Below, in pieces: positions 1 to 64,000 of a stretch of 64,000 nt of DNA; within the stretch, counting starts at the first letter, position 1, and the number at the start of each line of letters is the position of its first letter. The translations under genes were made by a program, and so were the position numbers. A model generated the notes under the pieces. That model searched no databases, was not told the origin of the DNA, and saw only the letters and a list, made by a program, of their open reading frames with translations. The DNA is taken from positions 27,917,468 through 27,981,467 of the forward strand of contig CM032129.1 of NCBI GenBank assembly GCA_018894105.1, in the 5' to 3' direction. This DNA is from Jacaranda mimosifolia (Eukaryota; Streptophyta; Magnoliopsida; Lamiales; Bignoniaceae).

Positions 1-129
1 TTTGTTTTATTTAATAAGTTGAAAGAAATAAAATTTACCAATCCGTATGGAATATGGCCCTACTCACCACTGATTACAAATCATACTTTTAGAGTAGAAA
101 TTTATCTTTGTTGGATTCAACACCCATCA
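1..129 (+). repeat. 3' end of a gypsy-type LTR
   Basis: The first 129 bases closely match, in inverse orientation, the sequence at 13417-13545, and the match stops at the same ...CCCATCA terminus in both. At this copy the terminus is followed by a primer binding site and gag leader, so it is the end of a 5' LTR whose start lies outside the window. The LTR at 62941-64000 shares downstream-adjacent family sequence with the longer copy at 13417-13650. Confidence 0.8.
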
Positions 130-134
130 AATTT

Positions 135-149
135 TGGCGCCCCGTGGAC
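135..149 (+). other. Degenerate primer binding site (tRNA-Asp type)
   Basis: TGGCGCC followed by a GTGGA-like remainder lies six bases after the LTR end. Plant Athila-type gypsy elements use a site complementary to the 3' end of tRNA-Asp that begins TGGCGCCGTTGCC. Here the middle of that site appears deleted or altered, so it is probably non-functional. The tRNA assignment rests on family knowledge. Confidence 0.6.
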
Positions 150-351
150 TGGTGTAAAATAATTTTGTTTCTTTTAATGCCCCAATCTTCTCGTACAGGT
201 GAACTTCAATATGATCCAGAGATTGAGAAAACTGCTCATAGATTGCGAAAGGAGACTAGATTGCAAAAGAAAGGCAAATCGTCACCTTCGGATCTCAACC
301 TAGATATATCCAATTTAGTCAGTTCTAGTAATTCAGAACAAGAGGAAAATA

Positions 352-1258
352 ATGGCCCGTGAAAGAACTTTAAGGGAGTTAGCTGAACCTAATTTGGCTC
401 AACAACCACTTTGTATTTATTGAATATCCGGAGTTGGAAACACCTTTTGAGCTAAAACCTGGGTTAATCCATCTACTACCTATTTTTCGTAGTTTAGAGA
501 ATGAAGATCCCCATAAGCATTTAAAGGCACTTCATGTTGTGTGCTCGACGATGAAACCCCAATGAGTATCTGAAGAGCAAGACAAGTTGTGAGCTTTTCC
601 ATTTTCTTTAGCAGATAAAGCTAAAGATTGGTTGTTGTATATACCCCCCGACTCTCTCACTACATGGACGGATATGGCAAAATTGTTTCTTGAGAAGTTT
701 TTCCCTGCTACACTTGCTACTAGCATTAGAAAAAAGATCAGTGGGATAAGACAGAGAGACGCGAAGAATCTTCACGAATATTGGAAAAAGTTTAAACAAC
801 TTTGTGCAAGCTACCCAGAACATGGTATTACTGAGCGACTTCTCATTCAGTACTTTTACGAAAGACTTTTACTGATGGAGAGGAGGATGATGGATGCAGC
901 AAGTCAAGGAGCCATAGTGAAAAAAAATCCAAGTGAAGCTAGAGAATTAATCTCTATAACGGCTGCCAACTCCCGCCATTTTTGGATACTCTTAGGACCC
1001 CCTAGAAGGGTCAATGAGGTAAGTAATCGTCTCTTGAGCATCAAATTTCCACTTTAACTTTTCTTGTTCAGCAATTGGTTGTAGGAAATATGCGACAAAT
1101 GAAGGCTTGTGGGATTTGCACTAATGTTGGTCCTCCTACGGATATGTGTCCTATGCTCCAAGAGAATTCCTACGAAAAAACCAATGCAGTAAGAAGATTC
1201 TCTGGACCCCCGCAAAGAAAGTACAATCCCTACTCAAACACATACAACCCAGGATAGA
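352..1258 (+). pseudogene. Degenerate Ty3/gypsy gag
   Basis: The reading starts at ATG 352 (MARERTLRELAEP), a start seen in plant gypsy polyproteins, and is broken by several stops and shifts. The best piece, 632-1057, carries a retrotransposon gag core: a FLEKFFPA motif, an IRQRDAKNLHEYWKKF segment and an LIQYFYERL segment. A cysteine-containing stretch (CGICTNVGPPTDMCP) and the GPPQRKYNPYSNTYNPG segment follow at 1100-1257. Gag would form the virus-like particle. The short ORF at 108-362 is leader sequence. The multiple stops make this a dead copy. Confidence 0.8.
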
Positions 1259-2469
1259 GGGATAATTTGAATTTCAGTTACGAAAGGAGATCGCAAAACT
1301 ACCAATACTTCCAACAAAAGCCACCCCCTCCACAGCAACCATCCTCTTCAAATACTGGTATATCTCTCGAAGAGATTGTTAAATCGCCTGCGACTAATAC
1401 TCAACAATTTCAATAGGAAACGAGAGCAAGTATTCCAAACTTGGAGATCCAAATAAGTCAACTAGTCACCTCAATAAGTAAGATAAAATCCCAAGGGAAG
1501 ATACCATCTCAGATAGTTGTCAATCCCAAGTAGAATGTTAGCGCGATTACTTTAAGGAATGGTAAGGAGTTGAAGGAACTCAGCAAGAAGACATGAGAAA
1601 ATACTAATGTGGAAAAGGAGGAAAGACAGATTGTCATGTCCCAAGATTTGGTTGAACATTCGCAATGAACCCAATGGTAAGGTGACAGGCCCATTGGCTG
1701 TACACCCTCCCTTTCCTGAAAGGTTCACTAAATCCAAAAGGCATGAAGAGGAAAATGAGATTTTTGAAACTTTTCACAAGGCCGAGGTAAATATCCCTTT
1801 ACTGGATGCAATCAAGCAAACGCCTCGTTATGCTAAACTCCTCAAGAAATTATGCACAAATAAAGAAAATTAAAAGGCAATGAAAGAATAAGTGTTGAGG
1901 AAAATGTCTCAGTAGTGATACAAAGGAAATTGCCCCCAAAATGCAAAGACCCAGGTATGTTTACTATCCCTTGCAAAATTGGCAGAGTTGGAATTGAAAA
2001 GGCTATGTGCGATCTTGGTGCTTTAATTAATATCATGCCTCTTTCCATCTACTCTTCATCGAATGTTGGTCCTTTGAAAGAAATAGGAGTAGTTCTTCAA
2101 CTTGTTGGTAGGTCTGTTGTATATCCTGAGGGAGTTCTAGAGGATGTGTTAGTACAAGATAACGAATTGATTTTTCCTGTTGATTTTTATGTACTTAACA
2201 TGCATGAAAATAACTCTCCTAATTCGTCTCAAATACTGTTGGGAAGACCTTCCCTTAGAACCTTTCGGATGAAAATTGATGTGCACGATGGTACACTTAC
2301 TATGGAGTTTGATGGTAATATGATTAAATTCAATATTTATGATGCGATGAAATATTCTAGTGATGAATTTTGTGTTTCTATTGTGGATAATATTGATACT
2401 TTGACTCATGAAACCTTGAATTTAAATTGTGATAATTTTGTGATGTCAGGAATAGCTATGTCTAGTTAA
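1259..2469 (+). pseudogene. Gypsy linker and aspartic protease remnant
   Basis: This continues the gag polyprotein. A proline/glutamine-rich linker with an ITLRNGKEL motif leads into an open stretch at 1915-2469 that begins IQRKLPPKCKDPGMF. The retropepsin-like core has CDLGALINIMP at the active-site position, where related elements usually read DLGASINLMP, and an ILLGRPSLRT segment marks the second half of the fold. No reverse transcriptase, RNase H or integrase sequence follows before the reading ends at 2469. The original element continues at 15643 on the other strand, because the segment between was inverted (see findings). Confidence 0.78.
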
Positions 2470-2584
2470 AGACGTCAAAGAGAGGCATTTTTTGGGAGGC
2501 AACCCGAATTTCCAATTTGTTGTTTATATTTTCAAAAAAAAAAATAATAATAATTAGCTTCTTTTTTTGTTTTTTTTGGATGCA

Positions 2585-2765
2585 GGAGACGTTTTAAATT
2601 GGCTTGTGGGCATAGTTAGTTTGACAGGAAAGCTCTCTAATCAACCCGTGCCCACGTCTTGTTGAAAGACCACTTCTGGCATGTTGGAATAATTTGACAA
2701 AGGAAGGCTCTCCAATCTATCCGTGTCCACGCCTTGTTCAAGGACTTGTTCTGGCTTGTTGGAAT
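2585..2765 (+). repeat. Tandem repeat of about 76 bp, left half
   Basis: Degenerate direct copies with a period of about 75-78 bp share a core reading TTGGAATAATTTGAC, then GGCTCTCCAATC, then a CCGTGTCCACG-like part and CTTGTTCAAGGAC. The array is cut at 2765 by the hAT insertion and resumes, inverted, at 15643 down to about 15495. Spacer arrays between the protease and the 3' ORF or LTR are known in several plant gypsy elements. Confidence 0.75.
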
Positions 2766-5700
2766 TAGGGGTGTTCACAGTTCGATAAACCGGCCGAATC
2801 GAACCGAAACCGAAAATTCGGTTTGTACCGAATATCGAACCAAAAATTTCGGTTCGGTATTCGGTTATTTTTTTAAAAAAAATTCGGTATTCGGTTCGAT
2901 TTCGGTTTTTTGTACCGGTTAACCGAACCGAACCGAATAATCGAAATTTTAATATATATATTATATATATGTGTGTGTGTGTGTAATGTGTTACTATATT
3001 TTATATATATATAATATATATATAATATAGAATTAGTAAACAGTCAACACTTTAGTCTGTTCCCCAAAACCACAGTGCTGGGATTTCAGATTTGTGGGTT
3101 TTCGAGAAATTTTTCTGCTGTGGCTTCAATGGCTTTCACACAGTTTTCATTGGTGCCTAGGTTCTCTTTCGTCATCTTTTAATCTTCGTCAAGATCTTTA
3201 TACCAGCACAGCAGATGAGCAGAAGCAGCGGGCAGCAGCAGTGAAAGTGTGAACCGTGAAACACAGCGGGCGGCAGCAGCAGCAGCAGCAGTAGCAGAGG
3301 CAGAGCACAGTTTTCCTCTTTTCCTCACAAAATTTCTAATTTCTTCAGATCCCTTAATTCCTACACCAAAAACTTTATTAAAATCCTTTCTTCACTTCAG
3401 CAGGTAAAAATCAGCAACACAACTCAGCAAGATAGCGAAGAAACAAACCCATTCCGACGGCCGACGGGCGACGGGCGACGGGTGAAGGGCCATTTTCCTC
3501 AAGCAGCAGTGCAGCACGGCAGGTCGGCAGCAACAGATACAGTCAGGTAAGTAAATTTTTTTAGTTTTCTTTATTTTTTTTTTCTGTTTCTTTATTTTTC
3601 TGTTTCTGTTCTGTTTTTGTAAATTTCGTAAGGTACTTTTAGTGTTAGTATTGTATGTAATCTGCATATATACAACAATGGGAATATCAATTGTTGATTT
3701 GGTGTTTGGATTTTAATTTGTTTGATTTGATTTGCCATTTAATTTGCATTTTGCTAATTTTAGATTAGACTTAATCTAGAGACTAGAGATGTTTTAGTTT
3801 CAAGTTTTAGTTCCTTATTAATATTTGTTAATTGTTAATGTGGGTTTTCCAACTATATGGAGATTTTATTGGGTATAATTTGGTAGAGTTATGTGTTTTG
3901 CATTGTTGACAACTTGACATAGTATTAAGTAGTTGGACTCAATGCTTTGATTGTTTATGTTGTATGCAAGAGGGGTAATGATATTCAATTGTTTTGCTTG
4001 TTGCTAGTGTGAAGGCTATTTAATTTTAACTAATTTGGTGTTCTTAGGCAACGAAGTTATATTATATTGCTTTTGTCCACATATAAGAATACTGTGATTC
4101 TTACCCTCTTATTATTTGAACTTTTAGTTAACTTTACTTTATATAGGTTATTATAAATTTATATTTATAAATGTAACTAATTAGATTTCTTTATTTTCAG
4201 GTATGGAAAGTGAAAGAAGTGCTTCAATGAGTTCAATGCCTATGGATTCACATCCAGTTCCAAATCCAACTCAAGATCATCAACAAATAGAAGATGTAGA
4301 AGAATTAGAGCATCTTTCAGACTCACACACACAAAATGAAACTCAAAGTCAAAGACCAAAGAGAAAAGAGATGTCCAGAAGATCTCGAGTTTGGGATCAC
4401 TTCAATCTTTACACCGAAAAGAATGGAAAGCAGAGGGCTAAATGTAATTATTGTGACAGAAATTATGCAGCTGATCCTTCAAAAAATGGGACTTCTGGTA
4501 TGAACAATCATATGAAGGTATGTAAGAATCATCCTGATAATGCTTATGTGGGAGATAATCACACAATTCAAAGTTTTTGTCAAAGTGTAACTGGAGAATT
4601 GAAAGAGATATCTTCTAGTTGGAAATTTGATCAAGAGGCTGTTAGAAAAGGCCTAGCACGTATGCTAATTGTTGATGAATTGCCTTTTAAATTTGTTGAG
4701 AATGAAGGATTTAGGCATCTTATGTCTATTGCATGTCCACAGTTTTTTGTGCCATCGAGAACCACCATAACAAGGGATTGCTATAGAATGTACTTTGATG
4801 AAAAAAATAAGTTGAAGAATTATTTTAAGAACTCGGGGCAAAGAATTTCATTAACCACTGATACATGGACTTCTAATCAGAGACTTACCTACTTATGTTT
4901 GACTGGACATTTTATTGATGAAGATTGGAAATTACATAAGGTGATTCTTAATTTCATTCCATGTCCCACTCATAAAGGTGACGAGGTTGGTCTCTTGATT
5001 GAAAAATGTTTGCTTGATTGGGGAATTGACAAGATTTTCACAATTACTGTTGATAATGCTTCATCTAATGATACTACTGTGGCTTATTTGAGAAAAAGAT
5101 GTTAATTGGGGGACTTCTATATTGGGTGGGAAGTTTTTGCATGTAAGATGCATGGCTCATATTGTGAATCTTGTTGTTAAAGATGGATTGAAAGAGGTGA
5201 ATGAGTCGGTTGAGCGGGTTCGTACAGTGGTAAGGTATGTGAAACAATCCCCTGCAAGATTGAAGAAGTTTAGTAATCATGTTGAAGAAGAAAAGGTTGA
5301 TAGTAAGAAATCATTGTCTTTAGATGTTCCAACTAGATGGAACTCTGTTTTCACTATGCTAGAGACAGCTTTGGTTTTTCAAGATGTGTTTGACAGATAT
5401 GAGATGCATGATTCGGATTTTCGTGCAGATTTTATGCTTAATGGACCTTATGGAAAGATAGGATTGCCTACGAAATATGATTGGGTTGTTGTTGAGCATT
5501 TGGTAAAAGTGTTGCAACATTTTTATGATCTTACTCTTCGAGTGTCTGGCTCTTTATTTGTGACATCTAATACATTTTTGGACGAAATTAGTGATGTAGA
5601 TGATTTATTGAAGGAGTGGCTTAAGAGTGATGACTTTTATTTGGTGGATATGGCGGAAAAAATGAAATTGAAATTTGACAAATATTGGGGTAATATAGAG

Positions 5701-7139
5701 AAGATGAACATAATGTTGTATGTTGCTGTCATGCTTGATCCTCGTCACAAGCTGAATTATGTGTTGTATGTGTTTAAGAATATGTATGGGAATGAACGTG
5801 GAGAGCAGATGGGAAACTTGGCAAAAGGTGCTCTTTATGATGTTTTTGAAGAATATAAGAATTTGTATTCTTCTAAAACATCATCACTATCATGCTCTTC
5901 AAATGCATCTAAGGAAAACACAATGCAAAATTCATCTGGGTCTGAGGCTGAGAATGAAAGAAAGGCTATGAGAGCTCATAGAAAGAAGTACTTACAAATG
6001 ATATCTGAGATTGAAGGAATGGATGAATCAGAGTTAGATATGTATTTACGTGAGCGCATTGAAAAAGACACTACAGAGTTTGATATCATTGATTGGTGGA
6101 AAGTGCATAGCCCTAGATTTCCCATTTTATCAAGATTGGCTCGTGATGTATTTGCCATGCCCATTTCTACTGTGGCTTCTGAATCTGCCTTTAGCACTGG
6201 AGGTCGCATCATTGATGACTTTAGAGCTTCATTGACTCCTAAAATGGCACAAGCTCTAATTTGTTGTCAAGATTGGCTCCGTCGTACCCCAAGTAAGCCT
6301 CTTGAAGAGGACTATGAATTCCTTCAAAAAATTGAAAAAGGTAAAATTTAATGTTTTATTAAAATAAGTTCAATTATTAATTCTATATTCATTAGTACGT
6401 TGCTTTTTTGTATTTCATTCTTATCATGATTTCTTGTAGATATGGCTTCAAGTGTTGGTACGGAGTCAACTATCATTGGTTTATGAGGTATATGATATGA
6501 AATTCAATATTTCAAGTTTTGACATATAGGTAAATTGTTATTACCATTCTCTTTCTTTAGCGTAAATGTTGTAAATTGTTGCTCTTCTTTTGTTATTTTT
6601 GTTGCTTTATTTGCTTTTTTTATTTTTTTATTTTTGGGTTTTGCAGTTTGCAGATGTGTTGGAACTTGGATAGTTGGACGAATGATGAATTGCTAATTTG
6701 CTAGTGTGGTGTGGAGATTGGAGACTAGAGTCTTAGATTTGACTTTTGAGCAATGGCTAAAAGTTGAAGACTTTGAGTGGATTGTTATCATGTTATTTAA
6801 TTTGTGTTCTCCCCCCCCCCTCTCGCCTTCCCCCTTCCTCTTGGCACTCGAAACAATTAAAGTTTAGCATGAATTTATTATTGTTGTAACAACTAATTAC
6901 TATTAGCAACTTATAAATTTGTGGTATTAAACTATTTCTTGATATAGCAGTTATTTTTTGTTAATTAAGCTAAAAAAAAAATAAAATCGGTATTTCGGTT
7001 GGCAACCGAATCGAACCGAATAAAATTTCGGTTTTAACCGAACCGAACTAAGTAGTTCGGTTCGGTATTCGGTTTGGAATTTTGGTGTACCGAAATTTCG
7101 GTTCGGTTCGGTTCGGTTTTTACCGAATGAACACCTCTA
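2766..7139 (+). mobile_element. hAT transposon, copy A
   Basis: The 4,374-bp element starts TAGGGGTGTTCAC and ends TGAACACCTCTA, giving short imperfect terminal inverted repeats. Its subterminal regions are packed with ACCGAA/TTCGGT hexamers (about 2790-2945 and 6990-7128), likely transposase binding clusters. It carries a transposase gene with a 5'-UTR intron (GT 3547 to AG 4200). The flanking 8-mers do not match each other: GTTGGAAT at 2758-2765 and AGCAAGCT at 7140-7147. They match the flanks of copy B crosswise. By eye the two copies are nearly identical over their whole length. Confidence 0.95.
4203..6486 (+). pseudogene. hAT transposase gene, copy A (one frameshift)
   Basis: The first reading frame (4203-5105) holds a BED-type zinc finger (about residues 61-110, CNYC then H103 and C107) and the first RNase-H-like parts, including TTDTW (Asp about 220) and TVDNASSN (Asp about 284). 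After an AAAAA run near 5094 the frame shifts by one base. The second frame runs to 6340 and contains a GGKFLHVRCMAHIVNL motif and a C-terminal hAT dimerisation domain with STVASESAFSTGGRII. A GT-AG intron (6341-6439) then joins a short last exon ending in TGA at 6486. Without the extra base the protein would be about 725 residues, in range for plant Ac-like hAT transposases. The enzyme would cut and paste DNA at 8-bp targets. Copy B carries the same frameshift. Confidence 0.9.
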
Positions 7140-7147
7140 AGCAAGCT

Positions 7148-7640
7148 GTTGTAAGAACGGCTACATAAAATTTAATGATGATTTGGTTTCGCATTCTACA
7201 ACGGTTGTAAGGGACCGTAAATTATTTTTCTCTTGATTACATTCTGGCGTTTTCTGATGGTTGTAAACTATCTTGAAAATTTATTTTTTTGGCCATTTAT
7301 TATTATGTTTTTTCAACTTAAGCAGCTCTTAGAGCAAATTGCAGCTACTACTTTTTTCATTTCGCGACGGTATGGAAAGTGTATGTTTTTTTATTTTAGC
7401 ATCAATTTCTTAACCGTCACGAATATTTTTAACTTTTTTTACTCTGTTTTGTTTAGATTTATACCAAAAAAAAATTGGTTTTGGTAAAATTTTTAATAAC
7501 AATCAACAATCAGGAACATCAAGCTTCATATTGAATCAACCATCATTGGATATCAAAATAAATATCTCCTTTTCATCCTAGAAAATAATATCAACAATAC
7601 ATATAAGTTGGAGTCATGCTAGATAATTTAACAAAATAAC
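7148..7640 (+). repeat. Old repeat, possibly CACTA-derived (copy 1)
   Basis: The part at about 7320-7640 matches about 12250-12600 in direct orientation: both share TTTAGATTTATACCAAAAA, an AATCAACAATCA-like stretch and a TTGGAGTCAT end. Short inverted motifs such as CGACGG and CCGTCAC recall CACTA subterminal repeats, but no CACTA terminus is visible, so the class is tentative. No coding sequence was found. Confidence 0.4.
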
Positions 7641-7920
7641 ATAAAAGAACTACGATTCATCGACTAAGCATGAGGAGATGATGGATCATGACTTTAATTT
7701 GTGGGGTTCATGGTTCTCTGAAAATGAGTATCTTACTTTTGCTGGTGATCAAATATATGCCTGAAATATATAAAACAAAAGCAGATTATAAAATTAAACA
7801 AATAATTACAGAATAGAAGGATCCATCATCTCCTGAAAGTAGGAACTTGAAAGTATAATCCTGAATAGTATCTTCAAAGTTCTTGTAAAATACTAAAAAT
7901 ACTCCATATGCATAGAGATG

Positions 7921-8170
7921 TAATATTAAAACTAGTTGAATTTTTGCAACTCCATTTAGGTTCCGCATCAGTAAAGCCACTGATGAAGGTTTGTTGTGCA
8001 TCAAAGAACCATGCAAACGATAAAATGGTAGATTGGAGAAATTATTTCCACCCCAAGTCCCTGATGTAGTGTTCGATTGTGTCGTCGAGGAAGCGGTGCC
8101 GGTGTTGCGCTGCCAGCGCCGCCGGCTATATTGTTGCGGACTTAGTCTGTGGGAGTAGTGGATTTGGATC
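7921..8170 (-). pseudogene. N-terminal fragment of an organic-cation-transporter-like gene
   Basis: Read on the minus strand from 8170, this aligns with the first roughly 80 codons of the transporter pseudogene at 39096 but has no MULE in it. Recognisable parts are DPNPLLPQT, the alanine-rich stretch, DDTIEHY, and LQSTILSFAWFFDAQQTFIS followed by FTDAEPKWSCKNSTS. Stops replace at least two glutamine-type codons. Similarity ends near 7921 and unrelated sequence follows, so only the 5' end was copied or survived. It provides the uninterrupted version of the MULE target. Confidence 0.85.
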
Positions 8171-8592
8171 TAAATACTAGGTAATATCCAGGTTAGGTCA
8201 GGCCACGCACACAAGGAAAAAAAAACAAAAAAACACTTGAAGTTAAAAGATTAAGAGGATATTGGAATTGTGAAGATGGAGTTGAAAAAAAAATGATGTT
8301 CAAGGTTTCACCTATTTAAGGACACACCTCATAGAATAAATACTTGTCCTTTGTCTCAAATAGCTTTCATTATTTTGTTGTATTTAATATAAGAATTAAT
8401 AGTCATGATATCAATGTCATTCTTGCTAAATTAAGACAATACTATATGTATTTATGTGGTTGAAAATACTTACAATTAGTCACATCAAGTTTTCTGGCGC
8501 AATTTCATTGTCATTTATATGAAATGGACGGTCCAAATACTTGGTAATATCCAAGTTAGGTCAGGCCACGCACACAAGGAAAAAAAAAAAAA
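8168..8592 (+). repeat. Two direct copies of a 60-bp sequence
   Basis: Positions 8168-8226 and 8530-8592 share GGTAATATCCA, then GTTAGGTCAGGCCACGCACA and an A-rich end. The first copy directly abuts the transporter fragment. The 300 bases between the copies are AT-rich and show nothing else. Confidence 0.7.
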
Positions 8593-9626
8593 CTAAAACT
8601 TTTGACAATCAATTTAAGTTGTTGAGTAATTTCTTTTTACTAATTTTCTGGAGGTAATGTTGAATGATGATGGGATTAATTTTTGGATATAATAAATATT
8701 AAGATTATTTTATTTAAATGTATTATATTTACTATATGGGATGAAATGAAGGATGGGAAGGATATTTTAAATACAAGTTCAAATATGTGGATGAAATTAG
8801 ATGGATAAAGTATAAATTGATCAAAATACTCTTGCACATGAAAACAAAATATTGAGCTCTTCTTTAGACATAATTCAAAGGTTGTGGGAAATGTAATATT
8901 CAAGGTGCTTGATATGATCAAATCATACATTGAAAAATATAGTGAGATTTACAAGCAAATATTTTGAGGCGGTGCCTAGGCATCAAAATTAGTAAATATT
9001 ACCCAAAACATCAGTACCTAGATACCAACAAAGGCGCCAATATTGCAAAGTATTAGCGCTAAGCATGGCTTTATGATGCCGTGGCATCAATTCGATGGGT
9101 ATGGAGTATATTTGCATATCAATAAATCAAATATCGAATAGAATTGTAGACCATATTCTTCCAGGGTTAGGTGTATGCAATGAAGTTACTTTCATTGCAC
9201 AAGGGGGCATTAATGTAACTGCATTAAAGTAAAGAGAGGTCAGTAGTAATTTTGATACTCGTTCTTGGCAGTTACATAAATGAATGATTCCTAATTCCAT
9301 TTTATATACTTATAGTGTCGTGTCAAGACTAATTTACATGCCTCTTAACTTAAATAGTAAACAAGAAATGTTATTGTATCTTGTGAAAATATCGAATCAG
9401 TATATATATATATATTAAATTTTTATCCTGCCGATCATTTGAAATAAGCTAGCTCTCTCATTGTAGCCATCAATCTATATCACCTTCGAGGGGAAAGTAA
9501 TCATTTGAAGAAAATGGAAGAAAAATACCGAAAGTAATCATTTGAAGAAAAATATGTCAATCACCGATTTGACTACTAAAAAACAATTGGACTCCATCAG
9601 TAATATTTCTTGTACCGATAAATTTC
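8593..9626. other. AT-rich intergenic sequence
   Basis: No gene, RNA or transposon end recognised. Short open frames here have no protein-like composition. There is a short TA repeat near 9402. Confidence 0.5.
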
Positions 9627-9629
9627 TTA

Positions 9630-9999
9630 GAGCCCATTTGAATGTGTGCTCAAATTAATCTTTTGTTTTTTGTGAAATTCAAAAAATGGAAAGTTAATTA
9701 GTTATGAATTTAGGTTTGAAAATGAGATGTCATTTGAATGTTTGTCTAAAATAAAATGATTGTATAGTGTTGAAAATGAGATGTATTTGGATGTTTTTGT
9801 ATTTTTATATTAAAAGTCGTGCAAATGAGAATAGAAAAAATAGGTGTAAAAATAGAGAGAGAGTGTAAAAGTGTATTTGAAAAAATATTTTGAAAATAAA
9901 AATATATGTGAAAATACAAGAGAAGCTAATAGCTTTCTATTTTTATTTTTTAAAAAAAATAAAAAAGAAAAAAATTGAAAATGAAACCAAACGGGGCAC
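9630..9999. mobile_element. Tourist-like MITE
   Basis: A 370-bp non-coding element flanked on both sides by TTA. Its ends are GAGCCCATTTG and CAAACGGGGCAC, imperfect inverted repeats of the same type as the MITE at 31161-31653. The TTA target and G/C-rich ends fit the PIF/Harbinger superfamily. Confidence 0.65.
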
Positions 10000-10129
10000 T
10001 TACACCGTAGAAGCAGGCTTTTTTTCATGTCACTGTCTCACATCGGGTTGGCTAGGGTCCGATAAGCATGAATTTAACTAACATCCTATACCCCTTAAAA
10101 ATTTGACATGTGTGCAAATGACTTTTTTT

Positions 10130-10184
10130 AAAACCATTGATGGTTAAATTAATTTTTAAAACCATTGATGGTTAAATTAATTTA
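10130..10184. repeat. 28-bp unit duplicated in tandem
   Basis: Two nearly perfect adjacent copies of a unit beginning AAAACCATTGATGGTTAAAT. Confidence 0.85.
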
Positions 10185-10539
10185 CTTAATTAGCCATATA
10201 TAACTAAATTAACTTTAAAATGATTTTAAATGTCAAATATATATTTTTTATTAAAATTAATATATAATTAAAAATTAAAACAAAAATTAAAATATCCACT
10301 ATAGTTAGAGATCCTTCTCGCTTTGTTATCCTCTAATGCTTGGTGGGCGCGAGAAGTGAGTATCTCTTTTTGTCTGTCGCACTTTCTTGGCACGATCCTT
10401 TCTGCCCAGCCATCCTGGCAGAATCACTCTCCTAGCAAAGTTACTTACTACAATGTGCTTCATAATGCACTCATCAAACTAGCCATAACCTGGTTCAATC
10501 ACATGCTTGCTGGATTTATCATTGGATTGGCGTAATTCC

Positions 10540-11345
10540 TAATAGTTCCTCCATAACTTTTCCATCAATTACAAGTACCCCAAGACGGCTACCTACCTAT
10601 TCACCATTAAGCAGAAAGATAGAGAAACATTGAGGAACTATATTAATCCATTTGTTCAAGCACTTCATGAGATTCCACATCTCAACTAGGAGCTTATGCC
10701 CAGCATTATCAACAGAATTTGAAATACTAAAAGTTTTAAGGAAGGAAAGGGTGAGCATAATGATGCGTTCGTGATCTCAACCTCCCTCGTTGACCACTGA
10801 GTAAAAAAGATCATAGTGGATAGTAGCAACTCATTGGACATAATCTTCCATGACATTTCCTTTTTGGTTGGGTTCACCGGCAAGACTGTAGATGCATTCA
10901 AAGAAATTTCCCTATTTCTTTACTCATCGCTAGAAAGTAATGAAGTCGTTGAAGTACCTAGTGGTCAAGGCCTCTTCTACTTATTACATTCTTGAGAGGC
11001 CCACCTTGAACATCTTCCAAGCAGTTTTGTTAACCTGAAGATGAATTTTCCCACTTTTGGATGGATAGGACTTAGGAGAAGCAATTAGCGACAAGCACAT
11101 TGCTTAAGAATATTACGCCAACATCTTAAGAAGGATGCAAACCAGGACAATCACGAAAGAAGTGGTGGAAGCATCAGGAGATAAGACAAAGACCTTGTTT
11201 TGGAAGCTAACACTAGGGTTCCTCCTTTGCAAGAAAAAACCTTTCAAAGGAAGAAAATTGAGGAACCTTTCCGAAAACCCCAAACTAGAAAGAAGCCACT
11301 CTCAACAATTCAACCAGCACTTTGAGGAAGAGGAATACCCTTAAC
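10540..11345 (+). pseudogene. Gypsy gag-protease remnant
   Basis: Broken frames on the plus strand read like a second type of plant gypsy gag-protease. A gag piece contains YPKTATYLFTIKQKDRETL, and an aspartic-protease piece has VDSSNSLDIIFHD, where relatives read VDxGSSADIL. A later segment, KMNFPTFGWIG, corresponds to the region after the flap in this family. Parts between gag and protease are deleted. 11135-11344 is the longest open piece. No polymerase follows. Confidence 0.6.
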
Positions 11346-11639
11346 GATAATAAATGCATCTTTTGAGGCGCAATAAATTCTCTTTTTGGAGGTAATTCGT
11401 TTATTTTAATTTAGTAGATTTAGTTTCCCTTTGTTTGATATTGATTTCTTGTAGCTTAGACCACCTTTTTATTTATAATAAATAAAGTTTGTCCAAAACC
11501 ATTGAAGACAACTTATGCTCTTTTGGGAGTTTAATAAAATATTTTAATTTCTTCCGCATAAATGTGCTATTCTAGTACAAGTTATTCATTCACATGAATC
11601 AATTATTTGCAGTAATACTTTCAGGGGCACACAAAGATA

Positions 11640-12165
11640 ACACCTCTGCAGGAGAACTCAAGAGGCTTTCTCCATGGAGCAACAACATCGCAGTAAAACC
11701 TTGAGTGCACTATGTGGAAAGATTTATAGGCACATGACACAACTTAGCAATAAGCCCAGACACGCTATGAGGTAAGATCTTAGCTACACGACATAAGGAT
11801 TTAGAGGTAAGACCCTAAGTGTGCTTTATGGTAAGATCCTATGTGCGACATAATGACTTAGTTGTAAGATCCTAGGTGGCATTGTGGTAAGATCTTAAGC
11901 GCACGGAATGATGGCTTAGCAATAAGATCCTAGATGGGTGGAACAACGACTTAGCCGTAAAACCCTAGGTGTGTATTGCAGTATGACCTTATGTGCATCG
12001 AACAACAAATAAAGACAACTATAAAAACCCCAAGGAGATGAGTGACAAATAAACAAAGACCATTATAAGACCCTCAAGGTGACATGTGCCAAATAAAGGA
12101 AGATCACTATAAAGCCTCCAAGGGGGAGCATGGCAGACAAATAAAGATTGCCATAAAACTCCCAA
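11640..12165 (+). repeat. Degenerate tandem repeats (two related families)
   Basis: The left part (11640-12000) repeats TAAGATCCTAGGTG-like segments alternating with GACTTAGCAATAAGA-like segments every 40-50 bases. The right part (12000-12165) repeats AAATAAAGAC followed by TATAAA and CCCCAAGG every 45 or so. Copies are heavily mutated. The array follows the gag-protease remnant and probably belongs to the same dead element. Confidence 0.7.
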
Positions 12166-12199
12166 GGATAAATCACCACAAATTTTTTTTTTTTCATGG

Positions 12200-12600
12200 T
12201 GATTGTGAGATAGTTGTGAATATTTATTATTTATTTATTATCTTTTTTAATTCTAACAGTGGTTAGAGCAAACCATCACTACTAATTTTTTGTTTTCAGT
12301 TCACGACAATTTGAAGAGTGTATTTTTTATTTTATTTTAGTGGTAGTATCTTAATTTTTGTGAATATTTTTTATTTTTATGCTCAATTTATTTTAGATTT
12401 ATACCAAAAACTTGGTTTTAGCAACAATGTTAATTTTCCTTTAAAAAAAAATAATGTTAATCAACAATCAAGGATGAGAAATATTGAACTTCAGATTACA
12501 TCAACAATCATTAAATATCAAAATAATAGTTCCCTTTTTTATTCTAGAAATTAACATCAACAATTTTAATTGGAGTCATATAATTCTAGCCGGATAACAT
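12200..12600 (+). repeat. Old repeat, possibly CACTA-derived (copy 2)
   Basis: A diverged direct copy of 7320-7640, with the same order of blocks. The gypsy remnant and tandem repeats lie between the two copies. Class uncertain. Confidence 0.4.
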
Positions 12601-13416
12601 TCCATAAGTTGGAAAATTATTTACTTTCCACAAGGATGTAGCTTTTTATTAAAATTTTATTTGGTAGAGACATCATAAATATGAATGTATGTTTCCCACA
12701 ATAACTTCGATTCTTCTATCAACGGCTGCAGGTACACATCTATCATACCCTTCAGTTTTTTCGGACTCGGAATGATACAGGAGAAAACATATTAGCTTGT
12801 CATATATACACATTTCTAAGGGCAAATTGTAGGTAAGAATGGAAGGCTAACGTGAATAAGGAGATGCTGATTGATTAAAAGGAATAAGACCATTTATACA
12901 CAATCTAACCTTCACATTTCTAGGGTCACTTGAAATTTTTTGGATATATATGATCAAAATATTTTCAAGCATTCCCAGCTAAAGGATGACACATGACACC
13001 GTCTGCTCTACAATTCTCATAATACCATATTATATGAGCTATTGAACTTATTAACACATAAAGCCTCTTTAACTTACGTATTAGAAGCTAATAATACATT
13101 CTTTTATCATGCACTTCTTGAAGTTTTTCTTTATCCCTCTTCTTAATATGAGTTTTATAACTCGTTGCACCACAAGACTTACATTATGTATCATTAAAAT
13201 TGGCCTTGTTTGGTTGCAAATTCCCAATACACTTTCCAATTCCCAAAATTTAAATAAACAATACGCATTCCCCAATTCTACTCCCAAAACACAAAATTCA
13301 TTCCCCAAAATACCCGTACTATTTACACCCAATACATCTCCAATGCTAAGCTACTTGTAATAAATTGTCTCATTCCTATTATAGATATATACACATACTA
13401 CAAATCATTCAATCAA
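12601..13416. other. Intergenic sequence without recognised features
   Basis: AT-rich. Overlapping open frames on both strands at about 13081-13360 look like chance. Bases 13412-13416 (ATCAA) are the outer neighbour of the LTR end and would be the target-site copy on that side. Confidence 0.5.
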
Positions 13417-13650
13417 TGATGGGTGTCGAATCCAACAAAAATAAATTCCTACTCTAGAAGTATGATTTATAATCAGTGGTGAGTAGGGTCATATTCCAGA
13501 AGGACTGGTAAATTTTATTTTTTTCAACTTATTAAATAAAATAGAAAAGAGGGGGGATTTTTATGAAACGAAGAAAACTAAAATCTTAAAAGTAAATAAA
13601 CCACAAATAAAAATAAGGAATCAATAAGAAGGAAATCTAGCTTAAGGTAA
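13417..13650 (-). repeat. 3' end of the gypsy-type LTR, inverted
   Basis: On the minus strand this ends in the same CCCATCA terminus as 1-129 and matches it throughout. Its upstream part, around 13600-13650, matches the last 60 bases of the window (63940-64000). Only about 235 bp of the LTR are present here. Directly upstream on the minus strand comes the end of the ORF at 13695, so the 5' part of this LTR is missing. Confidence 0.8.
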
Positions 13651-13694
13651 ATGTGGAAAAGGGACTCCCCTGAGGAGACGAGGTCTGCATAGCT

Positions 13695-15363
13695 TCAAGG
13701 ACCAGGTGGAACTGGGGGTAAGGAACCAATATGAGCAAAATATGCCATAAGGTTGGTTTCTATGCGTGAAAGCTGGTGGCGAATAGCATTAAGATCATCG
13801 TCACTAGTCCTTGCTTTAGCTGGAGCAGAGGTGGGTGAGGTTCCCTCATCATCATCGAAAACCCTCATACGCTTCCGTGACTACTGGGTCCTACAGAGCA
13901 AAATAAAACACACCATTCCGTTTGCCAAGTAGGCCCATTCCTTCTAAACAATTCAAATCCAAAGGTGTCATATCACAAGTAATATGTATTGTGTTATCAT
14001 AATGAGTGATCAAGTGCTTGTGTATGGCCAAATGTGTAATGAATGATCCCAAGATTAATGCCCGTTTGTTAGCCAAGATACTGGCAAATTAAGTAGCCAA
14101 CCAACACCCAAGGTTAACTTTCACATTATTGTGCATGCACTAAAGAAAATAAAACTCTACTTTTGAAAGCACGCCAGCAGAATCCTTTCTATCCGAAAAA
14201 GAAAATGCAAGAAAGCAATGAACGTATTTAAAGGCAGGATCAACAAGAAAAGTATCTTTGGATTTGCTAGGATCATAAGGGAAAATTGTGTTTTGAGTCA
14301 AAGATTTGTAAAGCGTTTAAAGCACAAACTCAACATTAAAATCACATATGTAGTTCAAATATTCATCAAAATGTGCATAATTAGGTGTGATAAAATCGAA
14401 TGCCAAGTTAAATTCAGTGATAGATAAGTTAAAACTTTAACCCATTAATCAAAATGCAACCACATTAGGAGTATTCAGAGAGAAATTAACTGGTTTGTTA
14501 AACTCAAAAGTAGTATAGAATTCACGCACAAGTTCAACATATACCGGATAACGAATTAAAAAATATGGGTGCCATTCAATACCATCAATTAATTGATCAA
14601 TATTAGCACGAATATTTAAAGTCTCAAGAGTGGGATAGTGAATATACTTACAAGGGAGGATTGGTTTAGAGCAAACCTCATTGTATCTATCCCGTTCATG
14701 AGATGTGGTGAACTGGAGAGATTCGTGCAAGTCAAATTATGTGGTTAGAAGGATAGTTTTTCCTTTTCCAAGTTGAGAACGACATCAAAATTCGGATGAA
14801 GTAGATGGCCAAACATTAACAGTGGAAGTGGTTGGCTGTTGAGACGATTCTGAAAGAGATTTAGTTGGGTGTGTGCGCATTACCCGAGTGCTCTTGGAGC
14901 TTTGAGAACGAGTTGTAGATTGGTTTTCTTTCATGTTTGGTTGAGTAGTTTATGGCGAAGGAAGGTGCTGGTGATGGCATGTTTGAAAGTGGCCGAAGGT
15001 GGTAACAGTGGGTGGTGATTGGAGATGGAGATGGTGATGATGGTTGGTGTTGATGATGATAACAGTGGTGGCGGGTTTGATGGTGATGAAGAGGGTGGCG
15101 AATGGTGGTGGTGGGTCTTGTTGATAGTAGTGGCAGATGGTGGTGGGTTTATGAATGTGGTGGCGGAGAATGATGTAGATGGTGTCCGATGGTGGATGAT
15201 GATGGTGGTGGCCGAGAATGGTGGTGATTTTGTGAAGAGTGTGGTGGGTTTGAAGAATGATGGTTGAAGATAGTGGTTTAGTAGTGATGGTGGCGGGTCT
15301 TGAGTTTCTTGGAGAATGAGATGAATAGTGGGTGTTTGGTTGAGTCAAAATTGGAGGCTCCAA
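13695..15363 (-). pseudogene. Plant-transposon-type ORF (Athila ORF1-like), broken
   Basis: The minus-strand reading begins near 15363 with a low-complexity His/Thr/Pro-rich part. A globular piece at 14449-14730 contains RYNEVCSKPILPCKY, LNIRANIDQLIDGIEWHPYF and LVREFYTTFEF. This pattern (RY...I.P..., then GW..F, then EF..SF) is that of the plant proteins labelled 'putative plant transposon protein' or Athila ORF1-like. Further fragments lead to a tail, LNAIRHQLSRIETNLMAYF then SLPPVPPGP, ending at a TGA at 13695-13697. Several frameshifts and stops interrupt it. The function of this protein class is unknown. It once lay downstream of the gag-protease at 352-2469. Confidence 0.7.
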
Positions 15364-15494
15364 TTTTGACCATCTTTTTCACACTTTTTTTTTAATAAAT
15401 ATATATGCATAAATGTAAAAATATTAATAGTAAAAATAATAATAAAATAAAATAAATAAAGATAAATAAATAAATAAAACGGTTTAAATGGTTT

Positions 15495-15643
15495 AGATGG
15501 TAGGGGAATTGATGAAAGAAGACGTGGGCATGAGTAGATTGAAAAGCTTTTATGTCAAATAATTCCAACATACCAAAAAAGGTCTTTGAACAAGACATGG
15601 GCATGGGTAGATTGAAGAGCTTTCCTTGTCAAATTATTCCAAC
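15495..15643 (-). repeat. Tandem repeat of about 76 bp, right half (inverted)
   Basis: Read on the minus strand from 15643, this continues the array of 2585-2765 in the right register: GTTGGAATAATTTGACAAGG, then the TCTTCAATCTACCC part, then a second unit. It proves that the two sites were once adjacent. Confidence 0.85.
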
Positions 15644-18600
15644 TAGGGGTGTTCATTCGGTAAAAACCGAACCGAAATTTCGGTACACCAAAATTCCAAA
15701 CCGAATACCGAACCGAACTACTTAGTTCGGTTCAGTTAAGACCGAAATTTTATTCGGTTCGATTCGGTTGCCAACCGAAATACCGATTTTATTTTTTTTT
15801 TAGCTTAATTAACAAAAAATAACTGCTATATCAAGAAATAGTTTAATACCACAAATTTATAAGTTGCTAATAGTAATTAGTTGTTACAACAATAATAAAT
15901 TCATGCTAAACTTTAATTGTTTCGAGTGCCAAGAGGAAGGGGGAAGGCTCGAGGGGGGGGGGAGAACACAAATTAAATAACATGATAACAATCCACTCAA
16001 AGTCTTCAACTTTTAGCCATTGCTCAAAAGTCAAATCTAAGACTCTAGTCTCCAATCTCCACACCACACTAGCAAATTAGCAATTCATCATTCGTCCAAC
16101 TATCCAAGTTACAACACATCTGCAAACTGCAAAACCCAAAAATAAAAAAATAAAAAAAGAAAATAAAGCAACAAAAATAACAAAAGAAGAGCAACAATTT
16201 ACAACATTTACGCTAAAGAAAGAGAATGGTAATAACAATTTACCTATATGTCAAAACTTGAAATATTGAATTTCATATCATATACCTCATAAACCAATGA
16301 TAGTTGACTCCGTACCAACACTTGAAGCCATATCTACAAGAAATCATGATAAGAATGAAATACAAAAAAGCAACGTACTAATGAATATAGAATTAATAAT
16401 TGAACTTATTTTAAGAAAACATTAAATTTTACCTTTTTCAATTTTTTGAAGGAATTCATAGTCCTCTTCAAGAGGCTTACTTGGGGTACGACGGAGCCAA
16501 TCTTGACAACAAATTAGAGCTTGTGCCATTTTAGGAGTCAATGAAGCTCTAAAGTCATCAATGATGCGACCTCCAGTGCTAAAGGCAGATTCAGAAGCCA
16601 CAGTAGAAATGGGCATGGCAAGTATATCACGAGCCAATCTTGATAAAATGGGAAATCTAGGGCTATGCACTTTCCACCAATCAATGATATCAAACTCTGT
16701 AGTGTCTTTTTCAATGCGCTCACGTAAATACATATCTAACTCTGATTCATCCATTCCTTCAATCTCAGATATCATTTGTAAGTACTTCTTTCTATGAGCT
16801 CTCATAGCCTTTCTTTCATTCTCAGCCTCAGATCCAGATGAATTTTTCATTGTGTTTTCCTTAGATGCATTTGAAGAGCATGATAGTGATGATGTTTTAG
16901 AAGAATACAAATTCTTATATTCTTCAAAAACATCATAAAGAGCACCTTTTGCCAAGTTTCCCATCTGCTCTCCACGTTCATTCCCATACATATTCTTAAA
17001 CACATACAACACATAATTCAGCTTGTGACGAGGATCAAGCATGACAGCAACATACAACATTATGTTCATCTTCTCTATATTACCCCAATATTTGTCAAAT
17101 TTCAATTTCATTTTTTCCGCCATATCCACCAAATAAAAGTCATCACTCTTAAGCCACTCCTTCAATAAATCATCTACATCACTAATTTCATCCAAAAATG
17201 TATTAGATGTCACAAATAAAGAGCCAGACACTCGAAGAGTAAGATCATAAAAATGTTGCAACACTTTTACCAAACGCTCAACAACAACCCAATCATATTT
17301 CGTAGGCAATCCTATCTTTCCATAAGGTCCATTAAGCATAAAATCTGCACGAAAATCCGAATCATGCATCTCATATCTGTCAAACACATCTTGAAAAACC
17401 AAAGCTGTCTCTAGCATAGTGAAAACAGAGTTCCATCTAGTTGGAACATCTAAAGACAATGATTTCTTACTATCAACCTTTTCTTCTTCAACATAATTAC
17501 TAAACTTCTTCAATCTTGCAGGGGATTGTTTCACATACCTTACCACTATACGAACCCGCTCAACCGACTCATTCACCTCTTTCAATCCATCTTTAACAAC
17601 AAGATTCACAATATGAGCCATGCATCTTACATGCAAAAACTTCCCACCCAATATAGAAGTCCCCCAATTAACATCTTTTTCTCAAATAAGCCACAGTAGT
17701 ATCATTAGATGAAGCATTATCAACAGTAATTGTGAAAATCTTGTCAATTCCCCAATCAAGCAAACATTTTTCAATCAAGAGACCAACCTCGTCACCTTTA
17801 TGAGTGGGACATGGAATGAAATTAAGAATCACCTTATGTAATTTCCAATCTTCATCAATAAAATGTCCAGTCAAACATAAGTAGGTAAGTCTCTGATTAG
17901 AAGTCCATGTATCAGTGGTTAATGAAATTCTTTGCCCCGAGTTCTTAAAATAATTCTTCAACTTATTTTTTTCATCAAAGTACATTCTATAGCAATCCCT
18001 TGTTATGGTGGTTCTCGATGGCACAAAAAACTGTGGACATGCAATAGACATAAGATGCCTAAATCCTTCATTCTCAACAAATTTAAAAGGCAATTCATCA
18101 ACAATTAGCATACGTGCTAGGCCTTTTCTAACAGCCTCTTGATCAAATTTCCAACTAGAAGATATCTCTTTCAATTCTCCAGTTACACTTTGACAAAAAC
18201 TTTGAATTGTGTGATTATCTCCCACATAAGCATTATCAGGATGATTCTTACATACCTTCATATGATTGTTCATACCAGAAGTCCCATTTTTTGAAGGATC
18301 AGCTGCATAATTTCTGTCACAATAATTACATTTAGCCCTCTGCTTTCCATTCTTTTCGGTGTAAAGATTGAAGTGATCCCAAACTCGAGATCTTCTGGAC
18401 ATCTCTTTTCTCTTTGGTCTTTGACTTTGAGTTTCATTTTGTGTGTGTGAGTCTGAAAGATGCTCTAATTCTTCTACATCTTCTATTTGTTGATGATCTT
18501 GAGTTGGATTTGGAACTGGATGTGAATCCATAGGCATTGAACTCATTGAAGCACTTCTTTCACTTTCCATACCTGAAAATAAAGAAATCTAATTAGTTAC

Positions 18601-19984
18601 ATTTATAAATATAAATTTATAATAACCTATATAAAGTAAAGTTAACTAAAAGTTCAAATAATAAGAGGGTAAGAATCACAGTATTCTTATATGTGGACAA
18701 AAGCAATATAATATAACTTCGTTGCCTAAGAACACCAAATTAGTTAAAATTAAATAGCCTTCACACTAGCAACAAGCAAAACAATTGAATATCATTACCC
18801 CTCTTGCATACAACATAAACAATCAAAGCATTGAGTCCAACTACTTAATACTATGTCAAGTTGTCAACAATGCAAAACACATAACTCTACCAAATTATAC
18901 TCAATAAAATCTCCATATAGTTGGAAAACCCACATTAACAATTAACAAATATTAATAAGGAACTAAAACTTGAAACTAAAACATCTCTAGTCTCTAGATT
19001 AAGTCTAATCTAAAATTAGCAAAATGCAAATTAAATGGCAAATCAAATCAAACAAATTAAAATCCAAACACCAAATCAACAATTGATATTCCCATTGTTG
19101 TATATATGCAGATTGCATACAATACTAACACTAAAAGTACCTTACGGAATTTACAAAAATAGAACAGAAACAGAAATATAAAGAAACAGAAAAAAAAAAT
19201 AAAGAAAACTAAAAAAATTTACTTACCTGACTGTATCTGTTGCTGCCGACCTGCCGTGCTGCACTGCTGCTTGAGGAAAATGGCCCGTCGCCCGTCGGCC
19301 GTCGGAATGGGTTTGTTTCTTCGCTATCTTGCTGAGTTGTGTTGCTGATTTTTACCTGCTGAAGTGAAGAAAGGATTTTAATAAAGTTTTTGGTGTAGGA
19401 ATTAAGGGATCTGCAGAAATCAGAAATTTGTGAGGAAAAGAGGAAAACTGTGCTCTGCCTCTGCTACTGCTGCTGCTGCCGCCCGCTGTGTTTCACGGTT
19501 CACACTTTCACTGCTGCTGCCCGCTGCTTCTGCTCATCTGCTGTGCTGGTATAAAGATCTTGATGAAGATTAAAAGATGACGAAAGAGAACCTAGGCACC
19601 AATGAAAACTGTGTGAAAGCCATTGAAGCCACAACAGAAAAATTTCTCAAAAACCCACAAATCTGAAATCCCAGCACTGTGGTTTTGGGGAATAGACTAA
19701 AGTGTTGACTGTTTACTAATTCTATATTATATATATTATATATATATAAAATATAGTAACACATTACACACACACACATATATATATAATATATATATTA
19801 AAATTTTAGTTATTCGGTTCAGTTCGGTTAACCGGTACAAAAAACCGAAACCGAACCGAATACCGAAATTTTTTTAAAAAAATAACCGAATACCGAAACG
19901 AAATTTTCGGTTCGATATTCGGTACAAACCGAATTTTCGGTTTCGGTTCGATTCGGCCGGTTTATCGAACTGTGAACACCCCTA
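15644..19984 (-). mobile_element. hAT transposon, copy B
   Basis: This 4,341-bp copy has the same ends (TAGGGGTGTTCA and GTGAACACCCCTA) and lies in inverted orientation to copy A. The plus-strand flanks are ATTCCAAC (15636-15643) and AGCTTGCT (19985-19992), which do not match each other. They are the reverse complements of copy A's left and right flanks respectively. The subterminal ACCGAA/TTCGGT arrays, the 5'-UTR intron (about 18573-19226) and the transposase gene are conserved. A G-run near 15952 corresponds to the C-run near 6811 of copy A. Confidence 0.95.
16287..18570 (-). pseudogene. hAT transposase gene, copy B (same frameshift)
   Basis: Start ATG at 18570. The first 300 codons are identical in protein sequence to copy A and end at the same premature stop after LRKRC. 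The second frame (17669 down to 16433) differs from copy A by only a few residues: I for T in the RVRxVVRY segment, Y for H in FSNxVEE, R for H in VVVExLVK, K for Q in NTMxNSSG, and IL for VF in ARDxxAMP. The intron (16334-16432) and last exon (16287-16333) are conserved. The extra A in the five-A run is present here too, so it predates the separation of the copies or was homogenised between them. Confidence 0.9.
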
Positions 19985-19992
19985 AGCTTGCT

Positions 19993-20039
19993 TGAATAGC
20001 CACATTATAACTTGTCGATGGATGTGATTGCGGTTGTTG
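19993..20039. other. Short host or older-repeat segment between hAT B and copia
   Basis: Only 47 bp separate the hAT flank from the copia target-site duplication. In the ancestral arrangement this sequence continued from the reverse complement of 7148 onward. Confidence 0.6.
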
Positions 20040-20044
20040 GCCAA

Positions 20045-20298
20045 TGTAAGTTTGCAGGGCAGAAACTCATTCGAGAGAAAAGAGAAGAACAATGAAGAAG
20101 AATTTTCTATCTCAGTGTTTCTGCAACGAGTCTACCGAGGTGTTTATACACACATGGTTCAGCTTGCTAACCTGACTAACAGAATGGCTAACTGTGTAAC
20201 TAACTATCTAACTAGAGAATAATTAGCTAACTAATATGTTACAATATTTATATGCATGTTGAATATAAATGCAGAAATGTAAAGGATGAAAGTGAACA
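20045..20298 (-). repeat. Copia 3' LTR
   Basis: Starts TGTAAGTTTGCAGG and ends GTGAACA on the plus strand; the TG...CA ends are intact. A purine-rich GAGAGAGG stretch next to it on the minus strand may be the polypurine tract. Confidence 0.92.
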
Positions 20299-20306
20299 TA
20301 CCTCTC

Positions 20307-20870
20307 TCAAGTTAGAGCTTGGTGAGTGTCACACAAGCCCAACTTGGACGTAATGAACTGGAATGAGGGAACTGGGAGGGCCTTGGTAAAAATGTCAGCT
20401 AGTTGGAGCTTGGTGGAGACATGTTGAGGTGTAATAAATCCTTGCTTATATTGGTCCCGAACGAAGTGGCAATCGATGTCGAGATGTTTTGTACGTTCAT
20501 GGAATACGAGATTCTTCGTTATGTGTATGGCAGACTGGTTGTTGCAGAGTAAAGGAATAGGAAGGTGGATGGGAAGCTGGAGTTCTTTGAGAAGGTATGA
20601 AATCCATTGGAGCTCGCATACAGTAGATGCCATGCTTCTATACTCGGCTTCTGCAGATGATCGAGATACTGTGGATTGTTTTTTTGTCTTCCATGAGATC
20701 AAGGAATCTCCTAAGAAGATGCAATAGCCAGTGAGCGACCTCCTGGTGGTGGGACAGGAGGCCCAATCAGCATCACAAAAGACCTTGAGATGCAAGGAGC
20801 TTTGGGCAGCAAAGAAGAGCCCTTGTGAGGGGCAGCCTTTCAAGTATCGAAGGACATGAATCGCAACATT
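20307..20870 (-). pseudogene. Copia RNase H domain
   Basis: The minus-strand reading contains [10 protein letters not shown] (first catalytic Asp), [13 protein letters not shown] (second acidic cluster) and DIFTKALP near the C-terminus, the usual order in copia RNase H. A stop near 20870 separates it from the reverse transcriptase. It would degrade the RNA strand during cDNA synthesis. Confidence 0.9.
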
Positions 20871-22052
20871 CTAGTGGTCAACTGTTGGATCATTCACATA
20901 TTGACTTAACTGTTGAACAGTGTACGTGATATCTGGTCTTGTAAGATTCAGGTAGAGCAACCTTCCAACCAATCGTCTATATTGAGCTACATCAGTAGTG
21001 AGCTTAGTGTTCTTCGGCAGCGGCATAGATGTTGGCTTGGATCCTATCAAACCCATGTCTTGGAGGATGTCAAGTATGTATTTTCGTTGATTGAGGCATA
21101 TCCCTGTAGTAGATCGAGTTATTTCAACTCCAAGGTCTTTAATAGTGAATCTAGAATCCAGAAAATGTTTAACATCTTTTATTTCCTCCACATTATTTCC
21201 TGCTAGCAAAACATCATCCACATACACTAGTAGCACCGTTAATGAAGTAGAGGATTGTTTAATGAACATACAGTGATCATAGGGTGATTGACTGAATCCA
21301 AAAGTTCCCAACTGAGTAGTGAATTCCCTGTTCCATTGTCTCGAAGCTTGCTTTAACCCGTAGAGAGACTTTAATAACTAGCAAACCTGACCTGGCTTGG
21401 TTTTGTTATATCCAGCAGGGGGCTCCATGCAGACCTCCTTATGAATGAAGCCATGTAAAAAGGCATTGTTTATATCCAATTGGTGCACAGGCCATCCCTT
21501 CGCAACAACCAAGGCAAAGAGCATTCTGACAGTTACTGGTTTAGCTACCGGAGAGAAGCTCTCAAGATAATCCACTCCAGCCACTTGATTATAACCTTTG
21601 GCCACCACTCTGGCCTTATACCTGTCTACAGTCCCATCAGGTTTAAGTTTCAATTTGTAAACCCATTTTGAACCGATGGCCCTCTTTCCCATATGTAGGG
21701 TAGTGATTTCCCAAGTTCCGTTGGACTCAAGGGCCTCAATTTCCTTCTCCATGGCAGCCACCCACTGTCCTTGAGCACTGGCCTATTCAAAAGAAGTAGG
21801 TTCCTTGACAGTAGATATGTTAGCTAAGAATGCCATATATGTAGAAGAGAGGTTATTTTTTGCAGTGAAGAGAAAGGTTTTAGGTGTGTATGGGGTTTTT
21901 CTGGCTTCTGAATTAGTAGATGCGCCTGGGAAAGTCATTTGTAGCCCTTTATGAGTGTCATCATCAAAGACGTTTGAGATAAAGTCATTAAGCCAGGTTG
22001 GCTTCTTTCTGATTCTGGAGCCATGCCTTAGAGTCACTTGCATTTCAGGCAT
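20871..22052 (-). pseudogene. Copia reverse transcriptase
   Basis: In order on the minus strand: a linker from 22052 (RHGSRIRKKPTWLNDF); the fingers/palm part with GSKWVYKLKLKPDG, KARVVAKGYNQ and VHQLDINNAFLHG (21378-21761); SLYGLKQASRQWN near 21340; and the catalytic VYVDDVLLAG at about 21230. The YVDD box is intact. Stops near 21770 and 21378 and a frame change near 21312 interrupt the reading. Confidence 0.92.
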
Positions 22053-23351
22053 TTAAAACTGAGTTTCAGTGTGATGAGAGCTTTGATATGGATTTTGAAA
22101 GGATGAACATTTGGTTTGAGTATTCTGGGGAATAGTAGAGTGATTGGGAGTACTAGCAGGTTGGTTATGATCAAGTATGTCTTCAGGATGGATGGAGATA
22201 GGAAGAGATAGGTCCATAGTGTCAAAAGGTTGGTTTTCTTTGAAAGGGAATCTTGTTTCATGAAATATCACATCTCTAGAGATGCAAATTTTTTTGTTGT
22301 CCATGTCATATATTTTGAAGGCCTTTTGGCCAATGTTGTACCCTAGGAATATGCATTTAGAAGCCCTAGGTGCAAACTTATCCTTGTGAGAGATGACATT
22401 GGTTGCAAAACACAAGGATCCAAACACCTTCAGGGAGCTATAATCTGGGGTCTTGCTATATAGTTTTTCAAACGGTGTTTGCCAAGATATGAGAGATGTA
22501 GGCAGTCTATTGATTATATATGTCGCCATCAAAATAGATTCACCCCAGAATTTTGAAGGAAGAGCATATTGGAACATAAAAGCTCTGGCGATCTCAAGTA
22601 AATGCCTATGTTTCCTTTCCACAACCCCATTTTGCTGAGGAGTATAGGGACAGTTTTTAAGATGGATTATGCCATGGCTTTTGAGAAGCTCAGAGAAGTG
22701 TTTGTTGACAAATTTAGTTCCATTATCACTTCTAATAGTCTTGATGCAAGTATGGAACTGGTTTTTGATCATCAGGATGAATTGAGATATAGTATTTGAG
22801 GTTTGGGATTTGTCTTGCAAAAGGAATGTCCATAGAGCTCTAGTGTAGTCATCTACAACAATCAGAATGTAATGAGCTCTTGTCATGGATGGGATTTTAT
22901 ATGGTCCCCATAAATCCACATGGATCAGTTCAAACTTTTCTTGGCTGGACATAGAACTGGAAGGAAAGGGAATTCTGTTTTGTTTAGCTAAGGGGCAAAC
23001 ATCACAGTCAAAACAAGAAACAATGTCTTTATTTATCATTCTAGGAATGTGCTTCAAGATATAGTGGGAAGCATGTCCTAATTGGTTATACCACAATAAG
23101 GCATCTGACATGGAAACAACATTTGCATGGGAGTGAATAGAGTTTTTACAAGTAAGAGAGCTAGGAATGATCAGATTATTACAAGTACTATTTTTCTGGG
23201 GAAAATAAGATTTGTCTAACACATAAAGTCTACCTATGACTTTCCCAATTGCTACTACCTCTTCATTCTTCAGGTCCTGCAAGATAAAGTGGTTGGGATA
23301 AAATATAAATTTTATTTGAGCATCACCAGCAAGCTTGTTGACAGATAACAA
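22053..23351 (-). pseudogene. Copia GAG-pre-integrase and integrase
   Basis: A 432-codon open stretch. It starts with the pre-integrase zinc-binding region (LWYNQLGHAS...DCDVCPLAKQ). The integrase core follows with FELIHVDLWGPY (Asp 1), IRSDNGTKF (Asp 2) and TPQQNGVVERKHRHL (Glu), so the DDE triad is complete. The C-terminal part has KVFGSLCFA and ASKCIFLGY. It would insert the cDNA into chromosomal DNA. Confidence 0.93.
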
Positions 23352-23409
23352 GTTGAACTTGAAATCTGAAACATGTAAGGTGGAATATAGTTTCAGTTTA
23401 TTAGTCAGT

Positions 23410-23715
23410 TCAACAGTGCCAATGTGTGGCTATTTTTGTGGTTCCATCAGGTAACAAGACAGAAGTTTGGTTGCCAAAGGCTCTATGTTTGGCTAATAGG
23501 TTGAGGTCATTACATATATGGCTCGAAGCTCCCGTATCTACTATCCATGAATCCTTCTCTATTTGATCAAGAGTGTTCAAAGCGTATTGAGAGAACGAAC
23601 CTGCAAAGTCATTCGTACAGGCAAAGTTAACTTGGCCTACATCTGGCTGTTGCTTGTTCTTGATCAGTCTAGCAACCTCTTGTTGCACCAAATCAGCATG
23701 AGATGGAATCCAGTC
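23410..23715 (-). pseudogene. Copia aspartic protease
   Basis: Contains WIVDTGASSHIC, the copia protease active site with its catalytic Asp, and a following LPDGTTK segment. It is cut by a stop on the gag side (about 23714) and a shift on the integrase side. Confidence 0.88.
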
Positions 23716-24714
23716 TCAATCCTTCTGGACATTCTGATTGTTTTGCAATTCCATTGGAGTGTTAACATGATTCACACTCTGTCTGCCTTGGTTTTGAGCT
23801 TTTTTCTCCTTAAGCTCTTTATACCAATTCGGATAACCATTGAGCTTGAAGCAACTCTCTTTTGTGTGACCATCCCTACCACAGTGGTTACAATGTTTGT
23901 CATTCTTCCTTCCTGAATCCTTTTTGTAGGTCATCTTATTACCGTTGTCCCTTTTGAACGATGAATTTCCTTTAACCATCATGGCAACATTCTCAGTTGA
24001 GTCCATGAACAAGATATTCACTTCTCTTTGTTTTTCAATCCATAAAATCATAGAGTATGCCTTATTCACGCTTGGGAAGGGTTCCATAACCAAAATCTGG
24101 TTTCTCACATGGCCGTATGTATCATTTAATCCCACAAGAAACTGCATAAGTCGATTTGAAGAGTTCATTTCAGCCACGCATCTTGCTGCTCCACAGGTAC
24201 ATTCTGGAATTGACATCATAGCATTCAACTCGTCCCAAAGTTTCTTCAATTTGGTGTAATATTGCACAACAGAGAGAGTTCCTTAGTTAATTGAACTGAT
24301 TTCTCGTTGCAGCTGATAAAAGAGAGGGCCATTGCTCTCTCCAAAACATTCAGCAATTTCCTTCCATAAATCTCTGGATGATGTGGTGTACAGAAAAGCT
24401 TCAACAATTTCCTTGGATATCGAGTTGAGAATCCATGAAGTCACCATACAATCAACTCGTATCCATTGTTCATATTCAACTGAATCCTCAGCCGGCATGG
24501 AGCATTTTTCTTCAACAAACCCCAATTTTACCTTGGCGCCCAATGCAATCCTTATTAAGCAACTCCATGAAAAGTAATTGGTGCCTGTCAATGGCGTCGT
24601 TACCAACACCATTCCTAGATGATCTGATGGCTACAGGAACAACGGATCGCCGTGACTGATAGATCTAGAACTTCGATCAGCATGCCGTTCAAAATCTCCA
24701 ACCGATTCCTCCAT
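23716..24714 (-). pseudogene. Copia gag with zinc knuckle
   Basis: The probable start is ATG at 24714 (MEESVGDFERHADRSS), interrupted by a TAG shortly after. Motifs are TGTNYFSWSCLIRIAL near the N-terminus, LKKLWDELNAMM in the middle, and a CCHC zinc knuckle CNHCGRDGHTKESC at about 23880. A stop after SSIN near 24282 plus a frame change divide it in two. Gag forms the particle and binds the RNA. Confidence 0.88.
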
Positions 24715-24805
24715 ACTCGCAACCTTGCTTTGGTGTCAAGCAATTCATCCTGGTAGCTCACAAGAACTGTAAAGGACTTTCGAAATTGTCAGAGCCACAG
24801 AGTCG

Positions 24806-24819
24806 TGGCTCCGATACCA
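24806..24819 (-). other. Copia primer binding site
   Basis: On the minus strand TGGTATCGGAGCC directly follows the 5' LTR. It differs at one base from the common plant copia site complementary to initiator-Met tRNA. Confidence 0.9.
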
Positions 24820-25073
24820 TGTAAGTTTGCAGGGCAGAAACTCATTCGAGAGAAAAGAGAAGAACAATGAAGAAGAATTTTCTATCTCAATGTTTCTACA
24901 ACGAGTCTTCCGAGGTGTTTATATACACATGGTTCAGCTTGCTAACCTGACTAACAGAATGGCTAACTGTGTAACTAACTATCTAACTACAGAATAATTA
25001 GCTAACTAATCTGTTACAATATTTATATGCATGCTGAATATAAATGCAGAAATGTAAAGGATGAAAGTGAGCA
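24820..25073 (-). repeat. Copia 5' LTR
   Basis: Same length as the 3' LTR and differs from it at eight positions. Plus-strand ends are TGTAAGTTTG and GTGAGCA, followed by GCCAA. Confidence 0.92.
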
Positions 25074-25078
25074 GCCAA

Positions 25079-28061
25079 CCATCACACGAGTCATTTCATG
25101 GTGGTCTTAAGAAATGCGTTGCTTCATGTAGTGTAATGATAGTCTTCTAAATTTCAAATAGTTTTCAAAACATATCCTTAGTTTAAATGGAATATAGGTC
25201 CAATTGGTTTGAGTATAAAAAAGATATATTACAAGTAAAAACAATCAATCTAATATTATAATAGTAGATGAAATTTGTAAAGCAAGGTGAATTGATGTGG
25301 TGAATTGTAAAATCCCCTTTTTATAGGGGGCAAAAGCATCAAATGGCTAAAATATGACCTCGCAGTTTGAAGCATAGCAATAGACAGTACAAATGGACGA
25401 CCTATCATAGGGTAATTCTCAGCTCGATCGAATGCATTGCATTTAGTCTAACCAGGACTGTTGAATTGAGCCAACTCCCTTAAATCTAATAGTGAACAAT
25501 GGACCAAGTACACTTAATCCACTTTAGATTCAGCCACCTATCACATGCCCAATGATGAGCATTGCAAATACTAGACTTTATCAATTGTAAGACAAGTCTG
25601 TGTCTCCTCTAATTTTAAACTCAATGATGAGGTAGAAGTGTAAAAGATACTAAAGGGATAGGATACAATTTATCCATATCCACATCTGGTTAAGATTAAT
25701 TCATACAATATCCATATTTGTCTTCACATCCTATGGATATTCAATAAATGACACTCAAATGCGAATTGGATGTATGTTAAAAAAATTTGGATATATCTTT
25801 ATCCGATTGTAGTTATTCAAATATTAAATTCAATTTTAATTATTCGAATATCAGTATCTAATTGTGATTATTCAAATATTCGAATGCATAAAATATTCAA
25901 CTTATGCTTAGGGTTAATGTTTTACTTACTAGTCTAATGATCTAAAACTTTAGATATAATAAACTAAGAGTTCCAAAATTAAAGTTCCAAGAAAAAAAAA
26001 TAGTTAAGTTCCAGGAAAAATAATTTAAAAAATTAAAATACTTAAAAAATTGAAAATATTATATATATATATATATATGTAATAATATTTTTGAATATTC
26101 TTTATTGGATAAGAATATAGATATAAATAGACTAGAAATATGAATATATAAGTGAAATAGGGAATATATTCAACAAATATGCACTTGGACAGAATATTAA
26201 ACAAATCAATTATATGATTATCATGTTCATATTCATTTCTACTTGAATATCCACTAATTGAAATAAGGATAATATCTGCTTAAACATAAACGAAGATGAA
26301 CACGAGCGGTAGTCGATTTTTTTAATATTCATGGACAACCCTAAATGAGGGCCCAAGAAAAATTAATTTTACTTCTACTGAGATGGGTCCGTACATTTTA
26401 TTTGGGTTAAACCCGGGTCAATCGACTTGGAGCATAGCTCCACACCTTAATTTGTTCATATATGAGTGTATAGGATTTTACCACGTCATTCACAACATAT
26501 TCGCGAAATAGCACCTGAGCATAAATACTGAAAACACATCATATTTTTTGGTACATAGTACAAAAACAACTTAATTACCTTTTTTTTTTCTCCAGTATAT
26601 GCACATTGTTTTGACCTTTAAATTAAGTGGTAATAGAATTTTTATAGAGTTATTCAATAATTCTATCATTTTAGATGATTTCAAGTTCTAAAATTCTTGA
26701 TCTATTAAACCCAAAACCAAATAGTGTGATATAAAGCAATATCAAATGATTATATTCTCCTACTGATCCATTTTTATTGTTAGATATAAAGCAAATTTGA
26801 AAGATTATTCATTGTCAGTTAATTTCAGACAATGCAAATTTCAAATAGAGTTATACTTGAGAGATTATATTCTCCTAATGATCCATTCTTTATATACATA
26901 CGCACCCACATTACCCCTACACTTCTAACACTACAAATGATTTTATAATGCCCACCAGAAAAACTGAAACCTCAAACATAAACTTTTTCAAAGTGTATAA
27001 TATCATATATAAAACAAACTATTTTATTAACTATTTTGTTTCTTTCAACAAATCATGCATAATTAACATCTATAAAATAATTATTTCATTGTCAATTCTT
27101 TCCATCACAATATCCACTACAAAATGATTTGCTACTCATAAAATAAAAAGTCCCAAAATAAAAATAGTTTGCCTTGTCATAAAACAAAAAAGTCCAAAAT
27201 TAAAAATGATATAAAATACAAAGTACATGTATCTGTATTCATAACATTTTCAACATCCAGTTCCATTTCTGATTCACATCTTGCATTCTCATTTAAACGA
27301 AATTCCATGTAGGGATCCATTCAAATCTATAAAATATGAATAATACAAAGAAATTAACATATATAATCAAAGTCTATTACATATGTCATGGTATTATATC
27401 ATCAAAAATCGGTAAAATTTGACTCTTTCGCCTTTTTGCAGTTTGACAAAGTAAGATTCTTGTCAAATTTAATGGATAATTATTTATCAAGATAATTAAA
27501 ACCGTGCCTTTTCTAAGTAGGACCATTTGTGTAAATATATTTAGTTTTCAACTTTAAGGGAATAAAAGAATTAGGAGACCAGAAAATAATGATATTCAAA
27601 CATTCGACATCACAAATTAGGATGTTGGACGTAAGTTTTTTACCTTGAAATTTTGTTGAAATCAACCATAGTTGAAGCTTGTTAAAGCGGATTAGAGGAA
27701 AGAATAAATTAAAAAATAAAAACTAATAACATAACTATGTAATGACAATACCCATACCTTCAGGAAATAATTGATACACTATGGATTTGAGGGTGAAACA
27801 AAAACACAATAACTTTCTTAAAAAGCGCTAGATACGTTTTCCCTCCAATATTTTTTATCACCCTCTAATAATTTGAGTGATCTCCCTCTAATATTTTTCA
27901 ATGTTTAGAGAATTTTTCATATTACCATGCTTGATGATTGAGTTTTAAGGAAAGAGAGGTCTAATACTTATTAATTGATTTGCACTAATATGCTTTAGAA
28001 AGCATCAAATGGAATGTTGGTATGTAATTTGTACTATTGCACAGAAAAAATGATCAAATTG
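25079..28061. other. AT-rich intergenic sequence
   Basis: No coding sequence recognised. 25670-26340 is rich in GGATAT/ATATCC and ATTCGAATA-like words and may be an old hAT-type MITE, but I could not define ends. A TA repeat lies at about 26057-26077. Confidence 0.5.
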
Positions 28062-28066
28062 TTTAG

Positions 28067-28803
28067 TGATGAGGGTTCAAATTGTTTGCTGAATTGACTG
28101 GGTAAGAATCCAACCCACTCGACCTGAGTCTGATCGATCTCGCTACGGTTGAGGATTTGGGAGTGAGTCATGCAATCACAAGTAAATGTCAGGCTTGTCG
28201 AGAGGGCCCTCGGCTAAGGCACTCTGATGCTCAAGTTAGTGTTATGATAGGACAGGAAACCTGAGCAGCAAGAGAGAATAATGGCATACCTTGTAAGGAG
28301 TTGGCCATGGAGTATTTATAGCCTTCTCCAGGTGATCAATATGTCCATGATGCCCTTAGTACACATGAAAGGTTCTAGCCCTTGCATAGGGAGCTTTAGG
28401 TCATCTCACATGCTAGTATTATTCCACGTGGTCTCATCTCCAGCTTTTAGGGACAAGATAGTACACCAGTGGCGCGCCCCTTGCCTAGCACGGCAATAAA
28501 GGTGGTATTGGAGTGGCATGCGCCATTAATGCGGAGGCCTACCGCCTGTCAGGGTATTGAATGCGGCAGGGAAAAGGTTCTGTGTCAGTCAACCAACTTG
28601 GTCGACTTGAGAGATCGACCATCCGAGCTGACTCTAGACGCACTAGTAGACAAGTAATCGCAACAGTCGACCAAGATCGTCATAGGGTCGACCTGCTTTA
28701 GGCGGGGCCGACATGATAGGTCGATCTTGCGGATAGGCCTTAAGGAAGGAGCATGCTTCGTGATGTACTCTTGGGTCGATAGCTTTTGGGCCACCCCATA
28801 TCA
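28067..28803 (-). mobile_element. Solo LTR
   Basis: A 737-bp block with ends TGATGAGGG and CATATCA is flanked by TTTAG on both sides (28062-28066, 28804-28808). There is no internal region, so it is a solo LTR left by recombination between two LTRs. It is GC-richer than its surroundings. The minus strand has a TATA box in GGCTATAAATACTCC (about 28308-28322), so transcription would run on the minus strand. The type resembles gypsy LTRs. Confidence 0.85.
28308..28322 (-). promoter_or_regulatory. TATA box of the solo LTR
   Basis: CTATAAATAC on the minus strand inside an intact LTR. Whether it is used is unknown. Confidence 0.5.
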
Positions 28804-28808
28804 TTTAG

Positions 28809-30410
28809 ATTTTCCAATTATAAATAAAACTAACAAAAAAAAAAGGGAAAGGAAACAGAAGACTTCGAGTCATCAATATTATGTTTGCTCGCAAAGATAG
28901 TGGAAGCATTATAACTAGAGCTTGGCCTCAAAGAAGGACAAATATAGCTCCCCATTTAATATTTTATTGTGCAATTAATGTATTAATATTTATACTAAAT
29001 AAAAAAATTAACAAACCATTTGAGTTTCTAGTTAGCTCAAGCTTAATCATTGTCAACAAATATGATTTAGAAATTGAATGCCAAACTACCATTTAAAAAT
29101 AAGAAATAAAAAATGTTGTGACTCAATCTCGAATCAATTATTTAAAAATGATAAAAGTATATTCAATTCACTTAAAATTTATTTAACCATGGAGATCAGT
29201 GGGAACATGGTAAAAAGATGAAGCTTCAGTTTGATGAATATTCCAACAAAAGAACATGGTAAAAAGATGAAACATTGCCGGCACGTGAATTTAGATTTTT
29301 TAACAAAAAATTTAATCTTTTATATTACCCTCAAATAATTTTCAAAATTAATAAGTAATAATTATTGGTTGTAAATTACTTTTTGCATGCTGGAGGTCAA
29401 TGGGAAGCAGCACCTGCTGTCAAAGTGAGGATTAAGTTTTTTCCTATTCTTTATTTACATTTCAAGTACCGTAATATGCGTCCCAATGATAGAAAAAAGG
29501 AAAAATGATAACCAAAAAGAAAGAATAAGAAAAACTTGTCATTTAAATGCTGAGTTTGAGGTAAAAATAAAAGCTTCATGTCCTCTTAAAACTGAGGTAA
29601 AAATAATACACTTACATAAAAAAAATATAATGGAAAATTTTCATCCAAGCATTTAAGCAAAAGTTTCAACCAAGCATTTGACCCTCCAAAAGGACCTAGT
29701 TTTGATTCTTTCTTCTAGCAAATAAGAAACTAGACAGCCTTGCCAAGAAAGTTTTCAGCACCAGGAGATACAGAGTTCAAGTCTCCATTTCAACAAATTT
29801 AACAAAGACAATTGAACCTCCAAATAATCCATGATCAAATCCACCTTGCTGCAAAATTTCAAGCTTGTTTTCAGCAAAAACCTGGGTATGACATCAACTC
29901 ATCAAGCCCCAATTCCCACATATTTCAAACTTGATTTAGCCTTGTCCCTACACCCTCCATGTAACGAGAGCAAAATGTTACATTCATCCACAAAATATGC
30001 TTCAACAGTGCAACCTTTTGGATGACTTCTACTCCTCACATATGACTTTTTTCATAAGATACCTATTGTTATGTAGGTATCTAACTTTTTAAAAATATGA
30101 TTTATTTGGTTAATACAATAATGACAATAAAAATAACTTAATTGTAATTAGAATCACAAATTTAGTCTATACGGATTGAAATAAAAAAATTATATAACTT
30201 GTGTGTCAGTCATACCCACACCTATTCAACATAACTAAAAAGATTAAATGAATGGTTATAATTTTAAAAAAGTGAAAGGAATGTATGTAGGTGTTGCTAA
30301 AGAAAATCAACAATCTAGTTATATGACTTTGTAAATTTTTAATAATATTTTATTAATTTATAATTATATATTTATTAATGTAATTATATTTCATTTATTT
30401 TTCAAATTAA
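28809..30410. other. Intergenic sequence
   Basis: No gene or transposon boundary recognised. The phrase GAACATGGTAAAAAGATGAA occurs twice within 60 bp (about 29202-29270), a small local duplication. Confidence 0.5.
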
Positions 30411-31028
30411 CATTGCAACTATGAGTGGCATTTAAAAAAAAAATAGTGGCACTCATTAAATATATTTATTTAAATTTATTAAATTTACCAAACTAAACTA
30501 TAAAATGAAATAATGTTATTTTCGCTAAATATTATATATATATATATATTCCCAAATGTAGAAGTACAATTAGTAACACTAGCTAATGTCTTTAAAATAT
30601 ATTTATATTGGCATGTTTAATTAAATATCGTTGTTGTATGTTTCTCTCATTAAACAAATGTTATTGAATATTGTTGTACAGTGACATTTTTATAACTATC
30701 ACTATTCAGTTTTTCTATGTCACTAGGTTGTAAATGTTAATATTAAATTTAATGTCAATAATACTTCATGACATTTTTTTAAGTGACATTAAAAGTAAAT
30801 ATAAGTGGCATTCTTTCTCAAGAAAACGGTGGCACTACCTATATGTCTTTCAATTATACGTACGTTGACATCTTCAATCAACTCATGTCATAATTTTTTT
30901 TGTCTTTTATTAATTAAATGGCACACTAAATGTTACATCATTGTGGCATTTTGTACAACTGTCATTATATTATATTTTTTATGACATTAAAATATAAAAT
31001 GCCATTAAATAATGTTTTTGTTGCAGTG
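30411..31028. mobile_element. CACTA-like non-autonomous element (tentative)
   Basis: The right end reads TTTTTGTTGCAGTG; its reverse complement, CACTGCAACAAAAA, resembles a CACTA terminus. The left end CATTGCAACTATGAGTGGCA is a diverged inverted copy. Inside are many short GTGGCATT/AATGCCAC and TGACATT/AATGTCA words like subterminal repeats. No matching 3-bp target duplication is visible, so confidence is limited. Confidence 0.45.
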
Positions 31029-31160
31029 AGCTATTCGACCTACAGCAATCACATCAACGTCCTCGACCTGCATAAGTGATGAATTTAAGCTCGCATCTGA
31101 TAACTTTGTGAGCGTACCAAAAGAAAAAGGGGGGAAAGAATTGCCAACCAAACAAACTTA

Positions 31161-31653
31161 TGGCCCGTTGGTTTTCATTTTCAAACCCCATTTTTATTCT
31201 CTTTAAAATGAAAATAAAAAATTATCAATTTTTATATTATTTTTTTATACATTTTCATTCTCAAAACATTATTTTTTACATTCTCTCTCCATTTTCATAC
31301 ATTTTTCAACCCCTATTATTACATATATCTATTTTTTACATTCTCAATATTTCTCAAACAACATTCACCACAAAAATATTATAAATTCAAATTCAAATTA
31401 TAATATTATTTTTTCAAACAATTACACATCATATTATCAATTCAAATTCAAAAACTTTCTTTCTTTTAGTACAAAAGACACCCAACATCCAACATCCAAA
31501 TACATCTCATTTTCACAACTATATAAACCTACAATTTTAAACAACACATCCAACTACAAATCATTTTCAGGAATATTTTTTCTAACTAACTTTTTTACTA
31601 TGCATTTTTACTATTAAAAAAAATGGCTCTAGAAAATTAAACCAAACATGCCA
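31161..31653. mobile_element. Tourist-like MITE
   Basis: The 493-bp element is flanked by TTA on both sides. Its terminal repeats are TGGCCCGTTGGTTTTCATTT at the left and, inverted, TGGCATGTTTGGTTTAATTT at the right. It is extremely AT-rich and non-coding. Related in its ends to 9630-9999. Confidence 0.8.
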
Positions 31654-31721
31654 TTATTAGTGAGTGAGAAAAGACAACAAGGACAGCCCATCTGCCACAA
31701 CGGCAGAGTGAACGACAGGGC

Positions 31722-31850
31722 AAAATCGGTTTTTTTGATGACTGGGTACGCACCTCACTGTGCACGCACACACACACATGTATACGTGCGTGTGTGTGTG
31801 TGTGTGTGCACAGTGAGGTGCGTACCCAGCATCAACCAAACCGGCAAAAT
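31722..31850. repeat. Long near-perfect hairpin
   Basis: Left arm CTGGGTACGCACCTCACTGT and the following GCAC plus a CA repeat pair with a GT repeat, then GTGCACAGTGAGGTGCGTAC and CCAG. The pairing extends outward, with few mismatches, to AAAATCGGTT and AACCGGCAAAAT-like flanks. Total arm length is about 60 bp with almost no loop. It could be a tiny foldback transposon or a young hairpin-RNA locus. Confidence 0.85.
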
Positions 31851-33306
31851 CATAGTAAAAGGGTGTTTTTGAGGATTGGGGAGGCTGTCGCTTTATGCTT
31901 TAGTAAATGGGTGTTTTTCTTTTGCACTGCATGCTCTTGTTGTATGATTATTACCACATTTGATCTCTTGATGAACCCCTCGAAAGTGAGAGGCCTCTAT
32001 GTATTAACAAAGTCAATTTTCCACACCTAGCTTGTCCCCTTGGAATTTCCATTTGGGATTTTTTTTTTTCCTTTTCATACTTGATTACTAGATAATAAAG
32101 TTACGGGAAAGGTTACGTTGTTACTATTCATTAAATGACATGTAATAATCAGTATTTTTCTTCATATTATTTTATTTCATGTTATTGTTCGAAACATATT
32201 TAGTGGGTGATGTAAAATTATCGAGACTATATACTATAAATATTTAGCAATTTATAACCCATTTGATATCTATCTAAGTGAAGGGACATATATATATATA
32301 AACATACAGTCTAGTACATTAAAAATTTTCCCTTGGTGGTTGAATATGAATTAAATTTATGTAATTTTAATCTCATGCCAACGTTGAAAACATGCCTCCA
32401 CGGTTGTCCAACACAAAATTTTTGAGATAAAAACCTTTGTTGTCCAAACCAGCTAATCATTTGTATCTGAAGAAGATCAAAAAGATGTAGCAGCTTCCAG
32501 CTGGTACAAAGACATACAACCGTTTCCTTTCCGAAAAATACATATATGTAAAAAGCAGAGTTATGCAATTTAATCCATCAAGTATGTTACCAAGGAGGAT
32601 ATCACCCTTAACTTTCCAAAGTCAAGAATTTGTACTCATTTGTAATATTGGTCCCTGAAACAGTCATTTTTATTGTGAAAGGACTTCAATTTAACTAGCA
32701 CTTCGATGGTAGCTAGTGTGATGACAGACTGCCTTTTAGATAATAACTAGGGTCCAAATTGAATATTCCACGGGGACATAAGACTCCTATAGTTATACCT
32801 AAATAGGATTGCTACACTAGTCGCTACTCTCCTACCTTATTTCCAATTTAAAAAAAGAGAGAGATAGGATTTGTCTTAAAAAGTTTTATCCACTCTTTTA
32901 TTCTTTTAAATTTGAAGGCAGAGCAACATGGGTCAGAAGATATAGTCGCTTCCTCTGTGTATATAAAATTATATTATATGTATATATATTCATTAAAATT
33001 TAAAATTTTATTTCTCAAATTATAAAATTGTTCTTCATATGAAAATTGAATCAATTGCCAGATATGTAAACTGATTATACGGCGCACGATACACATGGAC
33101 ACAATTAAGAAATTGCTGTGCAAGAAAGTCCCCGAGGATTTATAAGTAGTTTTCGGTACATTTTCTTTTCAAATATTTCAGTTCAATACTGGATATTTGT
33201 ATATATAGTAGTTGATATCATGATTTTGATTGAACTTCAAGAAGATGCTTTGAATGAAAAGTATAAGGAAATGCTGCTATTGCTGGGATTTTTGTTGATG
33301 ACACCA
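31851..33306. other. Intergenic sequence
   Basis: No recognised gene. A minus-strand open frame of 85 codons at 32311-32568 has no family I know and is probably chance. Confidence 0.45.
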
Positions 33307-34832
33307 GCATTCGAAAAATCAGATAGTTCATTGAATCAAAAAATTTATTGGATAACGGTTCATTGGTTCAACCGTTGATCGGACCGTAATTGAACCGTGA
33401 CGTCATAATTACGCAATAAATATATTTATATTGTATATATTACTTATAAATTAATCAAATGCCAAAATATAAAAATAAAGAGCTTAAATGGAGTAAAGTG
33501 CAGTTTTTGTCCCATAAGTTAGATCCATTTGGATTTTTGTCCCATTTTTTATGACTTTCGCATATTGCATCAAATAAGTACCTTTTTTTTTCAATTGGAT
33601 GACCAAAGAGGCTTTCTGTCTAGTTAATGGAGCCACTCACGTGACCATTAAATTGGTATTTTTTTGGTTTCATAAGTTAGGTCTTTTTGAATTTTAGTTC
33701 CAATAAAGTGAAGAACCATCAACCAACAAACCACTAACGGATATAGCAACATAATTTGCCTTTCATGAAGTTTTAACAACTTTTTTTTCATTGCATTCAA
33801 CATCCTAAGCAACCCAAGTATCACTTGTCTTCCGTTTTCACACATTTGAAAGTCTTCCTAAGCAAAGAAATCACACATTATTAATGGAAGCACAACTATG
33901 AACTCTCAATGAGGTTTTCAATGGAAGTGGTGTGTCTCAAAAACAAATGGCACTTTCACCTCCAACCATTTTTCTTTCCTCCTCTGCAAAAATCTATTAG
34001 AGCTCTTGTTGAGACCAAGAATCCAAAGGGGCCTAGCTTATGGGACCAAAAATGCTCAACTTAACAGCCATGTCAGTAGCACGTGAACCGCTCCGTTAAT
34101 TTCTGGATGAAAGCCTTTTTGAGTCCTCAAATTGAAAAAAAAAAAATGCTCTTATTGGATGCAATGTGCAAAACTAATACAAAATGAGACCAAAATTCAA
34201 ATAGGCCTAATTTATGGGACCAAAAATACAATTTACCCACTTAAATGATATTGTCCAATTTCACAATCCGAACTTCACGATTCATATTATAACATGATCA
34301 CCACAATTTAAATCTCTCAACTCTAAAATCTAAATACATCAATAATTTAATGAAATTGGAACCACTCTTCATCGTCTTCTCCATCCTCATCAAGGTTTTT
34401 ATGGACTTAGTTGTTATTTCCAGCACTAGTATCAACACCAACAACAACATCATGTTTAGTTTCTAACTTCTTGGCAGTAGCAAATTTAAGAAATTAGGGA
34501 TTTTCCTTGTATACATTCCATTGAGTGTTTTGAATAGTTTCCTGAGATGTACTTTAGCCTTAGGAGTTTCTACTTAGGCAAAAAAAAAAAAAAAAGTGTC
34601 AATTTTGTCAAGAATTAAATGGAAAAAAAATTAATAAATGAACCACTCTGGTTCAATTAAATCATAAGCGGTTCACTGGTTCGGACGGTCCAACCATGGG
34701 CTTGAACGATTTTAACAAAATAAAACGATTTTTTGTATTTTTTGACTTTCATAAAAAAGCAGACCAATTTAGCGGGCAGTTGACGGTTCAACCAGTCCGA
34801 TTACCTAATTCGATCTTATTTTTTAAATAGTG
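33307..34832. mobile_element. DNA transposon remnant carrying a nested MITE
   Basis: The block is bounded by GATGACACCA on both sides (33297-33306 and 34833-34842). The inner ends GCATTCGAAAAATCAGATAG and, inverted, CACTATTTAAAAAATAAGAT are weakly similar, and both subterminal zones hold CGGTTCA/ACCGTT words. It contains the element at 33491-34238. The superfamily is not clear; a 9-10 bp duplication would suit a MULE. Confidence 0.55.
33491..34238. mobile_element. MULE-type MITE (nested)
   Basis: Terminal inverted repeats of about 100 bp: GAGTAAAGTGCAG then TTTTTGTCCCATAAGTTAG on the left; inverted right end GGGTAAATTGTATTTTTGGT then CCCATAAATTAG. The flanks GCTTAAATG and ACTTAAATG agree at 8 of 9 positions, as expected for a Mutator-type 9-bp duplication. 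No transposase. Confidence 0.8.
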
Positions 34833-34842
34833 GATGACACCA

Positions 34843-36235
34843 TATATATATTAATTTGAGAACCGAGTAATATTAACCATTACTAGCATTTGCACTATTA
34901 TTACGTAAAAGGGTTATTCAAAATTGATAATAAAGGAAGAAATATATACATATATATATATAGTTTCAGAAAAGAAAGTGCAAAAAAAAAAATTAAGAAA
35001 AAAAAGAAACGGATTTCAATATAACTTTTTAATGTCAAAATCTTATTACAAATTTAATCAATAGTAGAGAAAGTTATTAGTTAATTTAGAGCAACTATCC
35101 TCTAATTATAGCATAAAGAAAAACTTTTCATGCCTCATTATCCTATTCCAGTCAAAGTAACTCTCCTATAATAACACAGCAAAACGCTTCAATTAATGCC
35201 AAGTTATCTCATTAAAAATTAGGACAACCATTAAGATAAATTTTAGACGAATTAGTCAAATAGACAAGTACCTAAACAAAGATTCAAAAGTGAAAAGGAA
35301 AAAACAACGAGAAGACTCAAATTATATCTGGACCTTATTAGCGGCTTGGCCAGTTATTTGATATTCTCGAAATTATTCATTTTCTAATGTTAACAATGTA
35401 CAGTGGGCAAATAGGATTTTTTTTCCTAAGGATCTTTTACTTTTTTTCCTCGTGCAGGAGTAATTTATTAAAGAAAGAGTTTTTTATAGATTATCAAAAG
35501 ATTCATTAGAGAAGAGATATAATTTACATTTTAGACGAGCTAAAATGGAAATAACATTGTTTATTATACAGAAGTTTCTATAAAATGGGGATCAAATAGG
35601 AAATAATATTTTGAATCATAGAATTCAAATGATATATACGATCAATTTATATTTATCGAATTTGAGAAAAAGTCAAAAGAAATTGTTTGGTCCCATTGCA
35701 AAGACATAAAAAAAAAAAAGAAAAAAAAGAAAAAAACACTCACTTTTTATCGTTATATCTAATTTAGAATGAAAAGAGATTTTATTATATTTATAAATAT
35801 ATAAAGAGAGAAAGTCTTTTCTCTTTTTGTTTGTTGGCAAGCCCAAGGATTATAGAATTCATTAGATGAAGATTTTTTGAATATAAAGCGTGATATCCTT
35901 CTTTTTCTTATCAAATTTAAGTAGGTGAAGAAATAAAAATAAAATAATAAAACACCTAAAATAAGAGAAAAGATAAGAGACAAAAAACGTGGTCAGTCAA
36001 TAGTGGTCGACAAATTTGTCAGTAATGCGACTTTATTCAGAGAGAACGTGAAATAATTAGGAATTGACATGATAATAATTCAGGAACAAAAAAGTCAAGC
36101 TAGTCTACCTAAGTGAGACAGTGACTTGAAAAGGAGTGTCTTTCCCTACGGAGCAAGAAAGAAGCTTATCAGTGTAAGGAGTGATGTTGATTGAATGCAA
36201 TTGTCTTTTAAGTATTTCAATTAATTTCAACTATC
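34843..36235. other. AT-rich intergenic sequence
   Basis: No coding sequence or transposon ends recognised. Confidence 0.5.
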
Positions 36236-36430
36236 ATAATACAATTTTGAATTCTTTATTTTATTCTCTATTTTATCTTCTATTTTATTTTTTATTTCAA
36301 TTTATTGTGTTTATTCAATGTGTATCTGATTCTCAATCAATTATTTTTATAAAAAAATATTTAATATACATGTCATATATTTATGAAATAGAATAAGAAA
36401 TGAAATATGGAATAAAATAGAGGATTTAAA
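36236..36430. repeat. AT-rich MITE family, copy 1
   Basis: The reverse complement matches 44750-44910. Both share TTCATAAATATAT, the string AATATTTTTTTATAAAAATA, and CAATAAATT followed by AATAAAAAAT. Exact ends are not defined. Confidence 0.6.
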
Positions 36431-37740
36431 ATGCTACTGCTAGAATACTCTATGAGTGATTATATGCCTAAGAGTGGGGTAAATTAGGCTAAAGGAATTT
36501 TAATGCAGCGGAAGTTTATTACTCAAAATATTTTTTGACCTTTCAAAATTGTTTAAGCCTTTTGCAGAAAAATAATTTTAGGTACTAACTGGAATTTGTA
36601 AGTACCAGTTAAGATGTCAGTCAGATCAGTGATAAGTAAAGTAGTAAAAACAGAAGTAAATAGACACTGGTATTTATGGAGGTTCGGCAAGCCTACATCC
36701 TCTACCAAGCTTTCAATTAGGATTTTGAACCTGTCAAATTAATTACTGTGTAAGAATATTTTTACAAATAATGACAGTAATTTGACAGTAAGAGAAAGTA
36801 AGGATCAGGAACACCCTAGCAAGGTGAAAAATCAGCTGCTTCTGAACAGGCCCAGGGAAACTTCTACTACATTCACTTGCACAACCTCTGTAGATTGATG
36901 CACGAGTTACTGTCACTCCGTACGGCAAGCTCTAGTCTCTTCTTCCAAACCAAAATCAAGAACACTACAAAAGATTCCAGACAGTACCATCCTATTGGTT
37001 GATTCACCTATAGGTCCTTAGAGCATCCAAGTGCCAATTTGTTCTCTTTACGGGATCCCTCGAGAGCATGTACGACTCCCGTCCCTCTTCATCACCAGGT
37101 CCTTCGAGACACAAACCGTCTTGTCCTTGTCTCCCCAAGGCCTATCAAAGGCAAGTTGCACTTGATCTTTTTCACCACAAGGTCCCTCGAAAACACATGT
37201 AGAGCAAGGAATTAGCAACAATTAAGCACAAGAATGTGTAAGAAAGTATCACACAACTTCTCAAGACACTTAACAAAGTTCTCTCCTGACTTAGTGATTC
37301 ACTCAAACAATGCTGCATGATTTCTCTTGTATATTCATATGCCCAACCATTATAAATTCTTATTAAGGTAAGAATCTAATGGAATTAAATAAGAGAAAAA
37401 AATAATTTTAGTAATCATGCATTAATTCCTTAAATGACGGATGATTCAATTGATTTCAGAATGATATGATTTCTTTCCTAAGTTATAGGGATGCAAATCA
37501 ATCTAGAATTTTCATGAGATCTTCTAATTATGGAAGGTAAATTCTAGCACGCAGCAGATTCCAGCAAATACTACGTAAACAGATTCCAGCAAATAATATG
37601 GAAAGAAATTCATGCTTTCAACACATAATTATAGGAGAGTAATTTTGTCATGATCAAAACAATGTAAATCATCAAAAGATTAACATACTCATCATAATTG
37701 ATGACATACAAACTTCCTCTAGGTAAGAATAGTTGTTAAA
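36431..37740. repeat. Possible LTR fragment (copia SIRE/Maximus-like)
   Basis: The wording ATGCCTAAGAGTGGGGTAAA near 36461 and a GGAGGTTCGGCAAGCCTACA stretch near 36678 resemble segments common in long plant copia LTRs, and the block is GC-richer than its flanks. I found no target duplication or partner LTR. Class from memory of such sequences only. Confidence 0.35.
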
Positions 37741-39000
37741 TTAGGCTCACTTGCTTACAATGATACAATTAGATGTGATGGATAAATATAAAATTCATTA
37801 TCTAGAAACTACATCATTATCATCTAATATTTTGTTTGCTTATTTGGATAATAGTTTGGATATCCTAATCTTAATGTAATCAGTTGTTTGGATGCTTTGA
37901 ATTTAACTTATGATAAATATATGAAATATCAATTTTCTCCCCCATCTTTTTTTAATAATTCAATTATCTTCATTGAAGGAGTTTAAATATATGTTGCTAT
38001 GTAGTGACTAAGTCTCTATTCTTTTTTTTTTCCTCAATAGTTTATAATTTATTATTACCTAAAAAGGAGTTGATTTGTATTTTGTAAAAATAATCAGCTT
38101 ACAAATTATAAAATCTTACCTTTATTTCACAAATTAAACTATTTTATGTTTGATATGGGTACAGATATGAGTTTGTAATTTTGCAAAGACAAATTTATAC
38201 TTATATTTAAAAAATATCATTTATTATTCAATTTATAGGATATCTTCGATCGTTCTTGCATTAACTTTGGAGCTTGGATTAGTATAAAATTCTTATTCAG
38301 ATTTAATTCGATCGAATTCAATTAATCATATGATAAGTATCAATGCAATTATTTTGTAATTAGTCTCATTTTGTTGTCAATTGGGGATTTTTTTTTTCTT
38401 TTTAAAGTGATTATTATCATCTCCCTCTATTGTGATCTAGGTTACATGTATTAACGGCCGCACTGATGGAATGAAGCCAATTAAAGCATCCCCATCTTTT
38501 TTTTTTAATCTGATTTTGGTTTGCCCTTCCCTTACTTAGGATAATAGTAATCCACATGCTCGATGAAGGTCTATTATTTTGATTTAATTAGATCTTGCGT
38601 ATAGGCCTTATTACTCCACAATTTAAATTTACTATCAAAATACTTTTGAGTCCACATTTTTTCTTTTTTTCTTTTTTTTTTCTGTAAGTTTAACCTGATT
38701 TGACTCGAATTTGGATGTGACCTAATTAAACTTTGGATCGTCCATCCATTTTATACAAAAGACATTGTGACAGAAAAAGTAATGGGACAAATTACGTCAC
38801 TAGTTTCAACCATATAAATACTGTATCGTCTTAAGTAAGCAAGAATTGACATTGATTTAACTGACTATTAATTCTTATATTAAATACAGAATGTGAAAAT
38901 AATGGAAGAAATTTGAGGCAATGGTCAAGCATTTAGGGATTGACGCGTGTCCTTAAACAGGTGAAACCTTAATTGAGCATTCTTTTCTTCAACTCCATCA
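37741..39000. other. AT-rich sequence upstream of the transporter gene
   Basis: No coding sequence recognised. It would include the former promoter of the gene at 39096; ACATATATATCC near 39012 may be its TATA box. Confidence 0.4.
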
Positions 39001-39887
39001 TCAGAATTCCCCACATATATATCCTCCTAATCTTTTTTAGTACAAGTTATTTCTATCTTGATCAAAATCCATAGAACAAACCGAATTAACCAAATATGAC
39101 AGATCCAAATCCACTACTCCCACAGACCGAATCGGCAACAATGCCTCCGGCGCTGGCGGCGCAACACCAGCACCGCTCCCTCGACGATACAATTGAATAC
39201 TATATGGGGGACTGGGGGCTAATTTGAAAAAATACGGTGAAAAAAGAAAAAATTTACAAAATTACCGTAAATTTAAAATCATTACAAAATTACTACCCTA
39301 TTTTTTTTTTTTTTTTAATTTCAGAATTAAGAGGTGTGGCCCCAGGCCACGCCTCTTAATTCATCTATTTCTCTTTGGGATTTTTCCTTTTTATTTTTTT
39401 TATTTTTTTATTTTTAGTATTGTTTTATATATATATAAATATTTTTTAATTTTTTAATTTTAATGTTTGATTTTTTTTTTCTTTTGGGAATAATATTAGG
39501 GTTGACATAGCATTATTTGTTTTATCTTTATTTTATGTAATTTAATATAGAATATTTTATCTTATATTTAAAATTTTAATTAATTGATTTTTTGAAATAT
39601 TAAAAATGAGCCATAAAATATAGTATAAATTTTAAATTTTTTTATAAATGTACTATTTTATAAAATGCAAGTGATTGAAACATGTTTTTATAAATTTACT
39701 ATACTCTATATTTTCTTCAATTGATGCAATATATTAATTCGTGAAGGAATGCTTGTAATGTTTGAACTTTGGCCAAAATAAGTATGTAAAACCATAGCAT
39801 ATAATTATATATTAATATATTAATCAAACATTATTATACTTTTTAATCATAAGTGATGCTTGTAATTTCAAGATATGTTATTATTTT

Positions 39888-40530
39888 GGGCTAATTTATA
39901 AAAATATTGTGAAAAAAATAATATCTGCAAAATTACCTTAATTCTTGAAAGTTTCTAAAAATTATGGTAAGGCGTGGCTATAGCGACGCCTTTATCTATC
40001 TTTTTATTTTTTTTAATCAGATAATTGAGAGGCGTGGCTCGGGGCCACGCCTCTAAATTCGTAATTGCTGCAATACAATTGCATTGAAGGCCACGCCTCT
40101 TTAGAAATTTTTTTTTTTTTTAATTCCTTTTTTTATGTTTGAATTTTTTTGCTTTTAGGAATAATATTAGGGCTAACATCAGCCCTAATATTATTTTATG
40201 TAATTTAATATAAAATATTTTATTTTATATTTAAAATTTAATTAATTAATTTTTTTAAAATATTAAAAATGAGACCATAAAAATGTAGTATAAATTTTAA
40301 TTTTTTTTATAAATATATTATTTTATAAAATGCAGTGATTGAAGCATGTTTCTATAAGTTTACTGTATTCTATATTTACTTTAGTTGATGTAATATATTA
40401 ACTCTTGAATGGATGCTTGTAATGTTAGAACTTTGGCCAAAATAGGTATGTGAAACTGCAGTATATGATTATATATTAACACGTTAATCAAGATTTATTA
40501 TTTATAAATAATATTTTATTTGTAAATGAT
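39888..40530. repeat. Third, diverged copy of the MULE arm
   Basis: Directly after the left arm a new GGGCTAATTTATAAAAATAT begins. What follows repeats the order of the left arm: GGCGTGGC palindromes, GGAATAATATTAGGG, AAATATTAAAAATGAG, ATTTTATAAAATGCA, ACTTTGGCCAAAATA. It is clearly more diverged than the outer arms are from each other. Confidence 0.8.
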
Positions 40531-40548
40531 TACTCGTATATCTTTCAT

Positions 40549-41010
40549 TTGGATAATGAGACTCGCATATCAACAATCATGCAAGTGAAAAATGACATTA
40601 ATTTGTCAAAATTATTGGATCCGAGGGCTGGCATAAGTAGTGTGGAGTTGTTCATCGAAGTTGAATCAGTACGCCCTAATAATATGCAAGACGTGTTATT
40701 GCGAGGGGAACATGGATCCTACATGTCATTTTTGATGCAATATTATTTGGGCAGTACTTTTACATCTCAATAAATTCCCTTGGTAGGAAACCAATATGCC
40801 ATTTAATTTAGTGGCAAATATGGACATACAATTTCACACACATAGGCAAGGATTCCTGACTTGCCTACCAAAACAAATGGCTTTACAAATTTTGAAATTC
40901 GTGATATTTATGATGGTGGTTCTACATCTCATCAATATTCCAACGTTGGTCCTTCTACTTTTCATCAAATTTTTTTGAAGCCGACACCTAAGCCCAAGCA
41001 CATGTAAGAC
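40549..41010 (+). pseudogene. MULE internal coding remnant
   Basis: The first open piece (MDNETRISTIMQVKNDINLS...SVELFIEVES) looks like the N-terminal region of plant MULE transposases, where a VELYVE-like strand is common. A second piece, after shifts, contains NFEIRDIYDGGSTSHQYSNV and KPTPKPKHM. The catalytic core is absent. Assignment rests on position inside a MULE and a weak motif match. Confidence 0.45.
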
Positions 41011-41039
41011 AACAAGCCTACCGTCAAGCCCAAGCCCGA

Positions 41040-41591
41040 CAACATTGATTCTTCCAACTTTATAGTTATGTTTTATGTTTTATGTTTTTCCTTTGTATCA
41101 AACTTCAAGAATAATAAATTTGGTCGAGAATCTCAAAATTTTTATAAAATTGTAATCTATTATATTTCACTTACATACTTAAAGAATAAAACTCATACAT
41201 TATTTTTTAATTAAATAGTAAGTGTTACATATTAAACGCATAAAAATTAAATATACCTAAACCCTAAACCCCAATATTCTGGCTTTGTCTTACGGAATAG
41301 TTGAAATGCAAATTTGGACTTTAAAATTAAGAATAAATAAAACGATACACGATATTAATCATTTTCATTCAAGATATATTGGCATTAACAATGACCATTT
41401 TTTCTCTTAATAACCATGTATATACATGCTAAAAAAGTGAATCATCTCCCATTTGAGTTTAATTCTAAAAGACAATATATAAATATATATATATATATAT
41501 ATATGATAAAGTTATGTGAATGGTGGATTTTATAAGTGGAATAGATAAATATAACTGATTAGATAAAAATATTATGTGACAGTTTCATATG
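41040..41591. other. MULE internal non-coding sequence
   Basis: AT-rich, with a TA repeat at about 41481-41505. A short AAACCCTAAACCCC near 41259 is a chance telomere-like word. Confidence 0.5.
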
Positions 41592-43679
41592 CCAAAATAA
41601 TAACATACCTTGAAATTACAAGCATTACTTATGATTAAAAAGTATGATAATGCTTGATTAATGTATTAATATATAATCATATACTGTGGTTTTACATATT
41701 TATTTTGGCCAAAGTTCAAACATTACAAGCATTCCTTCACGAATTAATATATTGCATCAATTGAAGAAAATATAGAGTATAGTAAATTTATAAAAACATG
41801 TTTCAATAACTTGCATTTTATAAAATAGTACATTTATAAAAAAAATTTAAAATTTATACTATATTTTATGGCTCATTTTTAATATTTCAAAAAATCAATT
41901 AATTAAAATTTTAAATATAAGATAAAATATTCTATATTAAATTACATAAAATAAAGATAAAACAAATGATGCTATGTCAACCCTAATATTATTCCCAAAA
42001 AAAGAAAAAAAATCAAACATTAAAATTAAAAAATTAAAATATACTTATATATATATAAAACAATACTAAAAATAAAAAAATAAAAAGGAAAAATCCCAAA
42101 GTGGCCTGGCCACGCCTCTTAATTCTGAAATTAAAAAAAAAAAAAAAATAGGGTAAGGCGTGGCGGTAATTTTGTAATGATTTTAAATTTACGGTAGTTT
42201 TGTAATTTTTTTCTTTTTTCATCGTATTTTTTCAAATTAGCCGGGGACTGGCGGTGGCAGCAATTTCTCCAATCCACCATTTTATCGTTTGCATGGTTCT
42301 TTGATGCACAACAAACCTTCATCAGTATCTTTACTGATGCAGAACCCAAATGGAGCTGCAAAAATTCAACTAGTTTTGATAATCTCTGCAACAACAGTAC
42401 CACCAATGTATGCCAGCTCCCCAAAGATTCATGGTCTTGGGATTTGCCTGCAAGAACATCCATCATTTCCGAGTGGTCTCTCCAATGTGCAGGCTCCATC
42501 ATCACGGGCCTGCCGGCCTCATCCTTCTTCTTGGGTTGCCTGGTCGGCGGGTTGGTGCTAGCCACTTTAGCGGACTCGTCTGTGGGACAAGATGCTGGTT
42601 TTATCTTGTCTAATCATGTCAGTAGCCGGGGGGCTAACAGCGATTGCAACCAATATCTGGATGTACACCGCATTGAGATTTATCAGTGGATTTGGACGAC
42701 CCATGATGGGGACGTGTGCTATTGTTCATGCAACTGAGCTAGTTGGGAAAAAATGGAGAGGAAAAGTTGGGGTGATTGGATTCGTGCTCTTTACTCTGGG
42801 ATTTCTCTCTCTCCCGATTATGGCGTTTTTGCTAAGAGGTTACTCGTGGAGATTAATGTACCTCCTGACTTCTGTTCCCTGCATATTTTACTCCTTGATG
42901 GTGTATCTCTCAGCCCACGAATCTCCCAGATGGCTTTTCGTCAAGGGAAGAAAACAAGAATTCGCCAAAACGATTAAAAGCTTGGCATCGGCGGAGCACT
43001 GGGGCAGCTTAACAGAAAGCTTTTTCAGCAATTGCGTGGAGTGGGTAGAGATATCTCAAGAACATAACATTTACTCTGCCCTCAAAATCTTGCTAAAGAA
43101 AAGCTGGGCTTTGCGGCGTCTAGCGGCGGTGATGGTGGTAGGTTTCGGCACCGGCATGATATACTACGGCATGCCATTGGGCCTCGGCAATTTGTCGTTT
43201 AATCTATATTTCAGCGTTGCATTAAATGCGTTATCGGAATTGCCAGCGTCATTCATCACCCTTTTTCTGATCGAAAACGTGAAGAGAAAGAGTTCGGTGC
43301 TGGGACTGACTTTGTTGAGCGGGATTTGCAGTGCGACGAGTGTTGTTGTGAGATGGAAGGGACTGCAAATGGCGCTGGAGGTAGTGGGGTTTTTCAGCGG
43401 TTGTACGGCACTTGATGTTCTTTTGATTTACACGTTGGAGTTATTTCCGACGTGTGTGAGGAACTCCGCCTTGTCGATGGTGCGAGAGGCAAGTTTGTTC
43501 GCCGCAGTTATCGGCCCAGTGCTGGTGGCGATTGGCAGAAAGAATGACTTGCTGGCTTATGGCGTGTTTGGGTGGACTATTTTTTTATGTGGATTGTTTG
43601 TTCTTTGGCTGCCTGAAAGTAAGGGTAGAATGTTGTCCGATACTATGGAGGAAGAAGAAGGCAAGGGTTGGAGATATTA

Positions 43680-45015
43680 GGCTGTGATTGTTTGTAAGGT
43701 AATGCTTCATTTTTCATGTTAATGAGATTTTAGGAGTGTTTTGGTATTTTAGATATATGAGAATAAAAGATAATATTGTGATTGGTTGTGAAATAAAGTG
43801 CAATAATTATAGTAATATGATAGATGTATGTGGTGTGAGATTGTGATTGCTTGCAAGATTATTTGTGAGATATGTTTTGAGAGGAAATGAGAATGTTATA
43901 TGAATTTTGATTTTTGGGTTTGTTTGGGATTTGTTTGTATTTATAAAAAAGATGAATAATTTATAAAATTTAATAAATTGAATATTTGATGTTAATTTTA
44001 AAAAATTGCATGTCAATTAATTTGGTGTTTAATTTCCACATGTTTTTAATCAATCTGAAAATTTGGAAATTTGTGTTTTTAATAAGAATTCCAAAACAAA
44101 ATCGGAAATTTGTGCCCATCTGATTTTTCATTAATAGGACAAGAATGCCCATCAAAGTCAAAGCCTTTGAAACATGTGCCACTCAGTTAGAACAAGAGAG
44201 AGGGTAAAGAACAGAAGCAAATAATGCTATTCTTGCACCCTTCAAGATAGGAGGATAAAAAGGGAAAAGAAGAAGCAAAAAAAAAAAGAGCCGAACTTGT
44301 CTTCACATATTTTGGTGTTCATATGATAATAGGGCACTGCCGCGGCGGCCGGCGGTAGCGGGTGCGGCTGAGGAGGTGGCAGCTAGTGGAGTTTTGGCAT
44401 ATGATGAAGCTAATGGGTGTCTTTTCTGGCTCTCCTTCGAGTTCGACTTCTTCCAAATTCAATATTTCGAAGTGGGGTTTCATTTATTATCCCTTTCTGT
44501 TGCAATATTGGCTTCTGATGTTGGTGATGGTAGCGGCACAATTAGCTGCGGTGTGATATTAATGGTGGTGCTGATCAGAGAAGGACGAATGTGAGATGCT
44601 GGAGAGATTTGCCTACCAGTGAACAAAGAGAGGAAATGAGATAAGGAGAGAGAAACGTGCACTGTGAGGCTCAGAGTTTCTCTCAGACAGTCCTAGTCGA
44701 TGCCCCAAAGATCAACTTTAGGTGGTTTGAAATAACTTTTAGGTGGTTTGAATTTTTTATTTCATCTCTTATTTTATTTCATAAATATATAATATATGTA
44801 TTAAATATTTTTTTATAAAAATAATTAATTAAAAATTAAATAAACTTGACATAAATACAATAAATTAAAATAAAAAATAGAATAGAAAGAACGAAATAGA
44901 GGATCAAGTGAACTTTAGGGCTTCACATCCAAACAAATCTTCAATCCTATCTCCTGTTTTCTAGGTTAAAAAAAAAAGGGAATAGAATAATTTTACCCTA
45001 CAAACAATCGCAGTC
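43680..45015. mobile_element. Tourist-type (PIF/Harbinger-like) element in the transporter stop codon
   Basis: Ends are GGCTGTGATTGTTTGTAAGG and, inverted at the right, GACTGCGATTGTTTGTAGGG. The flanks are TTA at 43677-43679 and 45016-45018. Removing the element and one TTA gives TATTAACATCAG, so the original stop was TAA. It is now TAG, with the G contributed by the transposon. The interior (44170-44700) has open frames without recognisable protein and a GC-rich patch at 44340-44390, and contains the AT-rich MITE at 44750-44910. Confidence 0.82.
44750..44910. repeat. AT-rich MITE family, copy 2
   Basis: Inverted match to 36236-36430, nested in the Tourist-type element. The direct phrase ACTTTTAGGTGGTTTGAA lies just upstream, partly repeated within 25 bp. 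Confidence 0.6.
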
Positions 45016-45018
45016 TTA

Positions 45019-45571
45019 ACATCAGTGTCTATAGTGCTTAAAAACATGTTCTGGTTCATAGGGAAAATCAATCCCTTATGGTTTTAAATTCAATCAGATT
45101 AATTAATTTGTCATTAAGTTACTAAATTAAATTGTTAATAAACATTATCTGTGCTTTTAGTTTAATTTATATATGTGCCTCTATTTATGTTTATTTGTCT
45201 ATTTCTACCTTTTTATATCAATTTTGGTGACTATATTATATTTCATAGCAACGATATATAGAATACATAACAAATTTTATGCAACATAGGATTGGGGGTA
45301 CATCATATACAATTAACATAAAGGCCCTGTTTTCCTATGTTTTGGCCATCTCCTAATTTTTTTTTTTCAGGAATGGATTTTGGGAAGAAAATTTGGAGAA
45401 TGTGTCGATCGTTTCTTTTTGTTTTGGAGAAACATGAAAAACGATTTGAAAATAAATTGTTTGTTTCTTTATGTTTTGGATGAGACAAACTTTACTGTAA
45501 ATATCAAATTGATCAGTTTATGGTTGTTTTAGGTTCAATTTCATCCACTTTGATGTCCATTTCTATCAGCA
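45019..45571. other. Former 3' flank of the transporter gene
   Basis: This followed the stop codon before the Tourist-type insertion and probably includes the 3' UTR. No other feature recognised. Confidence 0.45.
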
Positions 45572-45579
45572 GCTTCAAG

Positions 45580-46100
45580 TAGGAGTGTTCGTCGAATCAG
45601 ATTTACCTGATTACCCGAACCAAACCAACTCAATTGGTTTAGATAGGATCGAGTAATCTGGTTCAATCGGATAAAACCCGATCAAAATCAATTAACAATC
45701 GGTTTGGACTCGGGTTCGACTTTTGTGTACCCGACCCGATTACCCAATTAAAACTTAAAATACAATATATTTATATATATTTAAATTTGCATATAGTACA
45801 CTAGTTTCAACATTTTGGCCATATAGTATATATACTAGTTTCAATATTTTACCTAGTTAAAATTGAATTTTTAATTATTTTGTTAATTACAATGTAATAT
45901 ATAATCAAAATAATATCTAATTTTTAAAAAAATAAAATTGAATGGATATACCCAACTACCCAACCCGATCTAAATTGGATTGGTTAGGTTTGGGTCTGAA
46001 GATTCAATTTCATGAAACTCGATCAAACCCAACCCAATTAAATTTAATTGGTCTGCATCGATTTTTCCTATAGACCCGACCCAACTCGTGAACACCCATA
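45580..46100. mobile_element. hAT-type MITE
   Basis: A 521-bp element with ends TAGGAGTGTTCG and CGTGAACACCCATA, flanked by a perfect 8-bp duplication GCTTCAAG (45572-45579, 46101-46108). The ends resemble those of the autonomous-type copies at 2766 and 15644, but the subterminal words are ACCCGA/TCGGGT instead of ACCGAA. Non-coding. Confidence 0.93.
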
Positions 46101-46119
46101 GCTTCAAGTACACATGGTT

Positions 46120-46242
46120 GTCGAGTGGCTTGTGGTTCAGCGGCATAAGTCTCCCATATAATGTGAAAAATCGGGAATTCGAGTCCTAACGGACTTCTGA
46201 TGTGTATGTGTATAAATAAAAAATAAAAAATAAAAAATAAAA
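46120..46242 (+). mobile_element. tRNA-derived SINE
   Basis: A 123-bp element with an A-box-like GTGGTTCAGCGGCA, a B-box-like GAATTCGAGTCC about 35 bp later and a tail of ATAAAAA-type repeats. Flanked by a 14-bp duplication AAGTACACATGGTT (46106-46119, 46243-46256). The pol III promoter boxes and long target duplication identify a SINE mobilised by LINE machinery. It overlaps the flank of the hAT MITE by only a few bases. Confidence 0.9.
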
Positions 46243-46755
46243 AAGTACACATGGTTCAGGCATCAGAATGAAGATCCTATAATAGTTTCCAAATGTATGA
46301 AGGGAATTTATAAACACCATCGTGAATAAAATGTGCTACAGTTCTAAATTATTATACATATCAGGCTGAAATACATTCACCAGTTAATGATGCTATGGTA
46401 AAGATAAAGTTGGAAAAGAATAACAATACTGGCATGTGGTCATGAGTAGATATATGCTATCCAACCAAAAATGCCCTTGGCACAAAACCTGCTCCAACAA
46501 TTTCTCAAGAAATCGCCCGCCATTGTCAATGCAAGAACAAACAGATTACTAGGGATCTAATTCCAAAAGACCACATCCATGAGTCAACTGTTTGGTGTTC
46601 TTGCATGATTTGAAGCACAAAGCTTCTTTCATGCAGACTATGGTAGGCGAGGGAATGGCCAGCTTACTTGTATTGCTTGGAAACCTCCATAACAAGCTTA
46701 TCCATGAACTGGGATTTGTTGTTGAATCCCCAGCCTGGGTTTCTCTGCATAATTG

Positions 46756-47153
46756 GAGGGTGTTTGGGTGAATTTATAAATTTTTCAAAATATTTTATAA
46801 GATGTTTGATAACTTATAAGATGTGAAAAAGTGTTTGGTAATTTTATTTTATTTTTAAAAAAAAAATAATGAGTTCCAAAAATAAAATGTTATGAGCTTA
46901 TAAGCTTTTGAAAAAAATAAGGAGTTTTTAACTTATTTTTAAAATTTTAACAAGCACCCTTAATTTTAATCATATTAATTACAAAATTACCATTATTAAC
47001 ATCTTATAAGTTCCAATATCTTATTTTATCATAACATTTCAATAACTTATTTTTAAAAAGAAAAGATACATCTAACATCATATAAGTCTCAAAAATATTT
47101 ATAAGATGTAGTAACTTATAAAAAAATTTAAATAAATTTAGCCAAACACCCTC
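46756..47153. mobile_element. MITE inside the intron of the small gene
   Basis: Ends GAGGGTGTTTGGGTGAATTT and, inverted at the right, GAGGGTGTTTGGCTAAATTT. The interior is rich in ACTTATAAGATG-like inverted words. No clear target duplication, so the superfamily (hAT or other) is open. Confidence 0.75.
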
Positions 47154-48016
47154 TAAAATTCATCAAACCAAAACAATCACACGATAATGAAGAAAGCTCA
47201 AACATTTTAACAAGTGCGCCATGCATCAACATAACTAGTAATAAGATTCCAAATTTCTTCAAGCAGAGTCACATAGAATTCGATTCAACGATCAACCAAA
47301 CAAATGAAACGACTTCAAGAACCAAATTAACAAGCCAGCTATCATATTTAAGGAAAACCTAACATTTAAATAAACAAATTATATTCTAGAATAATGGTTA
47401 TTTAATACTGACAAAATAAAACAACTAAAAGTTGGTAAATGATAAAGGAAAAGGTTAAGCACAACTAGGCGACGCCTCAGTGAAATATATGGTGACGCCA
47501 TTGCAGCAATATTCCCTGATTGAGCAAAGTTAGGTTGCGCCCAGTTGCTCAGTTTCACTTATAGAGTATCAGAGCAACCAACAAAGCACAGGCTCATAAG
47601 ATCATCAATCCAGCAAAGCCTCTCACTAGAGCTACTACTGGGCATTCATACCAGAAGTCTTTTACCCTTTTCTTTTTGGGTCTGAAAGTTGTAATAATAT
47701 TTGAACTTCAACCATGTGCTATTTCATAAACATATAGGATCAAATCAGTACTGCCAACCCTACATTTTGTGTTTCACATTATTTCTATCCATTTTCTTAT
47801 ATACATAAGATCACCACAGACCTATTTTCTCCAAATCCAAGTAAAGCGAGAAAAACTTATCAATTTTCAGGCCCTTATAACTGCATATTCCCTATGGTGA
47901 GTGGTTTGAAGCAGACGCCAAAAGATATAATGAATCATGTGCAGAAGGCTGCACTCAAAAATAAAGCACCGATGAGCCAATAAACGATGATTTTATGTCG
48001 CATTAAATAAGCCCAA
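47154..48016. other. Intron or intergenic part of the small gene
   Basis: No further exon recognised, except that the reading from the upstream exon stays open to a TGA near 47936. Confidence 0.4.
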
Positions 48017-48507
48017 GATAATGAGAGAAGAGCACGCTCAGTAAAACGCTTTACAGAAGCAGGTGCACTGGTTGGGAAAGTTTTGGCCACTCTTTCTAGC
48101 TCTTCTTGTTGTTGCTTTGCAGTTAACTACTCTATCCGGACCACTATAGTGATATACAATCTCTTCTATAAGAGGAATCATCTTCATTGTCTCTTCCATA
48201 ACTTCCTATAAAGCATAAAGTCAGTCAGCTACAGCAGTAGTCAGAACTCAAAAGAAAACGAGAGAATAAATGAGAGCTTCAGAACAGCGCTGAATAATAG
48301 GAAATGCAAGAAAGCAAGTTCCTTCCTGGAAGAAATGAAAGTTTTCATGCCTTCACAAAGCTACTAAAGAAACGCTTCCCCTGTTGAACATAAACTAGAA
48401 AATGTGAAATGCTTCATAGAACAATCATAAAATTAGAAATAAAATCACGTCATGTCGTGCACCAAGGACAAAGCCCAAGATCAAAGAACATGTATTAGAA
48501 GTAACAC

Positions 48508-49345
48508 TATAAACGCAAATTTCTTTGTCTGTAACAAATAAAATTACAAGACAAGAAAATTCATACAAATAAAATAAAATTAAAATATATCAACAGTAGA
48601 TTAAATCTTTAATCTAATCCTCTGATTCTTCCCCTTCAAATATGATCTTAAATTTAATGAGCTCCGCAAAGAACGCCTTGAACGCCGTGGATCTCTTTAA
48701 ATTTGATTTGAAGAAATAACGTCAATTCGAGAATTTCGCACCTTAATCTCGAATCAAACGCCAAAATATATGAGCTCCGTGAAGAACGCCTTGAACATCG
48801 TGGATCTCCTTGAATTTAATTTGAATAAAATAACATCAATTCAAGGGCTCCCCAATTTAATCCCGAATCAAATGCCAAAATATGATGAGCTCCGCGAAAA
48901 ACGCCTTGAACGCCGTGGATCTCCTTAAATTTGATTGAGAGAATTGCTAGACTTCTTCAAAGTCCCTCTCACTTGCTGGAATTTTTGTTGTGTGTTGAAT
49001 GAGCTTTGGTCATCCCCTTTATATAAATACTTGATGGCAAACTTCCAGATTGACTTGAACTTCTTTGATAGTTATCTATTTGATAAGATAATATCAAAAA
49101 TCAAGAGATAATATCAAATATATTCGATTTGATTGGTCCAAAAACATAGACACTTTATCTTTAACACTTGTCAATATTTGATCTGAACATAAAATAAATA
49201 CTAGAGTATAATTAAAATTAACTACTTATCTTTTGAAATTAAATTTAGTAAATTCCAAAATATAAATAGAAAATTTTAAATTAATCACTAGCATATTATT
49301 TTATATGTGTCAGTTCTCAATTGGCCAAAAATTAATATGTCTACA
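48508..49345 (-). repeat. 3' LTR of the gag-only element
   Basis: Plus-strand start TATAAACGC (TGTAAGCAC in the other LTR), end TCTACA. Inside, a unit of about 115 bp with GAGCTCCG..GAA and GCCTTGAACGCCGTGGATCT occurs about three times. A TATA box, TTATATAAAGGGG on the minus strand, lies near 49018. Confidence 0.9.
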
Positions 49346-49539
49346 AATGCCCCCACTTCAAGACTTGGCGAAAGATATGCCAATCATCTACAAAAGAGGC
49401 AAGGTTTGAAATATTTGAGAAGTTTTCCTTTTCTCTCAATATGTTTGCGACAAGAACATCCTCCATGCATTCCTCGAGCTATGGTGCCCAATCAAAGGGT
49501 CAAGTCATAACAAAATTCAAAGTAAATATCCTTTTGAGG

Positions 49540-50490
49540 AGGGTACCATACACAGTTTATACTCATGCGGGCTAGAAGTAACATACAGTTTAGGCTCGTG
49601 TGTCAAAGAGCATATTTAACTTGAATATACATTTTATACTCGTGTCAAGAAGTTCACATGAATTTGATTGACAATTTATACTCATGTCAAGGAGTTTACT
49701 TGAGTTTGACTTAATAGACAGTTTACACTCTTATCAATGAGTGCATAGGGAGAATTTGCATATTTAGATAGTTTATGCTCGTACCTAAGAGCCTTATTGA
49801 AATTTTAAGCTCATATCAAGGAGTACATGGGGAGAATTTGAATATGTAGATAGTTTATGCTCACATCTAGAAGCCTTATTGACAGTTTAAGCTCTTATCA
49901 AGGAGCACATGGGAAACTTCAATTTAAAATTTTCAGATAGTTTATGCTCGTATCTAGGAGCATTTGAAATTTGAAGACTTGAGCTTTTGACTTGAAAACT
50001 TGGAGATTTGAGTCTTTGATTTGGAAACTTGAAGACTTGACTCTTGAAGTTGGACATCTGGAAACTTAAGTCTTGAATTTGAAGACTTGAAGACTTGAGT
50101 CGTGGATTTAGAGATTTTCAGACTTGAGTTTTGAATTTGAAAACTTCGAAACTTGAGCCTTGACTTGAATACTTGAGACGTGATCTTGAATTTGAAGACT
50201 TGGAGACTTAAAAATTTGAGTCTTGGACTTGGAGACTTAGACACTCAAAAATTTTAGATAGTTTATGCTCTTCTCTGGGAGCATTATTGAAAGTTTAGGC
50301 TCATATCGAGAAGCATATGGGGAGATTTTGAATATTTAGATGGTTTATGCTCGTATCTAAGAGCCTTATTGAAAGTTTAAACTCACATCAAGGAACACAT
50401 AGAGAGAATTTGAATATTTAGATAGTTTATGCCCGTATCTAGGAGCCTTATTGATAGTTTAAGCTCTTACAAGGAGCATTTGTGATTTGA
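49540..50490. repeat. Tandem repeats between gag and 3' LTR
   Basis: Two families alternate. One has a unit of 80-110 bp around AGATAGTTTATGCTCGTATC, a TAGGAGCCTTATTGA part and TTTAAGCTCATATCAAGGAG. The other, at 49965-50250, is a short 15-35 bp unit around GAAGACTTGAGTCTTG. A minus-strand open frame of 96 codons at 49954-50244 is only a translation of the short repeat (many KSS/FKS words) and is not considered a gene. Confidence 0.88.
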
Positions 50491-50499
50491 AGATAAAAA

Positions 50500-51674
50500 T
50501 TAATTGCCCCTAACATCTTCATTATCTTCGGCATCACTTGAATCTTCTTGTTCGTCAAAATTCATGCTCATTTCAATATTATGTGCATGAGTTGCCAAAT
50601 CTGCAAAAGTTTTTGGTTTAATTCCTTGAAGTATATAGCAAATACTCCAATGCATTCCTTGGATACACATCTCAATCGCTAAAGCCTCCGATAATTGATC
50701 TTTGCAATTAAGGCTCAAATTTCTCCAGCGATTGATCTAGTCAATGACAGGTTCTTCTTTCCACTAGCGAAAGTTGGTGAGTTCAATCATGCTGACTATC
50801 TTCAAGTACTGTAGAAACGATTGAGGAACTCTTATTCCAGTTGCCCCCAACTACCAATGGAGCCTGCCTCCAAGTCAATATACCAATCAAAAGCATTGCC
50901 CTTTAATGATCGAACAAATTGCTTGACCAAATAATCTCCATATGTCCCAGCATTATTACAAGTCTCTATGAAATGAGCTATGTGCTGCTTTAGATTGCCT
51001 TTGCCATCAAATTGTTGAAACTTTGGGGGTTGGTAACTGATCTACATGTTCAAGTTATCAATCCTTTGAGTATATGGCTTGGAATAAGTCATAGATGACT
51101 TAGAACTTCCATTAAACTTGTCTTTGATAGTCTCCATGATAAACTCTTTCAGTGGGTTGCTCGGAATTAATCCAGTAGAAACTTCTAGTTCTTTTGTTGT
51201 AGTCTTTTTATTTTCGGCTTGCAGTTTCTTTGTGGATGTTTCGCCTTCGTCCTAAGCCTCAATTTGTTTTTCCACCATGCAACTTGCATCAAGATTATCC
51301 ACTTTGCTCATGAATTTGAAGATTTGAAAGTATCGCTCTTGGACATACTTCATGAGTCCTTCAACAACCTTTGTCAAATTTACAATTTGTTTCACCAAGG
51401 TTGTAGCACTTGTCACCATCGCAGTCGCCATACTTAAGGAATTTGATGTTGAGTGGGGAATAGATGATGATGATTCTTCCTTTGAGTCTCCACCATCTTT
51501 ATTTAAATAAATAACATGCGGCAACACCTTTTCCACAGTAAGTGAAAAAGCCACATCCGAAGATGATTGAAACTTATTGGACATACTTCTTGTGATGACA
51601 TCAACACTATTTGCTCCAGCACTTGAGGAATTTGATGTAGTAATTTTCAATGCAACAGTCTTGTTGGCGGCCAT
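50500..51674 (-). pseudogene. Gypsy gag of the gag-only element
   Basis: ATG at 51674 (MAANKTVALKITTSNSSSAG). A coiled, charged N-terminal part follows with VKQIVNLTKVVEGLMKYVQE. After a TAG near 51257 comes the gag core: YTQRIDNLNM, YQPPKFQQFDGKGN, HFIETCNNAGTYGDYLVKQF, LKGNAFDWYIDLEAGS and, at 50718-50500, LNCKDQLSEALAIEMCIQGM then ILQGIKPKTFADLATHAHNI. At least four stops interrupt it. The zinc knuckle and everything downstream are absent; the frame ends at an acidic tail (DSSDAEDNEDVRGN). Confidence 0.85.
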
Positions 51675-51724
51675 TTGATACTTCAATCTTGATGAAGGAA
51701 AAAGATGAGAGGTAGAGATCGTCC

Positions 51725-51738
51725 CACCGGGCGTGCCA
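51725..51738 (-). other. Primer binding site of the gag-only element
   Basis: TGGCACGCCCGGTG on the minus strand, six bases from the LTR end. This wording is common next to plant gypsy LTRs; I do not assign the tRNA. Confidence 0.65.
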
Positions 51739-51744
51739 AAAATT

Positions 51745-52586
51745 TGTAAGCACAAATGTCTTTGTCTGCAACAAATAAAATTACAAGATAAGAAAAATCG
51801 TACAAATAAAATAAAATTAAAATATATCAATAGTGGATTCAATCTCTAATCTAATCCTCTGATTCTTTCCTTCCAAATATGATCTTGAATTTAATGAGCT
51901 CCGCGAAGAATGCCTTGAACGCTGGCTGTGGATCTCTTTAAATTTGATTTGAAGAAATAACACTAATTCGAGGACTTCGCACCTTAATCTTGAATCAAAC
52001 GCCAAAATATATGAGCTCCGTGAAGAACGCCTTGAACGTCGTGGATCTCCTTGAATTTAATTTGAATAAAATAACATCAATTCGAGGGCTCCATACTTTA
52101 ATCTTGAATCAAATGCCAAAACATGATGAGCTCCCCGAAGAACACCTTGAACACTGTGGATCTACTTAAATTTGATTGAGAGAATTGATAGACTTCTTCA
52201 AAGTCCCTCTCACTTGCTGGAATTTTTGTTGTGTGTTGAATGAGCTTTGGTTATCCCCTTTATATAGATGCTTGATGGGAGGCTTCCAAATTGACTTTAA
52301 CTTCTTTGATAGTTATCTATTTGATAAGATAATATCAAATATCAAGAGATAATATCAAATATCTTCGATTTGATTGATCCAAAAATGTAGACACTTTGTC
52401 TTTAACACTTGTCAATATTTGATTTGAACATAAAATAAATACTAGAGTATAATTAAAATTAACTACTTATCTTTTGAAATTAAATTTAGTAAATTCCAAA
52501 ATATAAATAGAAAATTTTAAATTAACCACTAGCATATTATTTTACATGTGTCAGTTCTCAATTGGCCAAAAATTGATATGCCTACA
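51745..52586 (-). repeat. 5' LTR of the gag-only element
   Basis: Starts TGTAAGCACAAATG and ends GCCTACA on the plus strand, followed by AACAC. Differs from the other LTR at scattered positions and small indels. TATA box TCTATATAAAGGGG-like near 52256 (minus strand). Confidence 0.9.
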
Positions 52587-53199
52587 AACACCTTATCTAT
52601 TATCAACTGGAAGACGTGTAAGTACTAAGTTTTCCAATAGCCCATAAAGTATTTAAGCTATCAGAACAAGAAGATAATAAAATGTGGAACTTAGGCTGCA
52701 AGAATATACTAAAACACGCTTCGAACAAGCGCTCTTAATTTAGATACAAAAAAGATTGAGAATGAAGCAGTAGAAACACGTCTGCGTCCAAGGCTTGACC
52801 ACATTTTGTGTTTCGGTATATATGATCATTCTGCATATGTTGTGGTTATTTATCTTGTGCAGAGCCTCAACTTTTAGTGACAATCACTTCTCATTTCCTT
52901 TTACTAGTAGAGGGTTAAACAAAATATCCTGAACCAGAGGTAATAAGAGGGCAAGGACATATATCACTTAGCAAATCACCGAAGAATATAGTATCTCAAG
53001 GAATCAAAGTTTTCAGCAAGTCCGAACACATATGTTTCAGTAATCGAATAACAAATATGCCTCAGATGCCACTGAATTATACTAAATAATGAAGGCACAG
53101 CGAGAAAACACTATAAAGATGCCTCAGAAATCACTATAGTAGCTCACTTGAGTTGCCAAGGGGAGGTCGAAATGAGTCAAATGACCATCTACTCCCTAG

Positions 53200-55240
53200 T
53201 TAACATAACTTGATATGTTTATAAGAACATTAGAGGTCTTTTTGGTGCTTTTCAATCACCATGATTTTAGTTGGAGGAAAATATAGGGCGTAGCATTTGA
53301 TGGGGTGGTGATAGGCTGACAGTAGATTTAATGCGGACAGAATGTTGGTTCGACTGTTTTTAATGAAGGTATGATAAGTTGAGTGGGAATAGAGAATACA
53401 TTAAGTGCGATTATGCCTTAGGCAGGTGTCGCTCGACCTAGGGAGGCCGAGGTAATCGAACATGCCAACCTCTATAAACCACTTTTCTTCTTGTGGTAAC
53501 AAGAGATCGGGTTTGCATGTATGGTCAACCTAATAGGTGTTCTTGGGTGTAAATAATGGACTCCCTTCTTTAGTACAGGACTATGACAGCTTGATTTGGT
53601 TGATTTGGTCCAGGTCAAGGAGAATCAACCTTACCCTTATGTCACGGATGGACTCTATCTTGCAGTGGAACAACCGTTTGTCCGTGTGGCATCTCAGGTT
53701 CCACCCAACCTTCGATCTGCCAACGTCTATCTTGAGTCTTTCTGATGAACCGTTACTCATTTCAGCCCGTAGCTTACTAGCATAAGCATCAAAATGCCTC
53801 CCAATACTTGCGTACTCACCTATTCTGAATGCCTACAATCATCAAAGGCTCGCATTCATCATGTCGAGCGTGTTTCCTTAACGGTCCCCGACTAGCCAGT
53901 ATGCACGTTCTCAATCTAAGGTCTCTTACATGCATCTCTCGATGGCAAAGGAGCAATCTCGCTCCGTCCCAGCATTAAGGGTAGCTCGCGCACCCATAAC
54001 GCAATCCTAGTGCTCATCACTCGCTCGGAGTGCTTAGTCTGAGCCATAGCACCCTTCATTTATACCTCGCCCGAGTAGGGCCACATGTAAGTCCAAGGCT
54101 TATATGATGTGACATCATCTTATCTTACTCCGCTCTGAGCATTGGACATCGTTTCCCACTCGGTAGCATCATACCTTAACTTGCCCGCTATGCAGCATCG
54201 CCCCATGACTGTATGCCTTAAGCCAACGAACCCCCGCAGCAAGGCTATAACCCATAGCTCATACTTTACGAGTTAGTTCACGAGACATTTAGGTGTTGTC
54301 TCGATCACTCAATCGGCATTGAGGTGTTGACCCATAATTTTTGAAGCCCGCGGGGCAATAGCATTTCCGCCTTGCAAACTTTAGGCACCTTCTCGGACCC
54401 AATGTGAGCCCTCCTAGCTCCACGTCGCTCGTTCGGTTCCCGACCCGTCCGGGGACTCTAAACACTCCTTTGAGATGTCTAAAACCGATCCTCATCACCT
54501 TCAAAGAGTTACTCGTTTAATGCTACCACAGCATAGGGAGAACCGGCTAGTGCCCACCGTGGCATTAGCACTGACCCTCAGACATGCATGTCCCCCTTAT
54601 AATAGGCTTAAAAAAGATTTCTCTTTTTTCTGCAGTAGACATTAAAATGCTGAGAATGTATACATCTTCACAACTTCCTCTCCCGACATCCAAATCACTT
54701 GCCGCTTGAACCGTTGGATAGATCTCGACTTATACATTAACTCTGCAAAGTTCCAGCCCCGTCCAATTCTCCATGGAAGAGTAATTTCCCTCACAATAGG
54801 CTGGAATCACAACAATGTCACTGTAGTGCCACATTCTAAAGATCTTCGCCGTTTCCAATCTAAACGGAACCATCTACTGGTGAAACTTGGTGGGAACATT
54901 CCCAATACCTCAAGGAACACCCCAGTAAAATAGTTTCACAAAACTCCTTTTCCAAGCCACTCTTCTCAACATATCTTTGCGCTACCCGCATGCAGGAAAC
55001 CGCTCTCAATTGCCCTTAATGTTCAGTGCCCAAACGGATACAGAATGACTTCAAACTTGGTGAGAAGCATCCTTATATCTCAAGGAATATGCCATTAAAA
55101 TAGTTTTGCAATCCACACCTCATAAGAGTCTCTGCTCATGGGCCGTTTCTGCCCTTATGAGCTAGCCAACAACATTATCTCGCTCCTAACGGCTCCGCAA
55201 ATCATGATCGCCACTTTATTCTAAGATGCAACCCGTGACA
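53200..55240. repeat. GC-richer repeat of unknown class (unit 1)
   Basis: Sharply higher GC than the flanks, many CTCG/CGAG words and CCCGCGGGGCAATAGC-like segments. On the minus strand it starts TGTCACGGGTTGC, a possible LTR start. No partner LTR, primer site or domain recognised. The counterpart in unit 2 is about 57725-59775. Confidence 0.5.
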
Positions 55241-55395
55241 TCTAATGCAATTAACTTCATATATTACAATTCTAATTATTTTGTTTATAAATTTCACATT
55301 AATTGTATAAAAAATACCATGCACCAACGATCTTTTATGTCATAATTTGGTGTATATTTATTTATATCTATACTTATATTATATAAAAAAGAAAG

Positions 55396-56050
55396 CACTA
55401 AAAAAAATCGCTAATTTGACAGAAACATTTTGAGGAATTGGAATGAATACTGGCGGAATTTTGACGGAGAGGTCTTCATCGAAATTCCGACGGACAATCT
55501 TCAAAGAAATCAACAGCCTTTTGATGGGAGCCGGGTGTGTAAACGTGCAATGGAAACTCCATCCAAGCAAACTTCTAACAGAATTTCCATCTGAAAATTC
55601 CGCGGATCGATTTTCGATAGAACTTCTTCTGGAATGTTAGCAAGATTTTTACCGCCTTTTCACAGTTGGTACTTGCGTATATTTTTTAGAGAATATCCCT
55701 CATAAATTCTAATTGTTTTTCTACTTTTATTTTGCCGTCCAACTAAAATTTTGCCAGAATTTCGTCCGAAAACAAAATTAAAAAATGACTCGCCTTTTCT
55801 TTTCTTCTTTCTCCTTTTCTCCTTTTTTCCCCATATTGCTCCTCCTTTTTGCTGCTCCTCCTCCTACTGCAGCCGCACCACATTGAGGCCACCATCACTT
55901 CTGCCATTCGCCACCCATCGGCGAACATCGACTATTGCCCATTTTTGTACGATTAATATCCACTGCACCTTAATTCCAATACCGGCATTGCGCCTAGCAC
56001 CCCTTCGGCCCGCCTGCCGCTCCCACGCCACAAACCCTATAGTAATTAAT
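55396..56050 (+). mobile_element. CACTA-like terminal fragment (unit 1)
   Basis: Begins CACTAAAAAAAATCGCTAAT and continues with GACGGA, TTCCGACGGA, CCGTCC and similar short inverted words, like CACTA subterminal arrays. A C/T-rich stretch follows (55785-55875). No transposase and no second end found. The copy in unit 2 starts at 59933. Confidence 0.5.
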
Positions 56051-56815
56051 GTTCAATTTAGCTAATTTTATTTATTTATTTATTTTTAAATGTTATATTT
56101 TTACTTTTTACATTTATTAATTTGTTATATTAGCAATTGTTTTTAGGGTTCAATATAGGGTTGAATTATTTGCTATATTGAACTTTAGGGTTTGGAGGTA
56201 TATGTTCCATTGCTTAGGGTTTAGTTATTAATTTTATAGTGAGATATGTGTTTGATAATAAATTTTAGTGTTTAAATTAACTTTAGGTTCTAAGTTATAA
56301 TTTAAGGATTTATGTTTGGTAGTTATAAAATTTAGAATTTTGATAATTTATATTAAGATTTTAGGAAAACAAACAAGTTGGATTGCTTATTGAAATTAGA
56401 ATAAGTAGTAATAATTAGAATTTAGAAATTAGTCAGAAATTAGAATACATAAAACTAGTCTTTTACAGACTTGTTGGAAATTGGTCTTCTTTGACCAAAT
56501 ATTTAAGTGGTCTCAAAACGTTAATTTCTAAAAAATTGGTGATCGTTGTAAACTATGCCGTGGGTAGATGATGATAATGTGATTAATTGACCAAAATCAA
56601 TTTTAGGTGAATGAGAAATTACTGATCAAAGTGAACCATTTGATAGTTTACTAAGAAAACTAAAAAAGAAGCCAATGGAGAGGAAGAAGAGAAACTCTAT
56701 CCCACATTGAAAGATGAATGAAAGTTGAACTAAAAAAAGTAGCTCAAGTGTAGAGATAAGGAATGGGCCCCTTGGATGTACTACAAGTGTTTGGAGGGGA
56801 GAGAACCTACATGGT

Positions 56816-57370
56816 TAGGCCTGTCAATGGGTAGGATATTACCCTACCCAAATTCATATCCTAATATACTCAAATAATTAGACATTATATTTATCCTACC
56901 CTACTCAACCCATAGACCCAATCAAACCCAAGACCCATTGGATTTATGGTTGGGTCTAGTTTATTAGACCCAATTTTTTAATTGTGTTTTGACCTGGTTA
57001 ATTTTTTCATCTTTCCCAAAAAAATTTATTCTCAGTCAAAATGCTAAAACTACCTAATATTTGATGCTAGAGTAATTTATTAATATTGGCTAATTTTCTT
57101 GGGCGTATTTTAAAATAGCTAACCTGTTTTTTTTTTAATTGAAAAAAGTATACATTTAATTTTAGTCGTTTAATTTAATTTAGTTAATTTATATATTTAA
57201 TTTTTGGTGTATTAAACAAATATCAAATTGTAGAACCGATCAAAATAAATTCAACTAATTGTAGTTAAATCAAACTTTTTGATGCTTTTGTTATTGTTTT
57301 AAACAGTATTAATCGTCAAAAGAATGGGTTAATTTAAATTAGCATGTTTAACACGGCAATAAAGTCTCAA
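56816..57370. mobile_element. hAT-like element, left part only
   Basis: Starts TAGGCCTGTCAATGGGTAGG after TACATGGT. It is cut at 57370 by the duplication junction. The complete version is at 61376-62650. Confidence 0.7.
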
Positions 57371-60300
57371 ATTTATCTTGTGCAGAGCCTCAACTTTTAG
57401 TAACAATCACTTCTCATTTCCTTTTACTAGTAGAGGGTTAAATAAAATATGCTGCACTAGAGGTAATAAAAGGGCAAGGACATATATCACTTAGCAAATC
57501 ATCAAAGAATATAGTATCTCAAGGAATCGAAGTTTTCAGCAAGTCCGAACACATATGTTTCAGTAATCGAATAACAAATATGCCTCATATGCCACTGAAT
57601 TGCACTAAATAATGAAGGCACAGCGAGAAAACACTATACAGATGCCTCAGAAAGCACTATAGTAGCTCACTTGAGTTGCCAAGGGGATTTCGAAATAAGT
57701 TAAATGACCATCTACTCCCTACTGGTTAACATAACTTGATATGTTTATAAGGACATTAGAGGTCTTTTTGGTGCTTGTCAATCACCATGATTTTAGTTGG
57801 TGGAAAATACAGGGCGTAGCATTTGATGGGGTGGTGATAGGCTGACAATAGATTTAATGCGGACAAAATGTTGGTTCGACTATATTTAATGAGGGTATGA
57901 TAAGTTGAGTAGGAATAGAGAATGTATTAGGTGCGATTACGCCTTGGGCAGGTGTCGTTCGTCCTAAGGAGGCCGAGGTCATCAAACATGCCGCTCTCTA
58001 TAAACCTCTTTTCTTCTTGTGGTAACCGCCTTGCATGAGATCGGGTTTGTATATATGGTCAACCTAATAGGTGTTCTTGGGTGTAAATAATGGACTCCCT
58101 TGTTTAGTACAGGACTATGGCAGCTTGATTTAGTTGATTTGGTCCAGGTCAAGGAGAGTCGACCTTTCCCTTGTGTCACGAACAGACTCTATCTTGCAAC
58201 GGAACAACCGTCTGTCCGTATGGCATTTCAGGTTCCACCCAACCTTCGTTCTGCCAATGTCCATCTTGAGTCTTTCTGATGAACCGTTACTCATTTCGGC
58301 CCAATAGCTTACTAGCATAAGCATCAGAATGTCTCCCAGTACTTGCATACTAGCCTATTTCGAATGCCCACAATCATCGGAGGCTCACGTTCATCACGCC
58401 GAGCGTGTCTTCATAACGGTCTTCGACTAGCCAGCATGCACGTTCTCAATCAAAGGTCCTTTATGTGCATCTCCAGATAGCAAAGGAGCAATCTCGCTCC
58501 GTCTCAGCATTGAGGGTTGCTCGTGCGCCCACAACGCAATCCTCGTGCTCCTTACTCTCTCGGAGCGCTTAGGCTGAGCTGTAGCACCCTTCGTTTGTGC
58601 CTCGCCCAAATAGGGCCACATGTAAGTCCAAGGTTTATGTGATGTGCCATCATTTTGTCTTAGTCCCACACAGAGCATTGGACATCATTTCCCACTCGGT
58701 AGCATCATGCCTTAATTTGCCTGCTATGCGGCGTCATCCCACGACCACATATCTTAAGCCAATGGACCCCCGCAGCAAGGCTAGAACCCATAGCTCATGC
58801 TTTGTGAGTTAGTTCATGAGATATTTGGGCGTTGTCTCGATCACTCAATCGACCTTGAGGCCCCATAATTTTCGAAGCCCGTGGGGCAATAGCATTTTCG
58901 CCTTGCAAACTCTTGGCACCCTCCCAGACCCAACATGAGCCCTCCTAGCTCCACGCCGCCCGTTTCGTTCCCGACCCATCCGGGGACTCTAAACACTCCT
59001 TTGAGATGTCTAAAGTCGGCCCTTGAAGGCTCCCTATCACCTTCAAGGAGTTGCTTAGTGCTATCATAGCATGGGGAGGACCAGCCAGTGCCCACCGTGG
59101 CATTGCCATTGACCCTCATACATGCCTGTCCCCCTTATAATAGGCTTAAAAAAAAATTTTCTTTTCCCTACAGTAGACATTGAAATGCCGAGGATGTATA
59201 CATTTTCACAACTTCCTCTTCTGATGTCCAAATCACTTGCCGCTTGAACCGTTGAATAGATCTCGAATTCTACATTAAGTCCGCAAAGTTCTAGCCCCGT
59301 CCGATTCTCCATGGAACAATAATTGCCCTCGCTATAAGCTGGAATCACAACAATGCCACTACACTGCCACATTCTAAAGATCTTCACCGTTTCCTATCCA
59401 AACGGAACCGTCTACTAGTGAAACTTGGTGGGAACATTACCAACACCTCAAGGAACACCCTAGTAAAACAGTTTCACAGAACTCCTTTTCCAAGCCACTC
59501 TGCTCAATGCATCTTTGCACTACCCGCACACAGGAAACCGCTAAATCGCCCTTAATGTTTGGTGCCCAAACGGACACAGAATGACTTCAAACTTGGTGAA
59601 AAGCATCCTCATATCTCAGGGAATATGCCATTAAAATAGTTTTGCAATCCACACCTCATAAGAGTCTCTGCTCATGGGCCGTTTCCGCCCTTATGTGCTA
59701 GCCAACAACACCTTGTCGCTTCTAACGCCTCCTCAACTCACAATCGCCACTCTATCCTAAGGTATGACCCATGACATCTAATGCAATTAACTTCATATAT
59801 TACATATTCTAATTATTCTATTTTTGAATTTCACATAAATTGTATAAAAAATACCATGCACCAATGATCTTTTATGTCATAATTTGGTGTATATTTATTT
59901 ATATCTATACTTATATTATATGAAAAAGAAAGCACTAAAAAAATCACTAATTTGACAGAAACATTTTGAGGAATTGGAATGAATACTGGCGGAATTTGGA
60001 CGGAGAGGTCTTCCAAGCTCCATCAAAATTTCGACAGACAAATTTCAAAGAAATCAACAGGCATTTGATGGGAGCTGGGTGTGTAAACGTGCAATGGAAA
60101 CTCCATCCAAGCAAACTCCTAACAGAATTTCCATCTGAAAATTCCATGGATCGATTTTCGACAAAATTTCATATGGAATTTTAGCAAGATTTTTACCGCC
60201 TTTTCACAGTTGGTACTTGCGTGTATTTTTTAGAGAATATCCCTCATAAATTTGTAATTGTTTTTCTACTTTTATTTTGCCGTTCGACGAAAATTTTGCC

Positions 60301-61896
60301 AGAATTTCGTCGGACAGCAAAATTAAAAAATGACTCGCCTTTTCTTTTCTTCTTTCTCCTTTTCTCCTTTTGTTCTCATATTGCTCTTCTCCTTCTTGTT
60401 GCTCCTCCTCCTACTGCCGCCGCACCACATTGAGGCCACCATCACTTCTGCCACCCGCCACCCATCGGCAAACATTGACTATTACCCATTTTTGTTCGAT
60501 TAATATCCACTGCACCTTAATTCCAATACCGGCATTGCGCCTATCACGCCCTCTACCCGCACACTCGCTATGACCCCTTCAGCCCACCTGCCGCTCCCAC
60601 GCCAGAAACCCACTAGTAATTAATGTTCAATTTAGCTAATTTTATTTATTTATTTTAAACGTTATATTTTTACTTTTTACATTTATTAATTTATTATATT
60701 AGCAATTGTTTTTAGGGTTCAATATAGGGTTAAATTATTTGCTATTTGAACTTTAGGGTTTGGGGGTATATGCTTAGGGTTTAGTTATTAATTTTATAGT
60801 GAGATATGTGTTTGATAATACATTTTAGTGTTTAAATTAACTTTAGGGTCTAAGTTATAATTTAAGGATTTATGTTTGGTAGTTATAAAAGTTAGAATTT
60901 TGATAATTTATATTAAGATTTTCGGAAAATAAACAAGTTGGATTGCTTATTGAAATTAGAATAAGTAGTAATAATTAGAATTTAGAAATTAGTCAGAAAT
61001 TAGAATACTTAAAACTAGTCTTTAAGAGACTTGTTGGAAATTGGTCTTCTTTGACCAAATATTTAAGTGGCCTCAAAACATTAATTCCTAAAAAATTGAA
61101 AATCGTCGTAAACTACACCGTGGGTAGATGACGATAATGTAATTAATTGACCAAAATCAATTTCAAGTGAATGAGAAATTACGGATCAAATTGAGCTACT
61201 TGATAGTTTACTAAGAAAACTAGAAAAAAAGCCAATGGAGTGGAAGAAAAGAAACTCTATCCCACATTGAAAGATAAATAAAAATTGGACTAAAAAAAGT
61301 AGCTCAAGTGTAGATATAAGGGATGGGCCCCTCGGATTTACTATAAGTGTTTGGATGGGAGAGGACCTACAAGATTAGGCCTGTCAATAATATACCCAAA
61401 TAATTAGACCTTATATTTATCCTACCCTACTCAACCCATAGACCCAATCAAACCCAAGATCCATTGAGTTTATGGTTAGGTCTAGTTTATTAGACCCAAT
61501 TTTTTAATTGTGTTTCAACCTGACTAATTTTTTCATCTTTCCTAAATTTTATTATTCTCAGTCAAAACGCGAAAACTACCTAATATTTGATGCTAGAGTA
61601 ATTTATTAATATTGACTAATTTTTTTGGGCATATTTTAAAATAGCTAACCTGATTTTTTTAAAATTAAAAAAAGTAAACATTTAATTTTAGTTGTTTAAT
61701 TTAATTTAGTTAATTTATATATTTAATTTTTGGTATATTAAACAAATATCAAATTGTAGAACCGATCAAAATAAATTCAACTAATTGTAGTTAAATCAAA
61801 CTTGTTGATGTTGTTGGTATTATTTTAAACAGTATTAATCGTCAAAAGAATGGGTTAATTTAAATGCGCATGTTTAACACGGCCAATAAAGTCTCG
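57371..61896. repeat. Tandem duplication, unit 2
   Basis: Second copy of 52848-57370 with numerous substitutions and small indels. It ends at AAAGTCTCGAATT, where unit 1 continues into the start of unit 2. A short ATTTAT/ATTAT similarity at the junction suggests microhomology. It includes the GC-richer block (57725-59775) and the CACTA-like fragment (59933-60600). Confidence 0.93.
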
Positions 61897-62650
61897 AATT
61901 ATTTTTCAATAGAAATTCAAAAAAAAAATGAAAAATGAAAATATCCTCGTATAGTCAATTTGCGTGTCTTATGCTGACACCAACTCTGCTGAGATGTCGA
62001 GCACACAAAAAATCCGAACCCCCCCCCCCCAACCCAACCAAAAATGAAAAATAAAAAATTAATATTTATACTCTTAATTTTTTCTGTAGTTATGTAAACA
62101 CCCTTTAAGTATTTTTTTTCTTTCTCCATTGTCCAAAGCTACTGAAAGTAAATAAATTTAAAATACTTTTAATTTTTTTATTTTATATATATTACAAATT
62201 TAAGTATACACTTCAAATATGCCATAATTATTAGTAAAAATTTAATTCTAATATAAATAATTTGGATTAACTACTTAAATTTGAGTATTTAGATAATGAG
62301 TAATTTTGAGGTATGGGATATGTGGATAAGTTTTGCATATAAATATAATTACACCTGTTCAATTATTTTTAACATTTTTGGGTTTAGGTTTGATAAAAAC
62401 TGTAACTAAATAAAATTTTATGAGTAAAAAGGATTATAATTAGGTAGGAGAGAGTTGGAATATGGGTATTTTTTTGAATATTAGGTATTTGGGTATTTTA
62501 TGGATATAGATTCTACCCTTACCCATTCCATTTTTCTTAATGGGTGTGGATAGGGCCCAAGTCTCATATTTATTTATTGAGTATGGGTATAGATACTGTA
62601 CTATTGTCATGGGCTTGGGTAGAATTTTTACCCTACCCTTGACAGGTCTA
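61376..62650. mobile_element. hAT-like non-autonomous element
   Basis: Left end TAGGCCTGTCAA, right end TTGACAGGTCTA. The right flank CACATGGT (62651-62658) agrees at 7 of 8 bases with the left flank of the unit 1 copy (TACATGGT), and less well with the mutated flank here. Subterminal GGGTAG/CTACCC words lie at both ends. Non-coding. A C10 run lies at 62022-62031. Confidence 0.75.
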
Positions 62651-62674
62651 CACATGGTAGTTGCAAATTGGAGC

Positions 62675-62700
62675 ATTTTGCCAAAATATTTTGGCAAAAT
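62675..62700. repeat. Perfect 26-bp palindrome
   Basis: ATTTTGCCAAAAT and its exact reverse complement abut around 62687/62688. Confidence 0.9.
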
Positions 62701-62940
62701 GATTTTCGAAAAGTGGGGTTGGAAAATGTTATGTTTATTTGTTTGTATTTTAGATGGTAAGTAGAGAGTGTTTGGGGAGAAAATTGTTTATTGGCTGTGT
62801 TTTAGGATGAAATCACATCAATGACTTTTTTGTTAGGTTGGAGAGGTGAAATAAATTTTAAATTATTTATATAGGTATATATATATATATATATAAATTG
62901 TTAAGTTGCATTTTTGTCTTTTTATTCGTATAATTTCCCC

Positions 62941-64000
62941 TGGTGATTAATAGTAAAAATGCTTAATTGTTGGGTTTTAACTTTCATTTTATATTTTGTG
63001 AAGCAAATTGAAGATTCAAGCTACGTGCAATTCAAAATTGAATACTCATGCTTGGAGCAAAGACCGCATTCTCGATGAGACGAGGAATGGAAGAAGGAAA
63101 TAATTTGAGTGCAAGCATGTCTTGCTTCCCAAGACTATTTTGAAATTTTGATTTGGAAACATTCAATTTATCTTGGCAGTTGTATATATTTAGAATATTT
63201 TAATTTCTAGTTCTTTAATTAGGATAATTTGAGTTTTCCTACTCTAGAAGGACTCTTAGTAGTTTTCCAGTTGCATTAGGAGTAGTAAACTATTTATATG
63301 GAGCTAGGTATCTTTCATAGGGGCTTTTTCATTCTATTATTCAACATATTTTTAGTTTCATGTATTTTCTTCTTTCCATGAGTTGCTAAACTCTTTTTCT
63401 AGCCTAAGGAATTATCGAAGTTTGGTTTCTTCAATATTTGTGAGATCTAAATGATTTAATTTATTTTTCTTATTTCTTGAGTATTTATTTATCTTCTATT
63501 TTCATTACGAGTATCCAAGTTTATTAAATTTAGGGCCCAAATTTGATAGCTTAGAATATTTGTTCTGTCAATGAGAACATTAAATCCAAAATTGTTTAAT
63601 TATTCTAATACTTGTGGCAAATAGCATAGTTATGTGTGGTAATATGCATGATTTATGCTACGTGGATAAATAATCTAGTTTAAATGAACTCCGCATGTGA
63701 GTGTGTGTTTGTTAGCTATGGTTGTGTCTCTCTAATTTTTAATGTTGTTGACAAATTAAATCCTATGAGCGTTTCTTTAGGGTTGTTTAGTAGCAAGAAA
63801 AATAACTAACAAGCTTCTTTTAGTTATCGAGATAGTAAGAAGATATTTATTATTATGGCGTTCTGAGTAATTATAACCAGTTTATTCAAGAATGAGAAAT
63901 TTATCTTTGTATCGATGATCAAATCTGAGAACCAAACTGAGATTTTACCTTAGGCTAGATTTCATTCTTATTGATTCTTTATTTTTATATGTGGTTTATG
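62941..64000 (+). repeat. Partial gypsy-type LTR running off the window
   Basis: The last 60 bases match the upstream part of the inverted LTR end at 13600-13650, so the same family is present. The preceding kilobase reads like a long plant gypsy LTR (for example GGCAAATAGCATAGTTATGT and TATGCTACGTGGATAAATAA). A start at TGATTAATAG near 62942 is only a guess. The rest of the element lies beyond 64000. Confidence 0.6.

Follow-up and report, generated by a model that had tools for sequence, protein, structure and literature searches.

An 8.5-kb inversion bounded by two opposed hAT transposons with exchanged target-site duplications in a plant genome: a likely case of ectopic recombination

The closest known kind of event to the one described here is represented by the Galileo inversions 2j, 2q7 and 2z3 of Drosophila buzzatii. 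Galileo is a P-superfamily element with 7-bp target duplications, the uninverted chromosomes were sequenced, the copies at 2z3 are chimeric, and recombination is told apart from hybrid-element insertion by chimeric versus identical copies (Delprat et al. 2009, PMC2775673). Unlike Galileo, the elements at the present locus, copies A and B, are plant hATs; the inverted segment measures 8.5 kb, the ancestral order is read from paralogues and no chimeric switch is visible. The reversed-ends inversions of maize Ac/fAc likewise have hATs at plant inversion breakpoints; however, they are driven by the transposase, create a new 8-bp duplication and lose the DNA between the elements, whereas here the old duplications are swapped and the joints are lossless (Genetics 2021, PMC8225341). 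Transposon-mediated inversion is thus a known kind of rearrangement, and the present case is a plant hAT example, unusually well documented for one assembly, with a likely mechanism. Hybrid element insertion of Drosophila P elements, the subject of work by Gray and colleagues in 1996, would leave the same flanks and start from one element. Copies made in that way are identical at birth, whereas A and B are 1.27% apart outside one tract of identity.

The window, that is the whole 64,000-bp stretch of DNA analysed, corresponds to bases 27917468-27981467 of contig C13 in a 707-Mb plant genome of 65 contigs, and its N count is 0. Coordinates refer to the window; those that are negative or greater than 64000 lie beyond it on C13. 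Aligning the region of A with the reverse complement of the region of B, as an earlier note on this DNA had suggested, gave near-identical inverted copies (98.7% identity over the best 4,344 columns, 98.4% over 4,375). In the Pfam search, PF02892, PF14372 and PF05699 exceeded the cut-offs in the two ORFs of A. The best transposase homologues include entries named AC transposase and RICESLEEPER, and the organisms named are sesame and Paulownia. A control set of 16 hAT loci was drawn from the same genome, the family search having 70 matches in its listing, with scores for 40 of 753 candidates. Both ends were found at 13 of the 16 loci, the other three being L011, L014 and L016. Eleven copies were aligned in all: nine close ones (A, B, L002, L004-L008 and L010) and the more distant L012 and L013. 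The copies end in TAGGGGTGTTCA and TGAACACCCCTA with small variation. From the domains of A, and from the short terminal inverted repeats and 8-bp target duplications of the family, A and B belong to the hAT superfamily and are plant Ac-like. Their transposase frames, read from the assembly as it stands, appear broken at one and the same place. Intact frames of 716-718 aa are carried by L004, L007, L008 and L010, and L002, L005 and L006 are broken at other places. The four unbroken frames, together with perfect 8-bp duplications at these loci, suggest possible activity of the family in the fairly recent past.

Features of the inversion locus (window coordinates)
Feature	Position	Strand	Remarks
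hAT copy A	2766..7139	+	4,374 bp; termini TAGGGGTGTTCA...TGAACACCTCTA; zf-BED, hAT-like RNase-H and hAT dimerisation domains (Pfam) in two ORFs
hAT copy B	15644..19984	-	4,341 bp; opposite orientation to A; full-length
Transposase frame of A	4203..6351	+	ORFs of 300 and 409 aa; broken by 2-bp deletion (about 5099)
Transposase frame of B	16422..18570	-	broken at the same place (about 17674)
Site-1 duplication GTTGGAAT, outer copy	2758..2765	+	left of A
Site-1 duplication GTTGGAAT, inner copy	15636..15643	-	now adjoins B
Site-2 duplication AGCAAGCT, inner copy	7140..7147	+	now adjoins A, right side
Site-2 duplication AGCAAGCT, outer copy	19985..19992	-	adjoins B
Probable inverted segment	7140..15643	-	8,504 bp; strand from tally against neighbouring units
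Tract of A identical to B	3873..5224	+	1,352 bp; element positions 1108-2459
Same tract in B	17549..18900	-	1,352 bp
Decayed LTR retrotransposon, left part	1..2765	+	5' LTR end at 129; gag-like remnants by reading; tandem array 2626-2765
Same LTR element, right part	13417..15643	-	array to 3' LTR end at 13417
Copia-type LTR element (type by reading of ORFs)	20045..25073	-	5-bp duplication GCCAA at 20040-20044 and 25074-25078

Read in its own orientation, A is preceded by GTTGGAAT and followed by AGCAAGCT, and B is preceded by AGCAAGCT and followed by GTTGGAAT. Among the 13 loci with both ends, the own flanks match at 8 of 8 bases in all 11 controls, a result biased toward a match since the best-matching end pair was chosen for each locus; the own flanks of A and B match at 1 of 8 bases, and each matches those of the other at 8 of 8, both ways. 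The earlier note had claimed that normal hAT flanks are identical and that those of A and B are swapped, and this is borne out exactly to the base. The chance of both 8-mers agreeing crosswise is about 2e-10 at the base composition of the window, a value for a single pair and uncorrected for the number of pairs; a fortuitous crosswise match was rejected on this ground. Opposed homologous copies at the breakpoints and exchanged duplications, which are expected of an inversion by ectopic recombination, are both observed.

The locus lies within a tandem segmental duplication, and self-comparison of 127 kb of C13 (468 bases missing) revealed related units upstream and downstream, at a shift of about 58-64 kb. 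This duplication spans about -49000 to 77500 on C13 (L027-L031, L009, L018 and the window), and its matches are mostly 84-95% identical. Where the neighbouring units correspond to sites 1 and 2, they contain neither hAT. Site 1, rejoined by flipping the segment back, was matched in the downstream unit at 66106-67462, just past the window end, by one continuous alignment that takes in the whole 1,400-base query (1,417 columns, 84.8%). There the left-flank and inner matches overlap by exactly 8 bp (66796-66803), which constitute one empty site-1 target with 7 of 8 bases the same. For rejoined site 2, positions 196-758 of the query, which span the joint, aligned at 91.0% to the upstream unit (-34121 to -33570), where the empty site has one target copy, 6 of 8 bases being the same. 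In the whole-genome search with site 2, the upstream-unit match alone crosses the joint at length among the 8 matches listed; a further joint-crossing match, of 60 bases, is a self-match of the locus to the duplication next to B. When the joints of the present order were taken without the hATs, every match in the local 127 kb ended at the joint and none ran across it. A counterpart of site 1 was seen in the downstream unit only and one of site 2 in the upstream unit only, with none seen in the other unit. Relative to these paralogues, nothing has been lost at either joint.

The orientation of the intervening DNA was compared with that of the flanks by a strand tally (matches with E of 1e-15 or better, repeats included). 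Without its duplications, the inner segment aligned to the downstream unit over 6,256 columns in minus and 167 in plus orientation. Against the upstream unit the figures were 1,862 minus and 0 plus, just 7148-7886 being collinear and the remainder scattered repeats. The left flank aligned over 5,655 plus and 0 minus columns to the downstream unit, and over 105 plus and 200 minus, with no long match, to the upstream unit. The right flank aligned to the upstream unit over 9,233 columns in plus and 495 in minus orientation, and to the downstream unit over 993 columns, all of them plus. As the strand of the inner segment is the reverse of that of the left flank when both are compared with the downstream unit, and of that of the right flank when the upstream unit is the reference, it is in this unit that the segment is turned round. 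Since the flipped-back joints align to empty paralogous sites and the present-order joints align nowhere across, an inversion of the whole segment in the present assembly is strongly supported. The flip had been proposed in the earlier note and gains from these data one empty, uninverted paralogous site per breakpoint. The simplest course of events places the arrival of the hATs later than the duplication of the units. The uninverted order with single target copies is preserved in paralogous units, as distinct from orthologues; such units tell the ancestral order and not the frequency in a population, and an assembly misjoin is compatible with them.

A decayed LTR retrotransposon lies in two pieces on opposite strands. 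Its 5' LTR starts about 1.18 kb upstream of the window, and the 5' LTR end matches the 3' LTR end on the other strand at 90.6% over 235 columns. In the downstream unit the element is bounded by two LTRs, each about 1.28 kb long (62898-64178 and 69849-71126); compared with that copy, the present one lacks about 2.1 kb spanning the point where the 3' LTR begins, including roughly the first 1 kb of this LTR. The target duplication of this old element has decayed, with 3 of 5 bases retained here and 4 of 5 in the downstream unit by eye. Flipping the segment back does rebuild a single LTR element from the two pieces, as had been proposed. It was also said to restore a 76-bp repeat register; the tandem repeat is real, but the rejoined period is 74-75 bp. 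Array and split element make one signal, the former being contained in the latter, and the three independent signals of the original claim are reduced to two.

The run of 1,352 identical bases shared by A and B is the longest among the 36 pairs of the nine close copies, the next being 947. None of the 38 A-B substitutions falls within it, and each of the other 35 pairs has 3 to 10 there. The probability of zero substitutions in the tract is 2e-4 or 6e-4, depending on which of two pooled rates is used, and that of so long a run anywhere is 1.3e-3. Within the tract, A and B share three substitutions and the frame-splitting 2-bp deletion, all four of which are absent from the other nine aligned copies. 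Outside the tract they differ at 38 of 2,989 aligned positions (1.27%), are recovered as sisters (ultrafast bootstrap 82) and share exclusive substitutions at element positions 70 (gapped in two copies), 4043 and 4217. In trees of the separate parts, support for the A+B pair was 46 on the left, 97 in the tract and 86 on the right. From this sister relationship and the exclusive changes, A and B appear to derive from a recent common source, which fits a local hop or a hybrid-element duplication. A shared tract of this type is the expected trace of gene conversion at or near a crossover, and the 1,352 bp are likely to be a conversion tract and a candidate crossover site. Mapping the differences between copies in search of the crossover, another suggestion of the earlier note, thus yielded the identity tract; no switch of relatives along A and B is visible in the left, tract and right trees. 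The family is nearly star-shaped, so that no chimeric switch can be demonstrated.

We favour homologous (ectopic) recombination between two earlier, inverted hAT insertions as the origin of the inversion, with a probability of roughly 0.6. Two hATs of one family would have inserted about 8.5 kb apart in opposite orientation within one unit of the tandem segmental duplication, that of site 1 inside the LTR retrotransposon and that of site 2 in other sequence. Probably one hAT was the source of the other, or a common source supplied both, via a local hop. A later intrachromosomal ectopic crossover would have flipped the segment, each element being left with one flank per site; this crossover, or a conversion linked to it, would most likely have occurred within the identical tract. 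Three parts of this account are inferred: the presence of both insertions before the flip, the tract as the mark of the crossover, and the correctness of the assembly here. The swapped duplications had originally been taken to prove homologous recombination. Recombination is indeed likely and is favoured by the identity tract, but 'proved' is too strong, as swapped flanks also fit hybrid-element insertion from one hAT, or a misjoin.

Hybrid-element insertion, an improbable reading and yet the strongest competitor, requires only one prior insertion. The 5' end of the hAT on one chromatid and the 3' end of its site-1 twin, on the sister or the homologue, would have inserted together at site 2, a single step that would both invert the segment and place a copy at either end of it; the identity tract would then reflect a later conversion. 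The same crosswise duplications result, both from the geometry and according to Delprat et al. (2009, PMC2775673), so that the duplications alone cannot choose between this process and ectopic recombination. Sister-chromatid transposition is described for maize Ac/Ds, also a hAT (PMC8225341). This reading predicts that A and B are sisters across the element, as is found, and two of nine close copies would lie within about 13 kb of each other at random with a probability of about 1e-3. However, copies identical at birth would have had to accumulate all 38 substitutions found outside the tract, which calls for a fairly old inversion and a separate, recent conversion. Moreover, other copies carry both alleles of some repeat-length indels and of four substitutions that separate A and B in the left 178 bp, a pattern that argues mildly against identity at birth. 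Recurrence is likely, however, because a CG-rich repeat contains three of these four substitutions, all transitions, and the indels fall in short tandem repeats. It is doubtful, a little more so than the reading itself, that a single hAT inverted the 8.5 kb and duplicated itself in this way, with copies that have since been converted and may flip the segment between individuals.

An assembly misjoin is distinctly unlikely. Two true hATs with normal flanks would have been crossed over by the assembler in the identical tract, and the segment would have been turned. The apparent product is the same, the paralogues speak to ancestral order only, and the 1,352-bp tract is a possible place for such an error. 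However, 38 substitutions and further indels distinguish the two 4.3-kb elements, and the window is free of N. Ordinary long reads generally span an element of this length. A misjoin by itself also leaves the exclusive shared changes in the tract unexplained.

Reversed-ends transposition, in which the facing termini of two separately inserted hATs would act together, has been demonstrated to produce inversions with maize Ac/fAc but is very improbable here. It creates a fresh duplication where the transposed ends land and deletes the DNA separating the elements (PMC8225341), and by reasoning it leaves the other two flanks unrelated, whereas both duplications are common to A and B crosswise and no loss is seen at the joints relative to the paralogues. 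Two further candidates were rejected. Inverted duplication of one hAT with its flanks conflicts with the differing flanks and with the divergence of A and B outside the tract. Macrotransposition with A and B as outer ends would, by reasoning, give matching outer flanks, and the + strand has GTTGGAAT and AGCTTGCT.

In the papers compared, transposon-made inversions with readable duplications come from Drosophila or from induced maize alleles (PMC2775673, PMC8225341). At the present locus, one assembly is enough to reveal the swapped duplications, the empty ancestral sites and a likely exchange tract, because the tandem duplication provides uninverted controls. A genome-wide test combining swapped duplications with paralogous empty sites could count such inversions and separate recombination from aberrant transposition.

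Other insertions and repeats were observed in and around the window. The Copia-type element beyond B lies wholly in the right flank and has no part in the inversion. Between A and B, 7295-7617 and 12229-12579 are direct repeats, 68% identical and LTR-like by eye, which perhaps bound a non-autonomous LTR element, now decayed, of about 5 kb. In the upstream unit, some 600 bp beside the site-2 paralogue (about -33570 to -32943) are absent here; their ends are rich in GGGTA/TACCC by eye and they look like another small insertion. An ORF of 362 aa at 42592-43680 (+) has Sugar_tr/MFS domains; its block is repeated upstream, possibly as a tandem cluster of transporter genes. Finally, 52848-61900 contains a tandemly repeated stretch of about 4.5 kb, the two copies being 89% identical, and related sequence recurs about 60 kb upstream.
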